Below, in pieces: positions 1-64,000 of a stretch of 64,000 nucleotides of DNA. Origin of the DNA: Dictyobacter aurantiacus (GTDB taxonomy: Bacteria; Chloroflexota; Ktedonobacteria; Ktedonobacterales; Ktedonobacteraceae). The notes under the pieces were generated by a model. The model was not told the DNA's origin, searched no databases, and saw only the letters and a list, made by a program, of their open reading frames with translations. How positions within the stretch are numbered: the stretch's first letter is position 1; the number at the start of each line of letters is the position of its first letter. The position numbers and the translations under genes were made by a program. The stretch covers positions 1,550,001 through 1,614,000 of the forward strand of contig NZ_BIFQ01000002.1 of NCBI RefSeq assembly GCF_003967515.1, given 5' to 3'.

Positions 1-3000
1 ACAAAAGAGAACAAGAGTCTCGCAATTTCTGAATTGCGAGCCTATTTACAAACCCAGCTTCCGGAATATATGATTCCCAGTTTCTTTGAAATAATAAAAG
101 AATTACCACTGACTCCAAGCGGCAAAGTAGATCGCAAACAATTACCCACCCCTATCTCAAAATATGAAGGAAAGGAAAAGGCTTATGTTGCTCCTCGTAC
201 CTCTATCGAGAAACACTTAGCCCACATTTGGTCTGAGGTCATAGGAGCCACTAATATCGGATTACATGATCATTTCTTAGAGTTGGGCGGCCATTCTTTG
301 CTCGGTGTTCAAGTTATCTCGCGATTGCGTGAAAGATTGGGAATCGCAGTTCCGCTCCGTATGGTATTTGAATATCCTATATTTGGTGCATTCTGTGATA
401 ATTTAGAAAATCTGTTCCTCAAGCAACAGGAACAACATGATAGTATATCCCCATCCCATATTGTCCAGCAACCAGATACGACCACAACGTTCCCACCCTC
501 ACCTCTGCAACATGGTTTATGGTTTTTAAATCAATTAGAACAAAATAGCGCCTTCTATAACATTTCGTTTCAACTCAAATTAAAAGGAAAAATCCGGATA
601 AAATGCCTTAAGCAGGCATTGCAGGAACTCATACATCGTCACAAAGTACTCCATACAGTCTTTATACAGCACGAAGGCCATCTTCAACAAGTTGTCGTTC
701 CGGAATTTCCAGTAGACTTGCCCATAATTGAAATACAAGGATCGACTCAAGCTGAACAGGACGATCGTTTCCTTCAAATCACCGAAGGTATAACTCATCT
801 ATCTTTTGATTTATCAAAGGGTCCACTTATAAAAGCCAACCTTCTACGAAGACAAACAGAAGAACATATTTTGCTTGTAACCATTCATCATATTGTGTTC
901 GATGGATGGTCTCAGGAGGTCTTCCTCCGTGAACTGAGCACCTTGTACACAGCCTTCCATGCAGGCCTTCCCTCTCCCCTTTCTCCCGTGACGTTACACT
1001 ATGCCGATTATGCCGTCTGGCAACGCCAACAAACCACCGAGTTTGCCCAGCAGCTGACCTATTGGAAAGAGCAGTTGGCCGGGGCACCTGCACTCCTTGA
1101 CCTACCAACCGATTTCCCTCGCCCCAGTCAGCAAACCTTTGTGGGAACCCGCTACCCGTTTACTATCTCAACCGATCAGGTCCAAAAGGTGCGAACCCTC
1201 AGTCATCATGAACACGTCACCACCTACATGATCTTGCTTGCTGTCTACCAGGTTCTCCTGGCTCGCTACAGTGGGCAAACGGACCTGGTCGTGGGCACTC
1301 CCATTGCCGGACGCACCCGAGTCGAGTTGGAGGAAATGCTTGGCTTCCTGGTCAATACTCTGGCCTTGCGCGTTTCCTTGGCGGCAAATCCCAGTTTCGC
1401 ACACCTGCTGCAGCAGGTACGAGAAGTGGCTCTGCAAGCCTATGCCCATCAAGACGTTCCCTTTGAACAAGTGGTGCAAGCCCTGCAACCAGAACGCACG
1501 TTGAGCCATTCTCCCATCTTTCAGGTCATGTTTAGCTTGCAGAACACCCCAGCACTCACCTTGAGCTTCCCAGCACTCACCTGTGAAATCCAACCTCTGG
1601 TGAGTCGGGTGGCTCAGTTTGACCTGACCATGGACCTGGTAGAGATCGAAGGCAGGATAGAGGGCGAGATCGAATATAATACCGATCTCTTTCGAGAAGA
1701 AACGATTGCGCGTCTGGTGACACATTATCTTCATCTGCTTGCTCAGTTGGTCGATGATCCCACCCAAGCGGTGTTCCGCGTGTCTTTGCTCACCGCCCAG
1801 GAGCGCCAGTTGCAACTGGTGACGTGGAACCAGACCGCGGCCCCATTTCCTCAGGATCGCTGTCTTCATGAGCTCTTCGAGGAGCAGGTTCAGAAAAGTC
1901 CACAGGCCCCGGCGGTCCTCTTTGAGGATACCCAGCTCAGCTACGAGGAGCTCAATGCCCGCGCCAACCAGCTTGCCCATGTCTTGCAGGGCTACGGAGT
2001 CACGCCAGATACGCTGGTGGGCTTATGCGTCGAGCGGTCGCTGGAAATGGTCGTGGGTATGCTTGGCATTCTCAAGGCAGGAGGTGCCTACGTCCCTCTT
2101 GATCCCGACTATCCCGCTGAACGCTTGAGGTACATGCTCACGAACACAGGGGTGAACGTCCTGCTGACGCAAGCGCACCTGCAAGACCGATTGCCCATGC
2201 ATCAGGCACGGGTCCTCTGCCTGGATGCAGATTGGTCTCAGATCGCGCAGGCTCCTTCGACCAATCTGAGCACGAGCGGCGTCCACCCCGCGCATCTGGC
2301 CTATGTCATCTACACCTCCGGCTCTACCGGTCTTCCCAAAGGCGTTATGGTTCCTCATCATGGCGTGATGAATGTTGCTCTTGCTCAAACAATACAATTC
2401 GGATTACAGGTGGGGGATCGGGTGCTGCAGGCTGCCTCTATCAGTTTTGATGCCGCAACATCTGAGATGCTGCTTGCCTGGGGGGCGGGCGCGACCCTCT
2501 GTCTGGTATCACGCGAGGTATTGTTGTCTGGACCTGGATTTCAACAGTACCTACAACAAACTGCGATTTCTATGGTTATTCTCACCCCATCGTTGCTCTC
2601 AACCCTCACAGTTGAAGCGTTGCCAGCACTGCATACCATCGCAGTAGCTGGTGAGGCCTGCTCATCAGAACTGGTTGAGCGATGGGCAGCAGGACGACGT
2701 TTTTTCAATCTCTATGGGCCAACCGAAGCCAGTATCTGGTCAACGGTCATGCGCTGTGAGGTGGGGGAAGGAAAACCGCTGATTGGGCGTCCCATCATAA
2801 ATACGCAGGTCTATATTCTGGATCAGCGGATGCAGCCAGTTCCTGTTGGTATACCAGGCGAACTGTACATTGGTGGTGTAGGAGTGACGCGCGGTTACCT
2901 CCAGCGGCCAGATATTACAGCTGATCGATTTGTGCCTCACCCTTTTAGCAATGAACCTGGAGTTCGGCTGTACAGGACAGGAGACGTTGTCAAATATCGA

Positions 3001-6000
3001 GCTACTGGCGAAATAGAGTATATAGGTCGAGTTGACCATCAGGTGAAGATACGAGGTCAACGGGTTGAACTGGGAGAGATTGAGGCAGTACTTCGTCTGC
3101 ATCCTGCAATACAGGAATGTGTCGTACTACTTCGTGAAGATATCCCAGGTGAAAAACATTTAGTAGCGTATGTGATCTTCATTCCCACGCAAGAGAGAAC
3201 ACAACTTGATCTACGTAACTACCTGAGTACCAAGCTAGCCTCTTACATGCTGCCAACATTTTTTGTCACGCTACCCACTCTGCCTCTCACCTCAAATGGA
3301 AAAATCAATAGGCAGGAATTACCCCCTCCAGAGATCACGGCCAGAAACGCTGCTGATATATTGCATACGCCCTTCACTCCTACCGAAGAGCTTCTTATCA
3401 CAATTTGGCAAAGTACCCTCAAACATGAACATATCAATACTACTGATAATTTCTTTGAAATTGGCGGCCATTCCTTACTTGCTACCCACCTCGTTGCACA
3501 AATACGACAAACCTTCCACGTCGAAATTCCGTTGCGACTCGTCTTTAATGCACCAGTACTTGCTGAATTAGCACATCATCTGGACGAGAAGATGCGGTTG
3601 ACCTTTGACTCCCTTCCTACAATTCAAGCACGCAAAGAACAGGAGCCTCCACCTCCACTTTCCTTTGGGCAAGAGCGACTATGGTTCTTGGACCACCTGG
3701 ACGAGAAGAACATCGCCTATCATATGCCACTTGGCATCCGCCTGCAAGGCGCCCTTGACCTCGTCGCACTCGAACACAGTCTCACTGAACTGGTTGCCCG
3801 CCACGCCATCTTGCGCACCACGCTGCGCATGCAAGATGGCCAGCCAGTCCAGTTCATTAGCCCTCAACAGCCAGTTTCCCTGCGCATACAGGATCTGACC
3901 ACCATCGTAGATGCACTACGCGAGGAGCATGCCCATGCGTTCCTCACTCAGGAAATCGAGCAGCCGTTCAATCTCGCACAAGGACCCCTTCTGAGACATC
4001 TCCTCCTGCGTTTATCTCCTCAGGAACATATTCTGGTGTTTACCTGGCACCACAGCATTAGCGATGGATGGTCTCGGGAGGTCTTTCTCCGTGAACTGAG
4101 CACCTTGTACACAGCCTTCCATGCAGGCCTTCCCTCTCCCCTTTCTCCCGTGACGTTACACTATGCCGATTATGCCGTCTGGCAACGCCAACAAACCACC
4201 GAGTTTGCCCAGCAGCTGACCTATTGGAAAGAGCAGTTGGCCGGGGCACCTGCACTCCTTGACCTACCAACCGATTTCCCTCGCCCCAGTCAGCAAACCT
4301 TTGTGGGAACCCGCTACCCGTTTACTATCTCAACCGATCAGGTCCAAAAGGTGCGAACCCTCAGTCATCGTGAACACGTCACCACCTACATGATCTTGCT
4401 TGCCGTCTACCAGGTTCTCCTGGCTCGCTACAGTGGGCAAACGGACCTGGTCGTGGGCACTCCCATTGCCGGACGCACCCGAGTTGAGTTGGAGGAAATG
4501 CTTGGCTTCCTGGTCAATACTCTGGCCTTGCGCGTCTCCTTGGCGGCAAATCCCAGTTTCGCACACCTGCTGCAGCAGGTACGAGAAGTGGCCCTGCAAG
4601 CCTATGCCCATCAAGACGTTCCCTTTGAACAAGTGGTGCAAGCCCTGCAACCAGAACGCACGTTGAGCCATTCTCCCATCTTTCAGGTCATGTTTAGCTT
4701 GCAGAACACCCCAGCACTCACCTTGAGCTTCCCAGCACTCACCTGTGAAATCCAACCTCTGGTGAGTCGGGTGGCTCAGTTTGACCTGACCATGGACCTG
4801 GTAGAGATCGAGGGCAGGATAGAGGGCGAGATCGAATATAATACCGATCTCTTTCGAGAAGAAACGATTGCGCGTCTGGTGACACATTATCTTCATCTGC
4901 TTGCTCAGTTGGTCGATGATCCCACCCAAGCGGTGTTCCGCGTGTCTTTGCTCACCGCCCAGGAGCGCCAGTTGCAACTGGTGACGTGGAACCAGACCGC
5001 GGCCCCATTTCCTCAGGATCGCTGTCTTCATGCGCTCTTCGAGGAGCAGGTTCAGAAAAGTCCACAGGCCCCGGCGGTCCTTTTTGAGGATACCCAGCTC
5101 AGCTACGAGGAGCTCAATGCCCGCGCCAACCAGCTTGCCCATGTCTTGCAGGGCTACGGAGTCACGCCAGATACGCTGGTGGGTTTATGCGTCGAGCGGT
5201 CGCTGGAAATGGTCGTGGGTATGCTTGGCATTCTCAAGGCAGGAGGTGCCTACGTCCCTCTTGATCCCGACTATCCCGCTGAACGCTTGAGGTACATGCT
5301 CACGAACACAGGGGTGAATGTCCTGCTGACGCAAGCGCACCTGCAAGACCGATTGCCCATGCATCAGGCACGGGTCCTCTGCCTGGATGCAGATTGGTCT
5401 CAGATCGCGCAGGCTCCTTCGACCAATCTGAGCACGAGCGGCGTCCACCCCGCGCATCTGGCCTATGTCATCTACACCTCCGGCTCTACCGGTCTTCCCA
5501 AAGGCGTTATGGTTCAGCATCGTGAGCTTGTTAATCTGTTGCTATCTTTTGCCCAAATTCTTCCTCTTTCAATAAAAGATACTTTTATAGCACTCACGAC
5601 CATTACATTTGATATTGCAGGGCTTGAAATTTTTCTTCCGTTGATCTCAGGTGCACGTATTGCTCTTGCAAATCAAGAGACGGCGAGAGATAGCCAGGCG
5701 CTTGCCAGAATTATCTCACGAACTCAGGCTACCGTTATGCAGGCAACGCCAGTAACATGGAAACTACTGCTAGCAAATGGGTGGGATGGGAATCCTGATT
5801 TGGTGGCTCTCTGTGGCGGTGAGACATTACCAAAAAATCTCGCAGATGAATTAAAAATGCGGGTGAAACTCCTTTGGAATGTATATGGTCCGACTGAGAC
5901 TACTATCTGGTCGTGTAGTTGTCATATTTCACCCGAAGTGAGCCATATTACTATCGGGTATCCTATAGCTAACACCCAGATATACATTCTTGATCAAAGG

Positions 6001-8217
6001 ATGCAGCCGGTGCCTGTAGGGGTTACTGGAGAACTGTACATTGGAGGAGCGGGGCTAGCACGGGGCTATCTGTATCGCCCAGATATCACAGCAGAGAAAT
6101 TTCTTCCCAACCCATTTAGTAAGAGTTCAGGGACACGACTCTATCGGACTGGTGATCTGGCGCGATATTGCTCTGATGGGGCAATTGAAATCCTGGGCCG
6201 AAACGATCAACAGGTGAAGCTGCGAGGCCACCGTATCGAACTAGGTGAAATTGAAGCCGCCTTGAATGAACATTCGGCTATTAAAGATAGTGTTGCAGTT
6301 CTGAGGGAGGGGATTTCAGGTGAGAAACAATTAGTGGCATACGTGACGCTCAATTCCGAACATATTGTCTCGCCTTCTGATCTGCGCAGTTATCTCAATA
6401 GCAAACTCCCACCACATATGCTTCCGGCTGCATTCGTACCTCTTCCAGCCTTACCACTTACAAGCAACGGTAAACTCGATCGTAAAGCACTTCCAATTCA
6501 TGCGATTGAAGACATAACTACTGCTTATGAAGCTGCTCACACCGATATCGAGGCGCTTTTAGTAACAGTTTGGGAAACTGTTTTGGAGCGAACCACCATC
6601 GGTATTCACGATAATTTCTTTGCATTAGGTGGAGATTCAATAAAAAGTATATCCGTGATCGTACAAGCTCGACAAAAGGGGCTCACAATCACTTCCAAAC
6701 AAATTTTTCAACATCAAACGATTGCCCAACTGGCTCGTGCTGTGCAGCCATTGCAACAAGATGTTGAAACCAGCAGAATCATAAGACCAACTCGCTTGAT
6801 GCCAATTCAACACTGGTTTTTTGAGCAACAGTTCTCAGATCTCCCTCATCACTACCAATCATCTACGCTACATTTACTTGGCGATGTCAATCTGAACGCA
6901 TTAAGACAATCTATAGAAGTACTACTTAATCACCATGATGCGCTGAGAACCCGTTTTATTCATAACGGTAATCAATGGGAAGCAAGTACACAAGCAACAA
7001 TTTCAATAGAGGCCTTTTGGGAAGAAGAAATCATTGATGAGTCAGATGCGTATAGGATATCAGAGATTGTAAGCAACATCGCCTATAGTTCTCACGCATC
7101 TTTCAATCTTGAGCAGGGCCATCTCCTCAGGGCCGTTGTTATTACTACCCCATCAATGAAAGATGGATATCTGGTTTTGATGATACATCAGCTAGTCATT
7201 GATGCCGTTTCATGGCAAATTCTCCTAGCTGATCTAGTCTTTGCATATGAACAGTTGGTAAGCGGTGAAATCCCACTTTTGCCATCACCCACGCTTCAAA
7301 TGCAACAATTAGCAGAAATATTAGTACACAAAGCAAGAGAACCAGAAACACTACGAGCTATTTCTTATTGGGAAGATCAAGCTAAACGCATGGTCAAATC
7401 TTTGCCATTTGTTGATCCACCAATGCTAGCATATAACCTAGACACGACAGTTGTATCAAAACGCCTACATCTCTCGCTAGAAGAGACCAGAGCATTAGTG
7501 GAGGTTGTTCCATCCGCCTATCACGCTCACATTAATGAGATATTATTGGCTGCACTCAGCAAAGCGTACACAGAATGGATTGGTACTTCACAAATTTTGT
7601 TTGACTTTGAACATCAGGGGCGCAATCTAGACGGACAAAATCTTGCACGCACAATTGGATGGTGTACAGTACTATTTCCGGTACTAATCGATTTAGCACT
7701 CCCTCCTCGCACCGACATTGTCGCGGTCGTGCGTTCTGTGAAAGAGCAAGTCAGGGTTGCAACTCAGCATGGACAGGCATACACGTTGCTAAAGTACCTT
7801 CATCCAGATAAAAATATTCAGGCGCGGCTGAATAGTATTCCCCAGGCGCCCATCAGGTTCAGCTTCATTGATAGCACCGGTAAGCAAGAGGCTAGCAGCA
7901 AAAGAGGGCATTTTTTCTCAATAGAACAGTCTCACCACCAATCCTTGTGTCTACAGACGGGAGGTGCGTATCTAATCAATATTTATTGTCAGATCAACCG
8001 CAGCCAATTCACCATTGATTTGTTCTATCACTCTAATTTAGAGGAACGCATGCACATTGATGACTTTGCCAATAGCTACATTACAGCGCTACGACAAATC
8101 ATTGCTGTATATCCGACAGCGCATACTCAGGGCCTTACTGCGACTGATTTTCCAGATGCTGGTCTTGATCAAAAACAACTTGATCGTTTGGTCAATCGCC
8201 TCAAAAAACCCAGATAA
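1..8217 (+). CDS. Non-ribosomal peptide synthetase, 5' partial
   Basis: Multimodular peptide synthetase whose frame runs open through base 1, so the start lies outside the window. Domain order by nucleotide: end of an adenylation (A) domain 1-170, carrier (PCP) 184-390 with phosphopantetheine Ser codon 295-297 (LGGHSL), condensation (C) 490-1770 with HHIVFDGWS, A 1837-3330, PCP 3367-3590, C 3647-4960 with HHSISDGWS, A 5000-6500, PCP 6535-6750 (LGGDSI, the form usual before epimerases), epimerization-like domain 6780-8100. Aligning pockets by eye to GrsA PheA gives DASLAALIWK for the first complete A domain (no confident substrate) and DILQLGVIWK for the second, close to the known glycine code. 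The epimerase motif is HQLVIDAVSW rather than HHxxxDGVSW and the EGHGRE motif reads EHQGRN, so it is probably inactive. Thirty-six bases separate it from the next synthetase gene. Confidence 0.96.
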   Translation, partial: TKENKSLAISELRAYLQTQLPEYMIPSFFEIIKELPLTPSGKVDRKQLPTPISKYEGKEKAYVAPRTSIEKHLAHIWSEVIGATNIGLHDHFLELGGHSLLGVQVISRLRERLGIAVPLRMVFEYPIFGAFCDNLENLFLKQQEQHDSISPSHIVQQPDTTTTFPPSPLQHGLWFLNQLEQNSAFYNISFQLKLKGKIRIKCLKQALQELIHRHKVLHTVFIQHEGHLQQVVVPEFPVDLPIIEIQGSTQAEQDDRFLQITEGITHLSFDLSKGPLIKANLLRRQTEEHILLVTIHHIVFDGWSQEVFLRELSTLYTAFHAGLPSPLSPVTLHYADYAVWQRQQTTEFAQQLTYWKEQLAGAPALLDLPTDFPRPSQQTFVGTRYPFTISTDQVQKVRTLSHHEHVTTYMILLAVYQVLLARYSGQTDLVVGTPIAGRTRVELEEMLGFLVNTLALRVSLAANPSFAHLLQQVREVALQAYAHQDVPFEQVVQALQPERTLSHSPIFQVMFSLQNTPALTLSFPALTCEIQPLVSRVAQFDLTMDLVEIEGRIEGEIEYNTDLFREETIARLVTHYLHLLAQLVDDPTQAVFRVSLLTAQERQLQLVTWNQTAAPFPQDRCLHELFEEQVQKSPQAPAVLFEDTQLSYEELNARANQLAHVLQGYGVTPDTLVGLCVERSLEMVVGMLGILKAGGAYVPLDPDYPAERLRYMLTNTGVNVLLTQAHLQDRLPMHQARVLCLDADWSQIAQAPSTNLSTSGVHPAHLAYVIYTSGSTGLPKGVMVPHHGVMNVALAQTIQFGLQVGDRVLQAASISFDAATSEMLLAWGAGATLCLVSREVLLSGPGFQQYLQQTAISMVILTPSLLSTLTVEALPALHTIAVAGEACSSELVERWAAGRRFFNLYGPTEASIWSTVMRCEVGEGKPLIGRPIINTQVYILDQRMQPVPVGIPGELYIGGVGVTRGYLQRPDITADRFVPHPFSNEPGVRLYRTGDVVKYRATGEIEYIGRVDHQVKIRGQRVELGEIEAVLRLHPAIQECVVLLREDIPGEKHLVAYVIFIPTQERTQLDLRNYLSTKLASYMLPTFFVTLPTLPLTSNGKINRQELPPPEITARNAADILHTPFTPTEELLITIWQSTLKHEHINTTDNFFEIGGHSLLATHLVAQIRQTFHVEIPLRLVFNAPVLAELAHHLDEKMRLTFDSLPTIQARKEQEPPPPLSFGQERLWFLDHLDEKNIAYHMPLGIRLQGALDLVALEHSLTELVARHAILRTTLRMQDGQPVQFISPQQPVSLRIQDLTTIVDALREEHAHAFLTQEIEQPFNLAQGPLLRHLLLRLSPQEHILVFTWHHSISDGWSREVFLRELSTLYTAFHAGLPSPLSPVTLHYADYAVWQRQQTTEFAQQLTYWKEQLAGAPALLDLPTDFPRPSQQTFVGTRYPFTISTDQVQKVRTLSHREHVTTYMILLAVYQVLLARYSGQTDLVVGTPIAGRTRVELEEMLGFLVNTLALRVSLAANPSFAHLLQQVREVALQAYAHQDVPFEQVVQALQPERTLSHSPIFQVMFSLQNTPALTLSFPALTCEIQPLVSRVAQFDLTMDLVEIEGRIEGEIEYNTDLFREETIARLVTHYLHLLAQLVDDPTQAVFRVSLLTAQERQLQLVTWNQTAAPFPQDRCLHALFEEQVQKSPQAPAVLFEDTQLSYEELNARANQLAHVLQGYGVTPDTLVGLCVERSLEMVVGMLGILKAGGAYVPLDPDYPAERLRYMLTNTGVNVLLTQAHLQDRLPMHQARVLCLDADWSQIAQAPSTNLSTSGVHPAHLAYVIYTSGSTGLPKGVMVQHRELVNLLLSFAQILPLSIKDTFIALTTITFDIAGLEIFLPLISGARIALANQETARDSQALARIISRTQATVMQATPVTWKLLLANGWDGNPDLVALCGGETLPKNLADELKMRVKLLWNVYGPTETTIWSCSCHISPEVSHITIGYPIANTQIYILDQRMQPVPVGVTGELYIGGAGLARGYLYRPDITAEKFLPNPFSKSSGTRLYRTGDLARYCSDGAIEILGRNDQQVKLRGHRIELGEIEAALNEHSAIKDSVAVLREGISGEKQLVAYVTLNSEHIVSPSDLRSYLNSKLPPHMLPAAFVPLPALPLTSNGKLDRKALPIHAIEDITTAYEAAHTDIEALLVTVWETVLERTTIGIHDNFFALGGDSIKSISVIVQARQKGLTITSKQIFQHQTIAQLARAVQPLQQDVETSRIIRPTRLMPIQHWFFEQQFSDLPHHYQSSTLHLLGDVNLNALRQSIEVLLNHHDALRTRFIHNGNQWEASTQATISIEAFWEEEIIDESDAYRISEIVSNIAYSSHASFNLEQGHLLRAVVITTPSMKDGYLVLMIHQLVIDAVSWQILLADLVFAYEQLVSGEIPLLPSPTLQMQQLAEILVHKAREPETLRAISYWEDQAKRMVKSLPFVDPPMLAYNLDTTVVSKRLHLSLEETRALVEVVPSAYHAHINEILLAALSKAYTEWIGTSQILFDFEHQGRNLDGQNLARTIGWCTVLFPVLIDLALPPRTDIVAVVRSVKEQVRVATQHGQAYTLLKYLHPDKNIQARLNSIPQAPIRFSFIDSTGKQEASSKRGHFFSIEQSHHQSLCLQTGGAYLINIYCQINRSQFTIDLFYHSNLEERMHIDDFANSYITALRQIIAVYPTAHTQGLTATDFPDAGLDQKQLDRLVNRLKKPR
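900..2353 (+). repeat. NRPS recombination block, copy 1
   Basis: About 1454 bases covering the C-domain HHxxxDG motif to the A3 motif (TSGSTGLPKGVMV). Near-identical and without length change to 4062-5515 and 11892-13345. From 1778 to 3121 it is also near-identical to 17379-18722. The block is visibly richer in G and C than the flanking NRPS sequence. Confidence 0.92.
3647..5519 (+). repeat. NRPS recombination block, copy 2
   Basis: 1873 bases from the start of the condensation domain (SFGQERLWFLD) to just past the A3 motif of the glycine-type adenylation domain. Equal in length and near-identical to 11477-13349; identity stops abruptly at both ends. Confidence 0.93.
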
Positions 8218-8253
8218 TTTTAGAAGTCAGAGTAAAGGGAGGGATATAGTAGT

Positions 8254-11200
8254 ATGAGCATCAATGCTATTGAAGATATTTATGAATTGTCGCCAATGCA
8301 ACAGGGACTCCTCTTTCACACGGCATTGTCACCGGAATCATCTGCATACTTTGTACAAGCTGTTTATCACATCACTGGTCATTTTAATGAAACCATATTT
8401 CGCAAGGCGTGGGAGATTGTTATTGCACGTTACCCCATTTTTCGCACCATATTTCATTGGGAAGAGATAGAAAAACCTGTACAAGTTGTCTGTAGCGCCT
8501 TTCCTCTTCCGTGGACTCAACTTAATTGGAGTAACCTTTCACCTAACGAATACCAAAAGCATATGGAGACGTGGTTAATAGAAGATCGCAAAAGAGGATT
8601 TGCCCTCACGGAGGAGCCCGCTTTTCGCCTGACCTTGATTTCTTGTGCCCCGCGGTCATATTATTTTATTTTGTCAAATCATCATTTGCTTATTGATGGA
8701 TGGTCTAATGCGCTTTTGATGCATGAAATCGAGGAAACATATTCTTCTCTAAAGAAGGGGCAACACCCGCTTGCTCCCGCACGACGCCCATATCGTCACT
8801 ACATCCACTGGCTACATCAGCAGGATCACGAAATCGCTGCACACTTTTGGCAGAACTATCTCAAAGATGTACATCACCCTACATTACCTCTCTCGGATCA
8901 TGCAGTAAATGCGGAGCTAGCAGGTACATTTGGGCAACAAGCAGTCAGTTTCAATGCTGTTGAAACGAAAATGCTACATCACCAGGCAAGTCAAATGGGT
9001 GTCACACTCAACACTTTAGTTCAGGCTGCTTGGGGAATGCTTCTGGCTACTCAAAATAGTGAAACTGATGTCGTCTTTGGAACAATCGTCTCCGGGCGCT
9101 CTCCTATGCTTGATGGCTCTGAGTCAATGATTGGCCTTTTTATTAATGCATTACCACTACGCCTACGTCTTATACCAAATATGCGAGTATCTGACTGGCT
9201 CACCGATATACAAAATGCTCATGTAGAAGCTCGCCAGTATGAGTTTTGCTCACTAGTTGACATCCATGGTTGGAGCCATATTCCACGTGAAGTACCACTA
9301 TTTAGTAGTGCAGTAGTGTTTGAAAACTATCCCTTCCTCGCAACAAAACAGTCTTCCTCAGAAAGTTTGTGTTGGAAGAGAGTCCATGTATTTGAGAAGA
9401 CAACATATCCACTCGAATTGATTGTGGAACCAGGACCAGAATTGAGCCTTTTTATTAGCTTTGACCAGGGAAATATTTCGACAACTCGGGCGCAGCAACT
9501 CAGCAAGCACTTACGTCATCTAATAACCGTTCTAGCTTACAATTCGCACAAGCAACTGCAAGAGATTATGACCACCGCTCCAGATGAGTATGAACGTCAG
9601 ATCCATGGATGGAATCAAACATCAGTCACTTATGACCTGGACCTATCAATTACTGCACGCGTGCACAAGCATGCACACACACAGCCAGAAGCGCCCGCGG
9701 TCATTCTTGATAAGGAAGTAACAAATTATGCGACACTAGATCTTCAATCCCGCTCATTTGCGAAAATTCTACAAACTCGATATGGTATAGGGCCGGAGAA
9801 ACGCGTTGGCATTATGATGGGTCGCTCGTCAGAAACTGTTACTACCATCTTAGCTGTATATGGTGCAGGCGGAACCTTTGTACCACTAGATCCGATGGCA
9901 CCACCAGAAAGACTCAAGTTTATTATCCAAGACGCTGCTCTTGACTGTCTTGTTCTGATGGATCGTCAGAATGTGCTCGTTTCAATTGACCATATACCAG
10001 TCATTGATTACCCAGAGATTATCGCTGAATTAACATATGCCGAAGCTATTAATCCAAGTACGCCTTACGAGGGAAATATTGCTGCATATATTATTTATAC
10101 TTCAGGTTCAACTGGACGGCCTAAAGGTGTTGTTATTTCGCGCAATGCTTTTCTCAATCATGCAATGGCAATGCGTGATCGGCTTCATTTGAATAAGCAA
10201 GATCGTGTAATGCATTTTACATCATTAATCCATGATCTTGCGCTAGAAGAAATCATTCCCATAATGATCAGTGGTGGTGCAGTTGCAATTTGGAATGAAC
10301 AGTTTGCTCCTTCACCCGAGCAGTTAACTGCCTTTTTAGATACGCATCAAGTATCTATCCTGGACCTTTCCGCTTCCTACTGGCATGAATGGGTTACATG
10401 GCTTCAAGCAGGTATGGTAAGTGTCCCCAAGACATTACGTCTGGTTGCCACGGGCAGTGAACGAGTATTAGCAACAAAGGTCGCAATTTGGGAAGCGCTA
10501 ACCGAAAGCCAGATTATCTGGTGTAACGCATATGGTCCAACAGAGGCAACAATTACCTCGATACTCTATTCTTCTGAGCAAAAAACACATTTGATCTACC
10601 AGGATGATACGCTTGTTCCTATCGGAAAACCTATTGCCAATATGCGCGCATATGTGCTTGACAGTATGATGAAGCCTGTTCCAATAGGAACATCTGGAGA
10701 ACTTTATCTGGGAGGGATCGGGGTAGCCCGTGGCTACTTGAATCTTCCCGAGATAACAGCAGATCTATTTCTTCCCGATCCATTCAGCTCTGAAGCAGGA
10801 GCTAGAATGTATCGCACAGGAGACATTGTTAGATATCAGGCTGATGGTATGCTCGAATTTTTAGGGCGCCGCGACACGCAAATCAAAGTGCGTGGCTTGC
10901 GAACAGAACTGAGTGAAATTGAAACTCTTATCAGCAAGTATGTTGCCGTCGCTGAAGTAGTCGTTTTGCCACATGCCAACAAATATGGCGAAACTTCTAT
11001 TATTGCATGGTATATGGTTTCGAATGAAAAATTTGGTGACATTCGCGAAACACTTTTCCAATATCTTGAAGGATATCTTTCTGCCAGTTTACTCGCAAGT
11101 ATTCATCTTGTACAGATGGAAGCATTACCTCGCTTAGCGTCTGGAAAAATTGACCACCAGGCATTACCAGTGCAGATTGCTGATGCCACTGCTTATGTTG

Positions 11201-14200
11201 CACCGAAACCTGGAACAGAGCAAATAATTGCCGATATCTGGCAACAAGTTCTGCATAATGATCATATTAGTGCAACCAACAACTTTTTTCGAATTGGTGG
11301 TCATTCATTGTTAGCCATGCAGGCTATCGTTCGCATACGAGAACAATTTAATGTCGAGCTTCCTCTCCGCGTGATCTATGATAAACCGAGATTAACAGAT
11401 CTAGCACAATATATCGATGTGATACTGAGCCAAACAACGAAAGAATTGTCAGAGATAAAGTCAGAAGAATATGTCACTCCACCTCCACTTTCCTTTGGGC
11501 AAGAGCGACTATGGTTCTTGGACCACCTGGACGAGAAGAACATCGCCTATCATATGCCACTTGGCATCCGCCTGCAAGGCGCCCTTGACCTCGTCGCACT
11601 CGAACACAGTCTCACTGAACTGGTTGCCCGCCACGCCATCTTGCGCACCACGCTGCGCATGCAAGATGGCCAGCCAGTCCAGTTCATTAGCCCTCAACAG
11701 CCAGTTTCCCTGCGCATACAGGATCTGACCACCATCGTAGATGCACTACGCGAGGAGCATGTCCATGCGTTCCTCACTCAGGAAATCGAGCAGCCGTTCA
11801 ATCTCGCACAAGGACCCCTTCTGAGACATCTCCTCCTGCGTTTATCTCCTCAGGAACATATTCTAATGTTTACCTGGCACCACAGCATTAGCGATGGATG
11901 GTCTCAGGAGGTCTTCCTCCGTGAACTGAGCGCCTTGTACACAGCCTTCCATGCAGGCCTTCCCTCTCCCCTTTCTCCCGTTAAGCTCCACTATGCCGAT
12001 TATGCCGTCTGGCAACGCCAACAAACCACCGAGTTTGCCCAGCAGCTGACCTATTGGAAAGAGCAGTTGGCCGGGGCACCTGCACTTCTTGACCTACCAA
12101 CCGATTTCCCTCGCCCCGGTCAGCAAACCTTTGTGGGAACCCGCTACCCGTTTACTATCTCAACCGATCAGGTCCAAAAGGTGCGAACCCTCAGTCATCG
12201 TGAACACGTCACCACCTACATGATCTTGCTTGCCGTCTACCAGGTTCTCCTGGCTCGCTACAGTGGGCAAATGGACCTGGTCGTGGGCACTCCCATTGCC
12301 GGACGCACCCGAGTCGAGTTGGAGGAAATGCTTGGCTTCCTGGTCAATACTCTGGCCTTGCGCGTCTCCTTGGCGGCAAATCCCAGTTTCGCACACCTGC
12401 TGCAGCAGGTACGAGAAGTGGCTCTGCAAGCCTATGCCCATCAAGACGTTCCCTTTGAACAAGTGGTGCAAGCCCTGCAACCAGAACGCACGTTGAGCCA
12501 TTCTCCCATCTTTCAGGTCATGTTTAGCTTGCAGAACACCCCAGCACTCACCTTGAGCTTCCCAGCACTCACCTGTGAAATCCAACCTCTGGTGAGTCGG
12601 GTGGCTCAGTTTGACCTGACCATGGACCTGGTAGAGATCGAGGGCAGGATAGAGGGCGAGATCGAATATAATACCGATCTCTTTCGAGAAGAAACGATTG
12701 CGCGTCTGGTGACACATTATCTTCATCTGCTTGCTCAGTTGGTCGATGATCCCACCCAAGCGGTGTTCCGCGTGTCTTTGCTCACCGCCCAGGAGCGCCA
12801 GTTGCAACTGGTGACGTGGAACCAGACCGCGGCCCCATTTCCTCAGGATCGCTGTCTTCATGAACTCTTCGAGGAGCAGGTTCAGAAAAGTCCACAGGCC
12901 CCGGCGGTCCTTTTTGAGGATACCCAGCTCAGCTACGAGGAGCTCAATGCCCGCGCCAACCAGCTTGCCCATGTCTTGCAGGGCTACGGAGTCACGCCAG
13001 ATACGCTGGTGGGCTTATGCGTCGAGCGGTCGCTGGAAATGGTCGTGGGTATGCTTGGCATTCTCAAGGCAGGAGGTGCCTACGTCCCTCTTGATCCCGA
13101 CTATCCCGCTGAACGCTTGAAGTACATGCTCACGAACACAGGGGTGAACGTCCTGCTGACGCAAGCGCACCTGCAAGACCGATTGCCCATGCATCAGGCA
13201 CGGGTCCTCTGCCTGGATGCAGATTGGTCTCAGATCGCGCAGGCTCCTTCGACCAATCTGAGCACGAGCGGCGTCCACCCCGCGCATCTGGCCTATGTCA
13301 TCTACACCTCCGGCTCTACCGGTCTTCCCAAAGGCGTTATGGTTCAGCACAGTGGGTTATGCAATCGACTGCAGTGGATGCAAGACACATACCATCTGAC
13401 GAGCAAAGATCGAGTACTACAAAAGACACCGTTTAATTTCGATGTTTCTGTCTGGGAATTGTATTGGCCACTTCTCTATGGAGCAGTATTAGTAATAGGC
13501 CGCCCCAATGGGCATCGTGACCCTGGCTACTTGCATGACACAATAGTAGCACAGCAAATTACAATTATACATTTCGTTCCTTCTATGTTGCAGGTCTTCC
13601 TTGAAGAGGTGAGCAGTGGGAGATATTCGGCGCTTCGACTGGTAATTTGTAGCGGAGAGGCACTAGGCTATGATCTCCAAACACGTTTTTTTGCGAAATT
13701 CCCAGATATTGAATTGCATAACTTGTATGGTCCAACTGAAGCATCAATAGACGTAACTTACTGGCCGTGTGAGCGGGAAGAAGTTCGGCAGACAGTCCCC
13801 ATTGGTCGACCGATCGCTAATATGCACACCTACATTCTCGATGCTCATTTGCAACCAGTGCCAATTGGAGTTCAGGGAAATCTCTATTTAAGCGGAATTG
13901 GACTCGCACGAGGATATTTCCAACGCCCGGAAACAACTGCCGAGAAATTTATCCCCCATCCTTTTAGCTCTATTCCTGGAGAGCGGCTCTACCGCACAGG
14001 GGATCTGGCTCGATACACTTCTGATGGGTTGATTGAATACTTGGGCCGTGATGATCATCAAGTGAAAGTACGAGGATTTCGCATTGAGTTAGGAGAGATT
14101 GAGGCTATCCTTAGTCAGCATCCAAATGTGCATGAATGTGTCGTGCTTGCCCGAGAAGATACTCCAGGTGAAAAACGATTAGTAGCTTATGTAGTGCTTC

Positions 14201-16068
14201 TTCCAGAATGCATAAAGCCAAACCCTGACTTACGTAGCTACTTAAGCTCCAAACTTCCCGCGTACATGCTACCTGCATTATTTGTCATACTCCCCCTCTT
14301 TCCACTCACAAGTAATGGCAAACTTGATCGTAATGCTTTGCCATCACCAGATCCGTCTTGCTCACAAAATGAAGCAAATTTTGTCGAACCGTTGAGTCAA
14401 ACCGAGAAACAACTCGCTGCAATATGGTCTCAAGTCCTGCATCTCAATAAAGTTAGCATCCATGACAATTTCTTTCAAATAGGCGGCGATTCAATTTTAA
14501 GCATTTTGATTGTTGCCAAGGCTCGCGAACAAGGGATACATTTAACGCCAACCCATATTTTTCAATATCAGACCATTGCTGAGTTAGCGTCTATCGCTGG
14601 AACGACAGCATTCATACAACCTGATCAGGACGAAATCCGAGGTGACGTGCCTCTAACGCCAATTCAGCGATGGTTCTTTGAGCAGCAGTTTGTTGAGATG
14701 CATCACTGGAATCAGGCAAATCTATTCGAAATCCGTGGGCCACTCGATAATCAGGTACTTCAACAAGCTCTTCTACACATAGCTAAACATCATGATGCAC
14801 TGCGTATGGTGTATCGATATGATGGGCAGAAGTGGAAACAGATGATTTCGCCCATTCCCTCCCATGTTCCACTTGAACAGATCGATCTTACTCATATTTC
14901 TGCTGACCAACAACTGGTGGCGATAGAAGCAGAAGCCACGCGTATCCAAAGCAGTATCGATCTCACTTCCGGTTTATTGATGCGCTGTGCTCTCTTTACG
15001 TTAGGGGTACACCGTCCTCAGCAATTACTCATCGTCGTCCATCATTTAGTAATTGATATTGTATCTTGGCATATCCTCTTGGAGGATCTCACTAAAGTTT
15101 GCCTGGCATTGCAAAATAATCAACCAGCTCAACTTCCTTTAAAAACCACATCATTCCAACAGTGGTCACGAGCTTTACAAACCTATGCCAATAACAATCA
15201 GGTACGCAACGAACTTGCATACTGGGTGCAAGAATTGCAACAGCCAGTTACTCCCCTACCTGTCGATCAGAACATTGGCGAAAATCTGATAGGTTCGACT
15301 ATGGCGGTTGTTCGCACCCTTACTAGTGAGGAAACACAAACACTTTTACAGATAGTTCCCAAAGTTTGTTCTACTCATATTAATGATGTCTTACTCGCCG
15401 TACTGATCGATGCTTACGCCCGCTGGACAGGCAAACAAGAAATGCTCGTCGATTTAGAAGGACACGGGCGCGAAGAAGTTATCTCAGGAGTCGACCTCAC
15501 GCGGACAGTGGGATGGTTTACAACGATTACTCCAATACGTCTGAAACGATCAATGAGTGGCGACCTAATTGATACAGTACAAGCAGTGAAAACTCAACTG
15601 CGGCACGTATCACATGGAGGCATCCACTACGGACTCTTGCGTTACCTGACATCTGATGCAACAATTGCAGCCCAGTTAACCCAAATTCCGCCAGCTGAAA
15701 TAAGCTTTAATTATATGGGACGCGACTTCCACGTAGCATCACATGAGAACCTTTTTACCCTCTCTCACTATTCACCAGGGAAGAGCCAAAGCGATAAAGC
15801 TCATAGTCCATATCTTTTAGACATTAGCGTAACCATCGAAGAAGAACAATTTCGCATCTTCTGGAACTATAGCACGAATCGCTATCATAACCTGACAATC
15901 GAGCAACTAGCCGATAATTACATGTTTGTGCTGCGGGAACTACTCAGAAGGTGTGAGGTGCAACATACTCAAACACTGCTTCGCTTCGCCCTTCCGGGTT
16001 TTGATGTGGATCAGAATCTATTAGATAGTCTACTCTCCCATCTTGATGAGTCTGAAGGAGACAAATAA
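8254..16068 (+). CDS. Non-ribosomal peptide synthetase, two modules with active-looking epimerase
   Basis: Complete 2604-residue synthetase subunit. Start supported by AAAGGGAGGG about 11 bases upstream. Domain order by nucleotide: N-terminal DCL-type condensation domain 8266-9600 (HHLLIDGWS), adenylation 9640-11170, PCP 11190-11400, condensation 11477-12770 (HHSISDGWS), adenylation 12829-14345, PCP 14370-14580 (GGDSI), epimerization 14640-15990. The first pocket reads about DLEDVTAITK; the acidic residues hint at a basic substrate but this is weak. The second reads DVWHISLIDK, identical to the established serine code. The epimerase keeps HHLVIDIVSW, EGHGRE and RTVGWF, so D-Ser is expected. 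A DCL-type domain at the start fits acceptance of a chain from a module ending in an epimerase, although the upstream epimerase looks dead. The end is 1 base from the next start. Confidence 0.97.
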   Translation: MSINAIEDIYELSPMQQGLLFHTALSPESSAYFVQAVYHITGHFNETIFRKAWEIVIARYPIFRTIFHWEEIEKPVQVVCSAFPLPWTQLNWSNLSPNEYQKHMETWLIEDRKRGFALTEEPAFRLTLISCAPRSYYFILSNHHLLIDGWSNALLMHEIEETYSSLKKGQHPLAPARRPYRHYIHWLHQQDHEIAAHFWQNYLKDVHHPTLPLSDHAVNAELAGTFGQQAVSFNAVETKMLHHQASQMGVTLNTLVQAAWGMLLATQNSETDVVFGTIVSGRSPMLDGSESMIGLFINALPLRLRLIPNMRVSDWLTDIQNAHVEARQYEFCSLVDIHGWSHIPREVPLFSSAVVFENYPFLATKQSSSESLCWKRVHVFEKTTYPLELIVEPGPELSLFISFDQGNISTTRAQQLSKHLRHLITVLAYNSHKQLQEIMTTAPDEYERQIHGWNQTSVTYDLDLSITARVHKHAHTQPEAPAVILDKEVTNYATLDLQSRSFAKILQTRYGIGPEKRVGIMMGRSSETVTTILAVYGAGGTFVPLDPMAPPERLKFIIQDAALDCLVLMDRQNVLVSIDHIPVIDYPEIIAELTYAEAINPSTPYEGNIAAYIIYTSGSTGRPKGVVISRNAFLNHAMAMRDRLHLNKQDRVMHFTSLIHDLALEEIIPIMISGGAVAIWNEQFAPSPEQLTAFLDTHQVSILDLSASYWHEWVTWLQAGMVSVPKTLRLVATGSERVLATKVAIWEALTESQIIWCNAYGPTEATITSILYSSEQKTHLIYQDDTLVPIGKPIANMRAYVLDSMMKPVPIGTSGELYLGGIGVARGYLNLPEITADLFLPDPFSSEAGARMYRTGDIVRYQADGMLEFLGRRDTQIKVRGLRTELSEIETLISKYVAVAEVVVLPHANKYGETSIIAWYMVSNEKFGDIRETLFQYLEGYLSASLLASIHLVQMEALPRLASGKIDHQALPVQIADATAYVAPKPGTEQIIADIWQQVLHNDHISATNNFFRIGGHSLLAMQAIVRIREQFNVELPLRVIYDKPRLTDLAQYIDVILSQTTKELSEIKSEEYVTPPPLSFGQERLWFLDHLDEKNIAYHMPLGIRLQGALDLVALEHSLTELVARHAILRTTLRMQDGQPVQFISPQQPVSLRIQDLTTIVDALREEHVHAFLTQEIEQPFNLAQGPLLRHLLLRLSPQEHILMFTWHHSISDGWSQEVFLRELSALYTAFHAGLPSPLSPVKLHYADYAVWQRQQTTEFAQQLTYWKEQLAGAPALLDLPTDFPRPGQQTFVGTRYPFTISTDQVQKVRTLSHREHVTTYMILLAVYQVLLARYSGQMDLVVGTPIAGRTRVELEEMLGFLVNTLALRVSLAANPSFAHLLQQVREVALQAYAHQDVPFEQVVQALQPERTLSHSPIFQVMFSLQNTPALTLSFPALTCEIQPLVSRVAQFDLTMDLVEIEGRIEGEIEYNTDLFREETIARLVTHYLHLLAQLVDDPTQAVFRVSLLTAQERQLQLVTWNQTAAPFPQDRCLHELFEEQVQKSPQAPAVLFEDTQLSYEELNARANQLAHVLQGYGVTPDTLVGLCVERSLEMVVGMLGILKAGGAYVPLDPDYPAERLKYMLTNTGVNVLLTQAHLQDRLPMHQARVLCLDADWSQIAQAPSTNLSTSGVHPAHLAYVIYTSGSTGLPKGVMVQHSGLCNRLQWMQDTYHLTSKDRVLQKTPFNFDVSVWELYWPLLYGAVLVIGRPNGHRDPGYLHDTIVAQQITIIHFVPSMLQVFLEEVSSGRYSALRLVICSGEALGYDLQTRFFAKFPDIELHNLYGPTEASIDVTYWPCEREEVRQTVPIGRPIANMHTYILDAHLQPVPIGVQGNLYLSGIGLARGYFQRPETTAEKFIPHPFSSIPGERLYRTGDLARYTSDGLIEYLGRDDHQVKVRGFRIELGEIEAILSQHPNVHECVVLAREDTPGEKRLVAYVVLLPECIKPNPDLRSYLSSKLPAYMLPALFVILPLFPLTSNGKLDRNALPSPDPSCSQNEANFVEPLSQTEKQLAAIWSQVLHLNKVSIHDNFFQIGGDSILSILIVAKAREQGIHLTPTHIFQYQTIAELASIAGTTAFIQPDQDEIRGDVPLTPIQRWFFEQQFVEMHHWNQANLFEIRGPLDNQVLQQALLHIAKHHDALRMVYRYDGQKWKQMISPIPSHVPLEQIDLTHISADQQLVAIEAEATRIQSSIDLTSGLLMRCALFTLGVHRPQQLLIVVHHLVIDIVSWHILLEDLTKVCLALQNNQPAQLPLKTTSFQQWSRALQTYANNNQVRNELAYWVQELQQPVTPLPVDQNIGENLIGSTMAVVRTLTSEETQTLLQIVPKVCSTHINDVLLAVLIDAYARWTGKQEMLVDLEGHGREEVISGVDLTRTVGWFTTITPIRLKRSMSGDLIDTVQAVKTQLRHVSHGGIHYGLLRYLTSDATIAAQLTQIPPAEISFNYMGRDFHVASHENLFTLSHYSPGKSQSDKAHSPYLLDISVTIEEEQFRIFWNYSTNRYHNLTIEQLADNYMFVLRELLRRCEVQHTQTLLRFALPGFDVDQNLLDSLLSHLDESEGDK
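11477..13349 (+). repeat. NRPS recombination block, copy 3
   Basis: Partner of 3647-5519 in the second synthetase gene, with only scattered substitutions. Beyond the A3 motif the two copies diverge at once into unrelated substrate-binding halves (glycine-like versus serine codes). Confidence 0.93.
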
Positions 16069-16069
16069 C

Positions 16070-19000
16070 ATGATACAGAATGCCATTGAGAATGCGTATC
16101 CACTTGCTTCAATGCAAGAGGGCATACTATTTGAAACTCAATATGTTGACGATCCCGAACTCTATTTTGTGCAAGTCCGATATTGCATCCAAGGTTCCCT
16201 TAATGTTGAGGCATTTAAGAAGTCGTGGCAGTCAATCATTCAACGACATCCTATTTTGCGTACACTGTTTGTCTGGAAAGAGGTAGAGATACCAATCCAA
16301 ATTGTACGTCAACAGATGAATTTACCCTGGTCTGAAGTGGATTGGCAAACCGCATCATCAGAAGAACAAGAACTGCGATTTGAGCAACTTTGTGCTGGCG
16401 AACGAGCACGTGGGTTTAACCTGGAGAAATCTCCACTTATACGCTTTACGCTTGTTCAATTGGCTCCTAATAAGCACTATTTCCTCTGGAACTTTCATCA
16501 TATATTGTTAGATGGATGGTCGGTGCCAATTATCCTAGATGAGGTGTTAATCACCTATTATGCTTTATGTGCAGGAAAAGAACCAATGCTTCCCTCGCTA
16601 AGACCATACAAAGACTATATAGATTGGGTACAGCAGCAGGAGGATACAAAGGCAGAACAATTTTGGAGAGACACGTTACAGGGTTTTAACCAACCGACAA
16701 GATTAGCAATCGAGCATACTCATGTGGCATTAGGGCAATCACGTACTATTGCACATAAATTTCTTTGCTTACCAGCTCCTTTTTCTGCTTCTATTCAGCA
16801 ACTAGCACATCAAAATAAGCTAACGATAAATACTATTATGCAAGGTGCCTGGGCCTTGCTTCTTTCCGTCTATAGTGGCGATGACGATGTGGTATTTGGA
16901 GCGACTGTTTCCGGCCGCTCCCTCCCCTTTCCTGGCATTGAGTCTATGGTTGGACTCTTTATCAATGCATTGCCGATACGGGTTAAGATTGACCCTCACA
17001 CTTCACTCTTATCCTGGTTGCAGGCAATTCAAAGTCAACAGATTCAAAATAGACAATATGAATCTAGCCCTCTCGTAAAAATTCAAAAATGGAGTGAAAT
17101 TCCAAAGGATCAAGCGCTTTTTAGATCCTTGTTCGTTTTTGAGAATTATCCATCCATAGCAACAGTGAGTACGACACAAGATACCTTGGAGTTGGTACCC
17201 ATGGCCTCCATCGAGCAAACAAATTATCCTCTAACACTTACGATCACTCCCGGAGAAGAAATTGGCATTCATCTTAGTTATCAAAATCACCTCTTTGACA
17301 CATCAAGCATTCTACGATTGCTCGAACATTTCCAAATAGCCCTTGAAACAATTGTTTCCAAGCCAAATCAAAAAGTAAGCGTGTCTTTGCTCACCGCCCA
17401 GGAGCGCCAGTTGCAACTGGTGACGTGGAACCGGACCGCGGCCCCATTTCCTCAGGATCGCTGTCTTCATGAGCTCTTTGAGGAGCAGGTTCAGAAAAGT
17501 CCACAGGCCCCGGCGGTCCTCTTTGAGGATACCCAGATCAGCTACGAGGAGCTCAATGCCCGCGCCAACCAGCTTGCCCATGTCTTGCAGGGCTACGGAG
17601 TCACACCAGATACGCTGGTGGGCTTATGCGTCGAGCGGTCGCTGGAAATGGTCGTGGGTATGCTTGGCATTCTCAAGGCAGGAGGTGCCTACGTCCCTCT
17701 TGATCCCGACTATCCCGCTGAACGCTTGAAGTACATGCTCACGAACACAGGGGTGAACGTCCTGCTGACGCAAGCGCACCTGCAAGACCGATTGCCCATG
17801 CATCAGGCACGGGTCCTCTGCCTGGATGCAGATTGGTCTCAGATCGCGCAGGCTCCTTCGACCAATCTGAGCACGAGCGGCGTCCACCCCGCGCATCTGG
17901 CCTATGTCATCTACACCTCCGGCTCTACCGGTCTTCCCAAGGGCGTTATGGTTCCTCATCGTGGCGCGATGAATGTTGCCCTTGCTCAAACGATACAATT
18001 CGGATTACAGGTGGGGGATCGGGTGCTGCAGGCTGCCTCTATCAGTTTTGATGCCGCAACATCTGAGATGCTGCTTGCCTGGGGGGCGGGCGCGACCCTC
18101 TGTCTGGTATCACGCGAGGTATTGTTGTCTGGACCTGGATTTCAGCAGTACCTACAACAAACTGCGATTTCTATGGTTATTCTCACCCCATCGTTGCTCT
18201 CAACCCTCACAGTTGAAGCGTTGCCAGCACTGCATACCATCGCAGTAGCTGGTGAGGCCTGCTCATCAGAACTGGTTGAGCGATGGGCAGCAGGACGACG
18301 TTTTTTCAATCTCTATGGGCCAACTGAAGCCAGTATCTGGTCAACGGTCATGCGCTGTGAGGTGGGGGAAGGAAAACCGCTGATTGGGCGTCCCATCATA
18401 AATACGCAGGTCTATATTCTGGATCAGCGGATGCAGCCAGTTCCTGTTGGTATACCAGGCGAACTGTACATTGGTGGTGTAGGAGTGACGCGCGGTTACC
18501 TCCAGCGGCCAGATATTACAGCTGATCGATTTGTGCCTCACCCTTTTAGCAATGAACCTGGAGCTCGGCTGTACAGGACAGGAGACGTTGTCGAATATCG
18601 AGCTACTGGCGAAATAGCGTATATAGGTCGAGTTGACCACCAGGTGAAGATACGAGGTCAACGGGTTGAACTGGGAGAGATTGAGGCAGTACTTCGTCTG
18701 CATCCTGCAATACAGGAATGTGCGGTACTGGCTCGGGAAGATACTCCAGGAGAGAAACGATTGACAGCATATATCGTAATCACGGCCGAGTACACATCTA
18801 AAACCATTGACTTACCAGCTTACTTGAGCGCTAAACTTCCAAAGCATATGCTTCCATCAGCATATGTTACTTTACCTCTTTTGCCACTTACAAATAATGG
18901 TAAGCTTGACAGGAAAGCATTGCCAATACCAGATACGCGCAGCAACAGTTCAGGTAAACCATATGCGGCCCCAAGAACTCCGACTGAGCAAAAACTAGTG

Positions 19001-20551
19001 CAGATCTGGGAACAAATGCTAGGAATTACCAAAGTCGGTATTAACGATAATTTTTTCGAGATAGGTGGCAACTCATTGCATGTTGTTCGCCTTGTAGCAA
19101 AAGCAGCTAAATTAGGTATTACCATAACAATTAAGCAAATATTCGAATGCCCTACGATTGCCCGTCTCGTAGCGGTTATTGATCAAAACCACGTTATTGC
19201 TGAACAAGAGGAAATTACAGGCCTCGTGCCAGCCATCTATTTACAACGGCGCCTCCTGGCTAGTGCCACAAGACATGAAGTACATACTCATGCATTTCTT
19301 CTCAAAATGCATATTTCTCTGGATTCTGGCCGATTGGCGAGGGCAGTTGCTGCGTTGGTACAACATCACGATGGACTGCGCATGGTATATGCGTCCTCTG
19401 GATCACGTTATCCATTGGCTATCATTCCCCCTTTACCGATCGAGAAGATTTATACACGTGTTGATACAACGCTTCTAACTAATGAGGAGTTGGATGCGTT
19501 GATAGCCACTCAACTGGACACTATTCATTTAGAGCCATCAGAATTGCAAACAGGCCCACTTTTCAAGGTATTCCACTATGACTCAGGATCGATGCGCTCT
19601 AGCCAAATCATTTTCATGGTTCATGTTCTTGTAGCAGACCTCGAATCTACACAACTTATTGTCAACGATTTGCTAGATGCCTACCAGCAATTAGATCTTG
19701 CAGACACAGTTGTATTTCCTCCAAAGGTGACATCATTTAGGCAGTGGGTAGAACGGCTTCATACCTATGCACAATCGGATAAAGCAGCACGCGAATTGGG
19801 CTTTTGGGTAGAACAATCGGAGCGTTATATTGTACCACTACCACGTGATCATCACGATAAACCTAATTTGGCAGGAACAACCGTCTTTGTGGACCGAGAA
19901 TTGACAGTTGAAGAGACTACGCAGATCTTGCAAGAATTCTCCAACAAAATGAGCATACGAGCTGATGCTATCTTACTAGCTGCGGTAATGTTAGTACTAG
20001 AAGCTTGGACTGGGCAACGAACGATGCGCTTCAACCTGACGACACATGGGCGTGTTCCGCTTTTTGATGATATGGATATCTCGCGTACAATCGGCTTTTT
20101 TGTAGCCACATTCCCAATAGTTTTAGATATTGGTGAAAGTCGCCAGATTGTTACAGTGGCCCGTTCTATCCAATCTCAGCTGAAGCAAATACCTAACCAG
20201 GGAATCGGGTGGAGTGTATTACATACACTCCGGCATGCGCAGGATGCTGATCCACTACGATCGATGCCAATGCCTGAGATTGAGTTTACTTATGCATCAG
20301 AATATGAAAGCGATCCAGAGCATGCACAATGTGATATTATAGGCCCTTGGACAGTTCACACCTACGATACTGAATATCTACGCATGGGAGTTATTCAGAT
20401 TTTTGTTCCTGTATCGATGAATAGATTACATGTCCAGTGGAACTTTAGCTCTAACCTCTACGAGAATGAGACGATTGAACAGTTAGTGGAGGCAATGATG
20501 GATATTTTGCGCAATTTTGCGGCGTCCATTGACTCCGGGAACTACCAATAG
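16070..20551 (+). CDS. Non-ribosomal peptide synthetase, terminal module with degenerate epimerase
   Basis: 1493-residue subunit. Start taken at the ATG preceded by GAAGGAG nine bases upstream, one base after the previous stop. Domain order by nucleotide: DCL-type condensation 16094-17370 (HHILLDGWS), adenylation 17427-18930, PCP 18961-19180 (IGGNSL), epimerase-like domain 19215-20540. The pocket reads DASLAALIWK, the same as the first complete A domain of the first synthetase, and the DNA of both is near-identical over 1344 bases. The last domain is strongly eroded: HVLVADLEST in place of HHxxxDGVSW and TTHGRV in place of EGHGRE. No thioesterase, reductase or terminal condensation domain follows. 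Release must therefore use an enzyme encoded elsewhere, or this is not the last subunit to act. The degenerate domain could have another role. Confidence 0.96.
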   Translation: MIQNAIENAYPLASMQEGILFETQYVDDPELYFVQVRYCIQGSLNVEAFKKSWQSIIQRHPILRTLFVWKEVEIPIQIVRQQMNLPWSEVDWQTASSEEQELRFEQLCAGERARGFNLEKSPLIRFTLVQLAPNKHYFLWNFHHILLDGWSVPIILDEVLITYYALCAGKEPMLPSLRPYKDYIDWVQQQEDTKAEQFWRDTLQGFNQPTRLAIEHTHVALGQSRTIAHKFLCLPAPFSASIQQLAHQNKLTINTIMQGAWALLLSVYSGDDDVVFGATVSGRSLPFPGIESMVGLFINALPIRVKIDPHTSLLSWLQAIQSQQIQNRQYESSPLVKIQKWSEIPKDQALFRSLFVFENYPSIATVSTTQDTLELVPMASIEQTNYPLTLTITPGEEIGIHLSYQNHLFDTSSILRLLEHFQIALETIVSKPNQKVSVSLLTAQERQLQLVTWNRTAAPFPQDRCLHELFEEQVQKSPQAPAVLFEDTQISYEELNARANQLAHVLQGYGVTPDTLVGLCVERSLEMVVGMLGILKAGGAYVPLDPDYPAERLKYMLTNTGVNVLLTQAHLQDRLPMHQARVLCLDADWSQIAQAPSTNLSTSGVHPAHLAYVIYTSGSTGLPKGVMVPHRGAMNVALAQTIQFGLQVGDRVLQAASISFDAATSEMLLAWGAGATLCLVSREVLLSGPGFQQYLQQTAISMVILTPSLLSTLTVEALPALHTIAVAGEACSSELVERWAAGRRFFNLYGPTEASIWSTVMRCEVGEGKPLIGRPIINTQVYILDQRMQPVPVGIPGELYIGGVGVTRGYLQRPDITADRFVPHPFSNEPGARLYRTGDVVEYRATGEIAYIGRVDHQVKIRGQRVELGEIEAVLRLHPAIQECAVLAREDTPGEKRLTAYIVITAEYTSKTIDLPAYLSAKLPKHMLPSAYVTLPLLPLTNNGKLDRKALPIPDTRSNSSGKPYAAPRTPTEQKLVQIWEQMLGITKVGINDNFFEIGGNSLHVVRLVAKAAKLGITITIKQIFECPTIARLVAVIDQNHVIAEQEEITGLVPAIYLQRRLLASATRHEVHTHAFLLKMHISLDSGRLARAVAALVQHHDGLRMVYASSGSRYPLAIIPPLPIEKIYTRVDTTLLTNEELDALIATQLDTIHLEPSELQTGPLFKVFHYDSGSMRSSQIIFMVHVLVADLESTQLIVNDLLDAYQQLDLADTVVFPPKVTSFRQWVERLHTYAQSDKAARELGFWVEQSERYIVPLPRDHHDKPNLAGTTVFVDRELTVEETTQILQEFSNKMSIRADAILLAAVMLVLEAWTGQRTMRFNLTTHGRVPLFDDMDISRTIGFFVATFPIVLDIGESRQIVTVARSIQSQLKQIPNQGIGWSVLHTLRHAQDADPLRSMPMPEIEFTYASEYESDPEHAQCDIIGPWTVHTYDTEYLRMGVIQIFVPVSMNRLHVQWNFSSNLYENETIEQLVEAMMDILRNFAASIDSGNYQ
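17379..18722 (+). repeat. NRPS recombination block, copy 4 (whole A-domain core)
   Basis: 1344 bases near-identical to 1778-3121 with a constant offset of 15601, so no indels. Unlike copies 2 and 3 it carries the complete substrate pocket through motif LHPAIQEC, so both modules should select the same amino acid. Confidence 0.92.
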
Positions 20552-20579
20552 CAAAGGAACTGGCATCCATTCAATAAAA

Positions 20580-20626
20580 GGCTCAAAACTAATGCCAGTC
20601 TTATTAGCATTGCATGGTTTTGAGCC
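20580..20626 (+). terminator. Perfect 10-bp inverted repeat between NRPS and exporter
   Basis: Arms GGCTCAAAAC (20580-20589) and GTTTTGAGCC (20617-20626), with a nested AATGC/GCATT inside the loop. No T-tract follows on the + strand, so a classical terminator is uncertain. It could instead attenuate read-through from the NRPS operon into the transporter gene. Confidence 0.45.
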
Positions 20627-20747
20627 CAATAACACTGAGATGCGCTGTTTTAGGGTGCTATGAGATGGCTGTAAGAAAGCAAGTGTATTGCTTGCTCTGG
20701 CCCTTTGTCAGGGGCTTGATTAATATAAACGTAAAAGGAAAGTATGT

Positions 20748-22046
20748 ATGACACCTACCAGTACAAATCAGACTCAAGGGCTCAGCCTTGATTACTGGAA
20801 ATATTGGACCGGACAGTTTATTTCTAATTTGGGTAACTCATTCACGATATTTGGCCTGCCTTTGCTCATTTTCATACTCACTGGTTCTGCTCTGCAATTG
20901 GGCATAGCTACCGCCATAAGCATGGTTCCCACTCTCCTGTTTGGATTAATTGCAGGCGCACTTATTGATCGGTTTGATCGACGTGTGATCCTCATATTAT
21001 CCAATCTTTTGCAAGGCGTTGCCATTGCAACCATTCCTCTCTTCAATATGTTGCATCTCCTGACAATTGGATGGATTTATATTGTCATGTTTCTTATGTC
21101 TCTTGGCATGGCCTTCTTTCATGCTGCTCAATTTTCTGCAATTCCTGCATTGGTTTCGAGCGATTCGCTAGAGGCAGCAAATGCGCGAATCCAAACAAGT
21201 ATCTCAGTTACAACAATTGGCGGTCCCATTCTCGCAGGGTTGTTAATTAGTATTATTCCGATTACATCACTCTTCTTCGTAGACGCTATGAGTTTTTTAG
21301 TCGCGATTCTCTCACTAATAATGATCAAAAGGAGTTTCAACCTTGATGCTGCATCGACAGAAAAACTTGATATACAAGCAGTGATAAAAGATATTCGTGA
21401 CGGATTAATTTACGCTTGGAAACATCAACTGTTGCGTGGGTTATTTATTATGCTAATGCTATCAAACTTCTTCTTTATAATTCCTCAGATGCAGATGCTT
21501 TTCTTCGCAGAGAAAGCTCTAAATTTGACTCCCGCACAGATTGGAATCCTCTTTGCATCTGAAGGAGTCGGAGTTTTAATTATGACCTTTTGCGTAAAGT
21601 TGATCAATACACGCTTTACTTTTAGAGCATTGATCCTAGGCTCGCAAATTGTGGAAGGTGTCTTATTGATTATCATGTCAGCCTGGCATCAATTCTGGAT
21701 AGCGATCTTTTTATGGGCAGCAATTAATGCATTGGTGGTCCTTATAAATCTCAATATCACCAGTTTGGAGCAAAGAATTGTACCCAATGCTCTGTTGGGG
21801 CGTATCGCGAGCGTTGAAATGGTGTTGTCCTGGTGTTTCATGCCACTTGGAATGCTGGCCGGGGGAGCAGCAATTACTGCTACAAATCATATTGATTGGG
21901 TATTTAGCATTTGTGGAATAGCTCTCTTGAGTATTCCGTTACCCTTCTTTTTTACGAACTTTGGACGCTTGACCCCTCCCCAAAAGGATACAGCAGAGGA
22001 AACTGAAGTAAGCTATAACGATCCAGTCGTCGAGCTTTCAGATTAA
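20748..22046 (+). CDS. MFS exporter (DHA3/EntS-like)
   Basis: 432-residue major facilitator protein with about 12 hydrophobic segments. The MFS loop after the second helix is visible as GALIDRFDRRVIL and the protein has the usual length. The start ATG is 5-8 bases after AAAGGAAAG; an ATG four bases upstream is out of frame. It most resembles the drug/siderophore exporters of the MFS_3 group. Placed directly after the synthetase genes, on the same strand and separated only by a hairpin, it is the likely exporter of, or self-resistance pump for, the peptide (inference). The C-terminal tail is hydrophilic and acidic. Confidence 0.9.
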   Translation: MTPTSTNQTQGLSLDYWKYWTGQFISNLGNSFTIFGLPLLIFILTGSALQLGIATAISMVPTLLFGLIAGALIDRFDRRVILILSNLLQGVAIATIPLFNMLHLLTIGWIYIVMFLMSLGMAFFHAAQFSAIPALVSSDSLEAANARIQTSISVTTIGGPILAGLLISIIPITSLFFVDAMSFLVAILSLIMIKRSFNLDAASTEKLDIQAVIKDIRDGLIYAWKHQLLRGLFIMLMLSNFFFIIPQMQMLFFAEKALNLTPAQIGILFASEGVGVLIMTFCVKLINTRFTFRALILGSQIVEGVLLIIMSAWHQFWIAIFLWAAINALVVLINLNITSLEQRIVPNALLGRIASVEMVLSWCFMPLGMLAGGAAITATNHIDWVFSICGIALLSIPLPFFFTNFGRLTPPQKDTAEETEVSYNDPVVELSD

Positions 22047-22608
22047 TGGAATTTGCCTCAATCGATGGCGTTGATTGTTGTTGGGGAATTTGTCCAACAA
22101 GAAACCAACCACTATCCTCTCATTGTAATCTTGCCAGTTACGTGTTTTTTGAGACAAGCTGCGTCAATTTCAGTACAGTCCAGAAGAGCTATGGGAGTAT
22201 ATCGATTTAATAGAGGGTAATTTTAATAATTATTTTCTATTCATTTAATTTAATCGATCAATATACTTATAGCTTTCTTCCATTCTTACTTGCCCCATAG
22301 TTGCATTTACAGGAGAAGCAAATTCGCTTGTTTCACTAGAACAGACCAGAGAGCAATTTTAATTGCATTCAGTGCTGGAGAATCTTTTTTGTGAACCAAC
22401 GAGAAACATTTACCCCATTACTGTAACAAACCAGAGGTCTTTTTTGAGGATTTGAGTTATATTCCGGGAATATGAAATAACTCAAAAAAATCGGAATATA
22501 TCTGCATTATCTGCTATGCAATTTCCCTTACTCCACCTGATACACCATTGACCTTATCTACTAATTGACTAACACAGAGTAAGTAATTCTTGGAGGAGAG
22601 GTTCCTAC
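22047..22608. other. AT-rich intergenic region with nested palindrome
   Basis: No gene seen in 562 bases. At 22452-22485 there is a hairpin with arms TTGAGTTAT and ATAACTCAA whose loop holds a second palindrome, ATTCC-G-GGAAT. A further GGAATAT follows at about 22494. The arms are bounded by T-rich (left) and A-rich (right) tracts. It may be an operator or a weak terminator for the exporter gene; a promoter for the methyltransferase is expected downstream of it. Confidence 0.5.
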
Positions 22609-23658
22609 ATGAGCATTAATTGGGAAACAACTACGCCGTGCACCGAACAAATTACTCTAGATCTCATTAACGCCTTATTAAAGGCAGAACCTTTAGCAAT
22701 TCTTCACTTTGGTCATATGTATTCACTAATAAATGATTTGGATCCTATTTCTGCAACACAGATGGAACAGTATCTTACGATACAGCCCCTGTATTTGGGA
22801 AACGTATCTGATGGGAAATGGGGAATGGCCAGTGAGGATGCGAGGCGGTGCCTTTATGATATAAGAAGAACACAAGCATTTATTCTCGGAATTATTTGTT
22901 GTATACGAGAGTTACAGTTAGAATTGGGAAGAAGGAATATATACGTTGTTGAAGCAGGAGGAGGAACGGGCATATTAGCTATTGCAGCGGCGTTGGCTGG
23001 AGCAGATGTTGTACTACTGGAGATTAATGAAGAGACAGCCCATAGAGCTTCCAAATTCATCAATTCACTCTCATTATCAGAGAAAATAAAAGTAATTTGC
23101 ACAGATGCAACAATATATATACCTGAAAGAAAATTTGACGTCATTATTTCTGAATGTTTGCATACAGGAGTTGTAAAAGAACCTCAAATTCAGATCATGC
23201 AACATTTGGGAAGGTATCTTAATCCAAACGGAAAATTTCTTCCAGAAGGAGTATACTTAAGTTGGGTACTTGCTGACACAGATTGGACAGGAATAGAAAG
23301 TGATCATATAGAATTATCAAAAATTGAGAAAAAAATTCGGTCAATTGGTCAGTGGTCTCAATCTCCGTATTTAAATTTTCAAATTGAAAGCATGAAAGAG
23401 AATATAGGCAAAATCATGTTTATCGTACCTCTTCACACGGGTTCCTCCAACTCTGTTATAGCAGCTATGGACATCACAATATATACACCTAAAAGTTTCG
23501 TACAACCTATTACTTTAATAAGTGGAGAAGCTGCGTTTCTGGGGCAACCACATATATGGAAACTAAACACAGCCATTAATTCAGAAGATGGATCTTATGC
23601 ATTTGGTTATTTTACTCCTGGCGGAACATTTCCAAAAGTTATTTATCGAATATTATAA
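22609..23658 (+). CDS. PRMT-like SAM-dependent methyltransferase
   Basis: 349 residues. SAM-binding motif I is VVEAGGGTGILAIAAA (about residues 105-120), followed by the acidic end of beta-2 (LLEIN) and the motif IISECLHTGVVKEPQ, which resembles the first half of the double-E loop of protein arginine methyltransferases. The C-terminal half is a beta-rich domain, as in that family. GGAGGAGA stands about 10 bases upstream of the ATG. It is the last gene on the strand of the NRPS cluster and could be a tailoring methyltransferase, but an unrelated role is possible. Codon use is AT-rich like the flanks of the NRPS genes, unlike the GC-richer repeat blocks. Confidence 0.75.
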   Translation: MSINWETTTPCTEQITLDLINALLKAEPLAILHFGHMYSLINDLDPISATQMEQYLTIQPLYLGNVSDGKWGMASEDARRCLYDIRRTQAFILGIICCIRELQLELGRRNIYVVEAGGGTGILAIAAALAGADVVLLEINEETAHRASKFINSLSLSEKIKVICTDATIYIPERKFDVIISECLHTGVVKEPQIQIMQHLGRYLNPNGKFLPEGVYLSWVLADTDWTGIESDHIELSKIEKKIRSIGQWSQSPYLNFQIESMKENIGKIMFIVPLHTGSSNSVIAAMDITIYTPKSFVQPITLISGEAAFLGQPHIWKLNTAINSEDGSYAFGYFTPGGTFPKVIYRIL

Positions 23659-23692
23659 GCTGGACCCAAACCCCCACTCCAGCAGAGGTACT

Positions 23693-23711
23693 GCTCAAGA
23701 AAACCTTGAGC
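23693..23711 (+). terminator. Small hairpin after methyltransferase gene
   Basis: Arms GCTCAAG (23693-23699) and CTTGAGC (23705-23711) around loop AAAAC, 35 bases after the stop codon. No clear T-tract follows, so function as a terminator is tentative. Confidence 0.35.
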
Positions 23712-23841
23712 ATACAATGACTCAAATTCGTTAGGGCTATAATGCTGAACGGTGTAAAACTGGTGGAAAGGTGTTTGATTCGCTTGATTTTTCTGTGTCT
23801 ATCTGTTTCACTTGAATTAAATTGTAGAAGCGGAGACGTAT

Positions 23842-24444
23842 ATGGGAAGTTATCAGTCAGAGAGCCGTTATTATTTACACGTTCAGTTGACCGGCATTGA
23901 ACCCCCTATCTGGCGGAAAATAATTGTACCTGGAGCCATCAGCCTCCATACCCTGCATAAAATGCTTCAGGTGGTGATGGGATGGGAGAACGCTCATCTC
24001 TATTTATTCAGATGAAAGATCAACGAGAAGACAACCATCTATGGCATCCCTGATCCTGATTGGGAGGATGCAGACATACGTATCAGAGATAGCCGACGAA
24101 CAAAGCTCGATGCGACTGTCTGGACTGATTGGCTGAATCTCACGTACGAATATGATTTGGGAGATGGCTGGATGCACCAGATTACTATTGAAAAGATTGA
24201 GCATCTGCCCGATGAAAATCTGCCTGAGGACAATCTCTGGATGACACCTCGTTGTCTGGCTGGTGAGCGAGCTTGCCCACCTGAGGATGCTGGTGGGATA
24301 GGTGGGTACACGTTATTGCTTGAGGCATTGCAGAATCCCGAGCATCCTGAGCATATGCAGATGCGCCAGTGGGCAGGCGCGTCTTACGATCCTGAGCTTT
24401 TTTCTGTTCAGCAGGCCAATTCAGCGCTGGCAATTTTGGACTGA
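23842..24444 (+). pseudogene. pRiA4b ORF-3-like protein with in-frame TGA
   Basis: The frame from ATG 23842 encodes a protein of the plasmid pRiA4b ORF-3-like family (PF07929): YYLHVQLTGIEPPIWRKI, then SLHTLHKMLQVVMGW, later YGIPDPDW, YEYDLGDGWMHQI and CPPEDAGGIGGY. A TGA at 24013-24015 interrupts it after HLYLFR and the same frame continues without other damage. About 200 codons would be the full family length. The likeliest reading is a nonsense mutation in an otherwise intact gene; a truncated N-terminal peptide or a restart at the ATG at 24157 is possible. Function of the family is unknown. Confidence 0.8.
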
Positions 24445-24503
24445 TGGGGTCTTTCAAGATGCATTGAAGTGGCCTGGGGTGTTGTTGATGGTACAATGAT
24501 GGC

Positions 24504-25514
24504 ATGAAGCATCGCATGAATATTGCTGAAAGCAGCATTCTTTCAGCCGTCCAAGAGTATTTCTCTCTCCATTTGCAATTTCTGGAGTTCCTCCCTGTGG
24601 GTGAAGGAGCCTGGGTGTACAAAGGACACGATGAGAGTCAGAGCTTATGGATAGTGAAGCTTTCCCGTCTCAATACGCCCACTGTCGCTCGTGTAACCTC
24701 GTATCTTCACGATGAGCTTGGTCTTTCTTTTGTGATCGGTCCCGTTCTTCCTCTCGATCAAAGGGCGATCCCAAGGGTACATGGATACAATCTTAGTCTG
24801 TATCCCTTTCTTGAAGGCAAAACCCTGAGCTATGATAGCCTCAACGAAGAACACCAGGCCGAGATTGCTCAGTACCTGCGGAGCATGCATGATGCCAAAC
24901 TGCCACAGCCCATCAGAGCACTGCTTCCGAGAGAAGCCTTTGACAAGTTTCAAGCATCTGCGAGAAGCCTGGTGAGAAAGGCAAGAGAGTATATCGGCAA
25001 CGATGCCCTCTTGGAGCGCTTGCGAGATATTGTGATGTCACAATGGGACGTGATAGATCAAACCATTGAAAATGGGTATCGACTGAGTCAATATTGCAAA
25101 CAACATGCCTATGAGTTGGTGATCTGTCATGCAGATATCCACCCTTTCAATATCATACAAACAGCAACGACCCTCATCATGATTGATTGGGACGGCATCA
25201 TGCTTGCTCCCAGAGAACGAGATCTCATGTTTTACCGTCAGGAAATGAACGCGGAAGATTCTGACTTTCACCGAGCCTATGGCCTTGATTATCACGTCGA
25301 TGCTTATCTCATGAGCTACTACAATTATGAATGGGTCTTACAGGAGTACACGGACTATATAGGGCGGCTCTTTGATATGCAGTTAGGTGAAGAGGCGCGC
25401 GCCCATGCCCTTGATGAATTTCATGCACTTTTTGGCTCTCAACAAGAGTTGGGTGGTGTGGTGAAAGAGGCACTCTGCTCACCTCTGCCGGATGCAGTTG
25501 GTTACTGTTTCTGA
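24504..25514 (+). CDS. Aminoglycoside-type phosphotransferase (APH(9)-like)
   Basis: 336-residue protein-kinase-like phosphotransferase. The catalytic Brenner motif is visible as CHADIHPFNI (His, Asp and Asn in place), followed by the metal-binding IDWDGI. The N-lobe shows a nucleotide-binding glycine loop (VGEGAWVYKG) and an IVKLS lysine strand. The length matches spectinomycin phosphotransferase-type enzymes, which is the closest match I recognise, but choline-kinase-like relatives cannot be excluded. The 3' end overlaps the convergent methyltransferase gene by 36 bases. It is one of several antibiotic-modifying-type genes between 24 and 35 kb. Confidence 0.8.
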   Translation: MKHRMNIAESSILSAVQEYFSLHLQFLEFLPVGEGAWVYKGHDESQSLWIVKLSRLNTPTVARVTSYLHDELGLSFVIGPVLPLDQRAIPRVHGYNLSLYPFLEGKTLSYDSLNEEHQAEIAQYLRSMHDAKLPQPIRALLPREAFDKFQASARSLVRKAREYIGNDALLERLRDIVMSQWDVIDQTIENGYRLSQYCKQHAYELVICHADIHPFNIIQTATTLIMIDWDGIMLAPRERDLMFYRQEMNAEDSDFHRAYGLDYHVDAYLMSYYNYEWVLQEYTDYIGRLFDMQLGEEARAHALDEFHALFGSQQELGGVVKEALCSPLPDAVGYCF

Positions 25515-26345
25515 TCTTGATACAGCAGGGAAGTTGCCATCTGAGCACAAAGACTCTCTCTGTTGGATGTCAGGCTTGCGTGCCTTCACAATGAATGTTG
25601 TTGGCATCATATGTGCTCGCGCGAGTGAATACCATTTCTCAAAGAGGTGGTCGTCCTCCGTGGCAAGCGAGGGATTCACGTCGCCTTCGATGACACGTTC
25701 TATCATCAAGCCGGCCTCGATGAGGCTATTCAAGTAGGTGCTCAGTTTTCTGGGATACTGAATAACGGCTGCATTGTTGACCCACGAGGAACGTGTAATG
25801 GGACTCGCATCGCTATACGAGCGCTTGAGAACCATCTGGCCATCCTGACTTTTGAGGCATCCATAGACGGGATGTTCCCAGCTAAAGACGAAGCTTCCAC
25901 CTGGTTTCAGATAGGACGCGATAAGAGAGAGTGTACGGGCAAGATCATAGGTCCAGCCGAGCGCGAAGATTGAGATCACCATATCAAAATAGGTGGCCGG
26001 GATGCCGGGATTTCCCTCCATTGGAGACGAGAAGAGGTGGGCTGTATAGCCTTTTTCCTGGAGCAGTGCGGAAGCATAGCCAATCTGTGTGTCTGAGAGA
26101 TCCAGTCCCCAGAGTTCGGCGGCATTGTGCTCACCCAGGTAGAGGAGAGAATGCCCACTTCCACAACCGATTTCAAGAACACGAGCATCCCGAATTGGAT
26201 CAAGCAATCTCAGGTTGTCCTCTGTGGGTGCCAGTGGACCATATATTGGGAGTGCTGTGCTGCCATAAAACTGCTGTGCTGCTTTGTTCCAGCCTGTGCG
26301 ATTGGTTTCTTGTATGTTTGATTGATCGATGGGATGTGTCTCCAT
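25479..26345 (-). CDS. Class I SAM-dependent methyltransferase
   Basis: 288 residues from the ATG preceded by AAGGAGG. Motif I is VLEIGCGSGHSLLYL, with LWGLDLSDTQ as the following acidic strand, ISIFALGWTYD as motif IV and LKPGGSFVFSWEHP as post-motif. These features are typical of the Methyltransf_11/25 group acting on small molecules. The C-terminus overlaps the end of the convergent phosphotransferase gene. The substrate cannot be inferred. Confidence 0.88.
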   Translation of the reverse strand: METHPIDQSNIQETNRTGWNKAAQQFYGSTALPIYGPLAPTEDNLRLLDPIRDARVLEIGCGSGHSLLYLGEHNAAELWGLDLSDTQIGYASALLQEKGYTAHLFSSPMEGNPGIPATYFDMVISIFALGWTYDLARTLSLIASYLKPGGSFVFSWEHPVYGCLKSQDGQMVLKRSYSDASPITRSSWVNNAAVIQYPRKLSTYLNSLIEAGLMIERVIEGDVNPSLATEDDHLFEKWYSLARAHMMPTTFIVKARKPDIQQRESLCSDGNFPAVSRSETVTNCIRQR

Positions 26346-26497
26346 GATTGCCTCCTTCTTATATCGCACTGTCTGTCGGCCGAAAAACATGGTAATTATA
26401 CTACTTTTATGTGTGTTCTTGCCGTGGCAGCCTTCCTTGCCTGATTTGTTCCTACCATGATAGAATTGAGCGCAAAAAGCTATGGAGAGAAAGAAAC

Positions 26498-26887
26498 ATG
26501 GAAAACTGGGATTATCGTCGCACCTGGTATCATGGATCTCAGCAAGAAATCACGACATTACGCATTGGCAGTTCTATTACACAGGAGAAAGCGATTGCAT
26601 GCGCATTCTCTCATAGGCCTTCGCTTATCAGCATCTCTGATGCTGGAAGCATCAAACATGATGGCGTGGTTCCTGGTTATCTCTACGTTGTATCAGAAGA
26701 GATAGATGAGCATGATGTAGAGCCTCATCCTCATCCAAGTAATGTCACTCGTTGGGAGTGGCTGACAAAGAGAGAACTCCACGTGCGACTTGTTGAGCAC
26801 ACATATATTCCTCCAGAGGAGCAGTTGACGGAGGATGAGATCATATCTCTCAGGCGAAAGCAGCGGGAAAGAAGCGAACAAAGGTAA
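26498..26887 (+). CDS. Small ADP-ribosyltransferase-fold-like protein
   Basis: 129 residues from the ATG six bases after GGAGAGAAA. The N-terminal TWYHGSQQEITTLRIGSSIT, then a helix containing KAIACAFSHRPSL and the strand GYLYVV, follow the H-Y-x pattern and layout of small ADP-ribosyltransferase-fold proteins (Arr, KptA and relatives), where a YHG strand opens the NAD pocket. The second half is acidic and His-rich and ends in a charged helix. A rifampin ADP-ribosyltransferase-like role would fit the resistance-like neighbourhood, but sequence support is limited to the fold pattern. Confidence 0.5.
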   Translation: MENWDYRRTWYHGSQQEITTLRIGSSITQEKAIACAFSHRPSLISISDAGSIKHDGVVPGYLYVVSEEIDEHDVEPHPHPSNVTRWEWLTKRELHVRLVEHTYIPPEEQLTEDEIISLRRKQRERSEQR

Positions 26888-26999
26888 TGACGTGCTCGGT
26901 ATTACATGATATTTCTAACGAGACCTAGACCGAAGAGAGAGGGAGTGCTCTCTGTCCCTCACCTCAAATATGTGTTAGTGAAGAAAGGTAGCCCTGTTC

Positions 27000-27300
27000 G
27001 TGACCACCATCCTGCAAAATCTCACTCCATCAAAGGTAGCCCTGGCGTATGATGCCAATCACATTGCTGAACGCACACTCTTTAGCCGGCTCCCCCAGGC
27101 GGAGCTTCATGACGAGCCAGGTCTCCTTTGGTATGCCACGGGAAGTGATGCCGACAGTTTTAATGGCGTGCTGCAGACACAACTGGAGCCTGATCGCCTT
27201 TCTCCTGCTATCGGTCGTGTCTGTGCGTATTTTCAACAGCGCCGCCTACCATTCCTCTGGTTCGTAGGTCCCTCTTCCCGTCCAGACAATGTGGGACTGG
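27000..27300 (+). pseudogene. GNAT acetyltransferase, 5' part, split by IS607 element
   Basis: Starts at a GTG behind AAAGGT and encodes the first about 100 residues of a GNAT-type protein, ending with LWFVGPSSRPDNVGL. The frame then runs into the IS607 element and stops shortly after. Joining base 27300 (second G of CTGG) to base 29252 restores the reading frame as DNVGL-ELLRDHGF and gives a protein of about 270 residues. The 3' part is listed separately. Confidence 0.85.
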
Positions 27301-27369
27301 TATTGAAACCGATCTTTGGAAGTATAGTGAATCCTTGACAATTCGTGCGTATCATCGTATCATAGGCCT

Positions 27370-27957
27370 ATGAAACTCAGTGACTATGCCAAACAGCAAG
27401 GGGTCCGCTATGAGACCGCCTGGCGCTGGTTCCGGGATGGGAAGATCCAGGGGCGGCGCGTCGGGGCTCACACGATTCTCATTGATGAACCAACCACGGT
27501 CTCCGCCCCTGTATCGAAGACGCACACCGTGGTCTACACGCGGGTGTCTTCCGCCGAAAACAAGGCCAATCTGGATCGTCAGGCCGAACGGTTGGTCGCG
27601 TACTGCACGGCTCGTGGTTATCAGGTGAGTCGGGTGGTCAAGGAAATTGGCTCGGGCGTCAATGACAACCGCCCCAAGTTTCTGGCGCTGCTGGCTGATC
27701 CGAGCGTGGGGCGTATCGTCATTGAGCACAAAGACCGCGGCACCCGCTTCGGGTTCCGTTACATTGAGACCTTGCTTCACACCTATGGACGTGAGATCGA
27801 GGTCGTCAATCAGGCTGACACGAGCACCGAGGACCTGCTCGCAGACCTCACCAGCATTGTGTATTCCTTTTGTGCCAGACTCTATGGGCAACGACGTGCC
27901 AAACGAAAAACAGAGCGTCTGGTGCAGGAGTTGGAGGCCGAGCATGCAGTTGACTGA
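27370..27957 (+). CDS. tnpA: IS607-family serine transposase TnpA
   Basis: 195 residues. Residues 1-45 form a MerR-like helix-turn-helix (YAKQQGVRYETAWRWFRDGK). Residues 52-190 are the serine recombinase domain, with VVYTRVSSAENKANLDRQ carrying the nucleophilic serine (Ser60 or Ser61), GSGVNDNRP, IEHKDRGTRFGFRY and the terminal RLYGQRRAKRK segment. Start ATG fits the family N-terminus. The 3' end overlaps tnpB by 14 bases, indicating coupled translation. All catalytic-domain motifs look intact, so the element may be active. Confidence 0.93.
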   Translation: MKLSDYAKQQGVRYETAWRWFRDGKIQGRRVGAHTILIDEPTTVSAPVSKTHTVVYTRVSSAENKANLDRQAERLVAYCTARGYQVSRVVKEIGSGVNDNRPKFLALLADPSVGRIVIEHKDRGTRFGFRYIETLLHTYGREIEVVNQADTSTEDLLADLTSIVYSFCARLYGQRRAKRKTERLVQELEAEHAVD

Positions 27958-29242
27958 AAGGCATATCATTGATCAGAGTGATCCCCGGTATGGGGCGCTC
28001 GATGCCGCCTGCTTCGCCTCTAAAAACCTCTATAACGCAGCGCTCTACGAAATGCGTCAGGCCTTCATCTTTGAGGGGATCTCTCTCACCTACCAGCAGA
28101 TGGATCGGCGCATGCAGTCGCATGAAGCCTACAAAGCCCTGCCGGCCAAAGTGGCCCAACAGGTGCTCCTGCTGCTCGAACGCAATTGGACCTCGTTCTT
28201 TGCAGCCCTCAAGGCCTACAAGGCCGATCCCTCCACGTTCCGTCGTCGTCCCCAACTGCCCACCTACAAACACAAAACGACCGGTCGCCATGTGCTGATC
28301 TATACGATGCAGGCCGTCAGCCGCAGCAAACGGACCCTTGGTCGGCACCTCATTGTACCTTCAGGATTGGGCATTCAGGTCAAAACGCGGCAAGACCCCA
28401 AGACGATCGCGCAGGTCCGGGTGGTTCCCAAACACGGCTTTGTCGTGGTAGAGATCGTGTATGAACAGGAGCCAGCCGAATCTGCTGTCGATCCTTCCCT
28501 CATCGCGGGCATCGATGCTGGTGTCGATAATGTGATCGCGTTAACTTCAAACAAGCCGGGCTTTGTCCCGGTCGTCGTTAACGGACGCGGTCTCAAAAGT
28601 ACGAACCAGTTCTATAACAAGACGATGGCCGATCTGCAGCAGGCCCTTGGCCGCCCTGGCGTGACCCGACGCATGCAGCGCCTGACGATCTGGCGCAATC
28701 GACGCATCGAGCATGATCTGCATACCATCTCTCGCTTTGTGGTGGATCTGCTGGTCGCCGAGGGCATTGGCACCCTGGTGATCGGGCGCAACGCAGGCTG
28801 GAAGCAGGAGAGCAACCTGGGCGCACGCAACAATCAGCATTTTGTTCAGCTTCCCCATGCGCGCTTGATCCACATGCTCAGGTACAAAGCGGAGCACAAA
28901 GGCATCCGGGTGCTGCTCACGGAAGAGGCCTACACCAGCAAGGCCAGTTTCCTGGATCGTGATCTTCTGCCCACCTACCAGGCTGGTCAGGAGAAACTGC
29001 TTGCGTTCAGCGGAAAACGCATCGCACGGGGCCTCTATCGGGCCAAAGATGGCCGACGCATCAACGCTGATTGTAATGGATCGTATAATATCATTCGAAA
29101 AGCAGCTCCTGATGCCTTTGAGGTGGAGGGAGTAGCGGATGGGAAGTGCAAGGTTCATCTGCCGGTAGTCCATCCCGTGAGGATGTCATTCCCTCACAAA
29201 GCTGCTCACGTGAAAATCCTGACATCTGTCAGGATTCGCTAG
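27944..29242 (+). CDS. tnpB: TnpB RNA-guided nuclease (IS607-type, rearranged active site)
   Basis: 432 residues, starting at the ATG that overlaps tnpA; earlier starts in this frame lie inside tnpA. RuvC-I is GIDAGVDNVIAL and RuvC-III contains NADCNGSYNI, giving two catalytic Asp. The usual RuvC-II Glu (ED-L) is replaced by VIGRNAGWKQ. Nearby acidic candidates are the Glu of KQES or of TEEAYTSKASFLD. The CxxC zinc ribbon of IS605-type TnpB is absent. These traits match TnpB variants described as having a relocated catalytic Glu. The C-terminus runs into the right end of the element. Confidence 0.9.
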   Translation: MQLTERHIIDQSDPRYGALDAACFASKNLYNAALYEMRQAFIFEGISLTYQQMDRRMQSHEAYKALPAKVAQQVLLLLERNWTSFFAALKAYKADPSTFRRRPQLPTYKHKTTGRHVLIYTMQAVSRSKRTLGRHLIVPSGLGIQVKTRQDPKTIAQVRVVPKHGFVVVEIVYEQEPAESAVDPSLIAGIDAGVDNVIALTSNKPGFVPVVVNGRGLKSTNQFYNKTMADLQQALGRPGVTRRMQRLTIWRNRRIEHDLHTISRFVVDLLVAEGIGTLVIGRNAGWKQESNLGARNNQHFVQLPHARLIHMLRYKAEHKGIRVLLTEEAYTSKASFLDRDLLPTYQAGQEKLLAFSGKRIARGLYRAKDGRRINADCNGSYNIIRKAAPDAFEVEGVADGKCKVHLPVVHPVRMSFPHKAAHVKILTSVRIR

Positions 29243-29251
29243 CCGTGACGG

Positions 29252-29760
29252 AACTATTAAGGGATCACGGATTTAGCCATGCCGAAACGGAACCTGTCAT
29301 GGCTGTGGACCTGCTCCACATGAACACGGACCTACCAGTATCATCTCGATTAACCATCCATCGTGTTTGCACCCATGAGCAGTTGTTGCAATGGCTGTAT
29401 GTGTGTTTCTCTGAATGCTCTGAAGAGATCATTCGGCAGTGCTTTACCCTCTACTCTGGCCTGCACCTCGACCATCACAGCCCACTGCGTCTGTATCTTG
29501 GAACCATCGATGGTGAACCGGTGGCGACGTCCCTGTTGTTTTGCGGTATGGAAGCAGCATCCTTGAGAACTATTTTTACGCTGCCTCACTATCGAGGTCA
29601 CGGTGTTGGTGCGGCGATGACGCTTGCCGCACTGCATAAGGCACGATCGTGTGGGTATCGCATCGGCCTGCTGGCGGCTTCCTCGATGGGAAGTGCGCTC
29701 TATCGCCGCATTGGGTTTCAGGCGTACGGGACATTTAGCGTCTACTATGTGGCGATCTAA
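29252..29760 (+). pseudogene. GNAT acetyltransferase, 3' part, split by IS607 element
   Basis: Encodes the C-terminal about 169 residues of the acetyltransferase begun at 27000: ELLRDHGFSHAETEPVMAVDL, then RLYLGTIDGEPVATS, the acetyl-CoA motif LPHYRGHGVGAAMTLAAL and SALYRRIGFQAYG. Both GNAT halves are otherwise undamaged, so the insertion is probably recent. An upstream in-frame start inside the element could allow a C-terminal fragment to be made, but it would lack the N-terminal domain. Confidence 0.85.
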
Positions 29761-29844
29761 AGGTGAGAACATATTGATGCATATGAGATGAGGCATCTTG
29801 CTTTCTTCTCTATCTGTGGAAAGACCGACGCGAGGAGCGTTCAT

Positions 29845-30357
29845 ATGTGGTTGATTGTTATGAAGGGATTGTCGGGAAGTGGGAAGAGCACGCTGAGCCG
29901 TGCTGTCAGCGAACATTTTGGTTGGCCCCTGATTGACAAGGATGATGTGAGAGATTGCCTGGCCGATGAGATCCCAGAAGTTGGTGGATTAGCGTATGAT
30001 ATCATGTTTCGCATTGCTCGTCGTCAGCTATTGCAAGGTCTCAGCGTGATTTGTGATAGCCCCCTCACTGCATCCATGAGCTATGATCATGCTCAAGTTA
30101 TTGCGCAGGAAGCGCAGGCCACGTTAGCCATAATCGAGTGTATCTGTTCTGATGAGTTACTCTGGAAGCGTCGTATTACCAGTCGCAAAGCGCTTGGGCT
30201 TCCAGCTCATCACCAAACGGATTGGGACCGTTTTCAAGCATATCGACGTTTGTATGGCTCCCAGGCAAGCTATCCCATTTTCCATCCTTATCTTATCGTG
30301 GATACTATCAAGCCAATTCATGAGTGTTTGAATGAAGTGGTGGCGTGGCTAGCGTAG
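29845..30357 (+). CDS. Small P-loop kinase (AAA_33-like)
   Basis: 170 residues from the ATG behind GAGGAG; a longer frame starts at 29788 but has no ribosome site. Walker A is GLSGSGKST near the N-terminus, followed by LIDKDDVRD (a substrate/Walker B-like acidic cluster) and VICDSPL. It belongs to the large group of small-molecule kinases that includes chloramphenicol phosphotransferase-like proteins. It sits in a run of same-strand genes with a nucleotidyltransferase and another small kinase. Substrate unknown. Confidence 0.8.
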   Translation: MWLIVMKGLSGSGKSTLSRAVSEHFGWPLIDKDDVRDCLADEIPEVGGLAYDIMFRIARRQLLQGLSVICDSPLTASMSYDHAQVIAQEAQATLAIIECICSDELLWKRRITSRKALGLPAHHQTDWDRFQAYRRLYGSQASYPIFHPYLIVDTIKPIHECLNEVVAWLA

Positions 30358-30390
30358 GCGTAGAACTACTTATGGAGAAAGAATCTTCTT

Positions 30391-30906
30391 ATGAACACCC
30401 GGCAACTTGTACTTCTGCAAGAGATTCTAGCTGTGTGCCAAACGAAGGCTATTCCGATCTGGGTACGCGGTGGGTGGGCAGTCGATTTTGCTCTGGGTCA
30501 GATCACTCGTGAGCATGAAGACATCGATCTTTTTGCCTGGGCTAAAGACGCTGAGCGTTTGACTGAAGCATTTGAACAAGCGGGCTTCTGTCCACAGGAA
30601 GGGCCCCCGCCTGACGCACAACGGGATTTTATGCAAGATGGAGAAAGCATTCAAGTGGCACTGGTCGATCTCAACAATCAAGGGGAGGCCATTGTGGCAG
30701 GAGGACCAGCGAAAGGTTCTGTCTGGCCACAGGAGATGCTAGGGTCGCATCGTGGGCACATCGGCGAGTTCGTCTGTCCCATCGTGAATCCATTGGTGCA
30801 AATTGAAATAAAAGAACAGTTTCCCATATGGCGGCCAGATCTTCCGCGTTTCGAGAAGCATGCCAGCGATATCGCGCGCCTACGCGAACGCTTCACTGCT
30901 CTTTGA
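30391..30906 (+). CDS. Nucleotidyltransferase, lincosamide/ANT(2'')-like
   Basis: 171 residues with the pattern IWVRGGWAVDFALGQITREHEDIDLF, the GGW-x(n)-DxD nucleotidyltransferase signature of lincosamide and aminoglycoside 2''-nucleotidyltransferases (PF10706-like). Metal-binding Asp residues are in HEDIDLF. Length matches the family. GGAGAAAG precedes the start. Resistance to an antibiotic is a plausible role given the neighbours, but many family members act on unknown substrates. Confidence 0.78.
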   Translation: MNTRQLVLLQEILAVCQTKAIPIWVRGGWAVDFALGQITREHEDIDLFAWAKDAERLTEAFEQAGFCPQEGPPPDAQRDFMQDGESIQVALVDLNNQGEAIVAGGPAKGSVWPQEMLGSHRGHIGEFVCPIVNPLVQIEIKEQFPIWRPDLPRFEKHASDIARLRERFTAL

Positions 30907-30980
30907 ATGTGACCGTCTTTTTCTTCATCATGATGAGAGACGCAGCATGACTGTGTTCACCTGACGAGGCGAATGAACTT

Positions 30981-31634
30981 ATGAAATACCACCATGGAGA
31001 TATGGCATTGCCCTGTTTTGTGATTGCGATCAGTGGCGCATCGGGAGCGGGGAAAACAACGCTGGTGAAAGCATTAGCTCATGCATTACATGATGCGGCT
31101 ACGCTGTTTTTTGATGACTATAAACCGCAGGTTGTCCCGTCCACACGCTACCCCGAGAATCTTATCCAGTGGGCTAGAGATGGGGGAGACCCTGATCTGT
31201 GGGAAACGCCACAACTCGTTCTGGATCTAGAAGCCTTGCGCCGGAGGGAGGCGATCACGATTCATTGGAGTGGAGAGCGGTTGGAGCCTGCGACATTTAT
31301 TGTCGTTGAAGAGCCCTTTGGTTATGCAAGAGAGAGCATAAAACATCTCATCGATTTTGTGATTGCATTAGACATCCCACTCGATATCGCGTTAGCGCGT
31401 CGTCTCTTAGGTTTGACCGACCCTCCTTATGTCATGCAACAGCCAGATGATCGATATAATCTCCTGACTGAGTGGTTACGAACCTATCTCTCTGGTGGAT
31501 ATAGAGAGCTCTACCTTGCGATCAACGAGCGTATTTTCAAGCATAATGACCTCATGCTTGATGGTACGAGACCAGTTCATGAACTGGTTGAAATAGCGGT
31601 TCAGCAGATACAGCAGAAGATGCGTAGCTCCTGA
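30981..31634 (+). CDS. Uridine kinase-like P-loop kinase
   Basis: 217 residues. Walker A is ISGASGAGKTTLVKAL, then TLFFDDYKPQ, the acidic substrate site seen in uridine kinase/phosphoribulokinase-type proteins, and VVEEPFGYARESI as the Walker B strand. The family acts on nucleosides or other small hydroxyl compounds. It is the last gene of the three-gene + strand run and is followed by convergent genes. Confidence 0.8.
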   Translation: MKYHHGDMALPCFVIAISGASGAGKTTLVKALAHALHDAATLFFDDYKPQVVPSTRYPENLIQWARDGGDPDLWETPQLVLDLEALRRREAITIHWSGERLEPATFIVVEEPFGYARESIKHLIDFVIALDIPLDIALARRLLGLTDPPYVMQQPDDRYNLLTEWLRTYLSGGYRELYLAINERIFKHNDLMLDGTRPVHELVEIAVQQIQQKMRSS

Positions 31635-31666
31635 CACTCTATCGGGTTGCGTGACTGTTCGCCTGA

Positions 31667-32176
31667 TCACGTATGTTGCGTTTGCTTTAGGCGTGGTATG
31701 AGATAGGTACGTGCTCCTTCCCGAGAAAAACCAAGTTTCTCGGCAACGCGTTGTGAGGCATAATTATCGATACCGGTACTCCATACCGGAACCTGGCCTG
31801 CTTTTTGCAGGTGTGTTGCTACTAATGAGGTAGCAGCACTGGAGATGCCCTGATTGCGCCAGGCTTCCAGCGTGTTCACTGCAATATTTGCATACCTTTG
31901 TGTACGAGCGGAGGCAGAGGCGATTGCTACTATGTGCCCATCGATGATACCCGCTGCGGTAATGCTCTCCTGCAGGAGCACAGCCTGGCTCTCAAAGCCA
32001 TCGTTTTGGAACTCTGGAGGGGATGCGGCAAGGAGTGGAAGATCTTCGATACCCAGCAGCCGTACCGCAGGATGTTGCCAGATCTTCGCTGGTTGACGCA
32101 GTGCATAATGGATCTCATCATAGTACCGAACTGGAGTACTCGCCTGCGCAAACAGCGCTCCCAGCGCATGCCGTTT
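31667..32176 (-). pseudogene. GNAT acetyltransferase, 5' truncated by TnpB element
   Basis: The C-terminal about 170 codons of a GNAT: RYYDEIHYALRQPAKIW, then SITAAGIIDGHIVAIAS, VNTLEAWRNQGISSAAT and IDNYASQRVAEKLGF, the acetyl-CoA-binding pattern. In this frame a TAG at 32177-32179 lies directly beside the right end of the TnpB element, so the N-terminus is missing. A restart near 31981 would give only the acetyl-CoA half. The fragment reads cleanly to its natural stop. Confidence 0.75.
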
Positions 32177-32199
32177 CTAGATTGATACAGTCCCATCCC

Positions 32200-32315
32200 G
32201 CCATATGTTGAATTGACACTCCACCCGCATAAATGCGGGGGATTCTTCTTTCATCCATCCAACGTGCTTAACAGGATTGCTCCTGAGAAGTAGGGGTCCG
32301 ATGTCCAGAAGCGTT
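32200..32315 (-). ncRNA. Candidate guide RNA (reRNA/omega RNA) of the tnpB at 32316-33443
   Basis: The sequence between the tnpB stop and the element end, read on the minus strand, holds the terminal hairpin CCCCCGCATTTATGCGGG and the tail GGAGTGTCAA, which is the usual place and shape of the guide-RNA scaffold end. The 3' guide would be taken from the adjoining GNAT sequence. Not demonstrated by sequence alone. Confidence 0.45.
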
Positions 32316-33443
32316 TTATGCACTCACAGGTGCATCAGTTCCCGTCTGCCCGACGGTACTGAGAGCCTTGTTTAAAATGTTCACAGCGGCATTGTGATCC
32401 CGATCCATTACCAATCCACAGGCAGGGCAGATATGTGTGCGTACGCTCAGGCTCTTCTTGACGAGCGTGCCGCATCCACTACAGTTCTGGCTGGTGAAGT
32501 GTGGTACCACCTTCACAACTGGAATGTCGTGCATCGCTCCGTAGTAGTTGACCCATTGGAGGAAGTGTCCCCAACCGGCATCATTGATACTCTTGGCAAG
32601 GTGCCGATTGCGCACCATATTGACAATCTTCAAGTCTTCATAGGCAATCAGGTCGTGAGACGTGACGAGCGCGTTCGCCTCTTTGCGGGCAAAATCCTCA
32701 CGCTGCCTTTGGACTTTCAAATGTGCTTTGGCGACTCGTTGGCGGGCTTTCTTCCGATTGTTGCTTTTCTTTGCGGTGCGAGACAAACGGCGTTGCAGTT
32801 TCTTGAGTCGTTTTTCTGCCTTGCGATAGTGGCGCGGGTTCTTTATCGTGTTGCTATTGGAGTCGGTGTAGTAGGCTTTGAGCCCCACATCGATACCAAC
32901 CGTTGCGCCGGTCATCTCATGCTCAATGACCCGATGTGCCTGCACCGCAAACTGGGCATAGTACCCATCTGCCCTGCGGATCAGACGCAGCCGCTTGATT
33001 TGTTTGATGGGGAACGTTTCAATGTCACGTGTTCCCACTAAACGCAGACGACCTATGCCACACCCATCGATCAAGGTAAGATGCCTGCCATCAGGCTCTA
33101 ACTTCCATCCAGTCTGCTTGTATTCAACGGAGCGATTATCATGCTGGAAACGGGGATAGCCCTTCTTCCCAGGTTTCTTGGCTTTGCAGTTGTCATAGAA
33201 ACGTTGAATAGCATTCCACGCACGATCGGCAGCCGCTTGACGAGCCTGAGAATTGAGAGGGTTGGCGAAGGGAAACTCTTTGGCAAGGACGGCGCAATAC
33301 TTCTGCAAGTCATTCTTGGTGGCGTGGTCGTCCATCCAGAGACGGAGACACGTGTTACGAATGAACTGGCAGACACGAATCGCTTCATCAATGGCGGCAT
33401 ATTGTGCCTTATTGCCATCAAGCTTGTATTCGTGGATCAGCAT
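32316..33443 (-). CDS. tnpB: TnpB RNA-guided nuclease (IS605 type)
   Basis: 375 residues with all RuvC residues in place: GIDVGLKAYYTD (Asp), IAYEDLKIVNM (Glu) and DRDHNAAVNI (Asp). The C-terminal zinc ribbon is complete (CSGCG and CPACG). AAAGGA lies 11 bases before the start. A strong promoter overlapping a palindrome lies upstream and is shared with the divergent RHH gene, so expression is probably repressed by that product. No transposase accompanies it. Confidence 0.95.
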   Translation of the reverse strand: MLIHEYKLDGNKAQYAAIDEAIRVCQFIRNTCLRLWMDDHATKNDLQKYCAVLAKEFPFANPLNSQARQAAADRAWNAIQRFYDNCKAKKPGKKGYPRFQHDNRSVEYKQTGWKLEPDGRHLTLIDGCGIGRLRLVGTRDIETFPIKQIKRLRLIRRADGYYAQFAVQAHRVIEHEMTGATVGIDVGLKAYYTDSNSNTIKNPRHYRKAEKRLKKLQRRLSRTAKKSNNRKKARQRVAKAHLKVQRQREDFARKEANALVTSHDLIAYEDLKIVNMVRNRHLAKSINDAGWGHFLQWVNYYGAMHDIPVVKVVPHFTSQNCSGCGTLVKKSLSVRTHICPACGLVMDRDHNAAVNILNKALSTVGQTGTDAPVSA

Positions 33444-33469
33444 GGCGTGCTTGTCCTTTCTGTATTGTT

Positions 33470-33506
33470 ATGGTATAGTATACACCCTAATAGGGTACCA
33501 TGTCAA
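33470..33506 (-). promoter_or_regulatory. tnpB promoter with operator palindrome in the spacer
   Basis: On the minus strand TTGACA (33506-33501), an 18-base spacer and TATACT (33482-33477) form a near-consensus sigma-70-type promoter for tnpB. The spacer contains ACCCTA-A-TAGGGT (33484-33496), and ATGGTA/TACCAT (33470-33475, 33496-33501) forms an outer inverted repeat. It lies between divergent tnpB and RHH genes, the usual place for an operator of an autoregulating RHH repressor. Confidence 0.65.
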
Positions 33507-33524
33507 ACAAGAAAAGAAGGCCCC

Positions 33525-33722
33525 ATGAGGAAAGAGCGAACAAATATCTACATCACTGAACGACAAAAGAAACAACTGGAAAAGAGAAGCATAGAGGAAG
33601 ATTTACCCATGGCTGAAATTATTCGGAGGGCGCTTGATACCTATCTGGCATGGGATGATCCAACGTACCAACCCATGCCCCCCAAGCCGCAAACAAGGAA
33701 CGGCGATTCATCCCCGCCATGA
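33525..33722 (+). CDS. Ribbon-helix-helix (CopG-like) small protein, divergent from tnpB
   Basis: 65 residues from an ATG behind AAGAAGG. The strand-helix-helix pattern RTNIYITERQKKQLEKRS-EEDLPMAEIIRRALDTYL is typical of RHH DNA-binding proteins. The 3' end lies inside the terminal hairpin of the element, so the gene belongs to the element. Probable repressor of tnpB through the palindrome between them (inference). A single-gene antitoxin is the alternative, but no toxin partner is visible. Confidence 0.75.
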   Translation: MRKERTNIYITERQKKQLEKRSIEEDLPMAEIIRRALDTYLAWDDPTYQPMPPKPQTRNGDSSPP

Positions 33723-34566
33723 ATGGACGGGGCTTTCTCGCTCGTCTCCTGTAAAGGATCTGTTGCACGGTGAACGGATGGGGTTCTTGATCGGGCCCCG
33801 CAAATAATAGAAAGCGGGAAAGGGCGTCAGGAAGGTGTTGGACAAGCTGTAAGATATGCTCGTGATTGGCCTGAAACAGCAGCAGAGCGGGTTCAATGGT
33901 TCGCCCAGCATAGTCGAGCGTCTCAGCGCAGGTATTGTCTGGTGTGTACCAATCATGGCGATATTGACTTCCTGAACGAGCCAGGGCGGCCTTGACCGCA
34001 TGCATCCAAAGATCATCACCATCCACAATGTGATGCACCAGCTGGCGAATAGTCCACTCTCCTTCCGAGCGTTTCTTGTCCAGTTCCTGTTCAGAGATAT
34101 CAGCCAATGCTTGCTGTAAGCGCGCTGGCCCCTGGGCATATAAGGCGACGATCTCCTCTGGCGCCCACTGGCGTGGCGTCGTAAAGCGTAGCGTGTTCCC
34201 ATCTGGATCTCGAATGAGTAGGGCGCGATCACCCAGTGGTGCTGTGTTTTCTTCTATCTCTGTGAGCCCGAGTTTTGACCACTCGGCAAACTGGGCGTCG
34301 AGATCCTGGCAGAAGAAACCCAATGTGTTCCCTGGTTTCATGATCGTGTGCGGGTTATTCAGGTATTCCGTTACATCACTGGCCTGCCGGCCAATGAGAA
34401 GCAGAGGATCACCGCCAAAATCAGTGACCTCCACGAGGTGATCAGGAAGTGGCGTAGCTGTCGTACCGAAACCGAGAAGCTCCGTATAAAAGGCGTAACT
34501 GATGGGAAGATTACGCACGGGAAGGGCCCACCATGGGCGTGGTCGCTCCGTGTTGGTGTGTTGCAT
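33619..34566 (-). pseudogene. VOC-DinB fusion protein, 3' end replaced by TnpB element
   Basis: Start chosen at the second ATG, nine bases after GGAG. Residues 1-115 are a glyoxalase/VOC domain (ALPVRNLPISYAFYTELLGF, later DPDGNTLRF). Residues 125-270 are a DinB/DUF664-like helical domain with QLVHHIVDGDDLWMH, where the His residues would bind metal. After FTVQQILYR (about 33750) the frame enters the element end and reads RRARKPRPFMAG to a stop at 33619, so the natural C-terminal helix, with its last metal ligand, has been lost. Function was probably in small-molecule detoxification or thiol-dependent chemistry. Confidence 0.8.
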
Positions 34567-34807
34567 AACCATGTGCTCCTGTTTGTTGCTTTTTGGCAAG
34601 ATGGATAATGACGTGTTAGCAGCAGCCGTTGCTTATATGCCATATGGAATAGATGAAGAATGAAGGGGTGAGAGCGGGACTAGCAGAGGTACGAGCGCGG
34701 CAGACGCATGGAGCACACTTCCTTCTTTATAAGGCGGTTTGATTCCAAATATACTCTATAGTAATGCGGCCCCTTTGTCAAATTGAGTCTTTTTTTCTCT
34801 TATACAA

Positions 34808-35284
34808 TTATTCATCGGTAAGTGTTGGAAGATCTTTCTCAAAGAAAAGGACGGTGAGCCCTTTGATGGTCTCTGTTTGCTCAAGCTGGACAAAGCCATT
34901 TTTGCGATAGAGTTGTTGTGCTGCTACCTGAAGCGTTGTGGTATCTAACTGAAGTACCTGATAGCCCAGCGCAATGGCGCGAGCTTCCAACCGTGTCAGC
35001 ATCATCTGCCCCAGTCCGCGTTTTTGAAAGTCAGGGTGCACCCTCATGCGCTTGATTTCACTGCGTGTCGAAGTTATCTTTTTGATGGCTCCCATGGCAA
35101 CAATGCGATTCTCGATCTCGCCAACGAGGAATTCCCCCTGGTTATCAAGATATACCTCCTCTATCTGAAACAGATCTGCATCCCACTGCTCATCTTCCAA
35201 ATCGGCTCCAGTCCCATGGAGGGCCGCTTTATGAAGAGCCCAGACGGCACCCTGGTCAGCTGGCCGATATTGTCGAATCTTCAT
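34808..35284 (-). CDS. GNAT family N-acetyltransferase
   Basis: 158 residues from ATG at 35284. Clear GNAT pattern: MKIRQYRPADQGAVWALH at the start, strand GEFLVGEIENRIVAMG, then IKRMRVHPDFQKRGLGQMM (acetyl-CoA motif A, Q/RxxGxG/A) and AAQQLYRKNGFVQLEQ. Full length and undamaged. The substrate is unknown. It stands apart from its neighbours and is probably transcribed alone; only a weak purine-rich site precedes the start. Confidence 0.88.
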   Translation of the reverse strand: MKIRQYRPADQGAVWALHKAALHGTGADLEDEQWDADLFQIEEVYLDNQGEFLVGEIENRIVAMGAIKKITSTRSEIKRMRVHPDFQKRGLGQMMLTRLEARAIALGYQVLQLDTTTLQVAAQQLYRKNGFVQLEQTETIKGLTVLFFEKDLPTLTDE

Positions 35285-35579
35285 GAATGCTCTTTCTTTC
35301 GCTCTAAAAATATGGTTGCTTCCTTTCGCCTCTAGCTTATATGGATATGTTTGTTCTGGCAAGACGCTGCTCGAAAAATACATGCATTTTCTAGGTTATG
35401 TTTTCATGCGTGCTCTACCATTTCCACTAAATGATGTTCGGGCGGGTAGCTACACCTATCTGCCCCTGCCCTGCCTCTGTGTTACCTCTCGCTTTTCTTA
35501 TACTTGTTCGTGTTGATTGTCCTTTTTGAAGAATGCATTGGCAGGTATCAGGAGGAAGAGGAGGAATAAAAAAACAGGA

Positions 35580-37001
35580 ATGGCACTGCGTCAACTTGTG
35601 ATTGTACGTCCCTCACTTCAGGGAACGTATGCATCAAAAAGCATTCAGGTGTGGGTAGATGATCAAGCAGCCGTTGGCCCATGGGTCTCAACACTGGTTG
35701 CTCGGTTGGGGTATCCCCTGGTTGATTCCTATGGTTCCCCACTTCCGTATTGTCTGCGTTTGGCATCTGATGGTCGGATATTGCCCACCAGGGGTCGATT
35801 CGCAGACATCGACTTCCCCTCTGGAAGTTCCTTTAGTATCGAGCCAGTGAAGCTGGAGGAACTGCAGCTGGAAGCGAAAGGGAGCAAGGGGAGTCGTACC
35901 ACTCCAGTGTCAGTTGCTGATATGCGTCTTTCCCGGCGATCACTCATCAGCGTGCTTGCCTCCTTCAGTTTTCTGGGCCTGGGATCTGGTATGACGACGT
36001 CCTTTGCCCAACATCTCTTGAGCCGCCGCCCGCCTATGAAGACACCAGCAAAGGTATCGGTGCAAACGCCAGCAACGGTATCTGCTCCCATCACCTTGCG
36101 TACGGTGTTTGACCAGCATCAGCAAACGGTGAGAACGCTGACCTGGTCACCTGATGGACGTCTGCTGGCATCAGGCGGCAATGATAGCAAGCTGTTTGTG
36201 TGGAATGTGGACGGAGCAGTGCTCTACCAGCATCAGTTTTTTGCGCATGTGCGCTCTCTTGCGTGGTCGCCTGATGGCGCGCAACTGTTGGCTGCGGTGG
36301 CCAATGTCGTCTTCTTTTTCGATGCGCACACAGGGAAGCTCCTTGCTGAAGATGGTGTCCACCACACGACATCAATTACCTCCCTTGGATGGACCCAGGA
36401 AACGGTACCGCGAGCCATCTCTGCTGGTACAGATAAGATGGCCATTGTCTGGGATGCACAGTTGCACCAACCACAGGAGATCTTTCGTGGACATACTTCC
36501 CCTATTGAAACGTTGGCGACCCTTTCAACCACGGTGGCGACCGCCTCTGATGGTGGGGTGACGCGGGTGTGGAGTGCACTGAGCGGGCAGGAGATGCATG
36601 GCTATTATTTCCAGAACGCGCGTCCATTGCGCGCGGCGGCCTTCTCGTCACAAGGGATACTTGCTGTGAGTGGAGACGACGGAACGATCGCTCTGTGGGG
36701 GGATGGACGAACCTGTCAGCGCCAGGTGCCCGCTGCCTTTGGCGTCCAGTGCCTTGATGGTGCAATACACCTGCGGAAACATGCACACCCTGTGCGAGCC
36801 CTGGCATTTTCGCTAGATGGAAGGTGGCTGGCATCGGGTGGGGACGATAAGCAGCTCATTATCTGGTCTATACAGACGATGAAGCCGCTATTGGTTCAAC
36901 CGAAACAGGAGCCACTTACTGCCCTTGCCTGGTCATCTTCAGGCAATCTTCTTGGTGGTGCATCTGGGCAGCACGTGACGCTCTGGCACATTCAGATCTG
37001 A
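35580..37001 (+). CDS. Ubiquitin-like (YukD/EsaB-type) / TM / seven-blade WD40 membrane protein
   Basis: About 473 residues from ATG 35580; a TTG at 35517 would add 21 residues rich in Arg/Lys. Residues 1-95 resemble the small beta-grasp domain of type VII secretion proteins (LVIVRPS..., then CLRLASDGRILPTRG.RFADIDF). A hydrophobic segment preceded by SRRSLISVLASFSFLGLG is a membrane anchor or Tat-like signal. The rest is seven WD40 repeats (WSPDGRLLASGGNDS, FSLDGRWLASGGDDKQLIIW and others), enough for one closed propeller, presumably outside the membrane. It lies 10 bases before the next gene and likely forms an operon with it. Confidence 0.8.
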   Translation: MALRQLVIVRPSLQGTYASKSIQVWVDDQAAVGPWVSTLVARLGYPLVDSYGSPLPYCLRLASDGRILPTRGRFADIDFPSGSSFSIEPVKLEELQLEAKGSKGSRTTPVSVADMRLSRRSLISVLASFSFLGLGSGMTTSFAQHLLSRRPPMKTPAKVSVQTPATVSAPITLRTVFDQHQQTVRTLTWSPDGRLLASGGNDSKLFVWNVDGAVLYQHQFFAHVRSLAWSPDGAQLLAAVANVVFFFDAHTGKLLAEDGVHHTTSITSLGWTQETVPRAISAGTDKMAIVWDAQLHQPQEIFRGHTSPIETLATLSTTVATASDGGVTRVWSALSGQEMHGYYFQNARPLRAAAFSSQGILAVSGDDGTIALWGDGRTCQRQVPAAFGVQCLDGAIHLRKHAHPVRALAFSLDGRWLASGGDDKQLIIWSIQTMKPLLVQPKQEPLTALAWSSSGNLLGGASGQHVTLWHIQI

Positions 37002-37011
37002 GTGAAAGGAT

Positions 37012-37986
37012 ATGATGATGACGACCAATTCCAGATCAACCGTTTCTGTACAGGAGATGGCAGAGACGCATGATGGATCACAGGAACAATCGCGTGATGT
37101 GTGGAGTGTGGAAGGCGCATCAGCGTATCAACCTATTATCGGTATTCCGATTCTCGTCAAGCAAGAGAGTCAAGGACCTGTGCTCATGGCGGATGCGGTT
37201 GGGGTCTGGGCTGTCGAACGCATGCGAGCACGGGTGTTTCTGATTCCACTGTGGCCATTCCCAACGCATACACATACCTACCAATCGCTCTGGTCGTTGA
37301 TGCAGTCCATAGATGGCTTGTTGCTTCCGGCGGGTATACAGGGAACTGACTGGTACACTGTCTGGAAAGCTGATGAACATGAGCCTGGCTCTGAAAGTTG
37401 GCCCATTGCGTGGGAGATGGCATTGGCACAACTGGCGACCTACATGGGCATGCCGGTGCTCGCGATCGCCGATGGTGCGGAAAAGTGGAATTGTGCGTTG
37501 GGTGGGACGCGAAGAGAATCTCCTGGAGAGAGCGAGCCGATGACTACACTACCGCCAGAGAACTGGACCCGTCATACGATTCGTGTCCGTGCACAGAGCG
37601 CGCTGGCGTCTGTTCTGCAACCAGCCATTCGTTCGCAGGATGGCGAGCAGGAGCCCTGGGAACTGGCATGTATGCCACAACAGGGGATAGAGCATTTGGC
37701 TCCCGGGCTGCGCTCCTGTGCGAAGACTGAAGATGGATGGATGGTTGCTTTTGAGCGCAGCGATGGAGTCTTTGGCCTGGGCATACTTGGGCGACTTGAT
37801 TGGGGGCTTGATCAGAAGTATGGAACAGCCGTGTTTGAGGCCTTTCTTCAGGCTTGTCGAACTTTTGACGATGCGCGACGCCAGCAAGAGGGTTGGCAGT
37901 CTATGCGCGATGAGCTTTGTTCCAGAATCTCTACCCTCGTCGCACAGAACCTGCCTCTTCTCTCCAATAGACACCAACTCACATGA
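37012..37986 (+). CDS. Catalytically dead C26-type amidotransferase homologue
   Basis: 324 residues (three consecutive ATGs; the third is best spaced from AAAGGA). The layout matches gamma-glutamyl-GABA hydrolases (peptidase C26): IIGIPILVK, DGLLLPAGIQGTDWY, then MPVLAIADGAEKWNCALGG and LAPGLRSCAKTEDGWMVAFE. In active enzymes the last-but-one motif is GICRG: here the nucleophilic Cys is Ala153 and the Arg is Asp154. The usual HPE triad segment reads LGRLDWG. All catalytic residues are therefore lost while the fold pattern is kept. It follows the WD40 gene by 10 bases and may be a binding or scaffold partner of that membrane protein. Confidence 0.75.
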   Translation: MMMTTNSRSTVSVQEMAETHDGSQEQSRDVWSVEGASAYQPIIGIPILVKQESQGPVLMADAVGVWAVERMRARVFLIPLWPFPTHTHTYQSLWSLMQSIDGLLLPAGIQGTDWYTVWKADEHEPGSESWPIAWEMALAQLATYMGMPVLAIADGAEKWNCALGGTRRESPGESEPMTTLPPENWTRHTIRVRAQSALASVLQPAIRSQDGEQEPWELACMPQQGIEHLAPGLRSCAKTEDGWMVAFERSDGVFGLGILGRLDWGLDQKYGTAVFEAFLQACRTFDDARRQQEGWQSMRDELCSRISTLVAQNLPLLSNRHQLT

Positions 37987-38005
37987 TGCTAAGCTTCCTG
38001 TCATT

Positions 38006-38062
38006 GGCCTCATTGTATGGTGTGCCCTGTTCTTCTATGTGGGTACGCCATACAATGAGGCC
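38006..38062. terminator. Bidirectional terminator-like hairpin
   Basis: Perfect 15-bp arms GGCCTCATTGTATGG (38006-38020) and CCATACAATGAGGCC (38048-38062) between two convergent genes. A short T-rich stretch follows on neither strand at once, but position and stem length fit a shared terminator. Confidence 0.6.
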
Positions 38063-38100
38063 AAGTTGCTTTCCATGAAGGAACAAAACAGAGTTCTTGT

Positions 38101-39318
38101 TTAAATGGAGGGATCGATCGCGATAGCTGGCAGGGTATTGGTATCAAGCTCATAGGTATCGACTAGCCAGCCGGTGCCTCCCATTGGGGCGTTGGAGCCC
38201 TGTCTCTGTGGCAAGATTCGTACTAAGATCACCGCCATATGATGGATAAGCGGTTGACCGGTAGCAGGGTCGGTTTGGAGTTGTTCTATGCGTTTGCCGC
38301 TGGCTGGATCGATCTTCGATTGAAGCAGTTCAAATGTAACAGAGATCCAGGCAAATGTGTGTTGCTTTCCCAGCACCTGGACGACCTGAAAGTGAACGAG
38401 AGTTGGCTGAGCATTGACTACCTGCTGAATGATTTTGCCAGCCTGGATTTTATTGTAGAGCGTATTGTTGATCATGCGCACGTCATTATGGACAAAGCGG
38501 AATTGTCCTCCTGGCGTGAGTAGGAATGTTGAGCCGGTGAGCGTTCCACTATGGTGTGCTGGAGTTCCGATGTTACGGTAGTCGTAGCTCATCTCTCGAT
38601 CGGTAAAGGTGGTGCCCGTACGGAGCGCTTCTAGCGCATCTCCTAACGTGAGACCTGCGTTTGTCCATCCAAACTGGTTGAGGCGTTGTGGTGATGGAAG
38701 TGTTCCTGCAGGTGAATTGTCAGGCCCTTGTGTTCCTTGTGGTGATGGAGCAGGCGCAGGAGTTGCTGGTGGTGCTGATGGATGCGTTGGTGTTGCTTTT
38801 TGTGCTGGTGGCCGTTGTGTGGGCTTTGATACTGCTGTTGAGGACGTTCCTCTTGTCGTTGGTGTGTGCGTACTTGTGACGTGTATCGCTTCTGGAGGAG
38901 GAGTCGACTGAGCAAACACGAATAAGCTGGCACCAATGATGGTAATGAGAACAACGCCTCCGATGAGAACGACTTTGAGCAACTGAAACGACCCCCAGCG
39001 TTTTTTCCCTGGTGATGTCGTTGCTGGCGGTGGCGTGCTGGTTGCTCCCTGCTGATGTGTCTGTATTGTTGCCATGGTTGGCATTGCTCCGGAAGGCTGG
39101 AATGGGAGCACAAATGGCGAACTCTGATCTGCCTGGTCGTCTTGCTCATCCACCTGAGGCAAATGGAGATCAAGATCATCTTCCTGCGTATAGAACAGCG
39201 ATTGCTTCCCTGAGGGGGGCGTTTTTTCTTCCTGCGGCGGTTGTTGGGATCCAGACATCGACGGTATCGGCGTGAAAACAGTGTGATCTTGTGCGTTTTC
39301 TGGTGGTGTTTGTTGCAT
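38101..39318 (-). CDS. Single-pass membrane protein with Pro/Thr-rich stalk
   Basis: 405 residues from the ATG behind AAGGAG. Residues 1-110 are acidic, Gln/Pro-rich and presumably cytoplasmic; residues 111-136 are one membrane helix; residues 140-205 are a Thr/Pro/Ala-rich stalk; residues 210-405 form a soluble beta-rich domain (GGQFRFVHNDVRMINNTLY, HFQVVQVLGKQHTFAWISVTFEL). The layout (one helix, flexible linker, NTF2-like-sized domain) resembles VirB8/TcpC-type components of conjugation machines, but no sequence motif proves this. I do not recognise a named family. Convergent with the C26-like gene. Confidence 0.7.
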   Translation of the reverse strand: MQQTPPENAQDHTVFTPIPSMSGSQQPPQEEKTPPSGKQSLFYTQEDDLDLHLPQVDEQDDQADQSSPFVLPFQPSGAMPTMATIQTHQQGATSTPPPATTSPGKKRWGSFQLLKVVLIGGVVLITIIGASLFVFAQSTPPPEAIHVTSTHTPTTRGTSSTAVSKPTQRPPAQKATPTHPSAPPATPAPAPSPQGTQGPDNSPAGTLPSPQRLNQFGWTNAGLTLGDALEALRTGTTFTDREMSYDYRNIGTPAHHSGTLTGSTFLLTPGGQFRFVHNDVRMINNTLYNKIQAGKIIQQVVNAQPTLVHFQVVQVLGKQHTFAWISVTFELLQSKIDPASGKRIEQLQTDPATGQPLIHHMAVILVRILPQRQGSNAPMGGTGWLVDTYELDTNTLPAIAIDPSI

Positions 39319-39549
39319 CGTAGCTCCTTCTTTCTCCAGGATATATGGCGTTTCCATGGTGGAGATCAGGCGACACGCGATTCTGGCGTATCTGCCCTCA
39401 GCTTTTTGTTTTCATAGATAAGTCTACTGAGCAGAGCGCAGAAGTGAGGATGCAGATGATGGGTAGTGGTGGAGTAGGCGGCTGTTAGGGAGGTGTAGGG
39501 TAGCGAGCGGTAGGGTCCAGTGCCTTTCAAGTTGTTTGCTCGCATAGAT

Positions 39550-40353
39550 CTAGGGAACCTTTTTTGGCAGCGCATGATCAATTATGGTGAGTAATGTATT
39601 TATAGTATCCTGGTGTTCTGGTTGAATATGCTCCATGAGTCTGAATACTGTTTCTTGATAGAGGCGAATGGCTGCAATTCCTCTTTGCCTTATGAAAGGT
39701 GAGCAAGGGAATACTCCTGCTGCTTCCATATAATATCGTGTCCAGTTTGATTGGAGACCCAATACCTCTTGAACCTGTTGGAGGTAGTGATCGCCTTTGG
39801 CAAGAATGCCTCCTTGTACGCCGACAGCTTCCATCACTGCCGGAAGAATATGGAGGCAGATGCGTTCGACAAGCATTGTCGTGTCGTTTCTCTGGATGGC
39901 TCCCAAAGTTCTGAGTATAATTTCTGATAACTCGACAAGTATTTTGCTTGCATACACATCTGCATCTGCTTGCAGAGGATCCCATGTCCAATGAGATACT
40001 TCATCCTGGAATGCACGAAACGTTCCCTCTTTGTCGAGGAGGATGTGAGCATCTCGAATGGTCGATACCCGGAAAATAGCTTCTTGTGGAATGCGTAGCC
40101 ATTCCCGATAAATAGAGAGTGGACGGCTCGAAAGATTGAGGAGAGAGTTTTCATACCAGACGAATTGTTTTTGTTGAGGTCGTTCAGGTGTCTCGCGCGT
40201 GATCCTGACGATGTCAATATCGCTATACGGAGGATGTGCATCTCCACGTGCATAGCTGCCATGAAGAATAATCGCTGTAACCGTTTCATCGTCGATGTCA
40301 GCAACCAGTCTTTGCAAAAATGCATCAGAGAGATATGAGGCTGCAGATGCCAT
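39550..40353 (-). CDS. Nucleotidyltransferase with aminoglycoside adenylyltransferase-like layout
   Basis: 267 residues from the ATG placed after AAAGG. The catalytic pattern is IILHGSYARGDAHPPYSDIDI, the GS-x(n)-DxD signature of the pol-beta nucleotidyltransferase superfamily, followed by an all-helical C-terminal half as in AadA/kanamycin nucleotidyltransferase-type enzymes. The Asp pair of SDIDI is intact. The substrate may be an antibiotic or a small metabolite. Divergently placed from the following dehydrogenase-like gene. Confidence 0.8.
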   Translation of the reverse strand: MASAASYLSDAFLQRLVADIDDETVTAIILHGSYARGDAHPPYSDIDIVRITRETPERPQQKQFVWYENSLLNLSSRPLSIYREWLRIPQEAIFRVSTIRDAHILLDKEGTFRAFQDEVSHWTWDPLQADADVYASKILVELSEIILRTLGAIQRNDTTMLVERICLHILPAVMEAVGVQGGILAKGDHYLQQVQEVLGLQSNWTRYYMEAAGVFPCSPFIRQRGIAAIRLYQETVFRLMEHIQPEHQDTINTLLTIIDHALPKKVP

Positions 40354-40515
40354 TGTTGAACCTTTCATAGCAAAATAGAACTTTCTAAGAATTATATACT
40401 ACTTTATGATGGAGGTTGCTTCTTGATAGATGCAACAAAGTTGCTCATGTCGTCTCTTTCAATCGTTTCTGCGGCAGAGATATATGCGTGAGATTCACTC
40501 GTGTACGGAGGAAAT

Positions 40516-41643
40516 GTGGCTTCACAACGCATCTTATTTATTGGTTTGGGTGATCTTGGCTCCCACATGTTTGACTTGCTTGTTCGCACTCGCGGACACC
40601 ATTCATTCCTTGTCGGGGGAAGAAACCTGGACTATCTCCAGCAGCGCACAAATCTCTCCCTTTTGTCCGCTGTACAACTTGGCTACGAGCCAGGCGTTGC
40701 CTGCACGTATCTTGATCTAGAGCATAGAGAGCAAACGGCAGAAACCATCGCAGCTTTTCAACCAGATATCATTGTATGTGCTGCAACACTTCAAAAAAAA
40801 GACGTATTTCAGGATCTCCCCGATTCTGTGTCAAAGCGTTTGCTGTCAGCCCAACTTGGTCCTCGACTTCCCTGGCATCTTGCATTGATGTATACGTTGA
40901 TGCAATCGGTAAGCATGTCAGGACAGAGGGTTCAGGTGCTCAATGCGATCTATCCTGATGTAGTCAATCCTATTCTAGCCAAAGTTGGTTTGGCACCGAC
41001 AACGGGTGTTGGCGATCTGGCGAATAATGTTCCTGCGCTTCGGCAAGTGGTATCTGGTCTGCTCAATGTGCCACGTGAACAGGTTGATGTGCGCCTGATT
41101 ATGTCTCGGTATGTGAGCTATTGGATGTCGCGTATCCCACTGAAGGATGTTCCGTTCTCGTTATCTATTGCCATCAATGGAGTGAATAAAACCGACACAA
41201 TTGACCAGGCGGCAGTTTTTCAACAACTCAGATCGACGCTCAGGCGAATTGGCGGTAGTATTGGCAACATCATGACCGCAGCTTCAGCAGCTGTCATTTT
41301 CGACGGAATCGTCAATGATACTGGGATTATTACTCACGCTCCTGGCCCGAATGGATTACCTGGAGGATATCCTGTCTATGTAGATGGATGTGGGGTAAAC
41401 GTTATTCTTCCCGAGAAGATGTCGTTGCAGGCTGCTATTGATATCAACGAAGCAGGACTTATGCTTGATGGCATCGAACATATAGACGAGGATGGAACAG
41501 TTGTATTTGCGGAACGAGAAATGTCCATCTTCCGTGAGGTTTTGGGATATGATTGTAGACGCATGCCGCTGTGCGAAGTAGATGATTGGGCCAAAGAACT
41601 ACAAGTCAAATATCAGAAGTTAGCGCTCCATTCTCAAAAATAA
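40516..41643 (+). CDS. Rossmann-fold oxidoreductase (saccharopine dehydrogenase-like)
   Basis: About 375 residues from a GTG just after GGAGGAAAT. The N-terminal RILFIGLGDLGSHMFDLLV is a dinucleotide-binding strand-loop-helix with the Gly pattern GxGxxG/A. It is followed by FLVGGRNLDYLQQ (NADP-type Arg) and DIIVCAATLQKKD, as in saccharopine dehydrogenase/homospermidine synthase-like proteins. The C-terminal half is not a pattern I recognise. The substrate is unknown. Confidence 0.72.
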   Translation: MASQRILFIGLGDLGSHMFDLLVRTRGHHSFLVGGRNLDYLQQRTNLSLLSAVQLGYEPGVACTYLDLEHREQTAETIAAFQPDIIVCAATLQKKDVFQDLPDSVSKRLLSAQLGPRLPWHLALMYTLMQSVSMSGQRVQVLNAIYPDVVNPILAKVGLAPTTGVGDLANNVPALRQVVSGLLNVPREQVDVRLIMSRYVSYWMSRIPLKDVPFSLSIAINGVNKTDTIDQAAVFQQLRSTLRRIGGSIGNIMTAASAAVIFDGIVNDTGIITHAPGPNGLPGGYPVYVDGCGVNVILPEKMSLQAAIDINEAGLMLDGIEHIDEDGTVVFAEREMSIFREVLGYDCRRMPLCEVDDWAKELQVKYQKLALHSQK

Positions 41644-41872
41644 TCCCTAAGTTCAGGTAGGCATCATCTTCAATGGATGTTGTGGAAGAGACGATTGCAA
41701 AGGTATTTGCGATGGTTGATGTGTGTTTTCGCTAGATACTGAAAGTTCTGATCTGCATGCGCTGACCTTTGCTCTGCTGGAGTTGCGCGACACTGATTAA
41801 ATGCACATAAGACAGGGATACAGGTTCCATTTTGTTTGCCACATATCCCGCCTTATGGAGCCTGTGATGGCC

Positions 41873-41917
41873 CCGCTTTCATGGATAAAAAGAGATGTCT
41901 ACTGGCCACGAAAGCGG
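41873..41917. terminator. Terminator-like hairpin between convergent genes
   Basis: Arms CCGCTTTC (41873-41880) and GAAAGCGG (41910-41917) in the 281-base gap between the oxidoreductase gene (+) and the small membrane protein gene (-). TGG/CCA extends the stem after one mismatch. No other feature seen in the gap. Confidence 0.45.
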
Positions 41918-41924
41918 AGCATGT

Positions 41925-42506
41925 TCAGAGTGAAGTCGACAGTGTTTGCGCAGCCTCTTGAGCATGTTGCAAGGATGCAAAACCATCGAGGTCTTGCTGA
42001 GAAGCGAACACAAAGTAGCCATAGCGATCCTGGACCGGTAGTCGATATACCTCATGAGGGGCAATGCAGCTGCCGCAGGGCAGAGGGCGTTCTGCAGGAA
42101 TCTGGGTCATCAGGTAATAGCGTTTGGTGTCACTATGCTGGACAATAGCACATCGTGGCTCCTGTTCAATGATCTCAACAAATTGGAGCCAGTACGTTGC
42201 TTGCCAATGGCCTGGTTTACAGGCATTTCTGTTATTTCCTGAAACATAGGAATGGTAGAGCACCCACGATTTTTTTTGAGGGGCACACATATCCTGCAGC
42301 AGTGACATTTCTTGAGAATCCTCATGCTTTTCTGAGTGCCCTGCAAGGAGATCGATGCTCTTCATTACCTGTTCCATGTGATCGTGAATACGCTCCCTCT
42401 GTTTCTTCGGTGCATTCTTCCAGTGCCACCACCCTCCAATGGTTGCTGAACCTGCAATAATGATGAAAAATGGACGATAGTAGTTTGGCTTGCTGTGTAA
42501 AGACAT
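41925..42506 (-). CDS. Membrane-anchored protein of unknown function
   Basis: 193 residues from the ATG behind AAAGGAAAAAACCG; a longer frame upstream lacks a ribosome site. Residues 8-27 (NYYRPFFIIIAGSATIGGWW) form one membrane helix or uncleaved signal. A charged helix with DHMEQVMKSIDLLAGHS follows, then a domain with several Cys/His (MCAPQK, CKPGHW, CGSCIAPHE) that could bind metal or form disulfides, and HEVYRLPVQDRYGYFVFASQQD. I do not recognise the family. It is transcribed in the same direction as the next two genes upstream and may belong to their operon. Confidence 0.6.
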   Translation of the reverse strand: MSLHSKPNYYRPFFIIIAGSATIGGWWHWKNAPKKQRERIHDHMEQVMKSIDLLAGHSEKHEDSQEMSLLQDMCAPQKKSWVLYHSYVSGNNRNACKPGHWQATYWLQFVEIIEQEPRCAIVQHSDTKRYYLMTQIPAERPLPCGSCIAPHEVYRLPVQDRYGYFVFASQQDLDGFASLQHAQEAAQTLSTSL

Positions 42507-42746
42507 CGGTTTTTTCCTTTCGCTCCTGCAATGAAGTTGTTTTCTGTCAGGGCAAGACATTGAACGTATCAATGTTGTTGTGCATACGGCATTTCTGCGA
42601 GCTATACCGTACTTCGACATACCCTTGATAGTGAGTTTATGTTGCTTGGGTGGAGAGCCGTAGGGGAGCGGCAGGGTACCAGTGAGAGAGGAGAGGGGCA
42701 GCTTGACGCGGGGTTTTATTTTAGCCCGTCGCAAGCCACCGACCTG

Positions 42747-44558
42747 TTAATGGGTGCTGTGAGGCGTGCTCATGCTTTTGTTTGTGACCTCTTTGGATCT
42801 GGCTTGAACGTGCCCCTGTTGCTGGGTTGAGCGTTGAAATGAGAAGCGATAGGCATTAGTGGTCTTTTTGGCTTCGGCCACATCGTTTTCGGTGTCCTTG
42901 TCTGGCTTCCAGGTGCCTTCGCTGAGGGTTGACATGCGTTCTTTGAATGCGAGATAGACCTGGTCGATCATGTCAGGATTGCCAAGCATGCCCAGCTCGA
43001 CGACACAGCGCCGCATGGCACGAGCAGCCCTGATGACGCGCTCGCCGTCTTTGCCAGCTCGATAAGCGAACTTTACTTTTTGGTCCCAGCGCGTGTTGAT
43101 CGAATACATAGCATAGTCATAGAACAGTTGCGCTGCCCTGCCAATATGGTGCCTGCGTTGCTCTTCGTTGTGTTCTATGGAAAGGTTGTTGTCGAAGACG
43201 TTTCTGCCCAGGGCGCTTTCATGGTTGGCCATGATCAGTAGCGCATCCAGGTACTTGTCGCGGTAGAGGGTCACAGGCTCTTTAACCCAGGAGCCAAATT
43301 CTTCTGGAAATTTCTCCAGCAGCGATTGGATGAGATCACCTGGATAGGCACCGATGAGGTTTTGGCAGGCGTGTATGACCCAGTCCGGCATGGTGCCATC
43401 AAGCTTTTCATCCAGCAGCCCTTCTTTGCGTGCAACTTTGATCGGATTGTAGTGTTCTTCAATCTTATCAAGGTCAATGACTCGACAGGATGGGTGAAGC
43501 GAGTAAAATCCAGACTCGTTGCTGAAGAAATCAATGTCACCTGTGACAGGATGGCCATTCTTTTCCAATTCTTTGACGGCACGATCTAAATCCTGACGAA
43601 GGTAGCGTTTGGCCGCGTCAAAGACCTCTCCCAGTTGATCGGCATTCATATCGCGCCGTTTTCCACGGGCGATTGCATAGGTCAGGACTTTATCGCGGTC
43701 GACGGCATTTCCTCTTCGCCAGGCGATGTAGGCAAGTTGAATCAGGCGGATCGCGTGCTCTCCCTTGCGCAGCTTGACTTCTACCTGCGTTCCGTCATCT
43801 GCCTGTATCCAGCAGCGCATCTGTTTGAGGAGTGTCAATGTAACTGGTGTGGGCGTCGAAGTAGACTGTTTGAGTATCTGTGGAGAAAATACTGGTTGCG
43901 CTTCCTTTGGTTCCTCTGTGCGCTGTAGTTCTTTCTGCTGTTCTTCTGCATGCTGTAGTTCTTCCTGCTGTGCAGGCGCGCTCAGGGGTTGTGGTGGCAA
44001 GGCCTGCTCTGGCGAGGGAGTTCCTGTATGCTCATCATGCTCGCTGTTCGTTTCTTCTTCTGTGTGATTGACGTTCTCAGACCAGTCAGGGTTTGTCATG
44101 GGCAATGGTGTTGTTGGAAGGGTGTCCCACTGCCAGGGATCGGTTGGATCCAGTTGAAAGAGTGGAGGGACCGCTACACGTTTTTGTCTGATCCATGCTT
44201 CTGGGTGGCGTGTGTGCGGTGTGACGAATTGTGCTTCTATAGAGTGAGGGAGTTGATGAGTGGTATCTGAAGACGGCGTGGCGAGGAGCGTATGTTCTGT
44301 GTTCTTGCGTGAGAAGAAAAACTGCTCGCCTAGTGACAGAAGCACCCAGATCCACCCGCCTGTGAGGAGGAAACTGAATAGCGGTGAAAGGAGCCTGGCG
44401 ATGATGGCTGTGCGCACTGGCAGCGAAAAGTGAGAGAACTGACCAAGCAGTGGTATTGTTGGGAGAGAGAGCCGAACCGTGAAGACAACAGCCATAAAGA
44501 GTCCGACCATTCCTGCAATCATCAGAGAGGTTCGAGCATGCATGCTGTCTTGAGGCAT
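42747..44558 (-). CDS. Two-helix membrane protein with large cytoplasmic domain (BTAD-like?)
   Basis: 603 residues from the ATG behind AAAGGA. Two N-terminal membrane helices (about residues 11-30 and 56-75) are followed by a Glu/Gln-rich region (residues 150-240) with coiled-coil character. A conserved-looking helical part follows with CWIQADDGTQVEVKLRKGE, LIQLAYIAWRRGNAVDRDKV and YLRQDLDRAVKEL. The last part looks like the winged helix plus tetratricopeptide-type activator domain of SARP regulators. Similar two-helix/activator architectures occur in actinobacterial conjugative elements, so a signalling or transfer role is possible. Family not firmly recognised. Confidence 0.6.
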   Translation of the reverse strand: MPQDSMHARTSLMIAGMVGLFMAVVFTVRLSLPTIPLLGQFSHFSLPVRTAIIARLLSPLFSFLLTGGWIWVLLSLGEQFFFSRKNTEHTLLATPSSDTTHQLPHSIEAQFVTPHTRHPEAWIRQKRVAVPPLFQLDPTDPWQWDTLPTTPLPMTNPDWSENVNHTEEETNSEHDEHTGTPSPEQALPPQPLSAPAQQEELQHAEEQQKELQRTEEPKEAQPVFSPQILKQSTSTPTPVTLTLLKQMRCWIQADDGTQVEVKLRKGEHAIRLIQLAYIAWRRGNAVDRDKVLTYAIARGKRRDMNADQLGEVFDAAKRYLRQDLDRAVKELEKNGHPVTGDIDFFSNESGFYSLHPSCRVIDLDKIEEHYNPIKVARKEGLLDEKLDGTMPDWVIHACQNLIGAYPGDLIQSLLEKFPEEFGSWVKEPVTLYRDKYLDALLIMANHESALGRNVFDNNLSIEHNEEQRRHHIGRAAQLFYDYAMYSINTRWDQKVKFAYRAGKDGERVIRAARAMRRCVVELGMLGNPDMIDQVYLAFKERMSTLSEGTWKPDKDTENDVAEAKKTTNAYRFSFQRSTQQQGHVQARSKEVTNKSMSTPHSTH

Positions 44559-44726
44559 GTCTATGATTCCTTTCACTGAGAGGGGCATATCTATCGGTGT
44601 ATTTCTTGAGTAGAGCACTATATGGATGGTCCCTATTGAAATTCATTCTTTTGTGGTACAGGTTTATTGATCATAACTATACTTTCCTATATGTTACACT
44701 GGGGTTTTTGGATAGTCTGTAAAATA

Positions 44727-44741
44727 CATCACAGTGTGATG
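44727..44741. promoter_or_regulatory. Palindrome upstream of the two-helix membrane protein gene
   Basis: CATCACA-G-TGTGATG, 7-bp arms around one base, in the 282-base gap after the RpoC-like gene. On the minus strand it is followed at about 44675 by AT-rich TATAGT and TATGAT boxes. It may be an operator for the gene ending at 42747. The rest of the gap shows nothing else. Confidence 0.35.
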
Positions 44742-44840
44742 CAATAGATGAGAGTAGAAGAAGTGTCATTGTTTGCTGGACACGACAAGAATGTTTGTTT
44801 GTTGTCGTATTTCTGAGCTTTATTTACCCAGGTGTTCGTT

Positions 44841-47800
44841 TCAGCTCAATCCAGGAAGCTTTTTCCCAACGATGAGCCTTTCTTTGAAGCCGACCAGGTG
44901 ATCTTGCTGGTGGAAAATAACGGCGCGAGCAAGGACACGGCTCATATCCTGGAACGATGCGGCAGCAATCCAGCTCTGTGTCTGTAAAACGGTAGTGGTT
45001 AACCCCAGGAGTTGTGGTTGCGCTCTTACTGGACTACCTCCCTGGGAGAGGATATCGGCAACACACTGTTGGAAGGTAAAGCGATCGATGAGGGAGCCCG
45101 GGAGAAGATGCGTGTCGCCTGCATCGGTGACGCGGACATAGCGCATCATTTGCCTGAGAATAACCTCGAAGTGCTTATCATGCACGATGGCTCCAGTTCC
45201 ACGATAGATCTTTTGTATTTCCTGGATCAAGTAGCGTTGGGTCATGTCCGATCCCAGCACCTGAAAAATGTCCTGGGGATGAAGTGGGCCTTCGGCCAGG
45301 GGCGTTCCTGGTACAACATGTTGCCCCTCCATCACAGTGAGCTTTCGCTTCAGCGGGATACGGGTGCTCCATTCCTCTTGCTCTCCGTGTGGTGATACGA
45401 AGTGAAGGAGATAGTCGCCTGTTCCTGCATCTGTGGCTATTGTCGCCACGATGCCATGTCGCTCCGCTATTGGCGCGGCTTGCGCTGGCATATGGACTTC
45501 AAAGAGGTCATCGACCCGAGGGAGGCCCAGCGTAATGTCGGCTGCATTGTTGGCAATCCCACCCGAATGAAAGGTTCTCATGGTGAGTTGCGTGCCAGGC
45601 TCTCCAATCGCCTGCCCCGCCAGAATACCAACGGCAACGCCTTTTTGAACGAGTGTGCCTGTCGCCAGATCAGACCCATAACACTGCTGACAGATGCCAT
45701 ATGTTGCCTGGCACGTAAGAGGTGTACGGACGAAGACGTGCTCGACGCCAGTGGCGAGAAGTTCATCAACGAGTGTTTTGTTCAGCAGGGTACCTGCGGC
45801 GACATGCCCTGTGTGTTCCGCCAGCACTCGCCCCATGATGGTGCTGCGCATATCTGGCAGCCCGTTCCGGCGACACGTATCGTTGCTGATGAGCAGGCCA
45901 TCCGTGGTGCGGCAGTCTTCCTGGGTGATGATGACGTCCATCCCGGCTTCGACCAGGCGTCGCGTCAGATAGCCAGACATGGCCGTATTGAGACTTCGAT
46001 CCATAAATCCTTTGCGTGCACCCGATGCCGCGATAAAAATCTCCCAGACAAGCAGGCCATGCAGGTAATTGGAGAGAACCGGGATCGGTAGGACCTTTCC
46101 TGAAGGGCTTGCCATCAGTCCACGGATGCCGCTCAGCTGCCGTATCTGCTGAAACTTGGCCTTGGTTGCGCCTGACTTCACGATGGTCATGATCGTGCCA
46201 AATGGATCAAGGGCATCGCTTACTTTTCCGCTGATCTCATCAGTAATAGCGGTCCAGGTGGCAATGACGTGGCGGTACCATTCATCATAGGTGACCTCGC
46301 CGGCATGGTGGCGAGCATCTATCTCTGCGACCTGTGTGCGCCCGTGATCAATCAACGTTTCTCGCTCTGGTGGGGTGGTGATATCACTGAGTGCAAAGCT
46401 GATGCCGCTCCTGGTGGCATAGTGAAAACCGATCCGTTTCATGTCATCAAGCAGACGCGCGGTTTGTTCTTCCCCGCACTGTGAAAGACATTCGGCAACC
46501 AGTGCTTTCAAGGTTTCCTTTGTCTGAGGATAATTGCGGTACCCGCATGGCTCAGGAAGCATGTCATTGAAGAGCAGGCGTCCGACGGTCGTTTCAACGC
46601 GTCCACGTGCTGGATGTTCGGGGTTTGCAGGAGGAGGGGCCATATACACAGGGATATCACCCATGCGTATGATGATGGGGGTATGCAGATCGATATACCC
46701 AGCCTCGTGTGCGAGCAGTGCCTCATTGCGATCGGTGAAGAGACGTCCAGCTTTTTTGGGAGTCGGTCGCTCTTCTGTGAGATAGAAGCAGCCAAGGACG
46801 ATATCCTGACTCGGGGTGATGACAGGATCACCGGAGGCGGGATGGCGCACATTGCGGGTTGAGAGCAGCAGACGGCGTGCCTCTTGTTGCGCTCTTTGGG
46901 AGAGTGGAACGTGCACGGCCATCTGATCACCATCGAAATCGGCATTAAATGCTGCGCATACCAGTGGATGCAGTTGAATGGCTTTTCCCTCAACGAGCCG
47001 TGGTTGAAAGGTTTGAATGCTCAGGCGATGTAGCGTCGGCGCACGGTTGAGTAGCACCAGACGTTCGAAGAGCACTTCATCGAGTACATCCCACATCTGC
47101 GTGTTCCGGCGTTCAACCATGCGTTTGGCCGTTTTTGGGCTGGAGGCATAGTGATGATCCAGGAGTTTTCCAATCAGAAAGGGCTTGAAAAGTTCACAGG
47201 CCATTTCTTTTGGCAGACCACATTCATGCAGCTGGAGTTGTGGTCCTGCCACAATCACCGAACGGCCAGAATAATCCACCCGCTTTCCGAGCAAGTTGCG
47301 GCGGAATCGACCCTCTTTTCCCTGTAACACATCGGTGAGACTCTTCAATGGCCTGTGACGAGCATCGGTCACCTTTTTTTTTGCATGGGCGTTATCGAAG
47401 AGCGCCTGGCAGGCTTCCTGGAGGAGACGGCGTTCGTTATTTAATAGCGTGTCCGGTGCGTTGTGTTCCAGGAAGTGCTTCAAACGGTTATTGCGATGCA
47501 GAACGCGACGGTAGAGGTCGTTCAAATCCGAAGAGGCTATGCGTCCCCCATCCAGGACAAGAATCGGTCGGAGTTCAGGCGGAAGAACTGGAATAGCGGT
47601 AAGAATCATCCATTCTGGTCGTTGTTTGGATCTGCGAAACGCCTCAACGACATGCAGACGCCGGATCGCTTTCTTCGTATTGATCCCCGCTGTAGTTATC
47701 TCTGTGTGAAGTTGTGTTGCCAGGGCATCCAGGTCAAGCGTGCGTAAGAGATCAAGCATCGCTTCGGCGCCTGTTTTTGCCTCAAAGGCACCTGGGAACA

Positions 47801-48344
47801 GGGAGGATAAGGTATGATATTGCTCCACATTGAGCAGATCACCAACCGTGAGTGTCTGCAGGTGCTGGTATGCTTCCGCCTCCTCTGGATCCTGCGTGTC
47901 TGAGATATGATGGTGCTCATGGCTGCGCTGCGTTTCATTAATGTGGAGGACGATAGAGCGCTGATACCCCAGGAGCGCTGTGACTTGCCAGGGTGAGAGG
48001 TTCAGCAGGAGGCCAATGGTACGCTTATACCAGGGATGCACGATGGGTGCTGCGAGATCAATATGCCCCATCCGTTCTCTGCGAACAGTTGCCGGCGCCA
48101 GCTCCACGCCACAGGTGCGACACACGAGGCCAGCCTGACGCCTGTATTGATATTTTCCACATGCGCAGGACCAATCACGTGTGGGGCCAAAGATGCGTTC
48201 GCAGAAGAGACCATCTTTGACCGGCTGTTGTGTGCGATAGTTGATGGTGTCCGGTTTGGTGACCTCACCATGGCTCCAACGATGGATATCTTCGGGGCTG
48301 GCCAGGCCGATGCGCAGTGCAGCGATCGTATTGGCATTTCTCAT
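44841..48344 (-). CDS. Orphan RNA polymerase beta' subunit paralogue (RpoC-like)
   Basis: 1167 residues, close to full bacterial RpoC length. The start is at ATG 48344 (behind GGGGAG), giving the normal N-terminus LRIGLASPEDIHRWSHGEV. The zinc site has C60, C62, C75, C78. The catalytic NADFDGDQMAVHVPLS has Asp469, 471 and 473. Trigger-loop MRTFHSGG is present near residue 920. The second zinc region is TCQATYGICQQCYG. The bridge helix carries unusual changes (GARKGFMDRSLNTAMSGYL), and the C-terminus ends at KLPGLS where normal RpoC continues. No rpoB lies nearby. The gene overlaps the winged-helix gene by ATGA. It is most likely an accessory paralogue that forms an alternative polymerase with the housekeeping subunits, or a decoy; the chromosomal rpoC should exist elsewhere. 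Confidence 0.93.
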   Translation of the reverse strand: MRNANTIAALRIGLASPEDIHRWSHGEVTKPDTINYRTQQPVKDGLFCERIFGPTRDWSCACGKYQYRRQAGLVCRTCGVELAPATVRRERMGHIDLAAPIVHPWYKRTIGLLLNLSPWQVTALLGYQRSIVLHINETQRSHEHHHISDTQDPEEAEAYQHLQTLTVGDLLNVEQYHTLSSLFPGAFEAKTGAEAMLDLLRTLDLDALATQLHTEITTAGINTKKAIRRLHVVEAFRRSKQRPEWMILTAIPVLPPELRPILVLDGGRIASSDLNDLYRRVLHRNNRLKHFLEHNAPDTLLNNERRLLQEACQALFDNAHAKKKVTDARHRPLKSLTDVLQGKEGRFRRNLLGKRVDYSGRSVIVAGPQLQLHECGLPKEMACELFKPFLIGKLLDHHYASSPKTAKRMVERRNTQMWDVLDEVLFERLVLLNRAPTLHRLSIQTFQPRLVEGKAIQLHPLVCAAFNADFDGDQMAVHVPLSQRAQQEARRLLLSTRNVRHPASGDPVITPSQDIVLGCFYLTEERPTPKKAGRLFTDRNEALLAHEAGYIDLHTPIIIRMGDIPVYMAPPPANPEHPARGRVETTVGRLLFNDMLPEPCGYRNYPQTKETLKALVAECLSQCGEEQTARLLDDMKRIGFHYATRSGISFALSDITTPPERETLIDHGRTQVAEIDARHHAGEVTYDEWYRHVIATWTAITDEISGKVSDALDPFGTIMTIVKSGATKAKFQQIRQLSGIRGLMASPSGKVLPIPVLSNYLHGLLVWEIFIAASGARKGFMDRSLNTAMSGYLTRRLVEAGMDVIITQEDCRTTDGLLISNDTCRRNGLPDMRSTIMGRVLAEHTGHVAAGTLLNKTLVDELLATGVEHVFVRTPLTCQATYGICQQCYGSDLATGTLVQKGVAVGILAGQAIGEPGTQLTMRTFHSGGIANNAADITLGLPRVDDLFEVHMPAQAAPIAERHGIVATIATDAGTGDYLLHFVSPHGEQEEWSTRIPLKRKLTVMEGQHVVPGTPLAEGPLHPQDIFQVLGSDMTQRYLIQEIQKIYRGTGAIVHDKHFEVILRQMMRYVRVTDAGDTHLLPGSLIDRFTFQQCVADILSQGGSPVRAQPQLLGLTTTVLQTQSWIAAASFQDMSRVLARAVIFHQQDHLVGFKERLIVGKKLPGLS

Positions 48345-49162
48345 GGTTTCTCCCCTTTCCGCATCGAGATGCACGCATTGTCATTTCCTGAGCAGGGATG
48401 TGTCTGAACAGCGAGGTGAGGGTGGTTCCATCTCTGGTGTGGTTGGAAGGGAGAGGAGATAATGCTGATTTTTCGTGCGATCGCCTGTGTTGTGAGGGCG
48501 GCAACGATGGCGCGTGCTGTTCGCAGTCGTTGTTCTTCCTTGCCTGAGGCATAATACCAGAGCGCTGTATAATAGGGCGTTCCATCATCGGTGTTGTGGG
48601 CGAGCTGCTCACATATATGCATCACAACCTGTTCATCGGTTCCTACCAGGCGGATCATCACATGAATAGCGATTCGTTGGCCCGAGTCTGTGAGTAGCTC
48701 TGCTGTTGGGAGCAAAGACTCGCGGGGCTTTGTTGCAGCCTCCTTGAGTTGTTGCCGACTTCGCCATGTTGCCTGTGGATACTGCTCGGTAAGCAGAAGG
48801 CGAATTGCATTGCTCGCTGAGAGGAATGGGAGCACATGACGACCAGGACGTTTCCACGGCGCAGTTGAACCAAGCATACGTACGCCCTTTTTGGTGAGCC
48901 ATATCCAGCCTGGTTGACCCTGCTCAATCTGCTCCAGATTGAGCAGGCCTTCTCGTTGGAGATGCTCGATACGGTTATGGATACTGCTTTTTGAAGGGAA
49001 TGGACGATGCCCTTGTGATCCTCCCTCGCATGCCGTGATGAAACACATCATCTGATCGATTCTGATCGCTCGTTGCTGCAGTACGAGTGTTAATATAGAT
49101 GCATTCCGGGGATCCGGATGTCTCAGTTGCTTTTCTTCCAGTGATTGGTTCGGGGTGATCAT
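48341..49162 (-). CDS. Winged-helix protein, replication-relaxation-like, coupled to rpoC-like gene
   Basis: 273 residues from the ATG 10 bases after AGGAGG. N-terminal helices ILTLVLQQRAIRIDQMMCFI and SKSSIHNRIEHLQREGLL, then a wing PGWIWLTKKGVRML, match the winged-helix layout of replication-relaxation family proteins (PF13814) found on integrative elements. The central part (ATWRSRQQLKEAA, LTDSGQRIAIHVMIRL) resembles that family's second half. Its TGA overlaps the ATG of the RpoC-like gene (shared bases 48341-48344), so both proteins are made together and probably act together. Confidence 0.7.
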   Translation of the reverse strand: MITPNQSLEEKQLRHPDPRNASILTLVLQQRAIRIDQMMCFITACEGGSQGHRPFPSKSSIHNRIEHLQREGLLNLEQIEQGQPGWIWLTKKGVRMLGSTAPWKRPGRHVLPFLSASNAIRLLLTEQYPQATWRSRQQLKEAATKPRESLLPTAELLTDSGQRIAIHVMIRLVGTDEQVVMHICEQLAHNTDDGTPYYTALWYYASGKEEQRLRTARAIVAALTTQAIARKISIISSPFQPHQRWNHPHLAVQTHPCSGNDNACISMRKGEKP

Positions 49163-49670
49163 AGAAGCATAACCTCCTGTACATGGGCGAGTTGCCCTCT
49201 GCCTGTGCATGTCTCCAGATGCCTCGCTGATTGGTAGGTTCGTTGCTGTCAGGGATTGCTGATCATCCAGCGTTGCGATCTGGATCACGAACGTGTTCCA
49301 CTTTTTCCCTCACCACCAGCATAGAAAATCCGTCCTCTGAGAACAGGGGCAGATAATATACCAGTAGAGAGGCAACAGAGAGGTAGGGTGTGGATGGAGG
49401 AGTTAGATGAGAGGGATCTCGTGTATAGCATAAGGGGCAGAATGGAAATACATCGCTCGAATGAGCAAGCTATCTTATGCACCAGGAGTAGGAGCAGGCC
49501 GCTATCCGCTGGTGAGGGGGGCTGTTACCTTGTTCGTACTGGATGAGAAACGCACTCTTGGATGGCTTGCCTATGGCTGCACGGTGTTGCCATGCGCATC
49601 TGCGCCTGTGGATTTCTCCATCTGGGACAAGGAGTGTTCCCAGATGGCTATGGTGTTTCATGAGGCACGG
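49163..49670. other. Intergenic region upstream of winged-helix/rpoC-like operon
   Basis: No convincing gene. It should hold the promoter of the minus-strand operon. An inverted repeat GCATAAG (about 49428) / CTTATGC (about 49473) encloses a smaller GCTC/GAGC repeat. Reading frames of under 100 codons here show no family pattern. Confidence 0.4.
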
Positions 49671-49790
49671 GCGCATGCTCTGTGTCTTGTTCTGGCATGG
49701 CCTCTAGCTCGAGATCTGCGAAATACTGCTGGAGGAGTGGGTGCGTAAATCGATATTCCCCATTCCTCAAAAGGAACAATACAATGCACG
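49670..49790 (-). pseudogene. C-terminal fragment of a STAND/NACHT-type NTPase (tentative)
   Basis: A short minus-strand stretch without a start reads VLFLLRNGEYRFTHPLLQQYFADLELE. The -FTH-LLQEYFA- motif is characteristic of the end of the helical domain in STAND NTPases, which are abundant in this phylum. No upstream portion is present, so it would be a relic, cut off near the end of the neighbouring gene at 49806. Confidence 0.35.
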
Positions 49791-49805
49791 GCTTTGACGC
49801 ATACC

Positions 49806-51002
49806 CTAGAATGGGGATTCAAAGGTTAATCCCTTCGATTGATATGTCCCAATGCCAAAATATGAGCCATCAGGCAGCATGCTCTCTGCAAGGTTGCCTT
49901 GATCGATGCTAGATATTTCTGGATGGTATGCATGAGTTTCAGGAAACTCACCATATCTAAGAATCTGTTGTAATATGTCTTGATCTGCTGCTTGATAAAA
50001 CCAAACATCATTAGCCCCTAGAGGAATATCGCTTGGTTGCCACCGCACTCCTACTAACGTTCGATTTTGTCTTTGCCATAGCATCCTCTCATCAAAACGA
50101 AAGTTTTGTAATTCAAAATCCCTGTGGATTCCTTTTATTAAAGATTGTGCTCTTAAAACAAATTCTTCTGCAATCTGGGATAAACCTGAAAATAGCGCTA
50201 TCCCGGCATAATGATAATATTTACTTGCTGTGAAATATTCATTTGGTAAATTGCTTAAGTTTTCGTTCGGTGTTGGATCTATAATTTCAATTAACCCTCG
50301 TCGAATCTGTGTTTGACCTTTCTTTTTTGAATTTACAGATGGAGTTTTACTCTGACAAGCAGCTTGAACAATAATGCCTAGCTTGATTACTTGAGTATGT
50401 GTAAGTGTTTTTCCTGATTCCAACACTACAGTATTTTGGCTTGATTGTTTTTTTGCATAAATGCTTCTTCGTGCATTATTGCGACTTTCATTGCTTGTCA
50501 CACCTTTCGCTTCTATTTGTAGTAGACCTTGATTGTTTGGAAGTAATGTTGCGTAGTCTAGAGCTTTAGTACCTTGAACGCGTATTGGATTGAGATTGTC
50601 AAAATTTATATTAAACATATCCGAAATTGCTAACAGAGTTAATCCAACCCCAAAATCATGACTGAAACCCGAAGCAAAATCACCCATAATCTTCCGTATT
50701 TCTAGGTCTGGATGCCTCGGATTTAACGCTAAATATAACCCCCCTGTAATCAGGAGACTTCGTTTAATAAATCGAGATATACTCCCTGGATACCCAAGTT
50801 TCTTTACTGCTGTAGCATGAAGGAGGGTGACGAGGGAAAAGGGATATCCTGGTGCGGGAGTAGCATATCTGTTATGAAAAGAATGCACAGGATTATAAAT
50901 TGGGTCTGGAGGAATATTGTAAGGTGCTTTTTTACCTAAGCCTATTTGAATGTGCCGAGAGCGCTGTAAGGCATCTGTGTTAAATGTAAAAGTTACTTGC
51001 AT
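49806..51002 (-). CDS. Unknown protein with PD-(D/E)xK nuclease-like motif
   Basis: 398 residues. Asp149 in ALDYATLL followed by Glu164 and Lys166 in LLQIEAKG fits the PD-(D/E)xK nuclease core. A downstream basic stretch (RNNARRSIYAKKQSS) could contact DNA. The rest is not a family I recognise. The gene is clearly richer in A and T than all its neighbours, with many Asn, Ile and Lys codons, which points to horizontal acquisition. A restriction or other defence nuclease is plausible; no methyltransferase partner is adjacent. Confidence 0.65.
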   Translation of the reverse strand: MQVTFTFNTDALQRSRHIQIGLGKKAPYNIPPDPIYNPVHSFHNRYATPAPGYPFSLVTLLHATAVKKLGYPGSISRFIKRSLLITGGLYLALNPRHPDLEIRKIMGDFASGFSHDFGVGLTLLAISDMFNINFDNLNPIRVQGTKALDYATLLPNNQGLLQIEAKGVTSNESRNNARRSIYAKKQSSQNTVVLESGKTLTHTQVIKLGIIVQAACQSKTPSVNSKKKGQTQIRRGLIEIIDPTPNENLSNLPNEYFTASKYYHYAGIALFSGLSQIAEEFVLRAQSLIKGIHRDFELQNFRFDERMLWQRQNRTLVGVRWQPSDIPLGANDVWFYQAADQDILQQILRYGEFPETHAYHPEISSIDQGNLAESMLPDGSYFGIGTYQSKGLTFESPF

Positions 51003-51116
51003 ATTTCATTTTCTTATCAATATTGGATTTTATAGCATGCATTGTAAGATTGGAATTAATAAATATCAATGAAATAGTACTTTAAAATATCCTATAAAAC
51101 AACAAGGGCAAAACAC

Positions 51117-51148
51117 GGTGGTGCTTCTTTTCGAAAAGAAGCACCACC
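51117..51148 (-). terminator. Perfect 16-bp palindromic terminator
   Basis: GGTGGTGCTTCTTTTC joined directly to GAAAAGAAGCACCACC, 24 bases beyond the stop of the DUF2690 gene at 51172. On the minus strand it is followed by CCGTGTTTTG. It ends transcription of the DUF2690 array. Confidence 0.75.
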
Positions 51149-51171
51149 GGAAAATGATTAAGTTATTTTTG

Positions 51172-51727
51172 TTAAGAGGGCAATGTTGGGAGGGTCACGG
51201 TGAGCCCTGCACCACCTGCTTGATCAGGTGGTACTCTATTGATGCTGACCGTTCCTTTAATTTCGGAGACGCGGCTCAGATTGGAAACAAAAACCATGTC
51301 CGTGAATGCTACAGGGCCCGGTGATGCCTGGCTGGCACGCGCTCCGATGGTGATGCTGACGGGTTGGTGGGTGTCTGGTGAAGTGAGAATTCTTCCCCAT
51401 TCACTATGGCAGGTTGGCGAATATCTCCGCTGGAGAGTTGCTAACATCTGCCCCTGACCATCAGGGATTTCGTGGAATGCGATGGTCTGTGCGTCTTGGT
51501 AGCATCCCTGTATCATGGGATCCTGGTTGGTATAGTGTGGTGCTGTGGGATCGGATGCACAGAGCCCCTGGAATTGGCCAGGCTATCGTTCCTGCTGCGT
51601 GAGCAGAGGGCGCGAGCAGCATATCAGGGATGCTGCCTATCAGCAACAATACGACTATAATGGGTAGCATCTTGATGGCCATGCGGATGTGAAGAACTGA
51701 CAGCTGTGTTGTTCCCATGGTGCTCAT
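51172..51727 (-). pseudogene. DUF2690 secreted protein, frameshifted
   Basis: Two overlapping minus-strand frames make one gene. The first (from 51727) gives a signal peptide, LPIIVVLLLIGSIPDMLL ending in APSAHAAG. The second continues from about 51582 with SDPTAPHYTNQDPMIQGCYQDAQT, LQRRYSPTCHSEWGRI and a beta-rich tail. The family pattern QDP-x-QGC ... RYSP-C identifies DUF2690. The frame change lies around the segment encoding WPIPG. Either a real frameshift or an assembly error; the rest is intact. Confidence 0.75.
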
Positions 51728-51761
51728 AGTGTAAGTACCTTTCGATTATCTCTGTGCTTTG

Positions 51762-52117
51762 CTAGACGGGGATCGTTATGGGTTGTGTTTGGCCTTTGAG
51801 GAAAAAAGCGCCTGCCCAGTTCGTTGGGCGAACGTTCGGGAGTGTAAAAACCATATCCGTGATGGCACTGGTTTGCCTTCCATCTGCGAGGACTATGCGT
51901 TTGACGTCTTCTACTCGGCCGTTCTGAAAAGAAATAACCGCATCTATCGCTGCTACCTGCTGCTGCGCACTGGCATAGGCAAGTGTACTGATCCAATAGG
52001 TCTTGCAGATCGCCGAATGCAAGAAACTGACGCCGCCAATCAGCTCATTTTGGGCTGTGAAGACGGATTGGAGTTCAATGATGTGACTGTCTTGCATACA
52101 TCCTTGTGTGACAGGGT
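51762..52117 (-). pseudogene. DUF2690 secreted protein, 3' half, split by TnpB element
   Basis: Encodes HPVTQGCMQDSHIIELQSVF through CKTYWISTLAYASAQQQV to a normal end, QTQPITIPV. It corresponds to the middle and C-terminal parts of the intact paralogue at 53893 and joins in frame to the 5' half at 53647 once the element is removed, giving AVCEQQN-PVTQGC. An ATG in the element (52145) would make a protein without signal peptide. Confidence 0.82.
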
Positions 52118-52171
52118 GGAAACTAGTTTTAAATTTTGTAGCCATTTCTCGTCTTTTGATGGCCTTTATCC

Positions 52172-52200
52172 TTGATGTTATGGGGTACATGGGGTACAAT
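52172..52200 (+). promoter_or_regulatory. Promoter of RHH-tnpB operon with tandem operator repeats
   Basis: TTGATG (52172-52177), a 17-base spacer and TACAAT (52195-52200). Two perfect tandem copies of ATGGGGTAC (52180-52188, 52189-52197) fill the spacer and touch the -10 box, a typical arrangement for an RHH repressor. The ATG at 52207 falls where transcription should begin, so the message is probably leaderless. Confidence 0.6.
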
Positions 52201-52206
52201 GACTCC

Positions 52207-52401
52207 ATGGAAAAAGAGCGGGTTACCACGAAAATATGGCGGCATTCTTTACACAAACTCAAAATTGCTGCCGCTACGAATAATGTGTCTATGATTGATC
52301 TGTTAGAACGTCTCATCGACCAGGAGTACGAAAAAACGAAAGGGAGGGACCCCGGACATGCAGGTGATACGCGGATACAAGACCGAGCTGGACCTGAATA
52401 A
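52207..52401 (+). CDS. Ribbon-helix-helix small protein upstream of tnpB
   Basis: 64 residues. RVTTKIWRHSLHKLKIAAA followed by NNVSMIDLLERLIDQEYEK gives the strand-helix-helix pattern of CopG/Arc-type repressors; the tail is out of pattern because it overlaps the tnpB start by 44 bases. The start is at ATG 52207, since no ribosome site is visible for it or for longer options and the promoter lies directly before it. It probably represses its own promoter and thus tnpB. Confidence 0.72.
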   Translation: MEKERVTTKIWRHSLHKLKIAAATNNVSMIDLLERLIDQEYEKTKGRDPGHAGDTRIQDRAGPE

Positions 52402-53494
52402 CGCGCAAAAAACCGCGTGTTTGCAGCATGCCGGAGCCTCTCGATTTACGTATAACTGGGGGTTGAAGCGGTATGAGGAAGAGTACAAAGCGGGCCGGAA
52501 AGCGCCAAGCGCAATGAGCCTGCATAAAGAACTCAATGCCTTGAAACAGACCCATTTTCCCTGGATGTATACCGTCTCCAAGTGCGCGCCGCAAGAGGCA
52601 TTGCGCAACCTGGAGAAGGCATTCAAACAGTTCTTCGGGAAGGTAAAACTCAAGGCCCAGGGCACATATCGGGGGAAGCTCGGGTATCCTCGATGGAAGA
52701 GCAAGAAGAGAGGCATTGGCTCTTTTCGCTTGACGGGAGCGATCCACGTCTTTGAGGACCGTATTCAGCTTCCACGCCTCGGTACATTACGACTGCACGA
52801 GCACGGGTATATCCCAACAAACGCCAAGGTGTTATCGGCAACCGTCTCTGAGCAAGCAGGCCGCTGGTTTGTGAGCGTGCAGGTCGAGGAATACGGTTCG
52901 GACCCGGTTCTGGCCACTGGCCCCGCTCTTGGGATTGATCTAGGGGTTAAGGCTATGGCGACTGCCTCTGACGGCACGATCATCGCCAACCCGAAAGCCC
53001 TGCGTTCCAACCTGAAAAAGCTGAGACGGGCATCACGCCAGCATTCTCGGAAACAAAAAGGCAGCAAAAATAGAGCAAGGGCGACCCGTAAGCTTGCTCG
53101 TTTGCATGCCCATATAGGCAATATTCGCAAGGATGCACTCCATAAAGCGACCTCGCAGTTGGTGATGAAAACCAAGTCATCAAGTGAGAGGCCCGCTGTG
53201 ATTGTGCTAGAGGACCTCAACGTCTCGGGAATGCTCAAAAATAGAAGATTGAGCCGCGCCATTGCCGATGTTGGCTTCTACGAATTTCGCCGTCAAATGC
53301 TCTATAAAGCCGAGCAGACGGGTTGCAAGGTGGTCCTGGTTTCTCGCTGGGAGCCATCAAGCAAGACCTGTTCAGGGTGCAAAGCGGTCCGAGAAGAACT
53401 TGATTTACGTGAGCGAACCTTTTTGTGCCACGCCTGCGGCCTGGTCTTAGACCGAGATTTGAACGCGGCGTATAATCTGGCTGCGTTAGCATGA
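52358..53494 (+). CDS. tnpB: TnpB RNA-guided nuclease (IS605 type)
   Basis: 378 residues, start behind GGGAGG and overlapping the RHH gene. RuvC residues are complete: GIDLGVKAMAT (Asp), IVLEDLNVSGM (Glu), DRDLNAAYNL (Asp). The zinc ribbon has CSGC and CHAC pairs. N-terminal MQVIRGYKTELDLNNAQ is the normal family start. It differs clearly from the tnpB at 32316 and from the IS607-type ones, so four separate TnpB lineages or copies lie in this window. Confidence 0.95.
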   Translation: MQVIRGYKTELDLNNAQKTACLQHAGASRFTYNWGLKRYEEEYKAGRKAPSAMSLHKELNALKQTHFPWMYTVSKCAPQEALRNLEKAFKQFFGKVKLKAQGTYRGKLGYPRWKSKKRGIGSFRLTGAIHVFEDRIQLPRLGTLRLHEHGYIPTNAKVLSATVSEQAGRWFVSVQVEEYGSDPVLATGPALGIDLGVKAMATASDGTIIANPKALRSNLKKLRRASRQHSRKQKGSKNRARATRKLARLHAHIGNIRKDALHKATSQLVMKTKSSSERPAVIVLEDLNVSGMLKNRRLSRAIADVGFYEFRRQMLYKAEQTGCKVVLVSRWEPSSKTCSGCKAVREELDLRERTFLCHACGLVLDRDLNAAYNLAALA

Positions 53495-53646
53495 CCTGAG
53501 GAGTACCCTGAGTTACAGGGGATTTAAAGCTTGTGGACAGGACGGCTCTGGCTGGGTAGAAATACCCGGTGAAACTGCCCTGGTCGAAGCAAGAACAAGA
53601 CAGCAAATGTAGCTTGTCTATGTTTGTCTAAGTTCTTGATAACGGT
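53495..53646 (+). ncRNA. Candidate guide RNA (omega RNA) and right end of the element
   Basis: After the tnpB stop, GGGTAGAAATACCC forms a hairpin, followed by CTGGTCGAAGCAAGAA, a form common at the 3' end of TnpB guide-RNA scaffolds. The terminal inverted repeat CAAGAAC...GTTCTTG follows. The guide would be read from DUF2690 sequence beyond 53646. Confidence 0.5.
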
Positions 53647-53848
53647 TCTGCTGTTCACATACTGCCTGCTGCGTTCCATGGGTTGATGCGCACGTGATCG
53701 CTGCATGAGCACGGGAGAACAATGAAACGTCGGAGACATGCAACAGCTGGCTTCCAAAGAACACAAGCAGAGTGGTGAGGCAGGCAATCACAAGCAGGAG
53801 AATCATATGGGCAGGCTGTGTACGTTTTCTTCGTGGTGTGATAATCAT
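53647..53848 (-). pseudogene. DUF2690 secreted protein, 5' half, split by TnpB element
   Basis: From the ATG nine bases after AAGGG. It encodes a basic start, the signal-anchor HMILLLVIACLTTLLVFFG, a signal-peptidase-like site SRAHAA and the mature start ITCASTHGTQQAVCEQQN. The frame then enters the element and stops at 53618. The 3' half is at 51762-52117. Confidence 0.82.
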
Positions 53849-53892
53849 TCGTTTCATTTCCCTTTCCAGAAGCATTTGATGCGTATAGGTGA

Positions 53893-54477
53893 TTATGTGT
53901 GAGCTTGTACAGAAACGGTGAACGATCGCGATTTTCCAACGAGATCAAAACTGCCTGATCCAGCATGTGGGGAGATCGGCGCTGTAGTCATATCTGACCA
54001 GGCAGCATAGGCAAAAGGAGTACCAGCAAATGTGGGTGTGCCGGTGATGTCTTCTGTTGTATGATTGTGGAAGAGCATTATGGCGTGGATCGCTTTAAAA
54101 ATTCCCGACCTGGTCACAAAGGCAGTTGTACGGACCCAATACGCCTTGCAGGTTGGTGAGTAACGCAGCTCAACGTCACCCAGCGGTTTAGTCTGCTCTG
54201 TATCCTGAAAAACGGTTTGGAGATCGAGGCTTTCTGCATCGATAACGCACCCCTGGGCAATCGGATCCTGGTGTTCGCATAGAGCCTGTTGTGTACCCCT
54301 GGTGGTTGCACAGGTTGTCGCAACCGAGTTCGTTGCAGCGTGAACGGCATTTATGAACGGCGCTACTTTTTGGCTGTGGATTGCTATGGTTCCTGTGATG
54401 AGCATGAGCGTGGTGACAAGACTGCTCCCAAGGATGATCAGCGTTCGTTGGGTGTGATGCTGTTTCAATACGATCAT
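53893..54477 (-). CDS. DUF2690 secreted protein, intact
   Basis: 194 residues from the ATG behind GGAAAGGAAA. Signal peptide (LIILGSSLVTTLMLITGTIA ... AVHAAT), then the family core: CATTRGTQQALC, QDPIAQGCVIDAES, LRYSPTCKAYWVRT, and a beta-rich end. Cys residues suggest disulfides outside the cell. The family occurs in actinobacteria and Chloroflexota with unknown function. It is the only undamaged member of the three-gene tandem array here. The upstream 243 bases hold no other gene. Confidence 0.82.
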   Translation of the reverse strand: MIVLKQHHTQRTLIILGSSLVTTLMLITGTIAIHSQKVAPFINAVHAATNSVATTCATTRGTQQALCEHQDPIAQGCVIDAESLDLQTVFQDTEQTKPLGDVELRYSPTCKAYWVRTTAFVTRSGIFKAIHAIMLFHNHTTEDITGTPTFAGTPFAYAAWSDMTTAPISPHAGSGSFDLVGKSRSFTVSVQAHT

Positions 54478-54720
54478 TGTCGCTTTCCTTTCCATGTGAG
54501 ACTGACAGATGTTGTATGACTGAGGTACTTGCTCTTCCCAGCGTAGTTTGCAGATACCGTTGGAACAGGAGAAGCTATGGTGTTCATACGGGGGGAGGTG
54601 AGGAAGAGGTATGGTGATGAGAGGAAGGTAAGCCAGGGAGAGAAAAACATACCGCCCTTATTCTGGTTTGTGTATTGAGGCTACCCAAATCCCGGCAGAG
54701 ATAGAGAGAGGAATGAAGCT

Positions 54721-55296
54721 ATGCAAGCATTTCACTGGACTGATTTTTATGCAATTACGAAGAATCGCCCTCCCTGGCCTCGACTCGTTCGGGCGGTAGA
54801 ACTGCAGAAGTCCCGTGGTGAGGCATTAGACCTGGGATGTGGTGCAGGTCGTGATACTCGTTATCTGATTGAGCGCGGATTCCGCGTTACTGCTGTTGAT
54901 CAAGAAGCAGCATCGCTGGAGCTCCTTTCTGATCTGCCAACGGATCAACTCCATCGGGTGCAATGCTCATTTGAAGCGTTTCAGTTTGGCCGTTATGATG
55001 TGATTAATGCCCATTTTTCGCTTCCCTTTATTGATCGTGAGCACTTCCCTCTTGTTTTTGGCCGCCTGAAAGCAGCACTGAAACCTGGAGCGATTTTTGT
55101 TGGGCAATTCTTTGGAACTCATGATACCTGGAATATTCCAGGCACGCACATGACATTTGTGACACGCCAGCAGGCTCTCGCATATCTTGAAGGATTAGAA
55201 CTGCTTGAGTTCGAGGAAGAGGAAGAAGATGGGGCAACAGCAGATGGAGCACCAAAGCATTGGCATATTTATCATACTCTAGCGCGCAAGCTGTGA
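54721..55296 (+). CDS. Class I SAM methyltransferase (TehB-like)
   Basis: 191 residues. EALDLGCGAGRDTRYLIERG is motif I, VTAVDQEAASLELL the acidic strand, YDVINAHFSLPFID motif IV and LKPGAIFVGQFFG the post-motif strand. This pattern and length match TehB/SAM-dependent thiol or tellurite-type methyltransferases. GAGGAA precedes the start. It stands alone between two minus-strand groups. Substrate unknown. Confidence 0.85.
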   Translation: MQAFHWTDFYAITKNRPPWPRLVRAVELQKSRGEALDLGCGAGRDTRYLIERGFRVTAVDQEAASLELLSDLPTDQLHRVQCSFEAFQFGRYDVINAHFSLPFIDREHFPLVFGRLKAALKPGAIFVGQFFGTHDTWNIPGTHMTFVTRQQALAYLEGLELLEFEEEEEDGATADGAPKHWHIYHTLARKL

Positions 55297-55495
55297 CTAG
55301 ACCTATTCCGAATGGCGAAGTAATACATTGCCGTCGTTGAGAAGCTATCAAGCACTCATGAGAAGCCTTTCAGTATACTATCGATCATGAAAGGCTTCCC
55401 TCACCACGGATGCTATCTATCACAATGATTGGCCGCTTTTGGGGTAGGGCCGAATTCTGCATTCCATCGCTTGCCTGAAATCAAAGCACATCTTG

Positions 55496-56227
55496 CTAAT
55501 CCCACCAGAATAACCATACATGACCGTTAAGCAATGTCTTGACGAGCGTCGCAAAATTCCCTCTGAGCCATTGATCAACCACATCAGGAGCGTAAATGTA
55601 CTGTTCTTTTGCAAGCAGAAAAGCGTCTTCCCACGTGGTTGGCGGCTGTAGCACACGCATTTCCACGGTACTTGGGGCCATGGCAACTAATTCGGCTCCC
55701 CAGCGTTCATTCCAATATTTCATCATCGCCACCTGGACTGCATTTGACGGGTCCCATTCATTCCCTTGAACGGGGAGATAGGCTGGCACTTCCCAGAAAT
55801 GAGTTGTTGGAACAAGAGCAATGGGAACCAGAGAAGGGAGTGTATAGGGAAACCGACCATAGGGAAGGCGGAAGTCGAAAGGGGCCGGTGGAACGTCAGC
55901 ACGCTTTCTCACGCCCTCTTCATCTATTCTTGTGTGAATTCCCTCTTGTTTCAGCCATTGCTGAATATCAATGTACAATCCTGCCTCAAGGATAGTTTGG
56001 ACCATTTCTTCTTCCCAGAGAGGCTGTTTAAAACGATCCCATCCAATGACTGGCCAATATCCTGTCTCAGAGACGAGACCCCGTAATACTTCCCATTGCG
56101 CGAGGATCTGAGTGACGGGAACCCGCAGAAGGCAGATGGGATGTTCTTTCCCTCCACGCTGATATTCAGGGAGGCTTAATGATGATACATCGATATGATG
56201 ATATTGAAGCGTTTCTTCTAGGTTCAT
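55496..56227 (-). CDS. DUF4253 domain protein
   Basis: 243 residues from the ATG behind GGCAGG; a longer frame begins at 56362. The C-terminal half shows the DUF4253 pattern: WDPSNAVQVAMMKYWNERWGAELVAM, then RVLQPPTTWEDAFLLAKEQYIYAPDVVDQW. The N-terminal half contains LLRVPVTQILAQWEVLR and TGYWPVIGW, also usual in the family. Function is unknown; members are often found near toxin-immunity genes, which is only a hint here. Confidence 0.72.
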   Translation of the reverse strand: MNLEETLQYHHIDVSSLSLPEYQRGGKEHPICLLRVPVTQILAQWEVLRGLVSETGYWPVIGWDRFKQPLWEEEMVQTILEAGLYIDIQQWLKQEGIHTRIDEEGVRKRADVPPAPFDFRLPYGRFPYTLPSLVPIALVPTTHFWEVPAYLPVQGNEWDPSNAVQVAMMKYWNERWGAELVAMAPSTVEMRVLQPPTTWEDAFLLAKEQYIYAPDVVDQWLRGNFATLVKTLLNGHVWLFWWD

Positions 56228-56407
56228 GATAACCTGCCATACAAGCATTTTTGGGTATAATTCCAGTCCCTTTATTGCGTGACCGGCCCACGTGAAGCTT
56301 GGCCAAACAGTCGGTTCATACACACACCTGGTGAGGGATGTGCTTTCATAAGCACGATGCACGCTGATCGCTGCCCTGCGTCATAGCAATGAGGATCGCA
56401 GATACCG

Positions 56408-56986
56408 TCAAGAAGGCTTGCCGCCCGCGTGAAATTTCGGCTCAAGTAACCAGATTTCCGTCCCAGGGAGGATATCTGACCACTCGATCCCGGTAATGGT
56501 CAACGAGAGCTCCGGGTTCGCGGGATCAGTATCTATCAGAAGATTCCCTTCTGCATCGCGCCAGGCGTCGATACCAAAGCTCGCGACGCGGGCTTGAAGG
56601 AGACGCTCATCCGGGAGACGCAGTTCAAGAGGGTCCTCTGGCATAGGGATGATAATAGTGTTTGGGAGATTGCGCAAGAGGACCCGAGGAGTGAGCCTGA
56701 ACCTGCCTTCATTGGCGTCTGCGATGCCTTCAACGGTCAGTAGATAAACCTGCATGAGTGCCCCCTGAATAATCATTACTTGCTGGAACGTATCATAGTT
56801 GGTTCTGGCAGGAAAAGCAAGAGAGGATTTATGCTGTACATCATGGTGATGTGTGGACGGAAAGCGGATTATGCCCATGAGCATCTCCAAGCCCTTCATA
56901 TCTGGAGGCACCACCCAACATGAAATTGCTTCGTTTTCAGAGGAGATTGTTTCCTGACAATCTTCTATATCCTGGCTGGAGAGCAT
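56408..56986 (-). CDS. Hypothetical protein
   Basis: 192 residues of acidic, mostly beta-strand-like sequence without membrane segments or signal peptide. Recognisable stretches are LMGIIRFPSTHHHDVQHKSS (three consecutive His) and LPNTIIIPMPEDPLELRLP. I do not recognise a family. Coding bias matches the neighbouring DUF4253 gene, which follows 181 bases downstream on the same strand, so they may be co-transcribed. Confidence 0.55.
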   Translation of the reverse strand: MLSSQDIEDCQETISSENEAISCWVVPPDMKGLEMLMGIIRFPSTHHHDVQHKSSLAFPARTNYDTFQQVMIIQGALMQVYLLTVEGIADANEGRFRLTPRVLLRNLPNTIIIPMPEDPLELRLPDERLLQARVASFGIDAWRDAEGNLLIDTDPANPELSLTITGIEWSDILPGTEIWLLEPKFHAGGKPS

Positions 56987-57308
56987 CTTTGCTGGGAGCG
57001 TTTCTCTTCATGCGCAGCAAGGGGCATATACGCAGGTTGGGGTTTTGCCTCACCCTTCATGATCCGGGAATTGCATAGCTATGGAGTGGTTTTGGGAAAG
57101 GCTCCCTGAAGCGAATGAACATCTTTCTCATGCTCTGCTGATATGCTTGTATTCCCAAGAAGGGGGCAGAACCGAATGTTCGACGATGTTTGAGGTGAAA
57201 CAGAGGCATTGACGCCCGGGAGGAATAATTGCCTTGTCGGATACTCTTGCTATGCTCTACAATGAAGGTGAATGTTTCTCAAGAAGGCTACAGAATGAGT
57301 AAGGACAG
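56987..57308. other. Intergenic region, nothing recognised
   Basis: 322 bases between a minus-strand and a plus-strand gene. It should hold divergent promoters; no clear palindrome or RNA structure seen. Confidence 0.4.
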
Positions 57309-57845
57309 ATGATGAATCATAGCGATCATGTCAGGTTGTTGCGCAAGGGGGTGGCTGGGCATGGGGGGGTATGGGCCGACCTCGGCTCGGGCTGGGGCGC
57401 TTTTACGCTGGCCCTGGCTGATCTGCTGGGGCCAACGGCGCGTATCTACTCGATAGACAAAGAGCGCGCCTCACTCCAGCAGCAAGAGCAGGCTCTGCGT
57501 GAGCACTTTCCAGCCGTCGAGGTTATCTACCAGGTTTCTGACTTCACGCGCCGCCTGGATCTTCCCCCACTCGATGGAGTGGTGATGGCCAACTCACTGC
57601 ACTATGTGCGCAAGAAGGATGAGCTCTTGCAGCGCGTGCATGGGTATCTACGTCCCGGTGGGCGCTTGTTGCTGGTCGAGTACAATGCCGATCGCGGCAA
57701 CTTCTGGGCTCCCTATCCGCTCTCCTATCGAACCTGGGAGGCGTTGGCACGGCAGAACGGCTTTACTCAGACTACCGTGCTGGAACGCGTCCCCAGCCGC
57801 TATCTCAACGAGATCTATTCGGCCCTGAGCATCCGTGCGGAGTGA
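57309..57845 (+). CDS. Class I SAM methyltransferase
   Basis: 178 residues from the first of two adjacent ATGs, behind AAGGA. VWADLGSGWGAFTLALADLL is motif I, IYSIDKERASL the acidic strand, VVMANSLHYV motif IV and LRPGGRLLLVEYN the post-motif strand. It resembles UbiE/Methyltransf_25-type enzymes. The gene is visibly GC-richer than the surrounding intergenic DNA. Substrate unknown. Confidence 0.85.
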   Translation: MMNHSDHVRLLRKGVAGHGGVWADLGSGWGAFTLALADLLGPTARIYSIDKERASLQQQEQALREHFPAVEVIYQVSDFTRRLDLPPLDGVVMANSLHYVRKKDELLQRVHGYLRPGGRLLLVEYNADRGNFWAPYPLSYRTWEALARQNGFTQTTVLERVPSRYLNEIYSALSIRAE

Positions 57846-58305
57846 GCCTGGTGTTATTGTCTCAGTTATTATATGATCAACACATTCCCTGCTTCTTCCG
57901 CTTTTTCCCCAGCGGGTAGCCCACCGATGCTCGAATACCGTGGACATCGGCAAGGGAGAACTGCAGGATCACCCAGATCCTCTTTGGAGGGAACCCACCG
58001 ATGAGTTTTGGTGCCAGGAGTTCTCCCATCTGGATCTCGGTGGCTTTATGTGCCGACAAGCCTTTCTCAATCCGGCGCTCCCAACAAGCGCGCTTCACTT
58101 AAAGTGTGCCAGACCCGTTCTTATCCCATTTGCACTCGTAACTGGTGATTTTGCACTGCAGCTAATGCGGTGGTATTTTGCAGCAAGCTTGAAGGACACT
58201 CACCACAATAGACAAGGTTATGGCATTATTTTGCAGTCAAGTATAAGGATCGGTTTGTATCGCGTCTGCTCCCTGCAGCAATGCAAAGTTACATTGCTGC
58301 ACTGC
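57846..58305. other. Intergenic region with hairpin
   Basis: 460 bases without a convincing gene. A perfect inverted repeat TGCAGCAATG (58274-58283)/CATTGCTGCA (58292-58301) lies 5 bases from the stop of the minus-strand RusA-like gene and may be its terminator. TTTTGCA recurs three times between 58148 and 58232. A minus-strand frame at 57877-58098 has no recognisable pattern. Confidence 0.4.
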
Positions 58306-58740
58306 TTATGTAGACATTTCTGATGTTAAACAGTAAAATATCTCTACAATAGTCTTGGGGTGTTGATCTGGCTGTCCACCGATTTCGATAATTCTCACAT
58401 GCTCGATAGAGTCATCCTCAAAAAGCGCAAGGTGGTCCTTAAAATTTGATTGATCAGCTTCAAGCATCTTTTTGCTGAATGCATCTACAACAAGCTTGGC
58501 TGCATTCTCAATATCGTGCGGTCGCGATCCCCTAGGCTTGATATGGAAATAGATACGAAATGCCCACCACATTGCGAGAGATCGAGTATTGCGAATTTTC
58601 TCCTCAGAGATTTTGGTTGCTGCAGCCGCACGAATAGCCTCTCGCCGTGATTTTGTTTTGCTCGCTGAAGTGAAAAAATCGTGGTAAATGACTTGCGACA
58701 TGAGCGGATCTTGCCCTCCGATATAAGCAGTCCAGTTCAT
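58306..58740 (-). CDS. RusA-like Holliday-junction resolvase family protein
   Basis: 144 residues. RPHDIENAAKLVVDAFSKK followed by LALFEDDSIEHVRIIEI matches the RusA core, in which D-x-DN-xxK-xxxDAL and an acidic DD pair bind metal and DNA. The N-terminal SKTKSRREAIRAAAATKI is basic. RusA proteins are usually phage-encoded; no other phage gene is visible, so this is probably a relic or a captured gene. Confidence 0.6.
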   Translation of the reverse strand: MNWTAYIGGQDPLMSQVIYHDFFTSASKTKSRREAIRAAAATKISEEKIRNTRSLAMWWAFRIYFHIKPRGSRPHDIENAAKLVVDAFSKKMLEADQSNFKDHLALFEDDSIEHVRIIEIGGQPDQHPKTIVEIFYCLTSEMST

Positions 58741-59089
58741 GACTGCGAGCGCAGCCGCTTCAAATGCGAATCGGGCTCAATCAATTCTGTAAATTCACTG
58801 CGGTGTTGTTACGTTTTTGCCTGTCCTACTGTGATTTGTCGCAAAGCTGAGCCACGATTGTCATAAACATTTGCCGAGAGTCGAGTGTAGCATAGCAAGC
58901 ATGTACTATTTCATTGCCGCAAAGGTATGCCGCAACTCCCAAATAGGAAGAACACCTTTGCCGTTAGAGGCTCCTATTTTCTACATACTTTTTTCATTCC
59001 TTAACTGAGTTACAAGTGTTATAAACGTTTCTAAAAAATGACGTCAAACGTTGACAAATGCGTAAAAATATGCAACCATGATGGGTATG
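58741..59089. other. Intergenic region upstream of second IS607 element
   Basis: About 350 bases without a gene. AAACGTT occurs at 59023-59029 and 59046-59052 (also readable as an inverted repeat AACGTTT/AAACGTT), and TTGACA follows at 59051. This may be the left end and promoter of the IS607 element. Confidence 0.4.
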
Positions 59090-59095
59090 AAATGA

Positions 59096-59665
59096 AGCCA
59101 GTATGCCAAACAACAAGGGATTAGCTATCGGACCGCGTTACGCTGGTTTCGAGCTGGAACCATCCAAGGGTATCAGGCTCCATCAGGCACGATCATCGTG
59201 ACGGAAAGCCGCGAACCAGCGCAAGCCGTTCCGAAAGTGGCGATTTATGCGCGCGTTTCTTCCTCAGCGCAGCGGGCGGATTTAGAACGGCAAGCAGAAC
59301 GGGTAGGCCAGTATTGTACGGTACGCGGGTACCACGTGGCACTGGTGGTCAAAGAGGTTGCTTCGGGCGTCAATGACAACCGCCCGAAACTGCTGAGTCT
59401 TTTGAAGGATACGAGTATCACGCGGGTGGTTGTAGAACACCGAGACCGTCTCACTCGTTTCGGTTTCCAGTACATTGATGCGCTCTTTTCTGTGCAGGGC
59501 CGGGTGATTGAAGTGGTCAATCCCGCTCACAACGATACCGAAGAATTGCTGGCTGATTTGACCAGTATTATCTATTCGTTTTGTGCTCGACTGTACGGAC
59601 AACGGAGAGCCAAACGCAAAACGGAGAACGTTGTGCAAGCGTTGCGGAAACGGGAGGATGCTTGA
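59096..59665 (+). pseudogene. tnpA: IS607-family TnpA with disrupted start
   Basis: From 59102 the frame encodes YAKQQGISYRTALRWFRAG, matching the helix-turn-helix of the other TnpA, but the codon six bases earlier is TGA and the old ATG (59092) is now out of frame: a loss of a few bases compared with ATGAAACTCAGTGACTATGC of the other copy. The recombinase domain is intact (IYARVSSSAQRADLERQAER, GVNDNRPK, RLYGQRRAKRK). A GTG at 59198 could start a protein of 155 residues without the DNA-binding domain. Probably inactive in transposition. Confidence 0.78.
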
Positions 59666-60903
59666 TGCGGCTCGTTGAACGTCATCTCGTTCGCACAACT
59701 GATCCACGCTTTGCCGCCATTGATGCGGCGGCGTTTGCATCCAAAAACCTGTACAATCAAGCCAATTATCAGATCCGGCAAACCTACATCTCTCATGGGA
59801 AGTATCTGTCCTATGCTGACGTTTTTCACCTCGTCAAGGGCATGGACTGCTACAAAGCGTTGCCAGCCAAGGTCGCCAATTCCATTCTCATCCTCCTGCA
59901 TAAGAACTGGGTGTCGTTCTTTGAAGCCTTGGAGGCATTCCAAACGGAGCCCTCTCGCTTCACCGGACGCCCCCGGCTTCCCAGGTACAAGGACAAGGCA
60001 AAAGGACGCAACATCTTGATCTATGACACCCAGGCTCTGGGCAAACGCGCGTTCAAGAAAACAGGCAAGCTGATCCCTTCAGGATTACCCATCGAGATTG
60101 AGACCTCGGTCACCGAGTGGTGGCAACTGGCCCAGGTACGTATCGTGCCGCGTGCAGATGGGTACATGATAGAAGTCGTGTATGAGCAGCAGGAAGAGCA
60201 AGCTGACGTGGATACGAAGCTCGTCGCGGCCCTTGATCCTGGCGTCAATGTCCTTGCAGCTCTCACCAGCAACAAACCCGGCTTTGTCCCTCGCCTAGTG
60301 AGTGGCAAGCCCCTCAAAAGCCTTAATCAGCAGTACAACAAACGTCGTGCTCAGCATCAAAGCCGCTTGAGCCACGAAAAACGATTCACCTCGCGCCATC
60401 TGGATCGCGTGACGACGAAGCGCAATCGCCGTGTGGACAGCTATCTGCACACGGCAAGCCGTCGCATCATTGATCTGCTGGTGGAAGAGGGCATCGGCGT
60501 GCTCGTGATCGGCAAAAATCCCCTCTGGAAGCAGGAAGTGAACCTGGGAAGCAAAAACAATCAGCAATTTGTGCAACTTCCCCATGCTCGTTTCATTGAG
60601 CAATTGGCCTACAAGGCCCAACTCGTAGGAATTCAGGTGATCATCCAAGAAGAGAGCTATACAAGCAAAGCGAGCTTTCTGGATAACGATCCTCTTCCAA
60701 CGTATCAAGCCAATCGTTCTGAAAGGCCCATATTTTCAGGCAGGCGTATTGCGAGAAGTTGGTATCGCGCCAGTGATGGAACCATCATTCATGCCGATAT
60801 CAATGGGAGTTGGAACATTCTCCGAAAAAGTAACTCCGACCTTTTGCAATTGGGGCGAGGAGTAGCGGGCGCGGCAGTTCGCCCAAGACGGCTGGCCGTC
60901 TGA
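59665..60903 (+). CDS. tnpB: TnpB RNA-guided nuclease (IS607-type, rearranged active site)
   Basis: 412 residues; ATG overlaps the tnpA stop by one base and follows GGGAGG. RuvC-I is ALDPGVNVLAAL and RuvC-III HADINGSWNI. The RuvC-II segment is VIGKNPLWKQ with no Glu at the usual place; candidates for a relocated Glu are KQEV and QEESYTSKASFLD. No zinc ribbon. Close homologue of the TnpB at 27944. Confidence 0.9.
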   Translation: MRLVERHLVRTTDPRFAAIDAAAFASKNLYNQANYQIRQTYISHGKYLSYADVFHLVKGMDCYKALPAKVANSILILLHKNWVSFFEALEAFQTEPSRFTGRPRLPRYKDKAKGRNILIYDTQALGKRAFKKTGKLIPSGLPIEIETSVTEWWQLAQVRIVPRADGYMIEVVYEQQEEQADVDTKLVAALDPGVNVLAALTSNKPGFVPRLVSGKPLKSLNQQYNKRRAQHQSRLSHEKRFTSRHLDRVTTKRNRRVDSYLHTASRRIIDLLVEEGIGVLVIGKNPLWKQEVNLGSKNNQQFVQLPHARFIEQLAYKAQLVGIQVIIQEESYTSKASFLDNDPLPTYQANRSERPIFSGRRIARSWYRASDGTIIHADINGSWNILRKSNSDLLQLGRGVAGAAVRPRRLAV

Positions 60904-61085
60904 ACGGATGACCGATAGGCATATTTGTCATCATTTTAAGGGACTGTATCTTCAGCAGCATAGTCAAACACCCGGAATCTTTTGGTTGGGAAAAAAGGAG
61001 CGGGCAGAACGACCAGACATGGTGAAATGCTTACTTTCTTTTTTGCTTGTAAAATGCAGAGAAAGAAGATTGTGAGTAATTACGA

Positions 61086-61931
61086 TCATTGCGAGTTTAT
61101 AAGGTGCCGCAATTTGGAGGTAGTTTCTGCTTCTGTCGATGGAGTATAGATCATAATCTTCATATCAGGATCCGTTGCGACACGTAATGCCGTAAGCTGA
61201 AGAATCAAAGGCCCTACGACGGGATGATTCATCTCCTGACGTACTTCAAAGTCTCCTCGAACATCATGCTGAGCCCACCACAGGCCAAACTCCCCACTCG
61301 CCTGTTGTAAATCCTTAATGAGCGCCGTAAATTGTGCCTCACCGGGATAGCGAGCACTATCGGCGCGAAAATCGGCGAGGACCTGTTGAGCAATCTGTTT
61401 CCAGTTAGTATAAAGCGACCGGTGTTGAGGAATGGTAAAGAGCCGCCACACCAGATTGCGCGTATGAGGAGGGGCAGGGAGGGAGAGCAGAAACGCTTGT
61501 TCTGCTGCCTGATTCCAATAGAGACGATCCCAGTACTTCCCAAGCACATAGGTAGGATTAATACCCAGGTCATCTACAATCTGTCGAATTGCAGGGCTGG
61601 CAACTTCTTCATATCTTTCGTTTTGTATTTGTATAGGAATTGGTTGCTCTGCAAGCATATAAAGGTAACGGCGCTCCTCCTCAGTCAGCTGCAGGGCATC
61701 TGCTATAGACTCAAGCACAGTGGCGGAAGGATGAACCTTTCGCCCTTGCTCCAGGGCCGTATACCACGATACACCTACATTCGCCAGAACTGCCACCTCT
61801 TCACGGCGCAAGCCTGGCGTTCTCCGATACCGTCTTACTGGCAGATTTACCTCTGTTGGATGCAATTTCATACGCCTGGTACGCAGAAACTCACCCAAAG
61901 CCTGCCGCCTTTGATCATATTGCTGCCGCAT
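61086..61931 (-). CDS. XRE-family regulator with MmyB-like ligand domain
   Basis: 281 residues. N-terminal helix-turn-helix (RTPGLRREEVAVLANVGVSWYTALEQGR) followed by an MmyB-like domain (LGINPTYVLGKYWDRLYWNQAAEQAFL, FRADSARYPGEAQFTALIKDLQQ). Such proteins typically sit next to and control short-chain dehydrogenases, as here: the gene is divergent from the SDR at 62062. A palindrome lies between them. The ligand-binding domain is thought to bind fatty-acid-like molecules in the family. Confidence 0.9.
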   Translation of the reverse strand: MRQQYDQRRQALGEFLRTRRMKLHPTEVNLPVRRYRRTPGLRREEVAVLANVGVSWYTALEQGRKVHPSATVLESIADALQLTEEERRYLYMLAEQPIPIQIQNERYEEVASPAIRQIVDDLGINPTYVLGKYWDRLYWNQAAEQAFLLSLPAPPHTRNLVWRLFTIPQHRSLYTNWKQIAQQVLADFRADSARYPGEAQFTALIKDLQQASGEFGLWWAQHDVRGDFEVRQEMNHPVVGPLILQLTALRVATDPDMKIMIYTPSTEAETTSKLRHLINSQ

Positions 61932-61977
61932 GTTTTATCCTATCACTCAGAGTGCTATGATGAAGAAACGCTGGTTG

Positions 61978-61993
61978 CATGTTTAGAAACATG
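61978..61993. promoter_or_regulatory. Operator palindrome between XRE and SDR genes
   Basis: CATGTTT-AG-AAACATG, followed on the + strand by the AT-rich TAATTATACC that could be a -10 box for the SDR gene. Its place between divergent regulator and target genes suggests the binding site of the XRE protein. Confidence 0.5.
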
Positions 61994-62061
61994 TCATAAT
62001 TATACCATCCGTTGAAGGGGTAAACGACTATGGCCCTGCAATAGGAGTGAAAGGATGAAGA

Positions 62062-62862
62062 ATGAAAAAAGGAGAAATGTTGATACAGAGCAATGAGTTT
62101 TCTCCGGAAATGATGGAGAGACATCAACCTCTTAAAGGGAAAGTGGCGCTAGTCACCGGCGCTTCTCAAAGTATTGGACGCGCTATAGCCGAGCGACTCA
62201 GTCGAGACGGTGCCAGTGTGATTCTCCATTATCGCAACCACGAGCACGAGGCCCAACAAGCCGTGGAAGCCATACGTGCACAGGGAGGAACTGTTCTTGC
62301 TTTGCAGGCAGATTTAACAGAGAGAGGAGCGATTGAACACCTATTTGAGGAGGTGCATGGCCATTTTGGGCGCATCGACATCGTCGTCGCGAATGCGGGT
62401 GTACCGCACAGAATGCCCATCATCGAGGTCACTGAGGAGCAGTTCGATCAGGTGTTTGCCATCAACACACGCAGTGTGTTCTTTATGCTTCAGGAAGCTG
62501 CACGTCGCGTTGAGCCAGGCGGTCGTCTTGTTGTCATATCATCAAGTACAACGTACTACCCGACACAGGGAGTAGCGGTGTATGCCGGCAGTAAAGCTGC
62601 CTCAAAACTCTTCGTTGAAGTGATGGCCCAGGAAATCGGTCAGCGCCAAGTAACCGTCAACAGTGTCCTGGTTGGAGCCACCGATTCAGGATTCCTTGAA
62701 GAATACCCCTTGGAAGAGAAGCAGCGTATAGCCCAGTCGTCACCTATGGGCCGCCTGGGAACACCTCAAGATACTGCCGATGTGGTCGCGTTCCTCGCCA
62801 GCTACGATGCGCGTTGGATCTCGGGACAGCATATTCTTACGAACGGCGCAGCACATATCTAA
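62062..62862 (+). CDS. Short-chain dehydrogenase/reductase
   Basis: 266 residues. The cofactor loop is VTGASQSIGRAIAERL, in which the second conserved Gly (GASRGIG in most members) is Ser. NAG is present (VVANAGVPH), the catalytic Ser is in VVISSSTTYYP and the catalytic pair is YAGSKAA. The C-terminus GQHILTNGAAHI is usual. AAAGGA precedes the start. Probably regulated by the divergent XRE protein; followed by a second SDR on the same strand. Confidence 0.9.
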   Translation: MKKGEMLIQSNEFSPEMMERHQPLKGKVALVTGASQSIGRAIAERLSRDGASVILHYRNHEHEAQQAVEAIRAQGGTVLALQADLTERGAIEHLFEEVHGHFGRIDIVVANAGVPHRMPIIEVTEEQFDQVFAINTRSVFFMLQEAARRVEPGGRLVVISSSTTYYPTQGVAVYAGSKAASKLFVEVMAQEIGQRQVTVNSVLVGATDSGFLEEYPLEEKQRIAQSSPMGRLGTPQDTADVVAFLASYDARWISGQHILTNGAAHI

Positions 62863-62961
62863 ATACGCTCATAGAGCAAACACAGAATCCATCTGGGCTT
62901 GCCAAGCATATATGATCTCGCGAAAGTAATATGATTGTACTTAGAAAGAAAGGAAAGAATC

Positions 62962-63759
62962 ATGAACACGTTTTCTAATACACCGGAATTTTTCTCAAGG
63001 AATAGCTTGCTCAGAGACAAGGTAGCCATCATTACCGGTGCCAGTCGAGGTATCGGGGCAGCCGCGGCCCGCTTATTCGCGCAAGCAGGTGCTGCCGTGG
63101 TGCTAGCAGCCCGAACCGCTGATTCGTTGAACGCGCTCGTCGAAGAGATCAGTGCTGCGGGAGGAAGGGCAGTAGCGGTGCCAACAGACGTGACCAACGC
63201 GGCCTCCGTAGAGGCACTGGTCGCACGCACCCTTGAAGTCTACGGACATCTGGATATTGCCTTCAACAATGCAGGGGTAGGTGCTCCCAATGCTCGCCTC
63301 ATTGATGTTAGCGAAGAGGATTTTGATCGTGTGGTTGATGGGAATTTGAAGAGTGCCTTTTTATGCATGAAATACGAAATCCTGGCGATGCTCAAGAATG
63401 GCCAGGGGGCCATTGTGAATACGAGTTCGGTAGGTGGGTTAATTGCCAATTATAACCGTACTCCATACATTTCAAGCAAGCATGGGGTGATTGGAATTAC
63501 CAAAGCAGCCGCTCTGGAGTATGCCCCAGAGCATATCCGTGTCAATGCCATTGCCCCTGGAGCGACGCGGACAGAGATGATTATGCGGGGGTATGCAGGA
63601 ACAGAAGAGGGGCAGCGACAACTCAACGCTGCGATCCCAATGCGGCGCATGGCTAATTCAGAAGAAGTGGCAGAAGCGGCACTCTGGCTCTGCTCAGATG
63701 CCGCTTCGTATGTGACAGGCGTCGCGCTCCCTGTAGATGGGGGCTATATCGTTCCATAA
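62962..63759 (+). CDS. Short-chain dehydrogenase/reductase
   Basis: 265 residues from the ATG behind AAAGGAAAG; upstream codons lack a ribosome site. Classical SDR motifs are all intact: IITGASRGIGAAAARLF, NNAGVGAP, INTSS-type catalytic Ser in VNTSSVGGL and YISSKHG catalytic Tyr/Lys, ending TGVALPVDGGYIVP. Ninety-nine bases after the first SDR gene, so co-transcription under the same regulator is likely. Substrates unknown. Confidence 0.93.
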   Translation: MNTFSNTPEFFSRNSLLRDKVAIITGASRGIGAAAARLFAQAGAAVVLAARTADSLNALVEEISAAGGRAVAVPTDVTNAASVEALVARTLEVYGHLDIAFNNAGVGAPNARLIDVSEEDFDRVVDGNLKSAFLCMKYEILAMLKNGQGAIVNTSSVGGLIANYNRTPYISSKHGVIGITKAAALEYAPEHIRVNAIAPGATRTEMIMRGYAGTEEGQRQLNAAIPMRRMANSEEVAEAALWLCSDAASYVTGVALPVDGGYIVP

Positions 63760-63885
63760 CAAACAACACGAAAGCAACAACAACAGGGCTTTTTAGTTTA
63801 CCCGTTTTCCCTGTAACGCTCGCAAGGCTTCGCCTCGCTCTCCGGGGGAAAAGACATGAGTTACCCTGAATTTTGAGAACAGATT

Positions 63886-63919
63886 TTCGAGCCTTGATTG
63901 GTTCCAATCGAGGCTCGAA
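63886..63919 (+). terminator. Long hairpin downstream of SDR genes
   Basis: Arms of 16 bases, TTCGAGCCTTGATTGG and CCAATCGAGGCTCGAA, with one wobble pair and a 2-base loop. No T-tract follows on the + strand. It may be the operon terminator or a mobile-element end. After it, short open frames (from 63932 or 63954) run to the window edge and cannot be judged. Confidence 0.4.
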
Positions 63920-64000
63920 GGAAACAAGAAAATGAAAAAATTGGGCGTATATCATGGTAAAACCTGCTCAGCGCCCACCACCTTGGCCAGTGTTGCCCCA

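Follow-up and report, generated by a model that had tools for sequence, protein, structure and literature searches.

The window analysed here – 64 kb, positions 1,550,001–1,614,000 of the secondary replicon (2.75 Mb) in the soil bacterium Dictyobacter aurantiacus S27 – belongs to an assembly (GCF_003967515.1) of 8,881,661 bases in two contigs (6,133,338 and 2,748,323 bases), the smaller of which is linear and has been called chromid-like (PMC13289182). It contains three adjoining NRPS genes that together encode six modules, M1 to M6 (Table 1); Pfam (Condensation, AMP-binding, PP-binding) places C, A and T in order inside one reading frame, the organisation of a modular type I NRPS. The first C domain of gene 1 is without its N-lobe, the HHxxxDG motif included, and no remnant was found within 3.8 kb upstream: a truncated cluster or an unusual starter may account for this. 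A Pfam search found no thioesterase or other recognised release domain across the three genes; a thioesterase is not present in every NRPS. The line closes at 19202–20551 with a degenerate E-like domain (motifs HVLVADLEST and TTHGRV) that no thioesterase follows, and the genes that come next encode an MFS transporter and a methyltransferase. Also near the cluster are an APH-type phosphotransferase and an aminoglycoside 2''-adenylyltransferase-like protein (24504–25514, 30391–30906). Two IS605 OrfB/TnpB-like genes lie downstream (27647–29242, 32316–33443), the first with two segments (27574–27933 and 28745–28983) that show ~68% DNA identity to 59285–59644 and 60472–60710, and upstream of the cluster a short ORF (positions 13139–13609 of locus L009) has, by eye, the look of a transposase helix-turn-helix.

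Table 1. Coordinates of the NRPS genes, near-identical tracts and associated features within the window
Feature	Position	Strand	Basis or remark
NRPS gene 1, dC-A1-T-C-A2-T-C-A3-T-E	1..8217	+	start 2,243 bp upstream of window
NRPS gene 2, C-A4-T-C-A5-T-E	8254..16068	+	domain search
NRPS gene 3, C-A6-T-E, degenerate E, no thioesterase	16043..20551	+	domain search
Tract 1, M3 copy: whole C and A-domain front to A3	3647..5519	+	98.93% to 11477–13349
Tract 1, M5 copy: whole C and A-domain front to A3	11477..13349	+	self-alignment
Tract 2, M2: HHxxxDG motif of C to A3	900..2353	+	~99% to M3 and M5
Tract 3, M2 copy: A core with pocket, C-A linker to past A8	1778..3121	+	98.8% to 17379–18722
Tract 3, M6 copy: A core with pocket	17379..18722	+	self-alignment
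A3 motif YTSGSTGLPKGV, M3	5473..5508	+	divergence starts at most ~10 bp after motif
M3 pocket half (A4–A8), glycine-type DILQLGVIWK	5520..6255	+	code alignment
M5 pocket half (A4–A8), serine-type DVWHISLIDK	13350..14100 (right end approximate)	+	code alignment
E domain behind glycine module, degenerate HQLVIDAVSW, EHQGRN	6784..8217	+	TIGR01720 71.0 bits, cut-off 74.2
E domain behind serine module, intact HHLVIDIVSW, EGHGRE	14644..16068	+	TIGR01720 98 bits

Three tracts explain all of the near-identity in the cluster. The initial annotation had described two blocks of equal length, now tract 1, as nearly identical, and self-alignment bears this out: the M3 and M5 copies span 1,873 bp with 20 mismatches and no gaps. 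Its further observation, that a block in M2 stops at the same point, also holds, with 98.98% identity to M3 (900–2362 against 4062–5524) and 98.97% to M5 (900–2353 against 11892–13345), M3 and M5 running on together for one codon more. What had been missed was a fourth copy, in M6, and with it the pocket tract that M2 and M6 have in common (1778–3157 against 17379–18758, 98.1%), which continues through the pocket to past A8 such that the whole A core is common to the two modules. The 1,873-bp front of M3 and M5 is thus present over 1,454 bp in M2 and 576 bp in M6, the latter being the first 576 bp of the M6 copy of tract 3 and the portion of the front common to all four modules.

The right-hand ends of tracts 1 and 2 are abrupt. 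All four modules encode YTSGSTGLPKGVMV identically at the codon level; M3 and M5 have one further codon (CAG) in common and then diverge. The same break follows the A3 motif in M2 (2311–2346) and M5 (13303–13338), and beyond it in-register identity falls from 98–100% to 30–50% inside ~100 bp. Codon mapping and pocket codes together substantiate the claim that divergence begins straight after GLPKGVMVQH and leads into glycine-like and serine pockets. In module model coordinates the tracts begin at the start of the C domain (13), at HHxxxDG (151) and in the C-A linker (444), and end at A3 (636–639) or past A8 (896).

Might such tracts reflect nothing more than ordinary conservation or convergence of C domains and A-domain fronts, with no recent copying? 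Both segments do contain conserved motifs. Yet synonymous sites within the tracts are 97–98% identical, which refutes this explanation; moreover, the same C and A-front segments reach at most ~68% protein identity to anything surveyed outside the cluster, and identity is lost within a few codons. We give conservation practically no credence. The arrangement – near-identity confined to an internal tract, with divergence to either side – is that of intragenomic gene conversion, and a GENECONV-like permutation, a recombination analysis of the kind the initial annotation had proposed, returned a top shared M3/M5 fragment with a score of 1101, whereas 1,000 shuffles never exceeded 52; control pairs involving M4 were at chance level. 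Trees built on either side of A3 tell the same story. The N-halves of M2, M3, M5 and M6 form one clade (0.997) whose next neighbour is a module of the same genome, and the pocket halves of M3 and M5 fall in glycine and serine clades drawn from several genomes. Discordance of front and pocket trees across A3 shows recombination, though not its direction. That recombination took place among the cluster's own modules is beyond doubt, and there is strong support for an A3 breakpoint, immediately ahead of the specificity half, whether by gene conversion or by recombination of another form.

Repeats of 0.6–1.9 kb are difficult for short reads, and the method by which strain S27 was sequenced was not found in the published descriptions searched; collapsed or mis-joined repeats must therefore be weighed. 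Assembly collapse is nonetheless a poor explanation, because M3 and M5 differ at 20 dispersed sites with a mostly synonymous bias, because reading frames are open throughout, and because, however the flanks are re-paired, one front still meets at least three pockets. The assembly comprises two contigs, and comparable tracts occur in many other genomes; an artefact is, in our judgement, very improbable. A pN/pS of 0.11–0.34 (pS about 0.022–0.025) indicates purifying selection on the tract copies; taken with open frames and intact motifs, this ratio indicates that selection acts on the chimeric modules. Divergence is alike in all tracts and hence the order in which they arose cannot be read from it.

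The pocket codes come from 240 aligned A domains, and the substrate names that follow are our assumption, taken from the codes and from general knowledge of NRPS codes. The A domain of M1 reads DVQ-MAQVVK (one position in a gap) and clusters with proline-like codes; those of M2 and M6 have the same code, DASIAALIWK, which we refer to as pocket X; that of M4 reads DLEDAGAITK, clusters with DxENxGxxTK codes and perhaps takes a basic residue. With the glycine-type code of M3 and the serine-type code of M5 (Table 1), a plausible order for the predicted peptide is proline-like, X, Gly, basic, D-Ser, X.

A critical issue is which half of the module moved. The initial annotation had offered natural pocket swapping or gene conversion, and its breakpoint at A3 is upheld by codons, trees and permutation; the pocket-swapping component fares less well. 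M3 and M5 share with mcyB-type pocket swaps a left-flank breakpoint with near-identity and discordant trees, but near-identity is not regained past the pocket: beyond A3 the two modules are 38% identical over ~890 residues (A6–A8 73%, T 49%). Given that M3 and M5 never rejoin, one event per pair is enough if fronts were copied, as against copying followed by overwriting to the end of the gene.

The E domains provide a second line of evidence. Both motifs of a functional E domain (HHxxxDxxSW, EGHGRE) are present in the E domain of gene 2 and are not intact in those of genes 1 and 3. The E domain behind the glycine module is the sole one among 68 E domains to lack the second His of HHxxxDxxSW, and its EGHGRE motif is also lost; behind a glycine-type module an E domain has no possible stereochemical role. 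By a rough estimate its 20 motif residues show ~7 changes against ~0.5 expected under neutrality, the expectation being derived from the tract pS of about 0.022. Because this decay exceeds what the age of the tract would predict, the glycine pocket is probably older than the tract, and M3 was probably already a glycine module before copying took place.

We consider it likely that the cluster is a mosaic whose modules exchanged DNA with one another by homologous recombination (gene conversion), with fronts copied and pockets resident. According to this proposal the C domain and A-domain front were copied between existing modules (tracts 1 and 2) and the pockets left in place; before these events M3 and M5 would already have had glycine and serine pockets followed by their own T and E domains. 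Tract 3, the only one to copy a pocket, would have duplicated a specificity in M2 and M6, and the tract 1 and 2 events probably left the product unchanged. DNA encoding conserved motifs (the T-C linker, HHxxxDG, the C-A linker, A3, A8–A10) may supply endpoints at which exchange does no damage, and the near-identical copies so produced would keep the modules recombining. Movement of the front is how the data are most simply read, on the basis of parsimony and one decayed E domain.

The tract ends themselves tell against front-copying. Since M3 and M5 remain identical one codon past the point at which M2 departs, two events must have broken at the same place, give or take a codon. Import of the pocket or rear half, the pocket swap of the initial annotation, is the opposing account. 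On this view duplication of a single module (C, A front, pocket X) came first; the glycine and serine pockets of M3 and M5 arrived afterwards, joined at A3 and bringing all downstream sequence with them. A breakpoint at A3 matches published pocket swaps (PMC8097286, PMC7486941), front and pocket X occur together in M2 and M6, and the M3 and M5 pockets have relatives elsewhere: among the surveyed genomes the closest pockets are 54% identical for the glycine pocket and 67% for the serine pocket, and the nearest surveyed relative of the latter belongs to a different cluster of this genome. Even the E domain may be accommodated, in that the entire rear half, from glycine pocket through T to the decayed E, might have arrived in a single piece; unless the E travelled along in this way, its decay places the glycine pocket before the tract. 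Import further demands two events per module instead of one, and the failure to regain identity past the pocket is unlike the four parallels found outside this cluster (see below). We regard import as a possible, though less probable, history. An orthologous cluster that would settle direction was not found: the top DNA hit beyond the genome itself reaches 71% over 320 bp, the best protein match in GTDB genomes, from which records of the window's own genome were possibly left out, is 53%, and module 4 finds at most a 39% match in 47 genomes of the class.

The distribution of C domains among the tracts is a further point in favour of the mosaic account. Within NCBIfam PRK05691, the part that matches the C domains of M2 and M3 differs from the part that matches those of M4 and M6, which come after E domains. 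Tracts that carry a C domain link only M2, M3 and M5, none of which is behind an E; M6, behind an active-type E, received the A core alone. C domains are viewed as stereochemical gatekeepers (PMC8097286), and the pattern, drawn from four modules only, fits such a role.

Surveys of other clusters place these junctions in context. Ktedonobacteria clusters, this one included, yielded 68 within-cluster near-identical tracts. Among 4,340 within-genome module pairs from eight related genomes the commonest pattern was a copied whole A core (19 pairs); in 13 pairs pocket and A6–A8 were common and the front was not, at the 93% level. The pattern that defines the present cluster – front at least 90% identical, pocket below 75% – was found in five pairs, every one of them from this cluster. 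In other phyla (78 loci), 4 of 290 pairs had a common front and differing pockets, these being from Mastigocoleus, a Nostocales strain, Moorena and Massilia, and codon mapping places their breaks at A3, less sharply in the Moorena pair, which is only ~80–90% identical before A3. Adjacent modules of Massilia sp. BJB1822 (locus L098) come close to the situation described here, with protein identities of 95–100% in C, 100% in the A front and 23% in the pocket, and a break directly after PKGVM; unlike M3 and M5, they regain ~91% identity in A6–A8. In Mastigocoleus testarum (locus L034) the break is directly after PKGV, but identity returns fully past the pocket (96–100%), a textbook pocket swap; in the other three pairs it returns to ~80–93%.

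A3 as a general breakpoint hotspot was considered and found no support in the sample: outside the window 4 of 114 tract ends fall there, against an expectation of 4.0. Peaks outside the window lie instead at the C-A linker and at A10-T, and none of the 114 ends falls at model positions 640–760, the pocket, where ~13 would be expected were ends uniform. For these data, A3 is more aptly described as the near border of a breakpoint-free stretch than as a general hotspot.

Recombination of this type has several precedents. For C-A-T modules of Pseudomonas, Bacillus and Streptomyces, hotspots at the C-A linker, at A2–A4 and from A5 onward have been described (Calcott 2020, PMC7486941). Tract ends of the present cluster at the linker and at A3 agree with these; its further ends at the C start and HHxxxDG, with the C domain travelling alongside the A front, do not. 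As the work of Fewer 2007 and Meyer 2016 is recounted in PMC8097286, an A3–A9 segment with its pocket moved between microcystin McyB and McyC and the product changed. The two cases are alike in that modules of a single cluster recombined with A3 as the left boundary; they differ in what is common, here the part before A3, with pockets that differ. Wollamide and desotamide (PMC9205934) similarly involve intragenomic recombination inside A domains after duplication. There a whole gene was duplicated and a glycine pocket came from another locus; here, in contrast, no pocket donor is seen and it is the front half that is common. Elsewhere in the survey, two genomes of one genus (G015 and G016; loci L153–L154 and L127) carry a 20-kb NRPS region at 96% identity, and these orthologues could serve to study within-cluster conversions.

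The A3 breakpoint is already published, and the present cluster is mechanistically ordinary: a very clean case of known NRPS recombination mosaics. Its junctions are young (~2% synonymous divergence), lie within one cluster, are in frame, and set one front before three pockets. As naturally selected fusion points they show engineers where A domains accept a cut, namely directly after PKGVMV. We take the end of this motif to correspond to about residues 202–204 of GrsA PheA, adjoining K205, the point that Crusemann and colleagues reportedly used.

More tentatively, the front half (C and the N subdomain of the A domain) might itself be a homogenised, moving unit, its standard forms kept alike through conversion, with pockets, T and E domains fixed – a suggestion that we consider less likely than not. 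If true, such a front would be the mirror image of the pocket swap, and C domains could spread with the product unchanged. Should the front, and not the pocket, have moved, such mosaics would need a test of direction before being read as evidence of a change in product, and a simple one is at hand in whether or not the 3′ side rejoins and in the state of the E domain.

What the first reader, a model, noticed from the sequence alone, without database searches (positions are those of the whole stretch)
44841..48344. Orphan full-length RpoC paralogue away from rpoB
A 1167-residue beta' subunit has an intact zinc site and NADFDGDQM catalytic loop but altered bridge helix residues (GARKGFMDRSL instead of the near-invariant GARKGLADTAL) and a shortened C-terminus. 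In bacteria rpoC normally follows rpoB; here it is alone and coupled to a winged-helix protein. This suggests an alternative or modified RNA polymerase, perhaps serving a mobile element.
Basis: partly seen in the sequence, partly recalled or inferred. Interest (0 to 1): 0.92.

Follow-up and report, generated by a model that had tools for sequence, protein, structure and literature searches.

The report
Conjugative element with its own RpoC
A bacterium of the class Ktedonobacteria carries, besides its normal RNA polymerase genes, a second, very different copy of the polymerase's largest subunit, and that copy sits in DNA that looks like a self-transferring element, next to a predicted membrane-anchored gene activator; if it works as proposed, it lets a piece of mobile DNA rebuild its host's transcription enzyme.

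Summary
Window 44841-48344 (minus strand) encodes an intact 1167-aa RpoC. The genome's normal rpoC, beside rpoB on the other replicon, is 45-57% identical by segment. The extra RpoCs found in relatives form one clade (100/100) under purifying selection, with a bridge-helix signature found in 11 loci of 84,980 species genomes, all Ktedonobacteria. Seven of eight assembled group-A loci lie on the same strand as, and within 57 kb of, an operon with a VirB4-like ATPase and a Replic_Relax protein; in the window's genome it begins 46 kb upstream, outside the window. The gene after rpoC, found in the same 8 of 41 genomes as group-A rpoC, is a predicted membrane-anchored activator whose best structural matches are AfsR and EmbR. 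No rpoB match lies in these elements. Most likely this beta' joins host beta and alpha in a hybrid polymerase serving the element (inferred; 0.5). Drug self-resistance is a weaker rival. My paper searches found no description. New variant of a known kind; interest 0.8.

The parts
44841..48344 (-). rpoC paralogue (beta' subunit, 1167 aa), group A of the Ktedonobacteria clade
48108..48167 (-). zinc-binding domain motif CACGKYQYRRQAGLVCRTCG (aa 60-79); Cys kept, the R67 and K71 equivalents (invariant in 18 housekeeping + 4 other-phylum RpoCs) replaced
46920..46946 (-). catalytic NADFDGDQM (aa 467-475)
45966..46025 (-). bridge helix with the clade signature MDRSLNTA (aa 774-793)
45681..45713 (-). 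second zinc site (aa 878-888)
45558..45617 (-). trigger-loop region GQAIGEPGTQLTMRTFHSGG (aa 910-929)
42747..44618 (-). 'D' gene (623 aa): predicted TM segments + disordered linker + OmpR-type wHTH/BTAD (SARP-like) fold; 222 bp after rpoC; occurs with group-A rpoC
48341..49288 (-). upstream gene (315 aa), 4-nt ATGA overlap with rpoC; ~50% identical over 232-242 aa to part of a WD40 protein lying upstream of rpoC (one gene between) in two brp13 copies
38101..39357 (-). 418-aa gene further down the same strand, with relatives downstream of rpoC in G010 (62%) and G015 (31%); role unknown

Best explanation
The gene encodes a beta' subunit carried by a conjugation-type mobile element of Ktedonobacteria. 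The protein keeps its catalytic and metal-binding parts, so it most likely (inferred) assembles with the host's beta, alpha and omega into a hybrid core enzyme that uses a host sigma. The neighbouring D protein, a predicted membrane-anchored activator resembling AfsR/EmbR in fold, would recruit that hybrid enzyme, in part through the re-shaped beta' zinc-binding domain, to the element's promoters, giving the element its own transcription programme. Shown: second rpoC, separate clade, purifying selection, shared signature, linkage to the operon and to D, no RpoB match in the element regions. Inferred: assembly with host subunits, activity, recruitment by D, promoter choice.
For: Distinct paralogue besides an intact housekeeping pair. 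One clade 100/100. dN 0.10-0.17 against dS 1.1-1.9 (ratio 0.07-0.09) in the eight group-A pairs with finite, non-trivial dS among G000, G003, G004, G010. 333 of 420 covered universally invariant columns kept in the window protein; NADFDGDQM in all 12 paralogue rows aligned. Bridge-helix signature in 11 loci, all Ktedonobacteria, of 84,980 species genomes (for the class of four of the named species). Same-strand VirB4-like ATPase, second ATPase and Replic_Relax genes with rpoC and D in 7 of 8 assembled group-A loci. D matches in 8 of 41 genomes, the same 8 that hold group-A rpoC. Top four structural matches of D are AfsR and EmbR entries in both models. In AfsR initiation complexes the SARP contacts R67/R69 of the beta' zinc-binding domain (PMC10936776, passages); R67 is replaced in all five full-length group-A rows. 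G003, G010 and G024 carry the paralogue but show a single RpoB match; the window's genome shows one RpoA-domain match, on the other replicon.
Against: No expression, assembly or docking data; no complex could be modelled. Related operons without rpoC exist (L096, L097, L098), so rpoC is not needed for such operons. In the window's genome rpoC lies 46 kb from the operon, with IS-type and other genes between. Of 13 paralogue loci three are broken (G004, G011 C9, G023), and D is cut short, split or holds a stop in G003b, G004 and G011, so the pair is dispensable. Three of four group-B loci were not seen beside the operon (only 13-20 kb fetched each). dS is near saturation; the one near-identical pair (G003a/b) gives dN 0.005 to dS 0.02. 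The D fold match has Z 12.3-13.3 with unrelated helical proteins at up to 10.6-11.3, and the tool warns that Z under about 13 for helical arrangements may mean little; Foldseek gave no E under 0.001. Several operon labels are weak (second ATPase E 0.03; pilin under cut-off). No element-specific promoter motif was sought.
Confidence: 0.5

Rival explanations
1. Target-duplication self-resistance: the altered active centre makes a polymerase that resists an RNAP inhibitor, perhaps the product of the NRPS cluster at the start of the window.
For: Three NRPS proteins and an MFS exporter lie about 20-45 kb downstream in the window. Salinamide resistance in E. coli maps, among other sites, to beta' 775, 779, 780, 782, 783 (PMC4029172 passages); group A differs at the 775 and 783 equivalents and group B at 782 and, in two of four rows, 783. 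The genome also has a second rpoB with changes in the region that I recall as the rifampicin-resistance region.
Against: NRPS-type ORFs were seen in 1 of 12 regions; of the 11 others only five (four group A, one group B) were fetched far enough downstream (24 kb or more) to show a cluster in that place, and none had one. The changes common to all paralogues (784, 786, 789 equivalents) are not on the salinamide list, and 779, a high-level site, is kept; 738 was not examined. The repeated linkage is to operon genes and D.
Confidence: 0.12
2. A host-serving alternative polymerase (like rpoB(R) in Nonomuraea) that reprogrammes host genes in development or stress and merely travels on the element.
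For: Precedent for a duplicated core subunit that changes global expression (PMC5431353 abstract and passages). Group-B copies sit beside a kinase (G003, G014) or near trehalose-type genes (G011 C3, G023).
Against: Patchy distribution (10 of 25 genomes of the family), broken copies, two near-identical copies in one genome and repeated linkage of group A to transfer-type genes fit an element gene better.
Confidence: 0.15
3. Transfer-linked RNA synthesis: the hybrid enzyme makes primers or early transcripts on incoming single-stranded DNA in the recipient.
For: Position directly after the Replic_Relax gene in G024; a Prim-Pol gene in the divergent arm of G000. Precedents: the jumbo-phage AR9 RNAP can initiate on single-stranded DNA (PMC7598289 abstract); plasmid single-strand promoters appear in papers that I saw only in a listing.
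Against: No evidence that the protein is translocated or acts on ssDNA; the element has its own primase-polymerase.
Confidence: 0.1
4. A decoy or poison subunit that sequesters host beta/alpha to slow host transcription.
For: None specific; any beta' that folds could compete for beta and alpha (inference).
Against: Catalytic motifs are kept under strong constraint, which a decoy would not need.
Confidence: 0.05
5. A decaying or redundant duplicate without a present role in this genome.
For: Three of 13 paralogue loci are broken.
Against: The window copy is intact over 1167 codons; dN/dS is 0.07-0.09 between group-A copies.
Confidence: 0.05

Closest known systems
Duplicated rpoB of actinomycetes (rpoB(R), Nonomuraea gerenzanensis; PMC5431353, abstract and passages)
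   Same: A second copy of a core RNAP subunit gene beside the normal one, giving two polymerase forms.
   Different: That is beta; this is a very divergent beta' linked to conjugation-type genes. The word rpoC does not occur in that paper's main text.
Multisubunit RNAPs of jumbo phages (phiKZ, AR9; PMC7598289, PMC7824862, passages)
   Same: Mobile-element-encoded beta/beta' homologues used for the element's own transcription.
   Different: Phage enzymes encode both beta and beta' parts, split, and lack alpha; here only beta' is encoded, in one piece and about half identical to the host's RpoC.
Phage beta' genes with no beta found here (Rhizobium phages RHph_TM/Y65, as annotated)
   Same: Long beta' encoded by a mobile element; these phages are not among the 33 phage records matching host RpoB at 1e-5, though a divergent beta could be missed.
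   Different: 29% identical to this protein, another bridge helix, phage context.
SARP regulators AfsR / EmbR
   Same: D has a similar predicted wHTH + helical arrangement; AfsR contacts the beta' zinc-binding domain, beta flap, sigma and alpha CTD (PMC10936776, passages).
   Different: D has N-terminal TM segments and a long disordered linker, and its profile finds no SARP among solved sequences.
Conjugation operons with VirB4-like ATPase (NCBIfam CD1110 family best) and Replic_Relax
   Same: Related operons with the same gene kinds lie elsewhere in related genomes (L096, L097; L098 lacks a recognised Replic_Relax match).
   Different: There no rpoC or D follows in the ~20 kb read.

Membership tests
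Bacterial RpoC (beta') | Full domain set and score above the curated cut-off | tested here: met
   rpoC_TIGR 1362 vs 963.5; Pfam domains 1, 2, 3, 5 above cut-off, domain 4 just below
Bacterial RpoC (beta') | Catalytic NADFDGD, both zinc sites, trigger loop | tested here: met
Bacterial RpoC (beta') | Assembles into an active core enzyme | not testable with these tools
   no complex prediction or bench work available
Housekeeping rpoC of the order | Adjacent to rpoB and grouping with housekeeping RpoC of the order | tested here: not met
   nearest rpoB on the replicon about 860 kb away; own clade 100/100
Jumbo-phage type RNAP | Split beta/beta' genes with both catalytic parts encoded by the element | tested here: not met
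   single-piece beta' and no RpoB-domain match near it
Conjugative element | VirB4-type ATPase | tested here: met
   L075:15133-18204 matches a VirB4-like conjugal transfer ATPase model at E 2.8e-44 (151.5 bits, under that equivalog's own cut-off of 325) and DUF87 over cut-off; split into two ORFs in G011
Conjugative element | Relaxase | tested here: inconclusive
   only a Replic_Relax (PF13814) protein, over cut-off; relaxase activity not shown
Conjugative element | Coupling ATPase and pilin | tested here: inconclusive
   second ATPase with only E 0.03 matches to VirB4/TraD and PADLOC mad8 E 1e-11 for the G024 homologue; 86-aa two-TM protein matches TrbC below cut-off
Conjugative element | Transfers between cells | not testable with these tools
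   indirect only: two near-identical copies in one genome
SARP (for the D protein) | OmpR-type wHTH followed by BTAD helices | tested here: met
   predicted models only: AfsR 8k60 Z 13.0-13.3, 8hvr 12.6-12.8, EmbR 12.3-12.6, 246-252 residues aligned; next unrelated 10.6 and 11.3; the tool cautions about Z under ~13 for helical folds
SARP (for the D protein) | Sequence relationship to known SARPs | tested here: inconclusive
   no Pfam or NCBIfam match; weak Trans_reg_C E 0.011 in the G024 homologue; none among PDB sequences
Target-duplication self-resistance | Linked consistently to a biosynthetic cluster | tested here: not met
   NRPS-type ORFs in 1 of 12 regions; 0 of the five others read 24 kb or more downstream

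The most novel reading that the evidence does not exclude
Conjugative elements of Ktedonobacteria carry a two-gene transcription cassette, a dedicated beta' plus a membrane-tethered SARP-fold activator, that turns the host polymerase into an element-specific enzyme responding to signals at the cell surface. Its bridge helix (AASGARKGxMDRxLNTA) is matched by an only ~27% identical beta' on a viral contig, which would be an independent, convergent active-centre solution in mobile-element polymerases.
Probability: 0.3. Interest if true: 0.92.

Novelty: new variant of a known kind. Interest (0 to 1): 0.8.

Why it matters
Bacteria are usually taught to have one RNA polymerase core. A beta' paralogue kept under purifying selection on transferable DNA would mean that a mobile element can swap the catalytic subunit of its host's polymerase, a form of takeover between using a sigma factor and bringing a whole phage polymerase. 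It would make testable whether two beta' subunits can share one beta and alpha pool, what a natural bridge-helix variant with A-to-M and T-to-R changes does to catalysis and pausing, and whether a SARP-type activator co-evolves with the beta' zinc-binding domain.

Tried and rejected
Phage or plasmid origin by similarity: 94 phage and 69 plasmid records match. Of four plasmid records opened, two (Clostridioides, Bacillus) show an ordinary rpoB-rpoC cluster and two (Nonomuraea, Methylobacterium) carry no annotation there; the other 65 were not opened. The phage rows that cover nearly all of the query look, from the listing only, like bacterial sequence in phage records.

A partner rpoB: PF00562 in 41 genomes shows extra RpoB matches, but not in step with the paralogue: G003, G010 and G024 have the paralogue and one RpoB match; G008 and G020 have two RpoB matches and no paralogue seen.

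An element-encoded sigma: Sigma70_r2 in six genomes gave a list that was cut; none of the rows shown lies in the element regions, and weaker ones are not excluded. RpoA was sought only in the window's genome.

Close relatives in viral contigs by peptide patterns: none; the bridge-helix pattern then gave one contig. The second-ATPase profile found nothing in that contig's record, which shows little.

Foldseek alone gave no match under E 0.001 for the D model. A defence-system reading of the second ATPase and the kinases near some copies (PADLOC mad8 E 1e-11; PD-T4-6 and mad6 models from E 1e-67 to 1e-52) was considered; such models also fit generic HerA ATPases and kinases, and the VirB4-like, pilin-sized and Replic_Relax neighbours speak for transfer in group A. 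Not settled for group B.

Trees: in the first, the paralogues fell outside the housekeeping rows, with weak support for one housekeeping group (68/45); the second puts them beside the housekeeping RpoC of their own family (100/98). Both runs warn of long branches (L046 with L048) and of unlike composition in several paralogue rows. Left out: L015 of both trees; L045 of the first; L043, L044, L045, L049, six housekeeping rows and one other-phylum row of the second; five of 16 Chloroflexota loci that I tried to add gave no usable ORF.

A second RpoC elsewhere in the phylum: G058 has two partial RpoC pieces at the ends of two contigs, 86% identical where they overlap; a second gene or mixed strains, not resolved.

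Papers: two hits and one were seen in the listing only and not opened.

Full report
WHAT IS THERE. The window is bases 1550001-1614000 of a 2.75-Mb replicon (C2) in a two-contig genome of 8.88 Mb. The gene at 44841-48344 is on the minus strand and encodes a 1167-residue beta'. Its ATG overlaps the stop of the gene before it (ATGA) behind a purine-rich stretch. It is a full RpoC by NCBIfam (1362 against a cut-off of 963.5), with both zinc sites, NADFDGDQM and trigger-loop region.

IT IS A TRUE PARALOGUE. The genome's normal rpoC (1444 aa) lies directly after rpoB on the larger replicon and is 45-57% identical to the window protein by segment. There is one RpoA-domain match, on the larger replicon. 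A second rpoB, about 860 kb away on C2, is 1132 of 1186 residues identical to the normal one, so it is a recent copy and not an equally old partner. Of 41 genomes examined (own plus 40 relatives), 10, all among the 25 of the same family, carry one or more extra rpoC loci, 13 in all: G000, G003 (three), G004, G010, G011 (two), G012, G014, G015, G023, G024 (my reading of the table; a short, very divergent RpoC-like match in G004 is not counted). Three are broken: G004 lacks the N-terminus, G011 C9 is in two frames, G023 is interrupted by about 9.6 kb. G012 is cut by a contig end. G006 and G032 gave no RpoC match and G009 only a fragment, so they cannot be judged. In a sample of 121 genomes of the phylum (115 with a match at E 1e-250, at most four candidates scored in each) no genome outside this family showed a clear second RpoC; G058 has two overlapping partial pieces at contig ends, 86% identical, which I could not resolve.

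ONE CLADE. In an IQ-TREE analysis of 33 proteins the 11 extra RpoCs used form one clade (100/100), with two subclades: A (with the window) and B. With 11 other Chloroflexota added (34 rows, 8 paralogues) the clade is again 100/100 and, if rooted on the other phyla, falls beside the housekeeping RpoC of the same family (100/98 for the dividing branch). So the paralogues look like an old duplicate of the family's own rpoC; branches are long, composition is uneven in several rows, and the first tree placed the joining point differently with weak support. NG86 values in eight pairs of copies from G000, G003, G004 and G010 are dN 0.098-0.170 and dS 1.14-1.87, ratios 0.07-0.09 (for example window against G004: 0.136 and 1.58); one further pair is saturated in dS and the near-identical pair in G003 gives 0.005 and 0.02. 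This is purifying selection.

WHAT HAS CHANGED. Of 424 columns invariant in 18 housekeeping and 4 other-phylum RpoCs, the window protein keeps 333 of 420 covered. 46 are changed (two of them partly by gaps) in all five full-length group-A rows. In all aligned paralogues the bridge helix reads MDRxLNTA (MGRSLNTA in G015) where the housekeeping and other-phylum rows shown read ADTALxTA; by the anchors A779 and G782 of the E. coli numbering (PMC4029172 passages) this is A784M, T786R and a change at 789. A DNA pattern for this helix matched 11 stretches in 84,980 species genomes, all Ktedonobacteria. These are the 13 loci less the window's own genome, which the tool may leave out, and G015, whose helix differs from the pattern. 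Other changes sit in the zinc-binding domain, around the GRRGRA and HPVLLNR segments, and at the C-terminal end, where group A has lost the PAG motif. The housekeeping insert after residue ~150 is largely absent in group A, and the tail is missing.

THE NEIGHBOURHOOD. I compared ORFs of 12 paralogue regions of 13-124 kb. Seven of the eight assembled group-A loci (G000, two in G003, G010, G011 C9, G015, G024; not G004) have on the same strand upstream of rpoC, in the same order: a VirB4-like ATPase of about 940-1030 aa (split into two ORFs in G011; NCBIfam VirB4-like conjugal ATPase E 2.8e-44 for G000), a ~1040-aa second ATPase with TM segments whose family is only weakly placed, and a ~630-710-aa Replic_Relax protein (PF13814 over cut-off in G000 and G024). 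Six also have a multi-TM protein and five a two-TM, pilin-sized protein of 82-99 aa. The gap from the Replic_Relax gene to rpoC is 0.3 kb in G024, 1.5 kb (one gene) in G015, and 8.8, 12.4, 17.9, 45.7 (the window's genome) and 56.7 kb in G010, G011, G003a, G000 and G003b (coordinates); the gaps hold IS-type and accessory genes. In the window's genome this operon is at C2:1644110-1653539, outside the window. A divergent arm in G000 holds a PP2C phosphatase, a Prim-Pol and an AAA protein; relatives of the PP2C lie in G010 and G024, of the Prim-Pol in G010 and of the AAA protein in G024, where a DNA polymerase III beta-like gene also lies. A genome-wide search with the second ATPase (profile built from G024, G015 and the group-B locus of G003) over 25 genomes, G024 not among them, gave seven matches above 1300 bits, two of them profile members; all seven lie on the strand and within about 59 kb of a paralogue, while the next best is at 929 bits. 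In G004 no such operon lies within 28 kb of rpoC, the one ATPase match is over 1.1 Mb away (794 bits), and both rpoC and D are broken there. Related operons without rpoC exist in other places of related genomes (L096, L097, L098). Two copies in brp13 match in blocks, the four longest (11.9, 4.8, 3.8 and 1.8 kb) at 96-99% identity. Group B is less clear: in G003 the paralogue lies beside a kinase and the same kind of ATPase, with a VirB4-like gene 16 kb on; the other three loci show no such operon in the 13-20 kb fetched.

THE D PROTEIN. The gene after rpoC (42747-44618) has matches in 8 of 41 genomes, the same 8 that hold a group-A paralogue (the G012 match is a 33-residue fragment on another contig). 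It is cut short, split or holds a stop in G003b, G004 and G011. It has predicted TM segments near the N-terminus, a disordered stretch, then a compact part. Two AlphaFold models (whole, mean pLDDT 60.5; C-terminal 356 residues, 76.5, pTM 0.70) both have two AfsR and two EmbR entries as their four best matches in the second-look alignment, Z 12.3-13.3 over 246-252 residues; the next, unrelated helical proteins score up to 10.6 and 11.3 over 144-199 residues. Foldseek itself gave no match under E 0.001, and the tool cautions about such Z values for helical folds. AfsR's SARP domain contacts sigma region 4, the beta flap, alpha CTD and, through two glutamates of its HTH loop, R67 and R69 of the beta' zinc-binding domain (PMC10936776, abstract and passages). 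R67 is conserved in all 22 comparison RpoCs and is Y, Y, G, H or K in the five full-length group-A rows. In the five loci where both could be read, the matching loop of D is basic (GKRRDMN or close) where residue 67 is Y or G (G000, G010, G003a) and acidic (DEEAT) where it is H or K (G024, G015). This is suggestive of co-evolution; the loop equivalence is by eye and was not tested statistically.

HOW IT MOST LIKELY WORKS. Because no RpoB match lies in the element regions and three genomes with the paralogue show a single RpoB match, the paralogue would have to use host beta, and presumably host alpha. I propose a hybrid core enzyme, guided by a host sigma and by the membrane-anchored D, transcribing the element's own genes (confidence 0.5). 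The steps after 'intact, conserved, element-linked beta' beside a predicted SARP-fold protein' are inference.

COMPARISON WITH KNOWN THINGS. Nearest in kind are the duplicated rpoB of actinomycetes (PMC5431353, abstract and passages), the multisubunit RNAPs of jumbo phages (PMC7598289, PMC7824862, passages) and annotated beta' genes in Rhizobium phages, which are not among the 33 phage records matching host RpoB at 1e-5. The last are 29% identical, and the one read has another bridge helix. One IMG/VR contig (90 kb; RpoB- and RpoC-like genes side by side, recognised by eye) has a bridge helix AASGARKGIMDRVLNTA, nearly that of group A, while the proteins are only ~27% identical. I found no report of an rpoC paralogue in Ktedonobacteria or on a conjugative element in the listings and 104 of one open-access library; that is not proof that none exists.

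Noticed in passing
L010:6953-10633 (G000 C2, about 732952-736632): A second rpoB, 1132 of 1186 residues identical to the housekeeping one, with D-to-E, I-to-V and H-to-V changes in what I recall as the rifampicin-resistance region, between two ClpC-like genes (named by eye).
   Followed up: partly
L100:8976-12634 and 15565-16731 (G004 C1): A miniature RNAP-like set: ECF-type sigma (201 aa), RpoB-like (663 aa) and RpoC-like (332 aa, QADFDGD) proteins in a row, with a tyrosine recombinase about 3 kb away.
   Followed up: partly
L134:1046-4069: RpoC-like protein on a 90-kb IMG/VR contig with almost the same bridge helix as group A at ~27% overall identity, beside RpoB-like genes.
   Followed up: partly
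L135:1495-4878: Rhizobium phages encode a 1127-aa beta' but are not among phage records matching host RpoB at 1e-5; possible lone beta' of a phage.
   Followed up: partly
window 34-22046: Three large NRPS proteins followed by an MFS exporter; no NRPS-type ORF in the other 11 regions compared, of which five reach 24 kb or more downstream of rpoC.
   Followed up: partly
window 27647-29242, 32316-33443, 52358-53494, 59198-60903: TnpB/OrfB_IS605-type genes (two with a Cas12f1-like domain by Pfam, the others by similarity) and one resolvase followed by a related ORF.
   Followed up: no
window 51172-54495: Repeated genes for 114-200-aa proteins related to each other, with relatives near rpoC in G003a, G003b and G010 (FAM 11).
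   Followed up: no
L051:6070-7806, L050:4398-6218: Kinase genes directly after group-B rpoC; the L051 one matches PADLOC PD-T4-6/mad6 models, and relatives of these kinases occur beside the second-ATPase family without rpoC in other loci.
   Followed up: partly
L049:6363-19659: Group-B rpoC of G023 is interrupted: its last ~120 residues lie about 9.6 kb downstream.
   Followed up: no
L139:70-2241 and L140 (G058): Two partial RpoC pieces at ends of two contigs of another Chloroflexota genome, 86% identical in DNA over 897 bases; second gene or mixed strains.
   Followed up: partly
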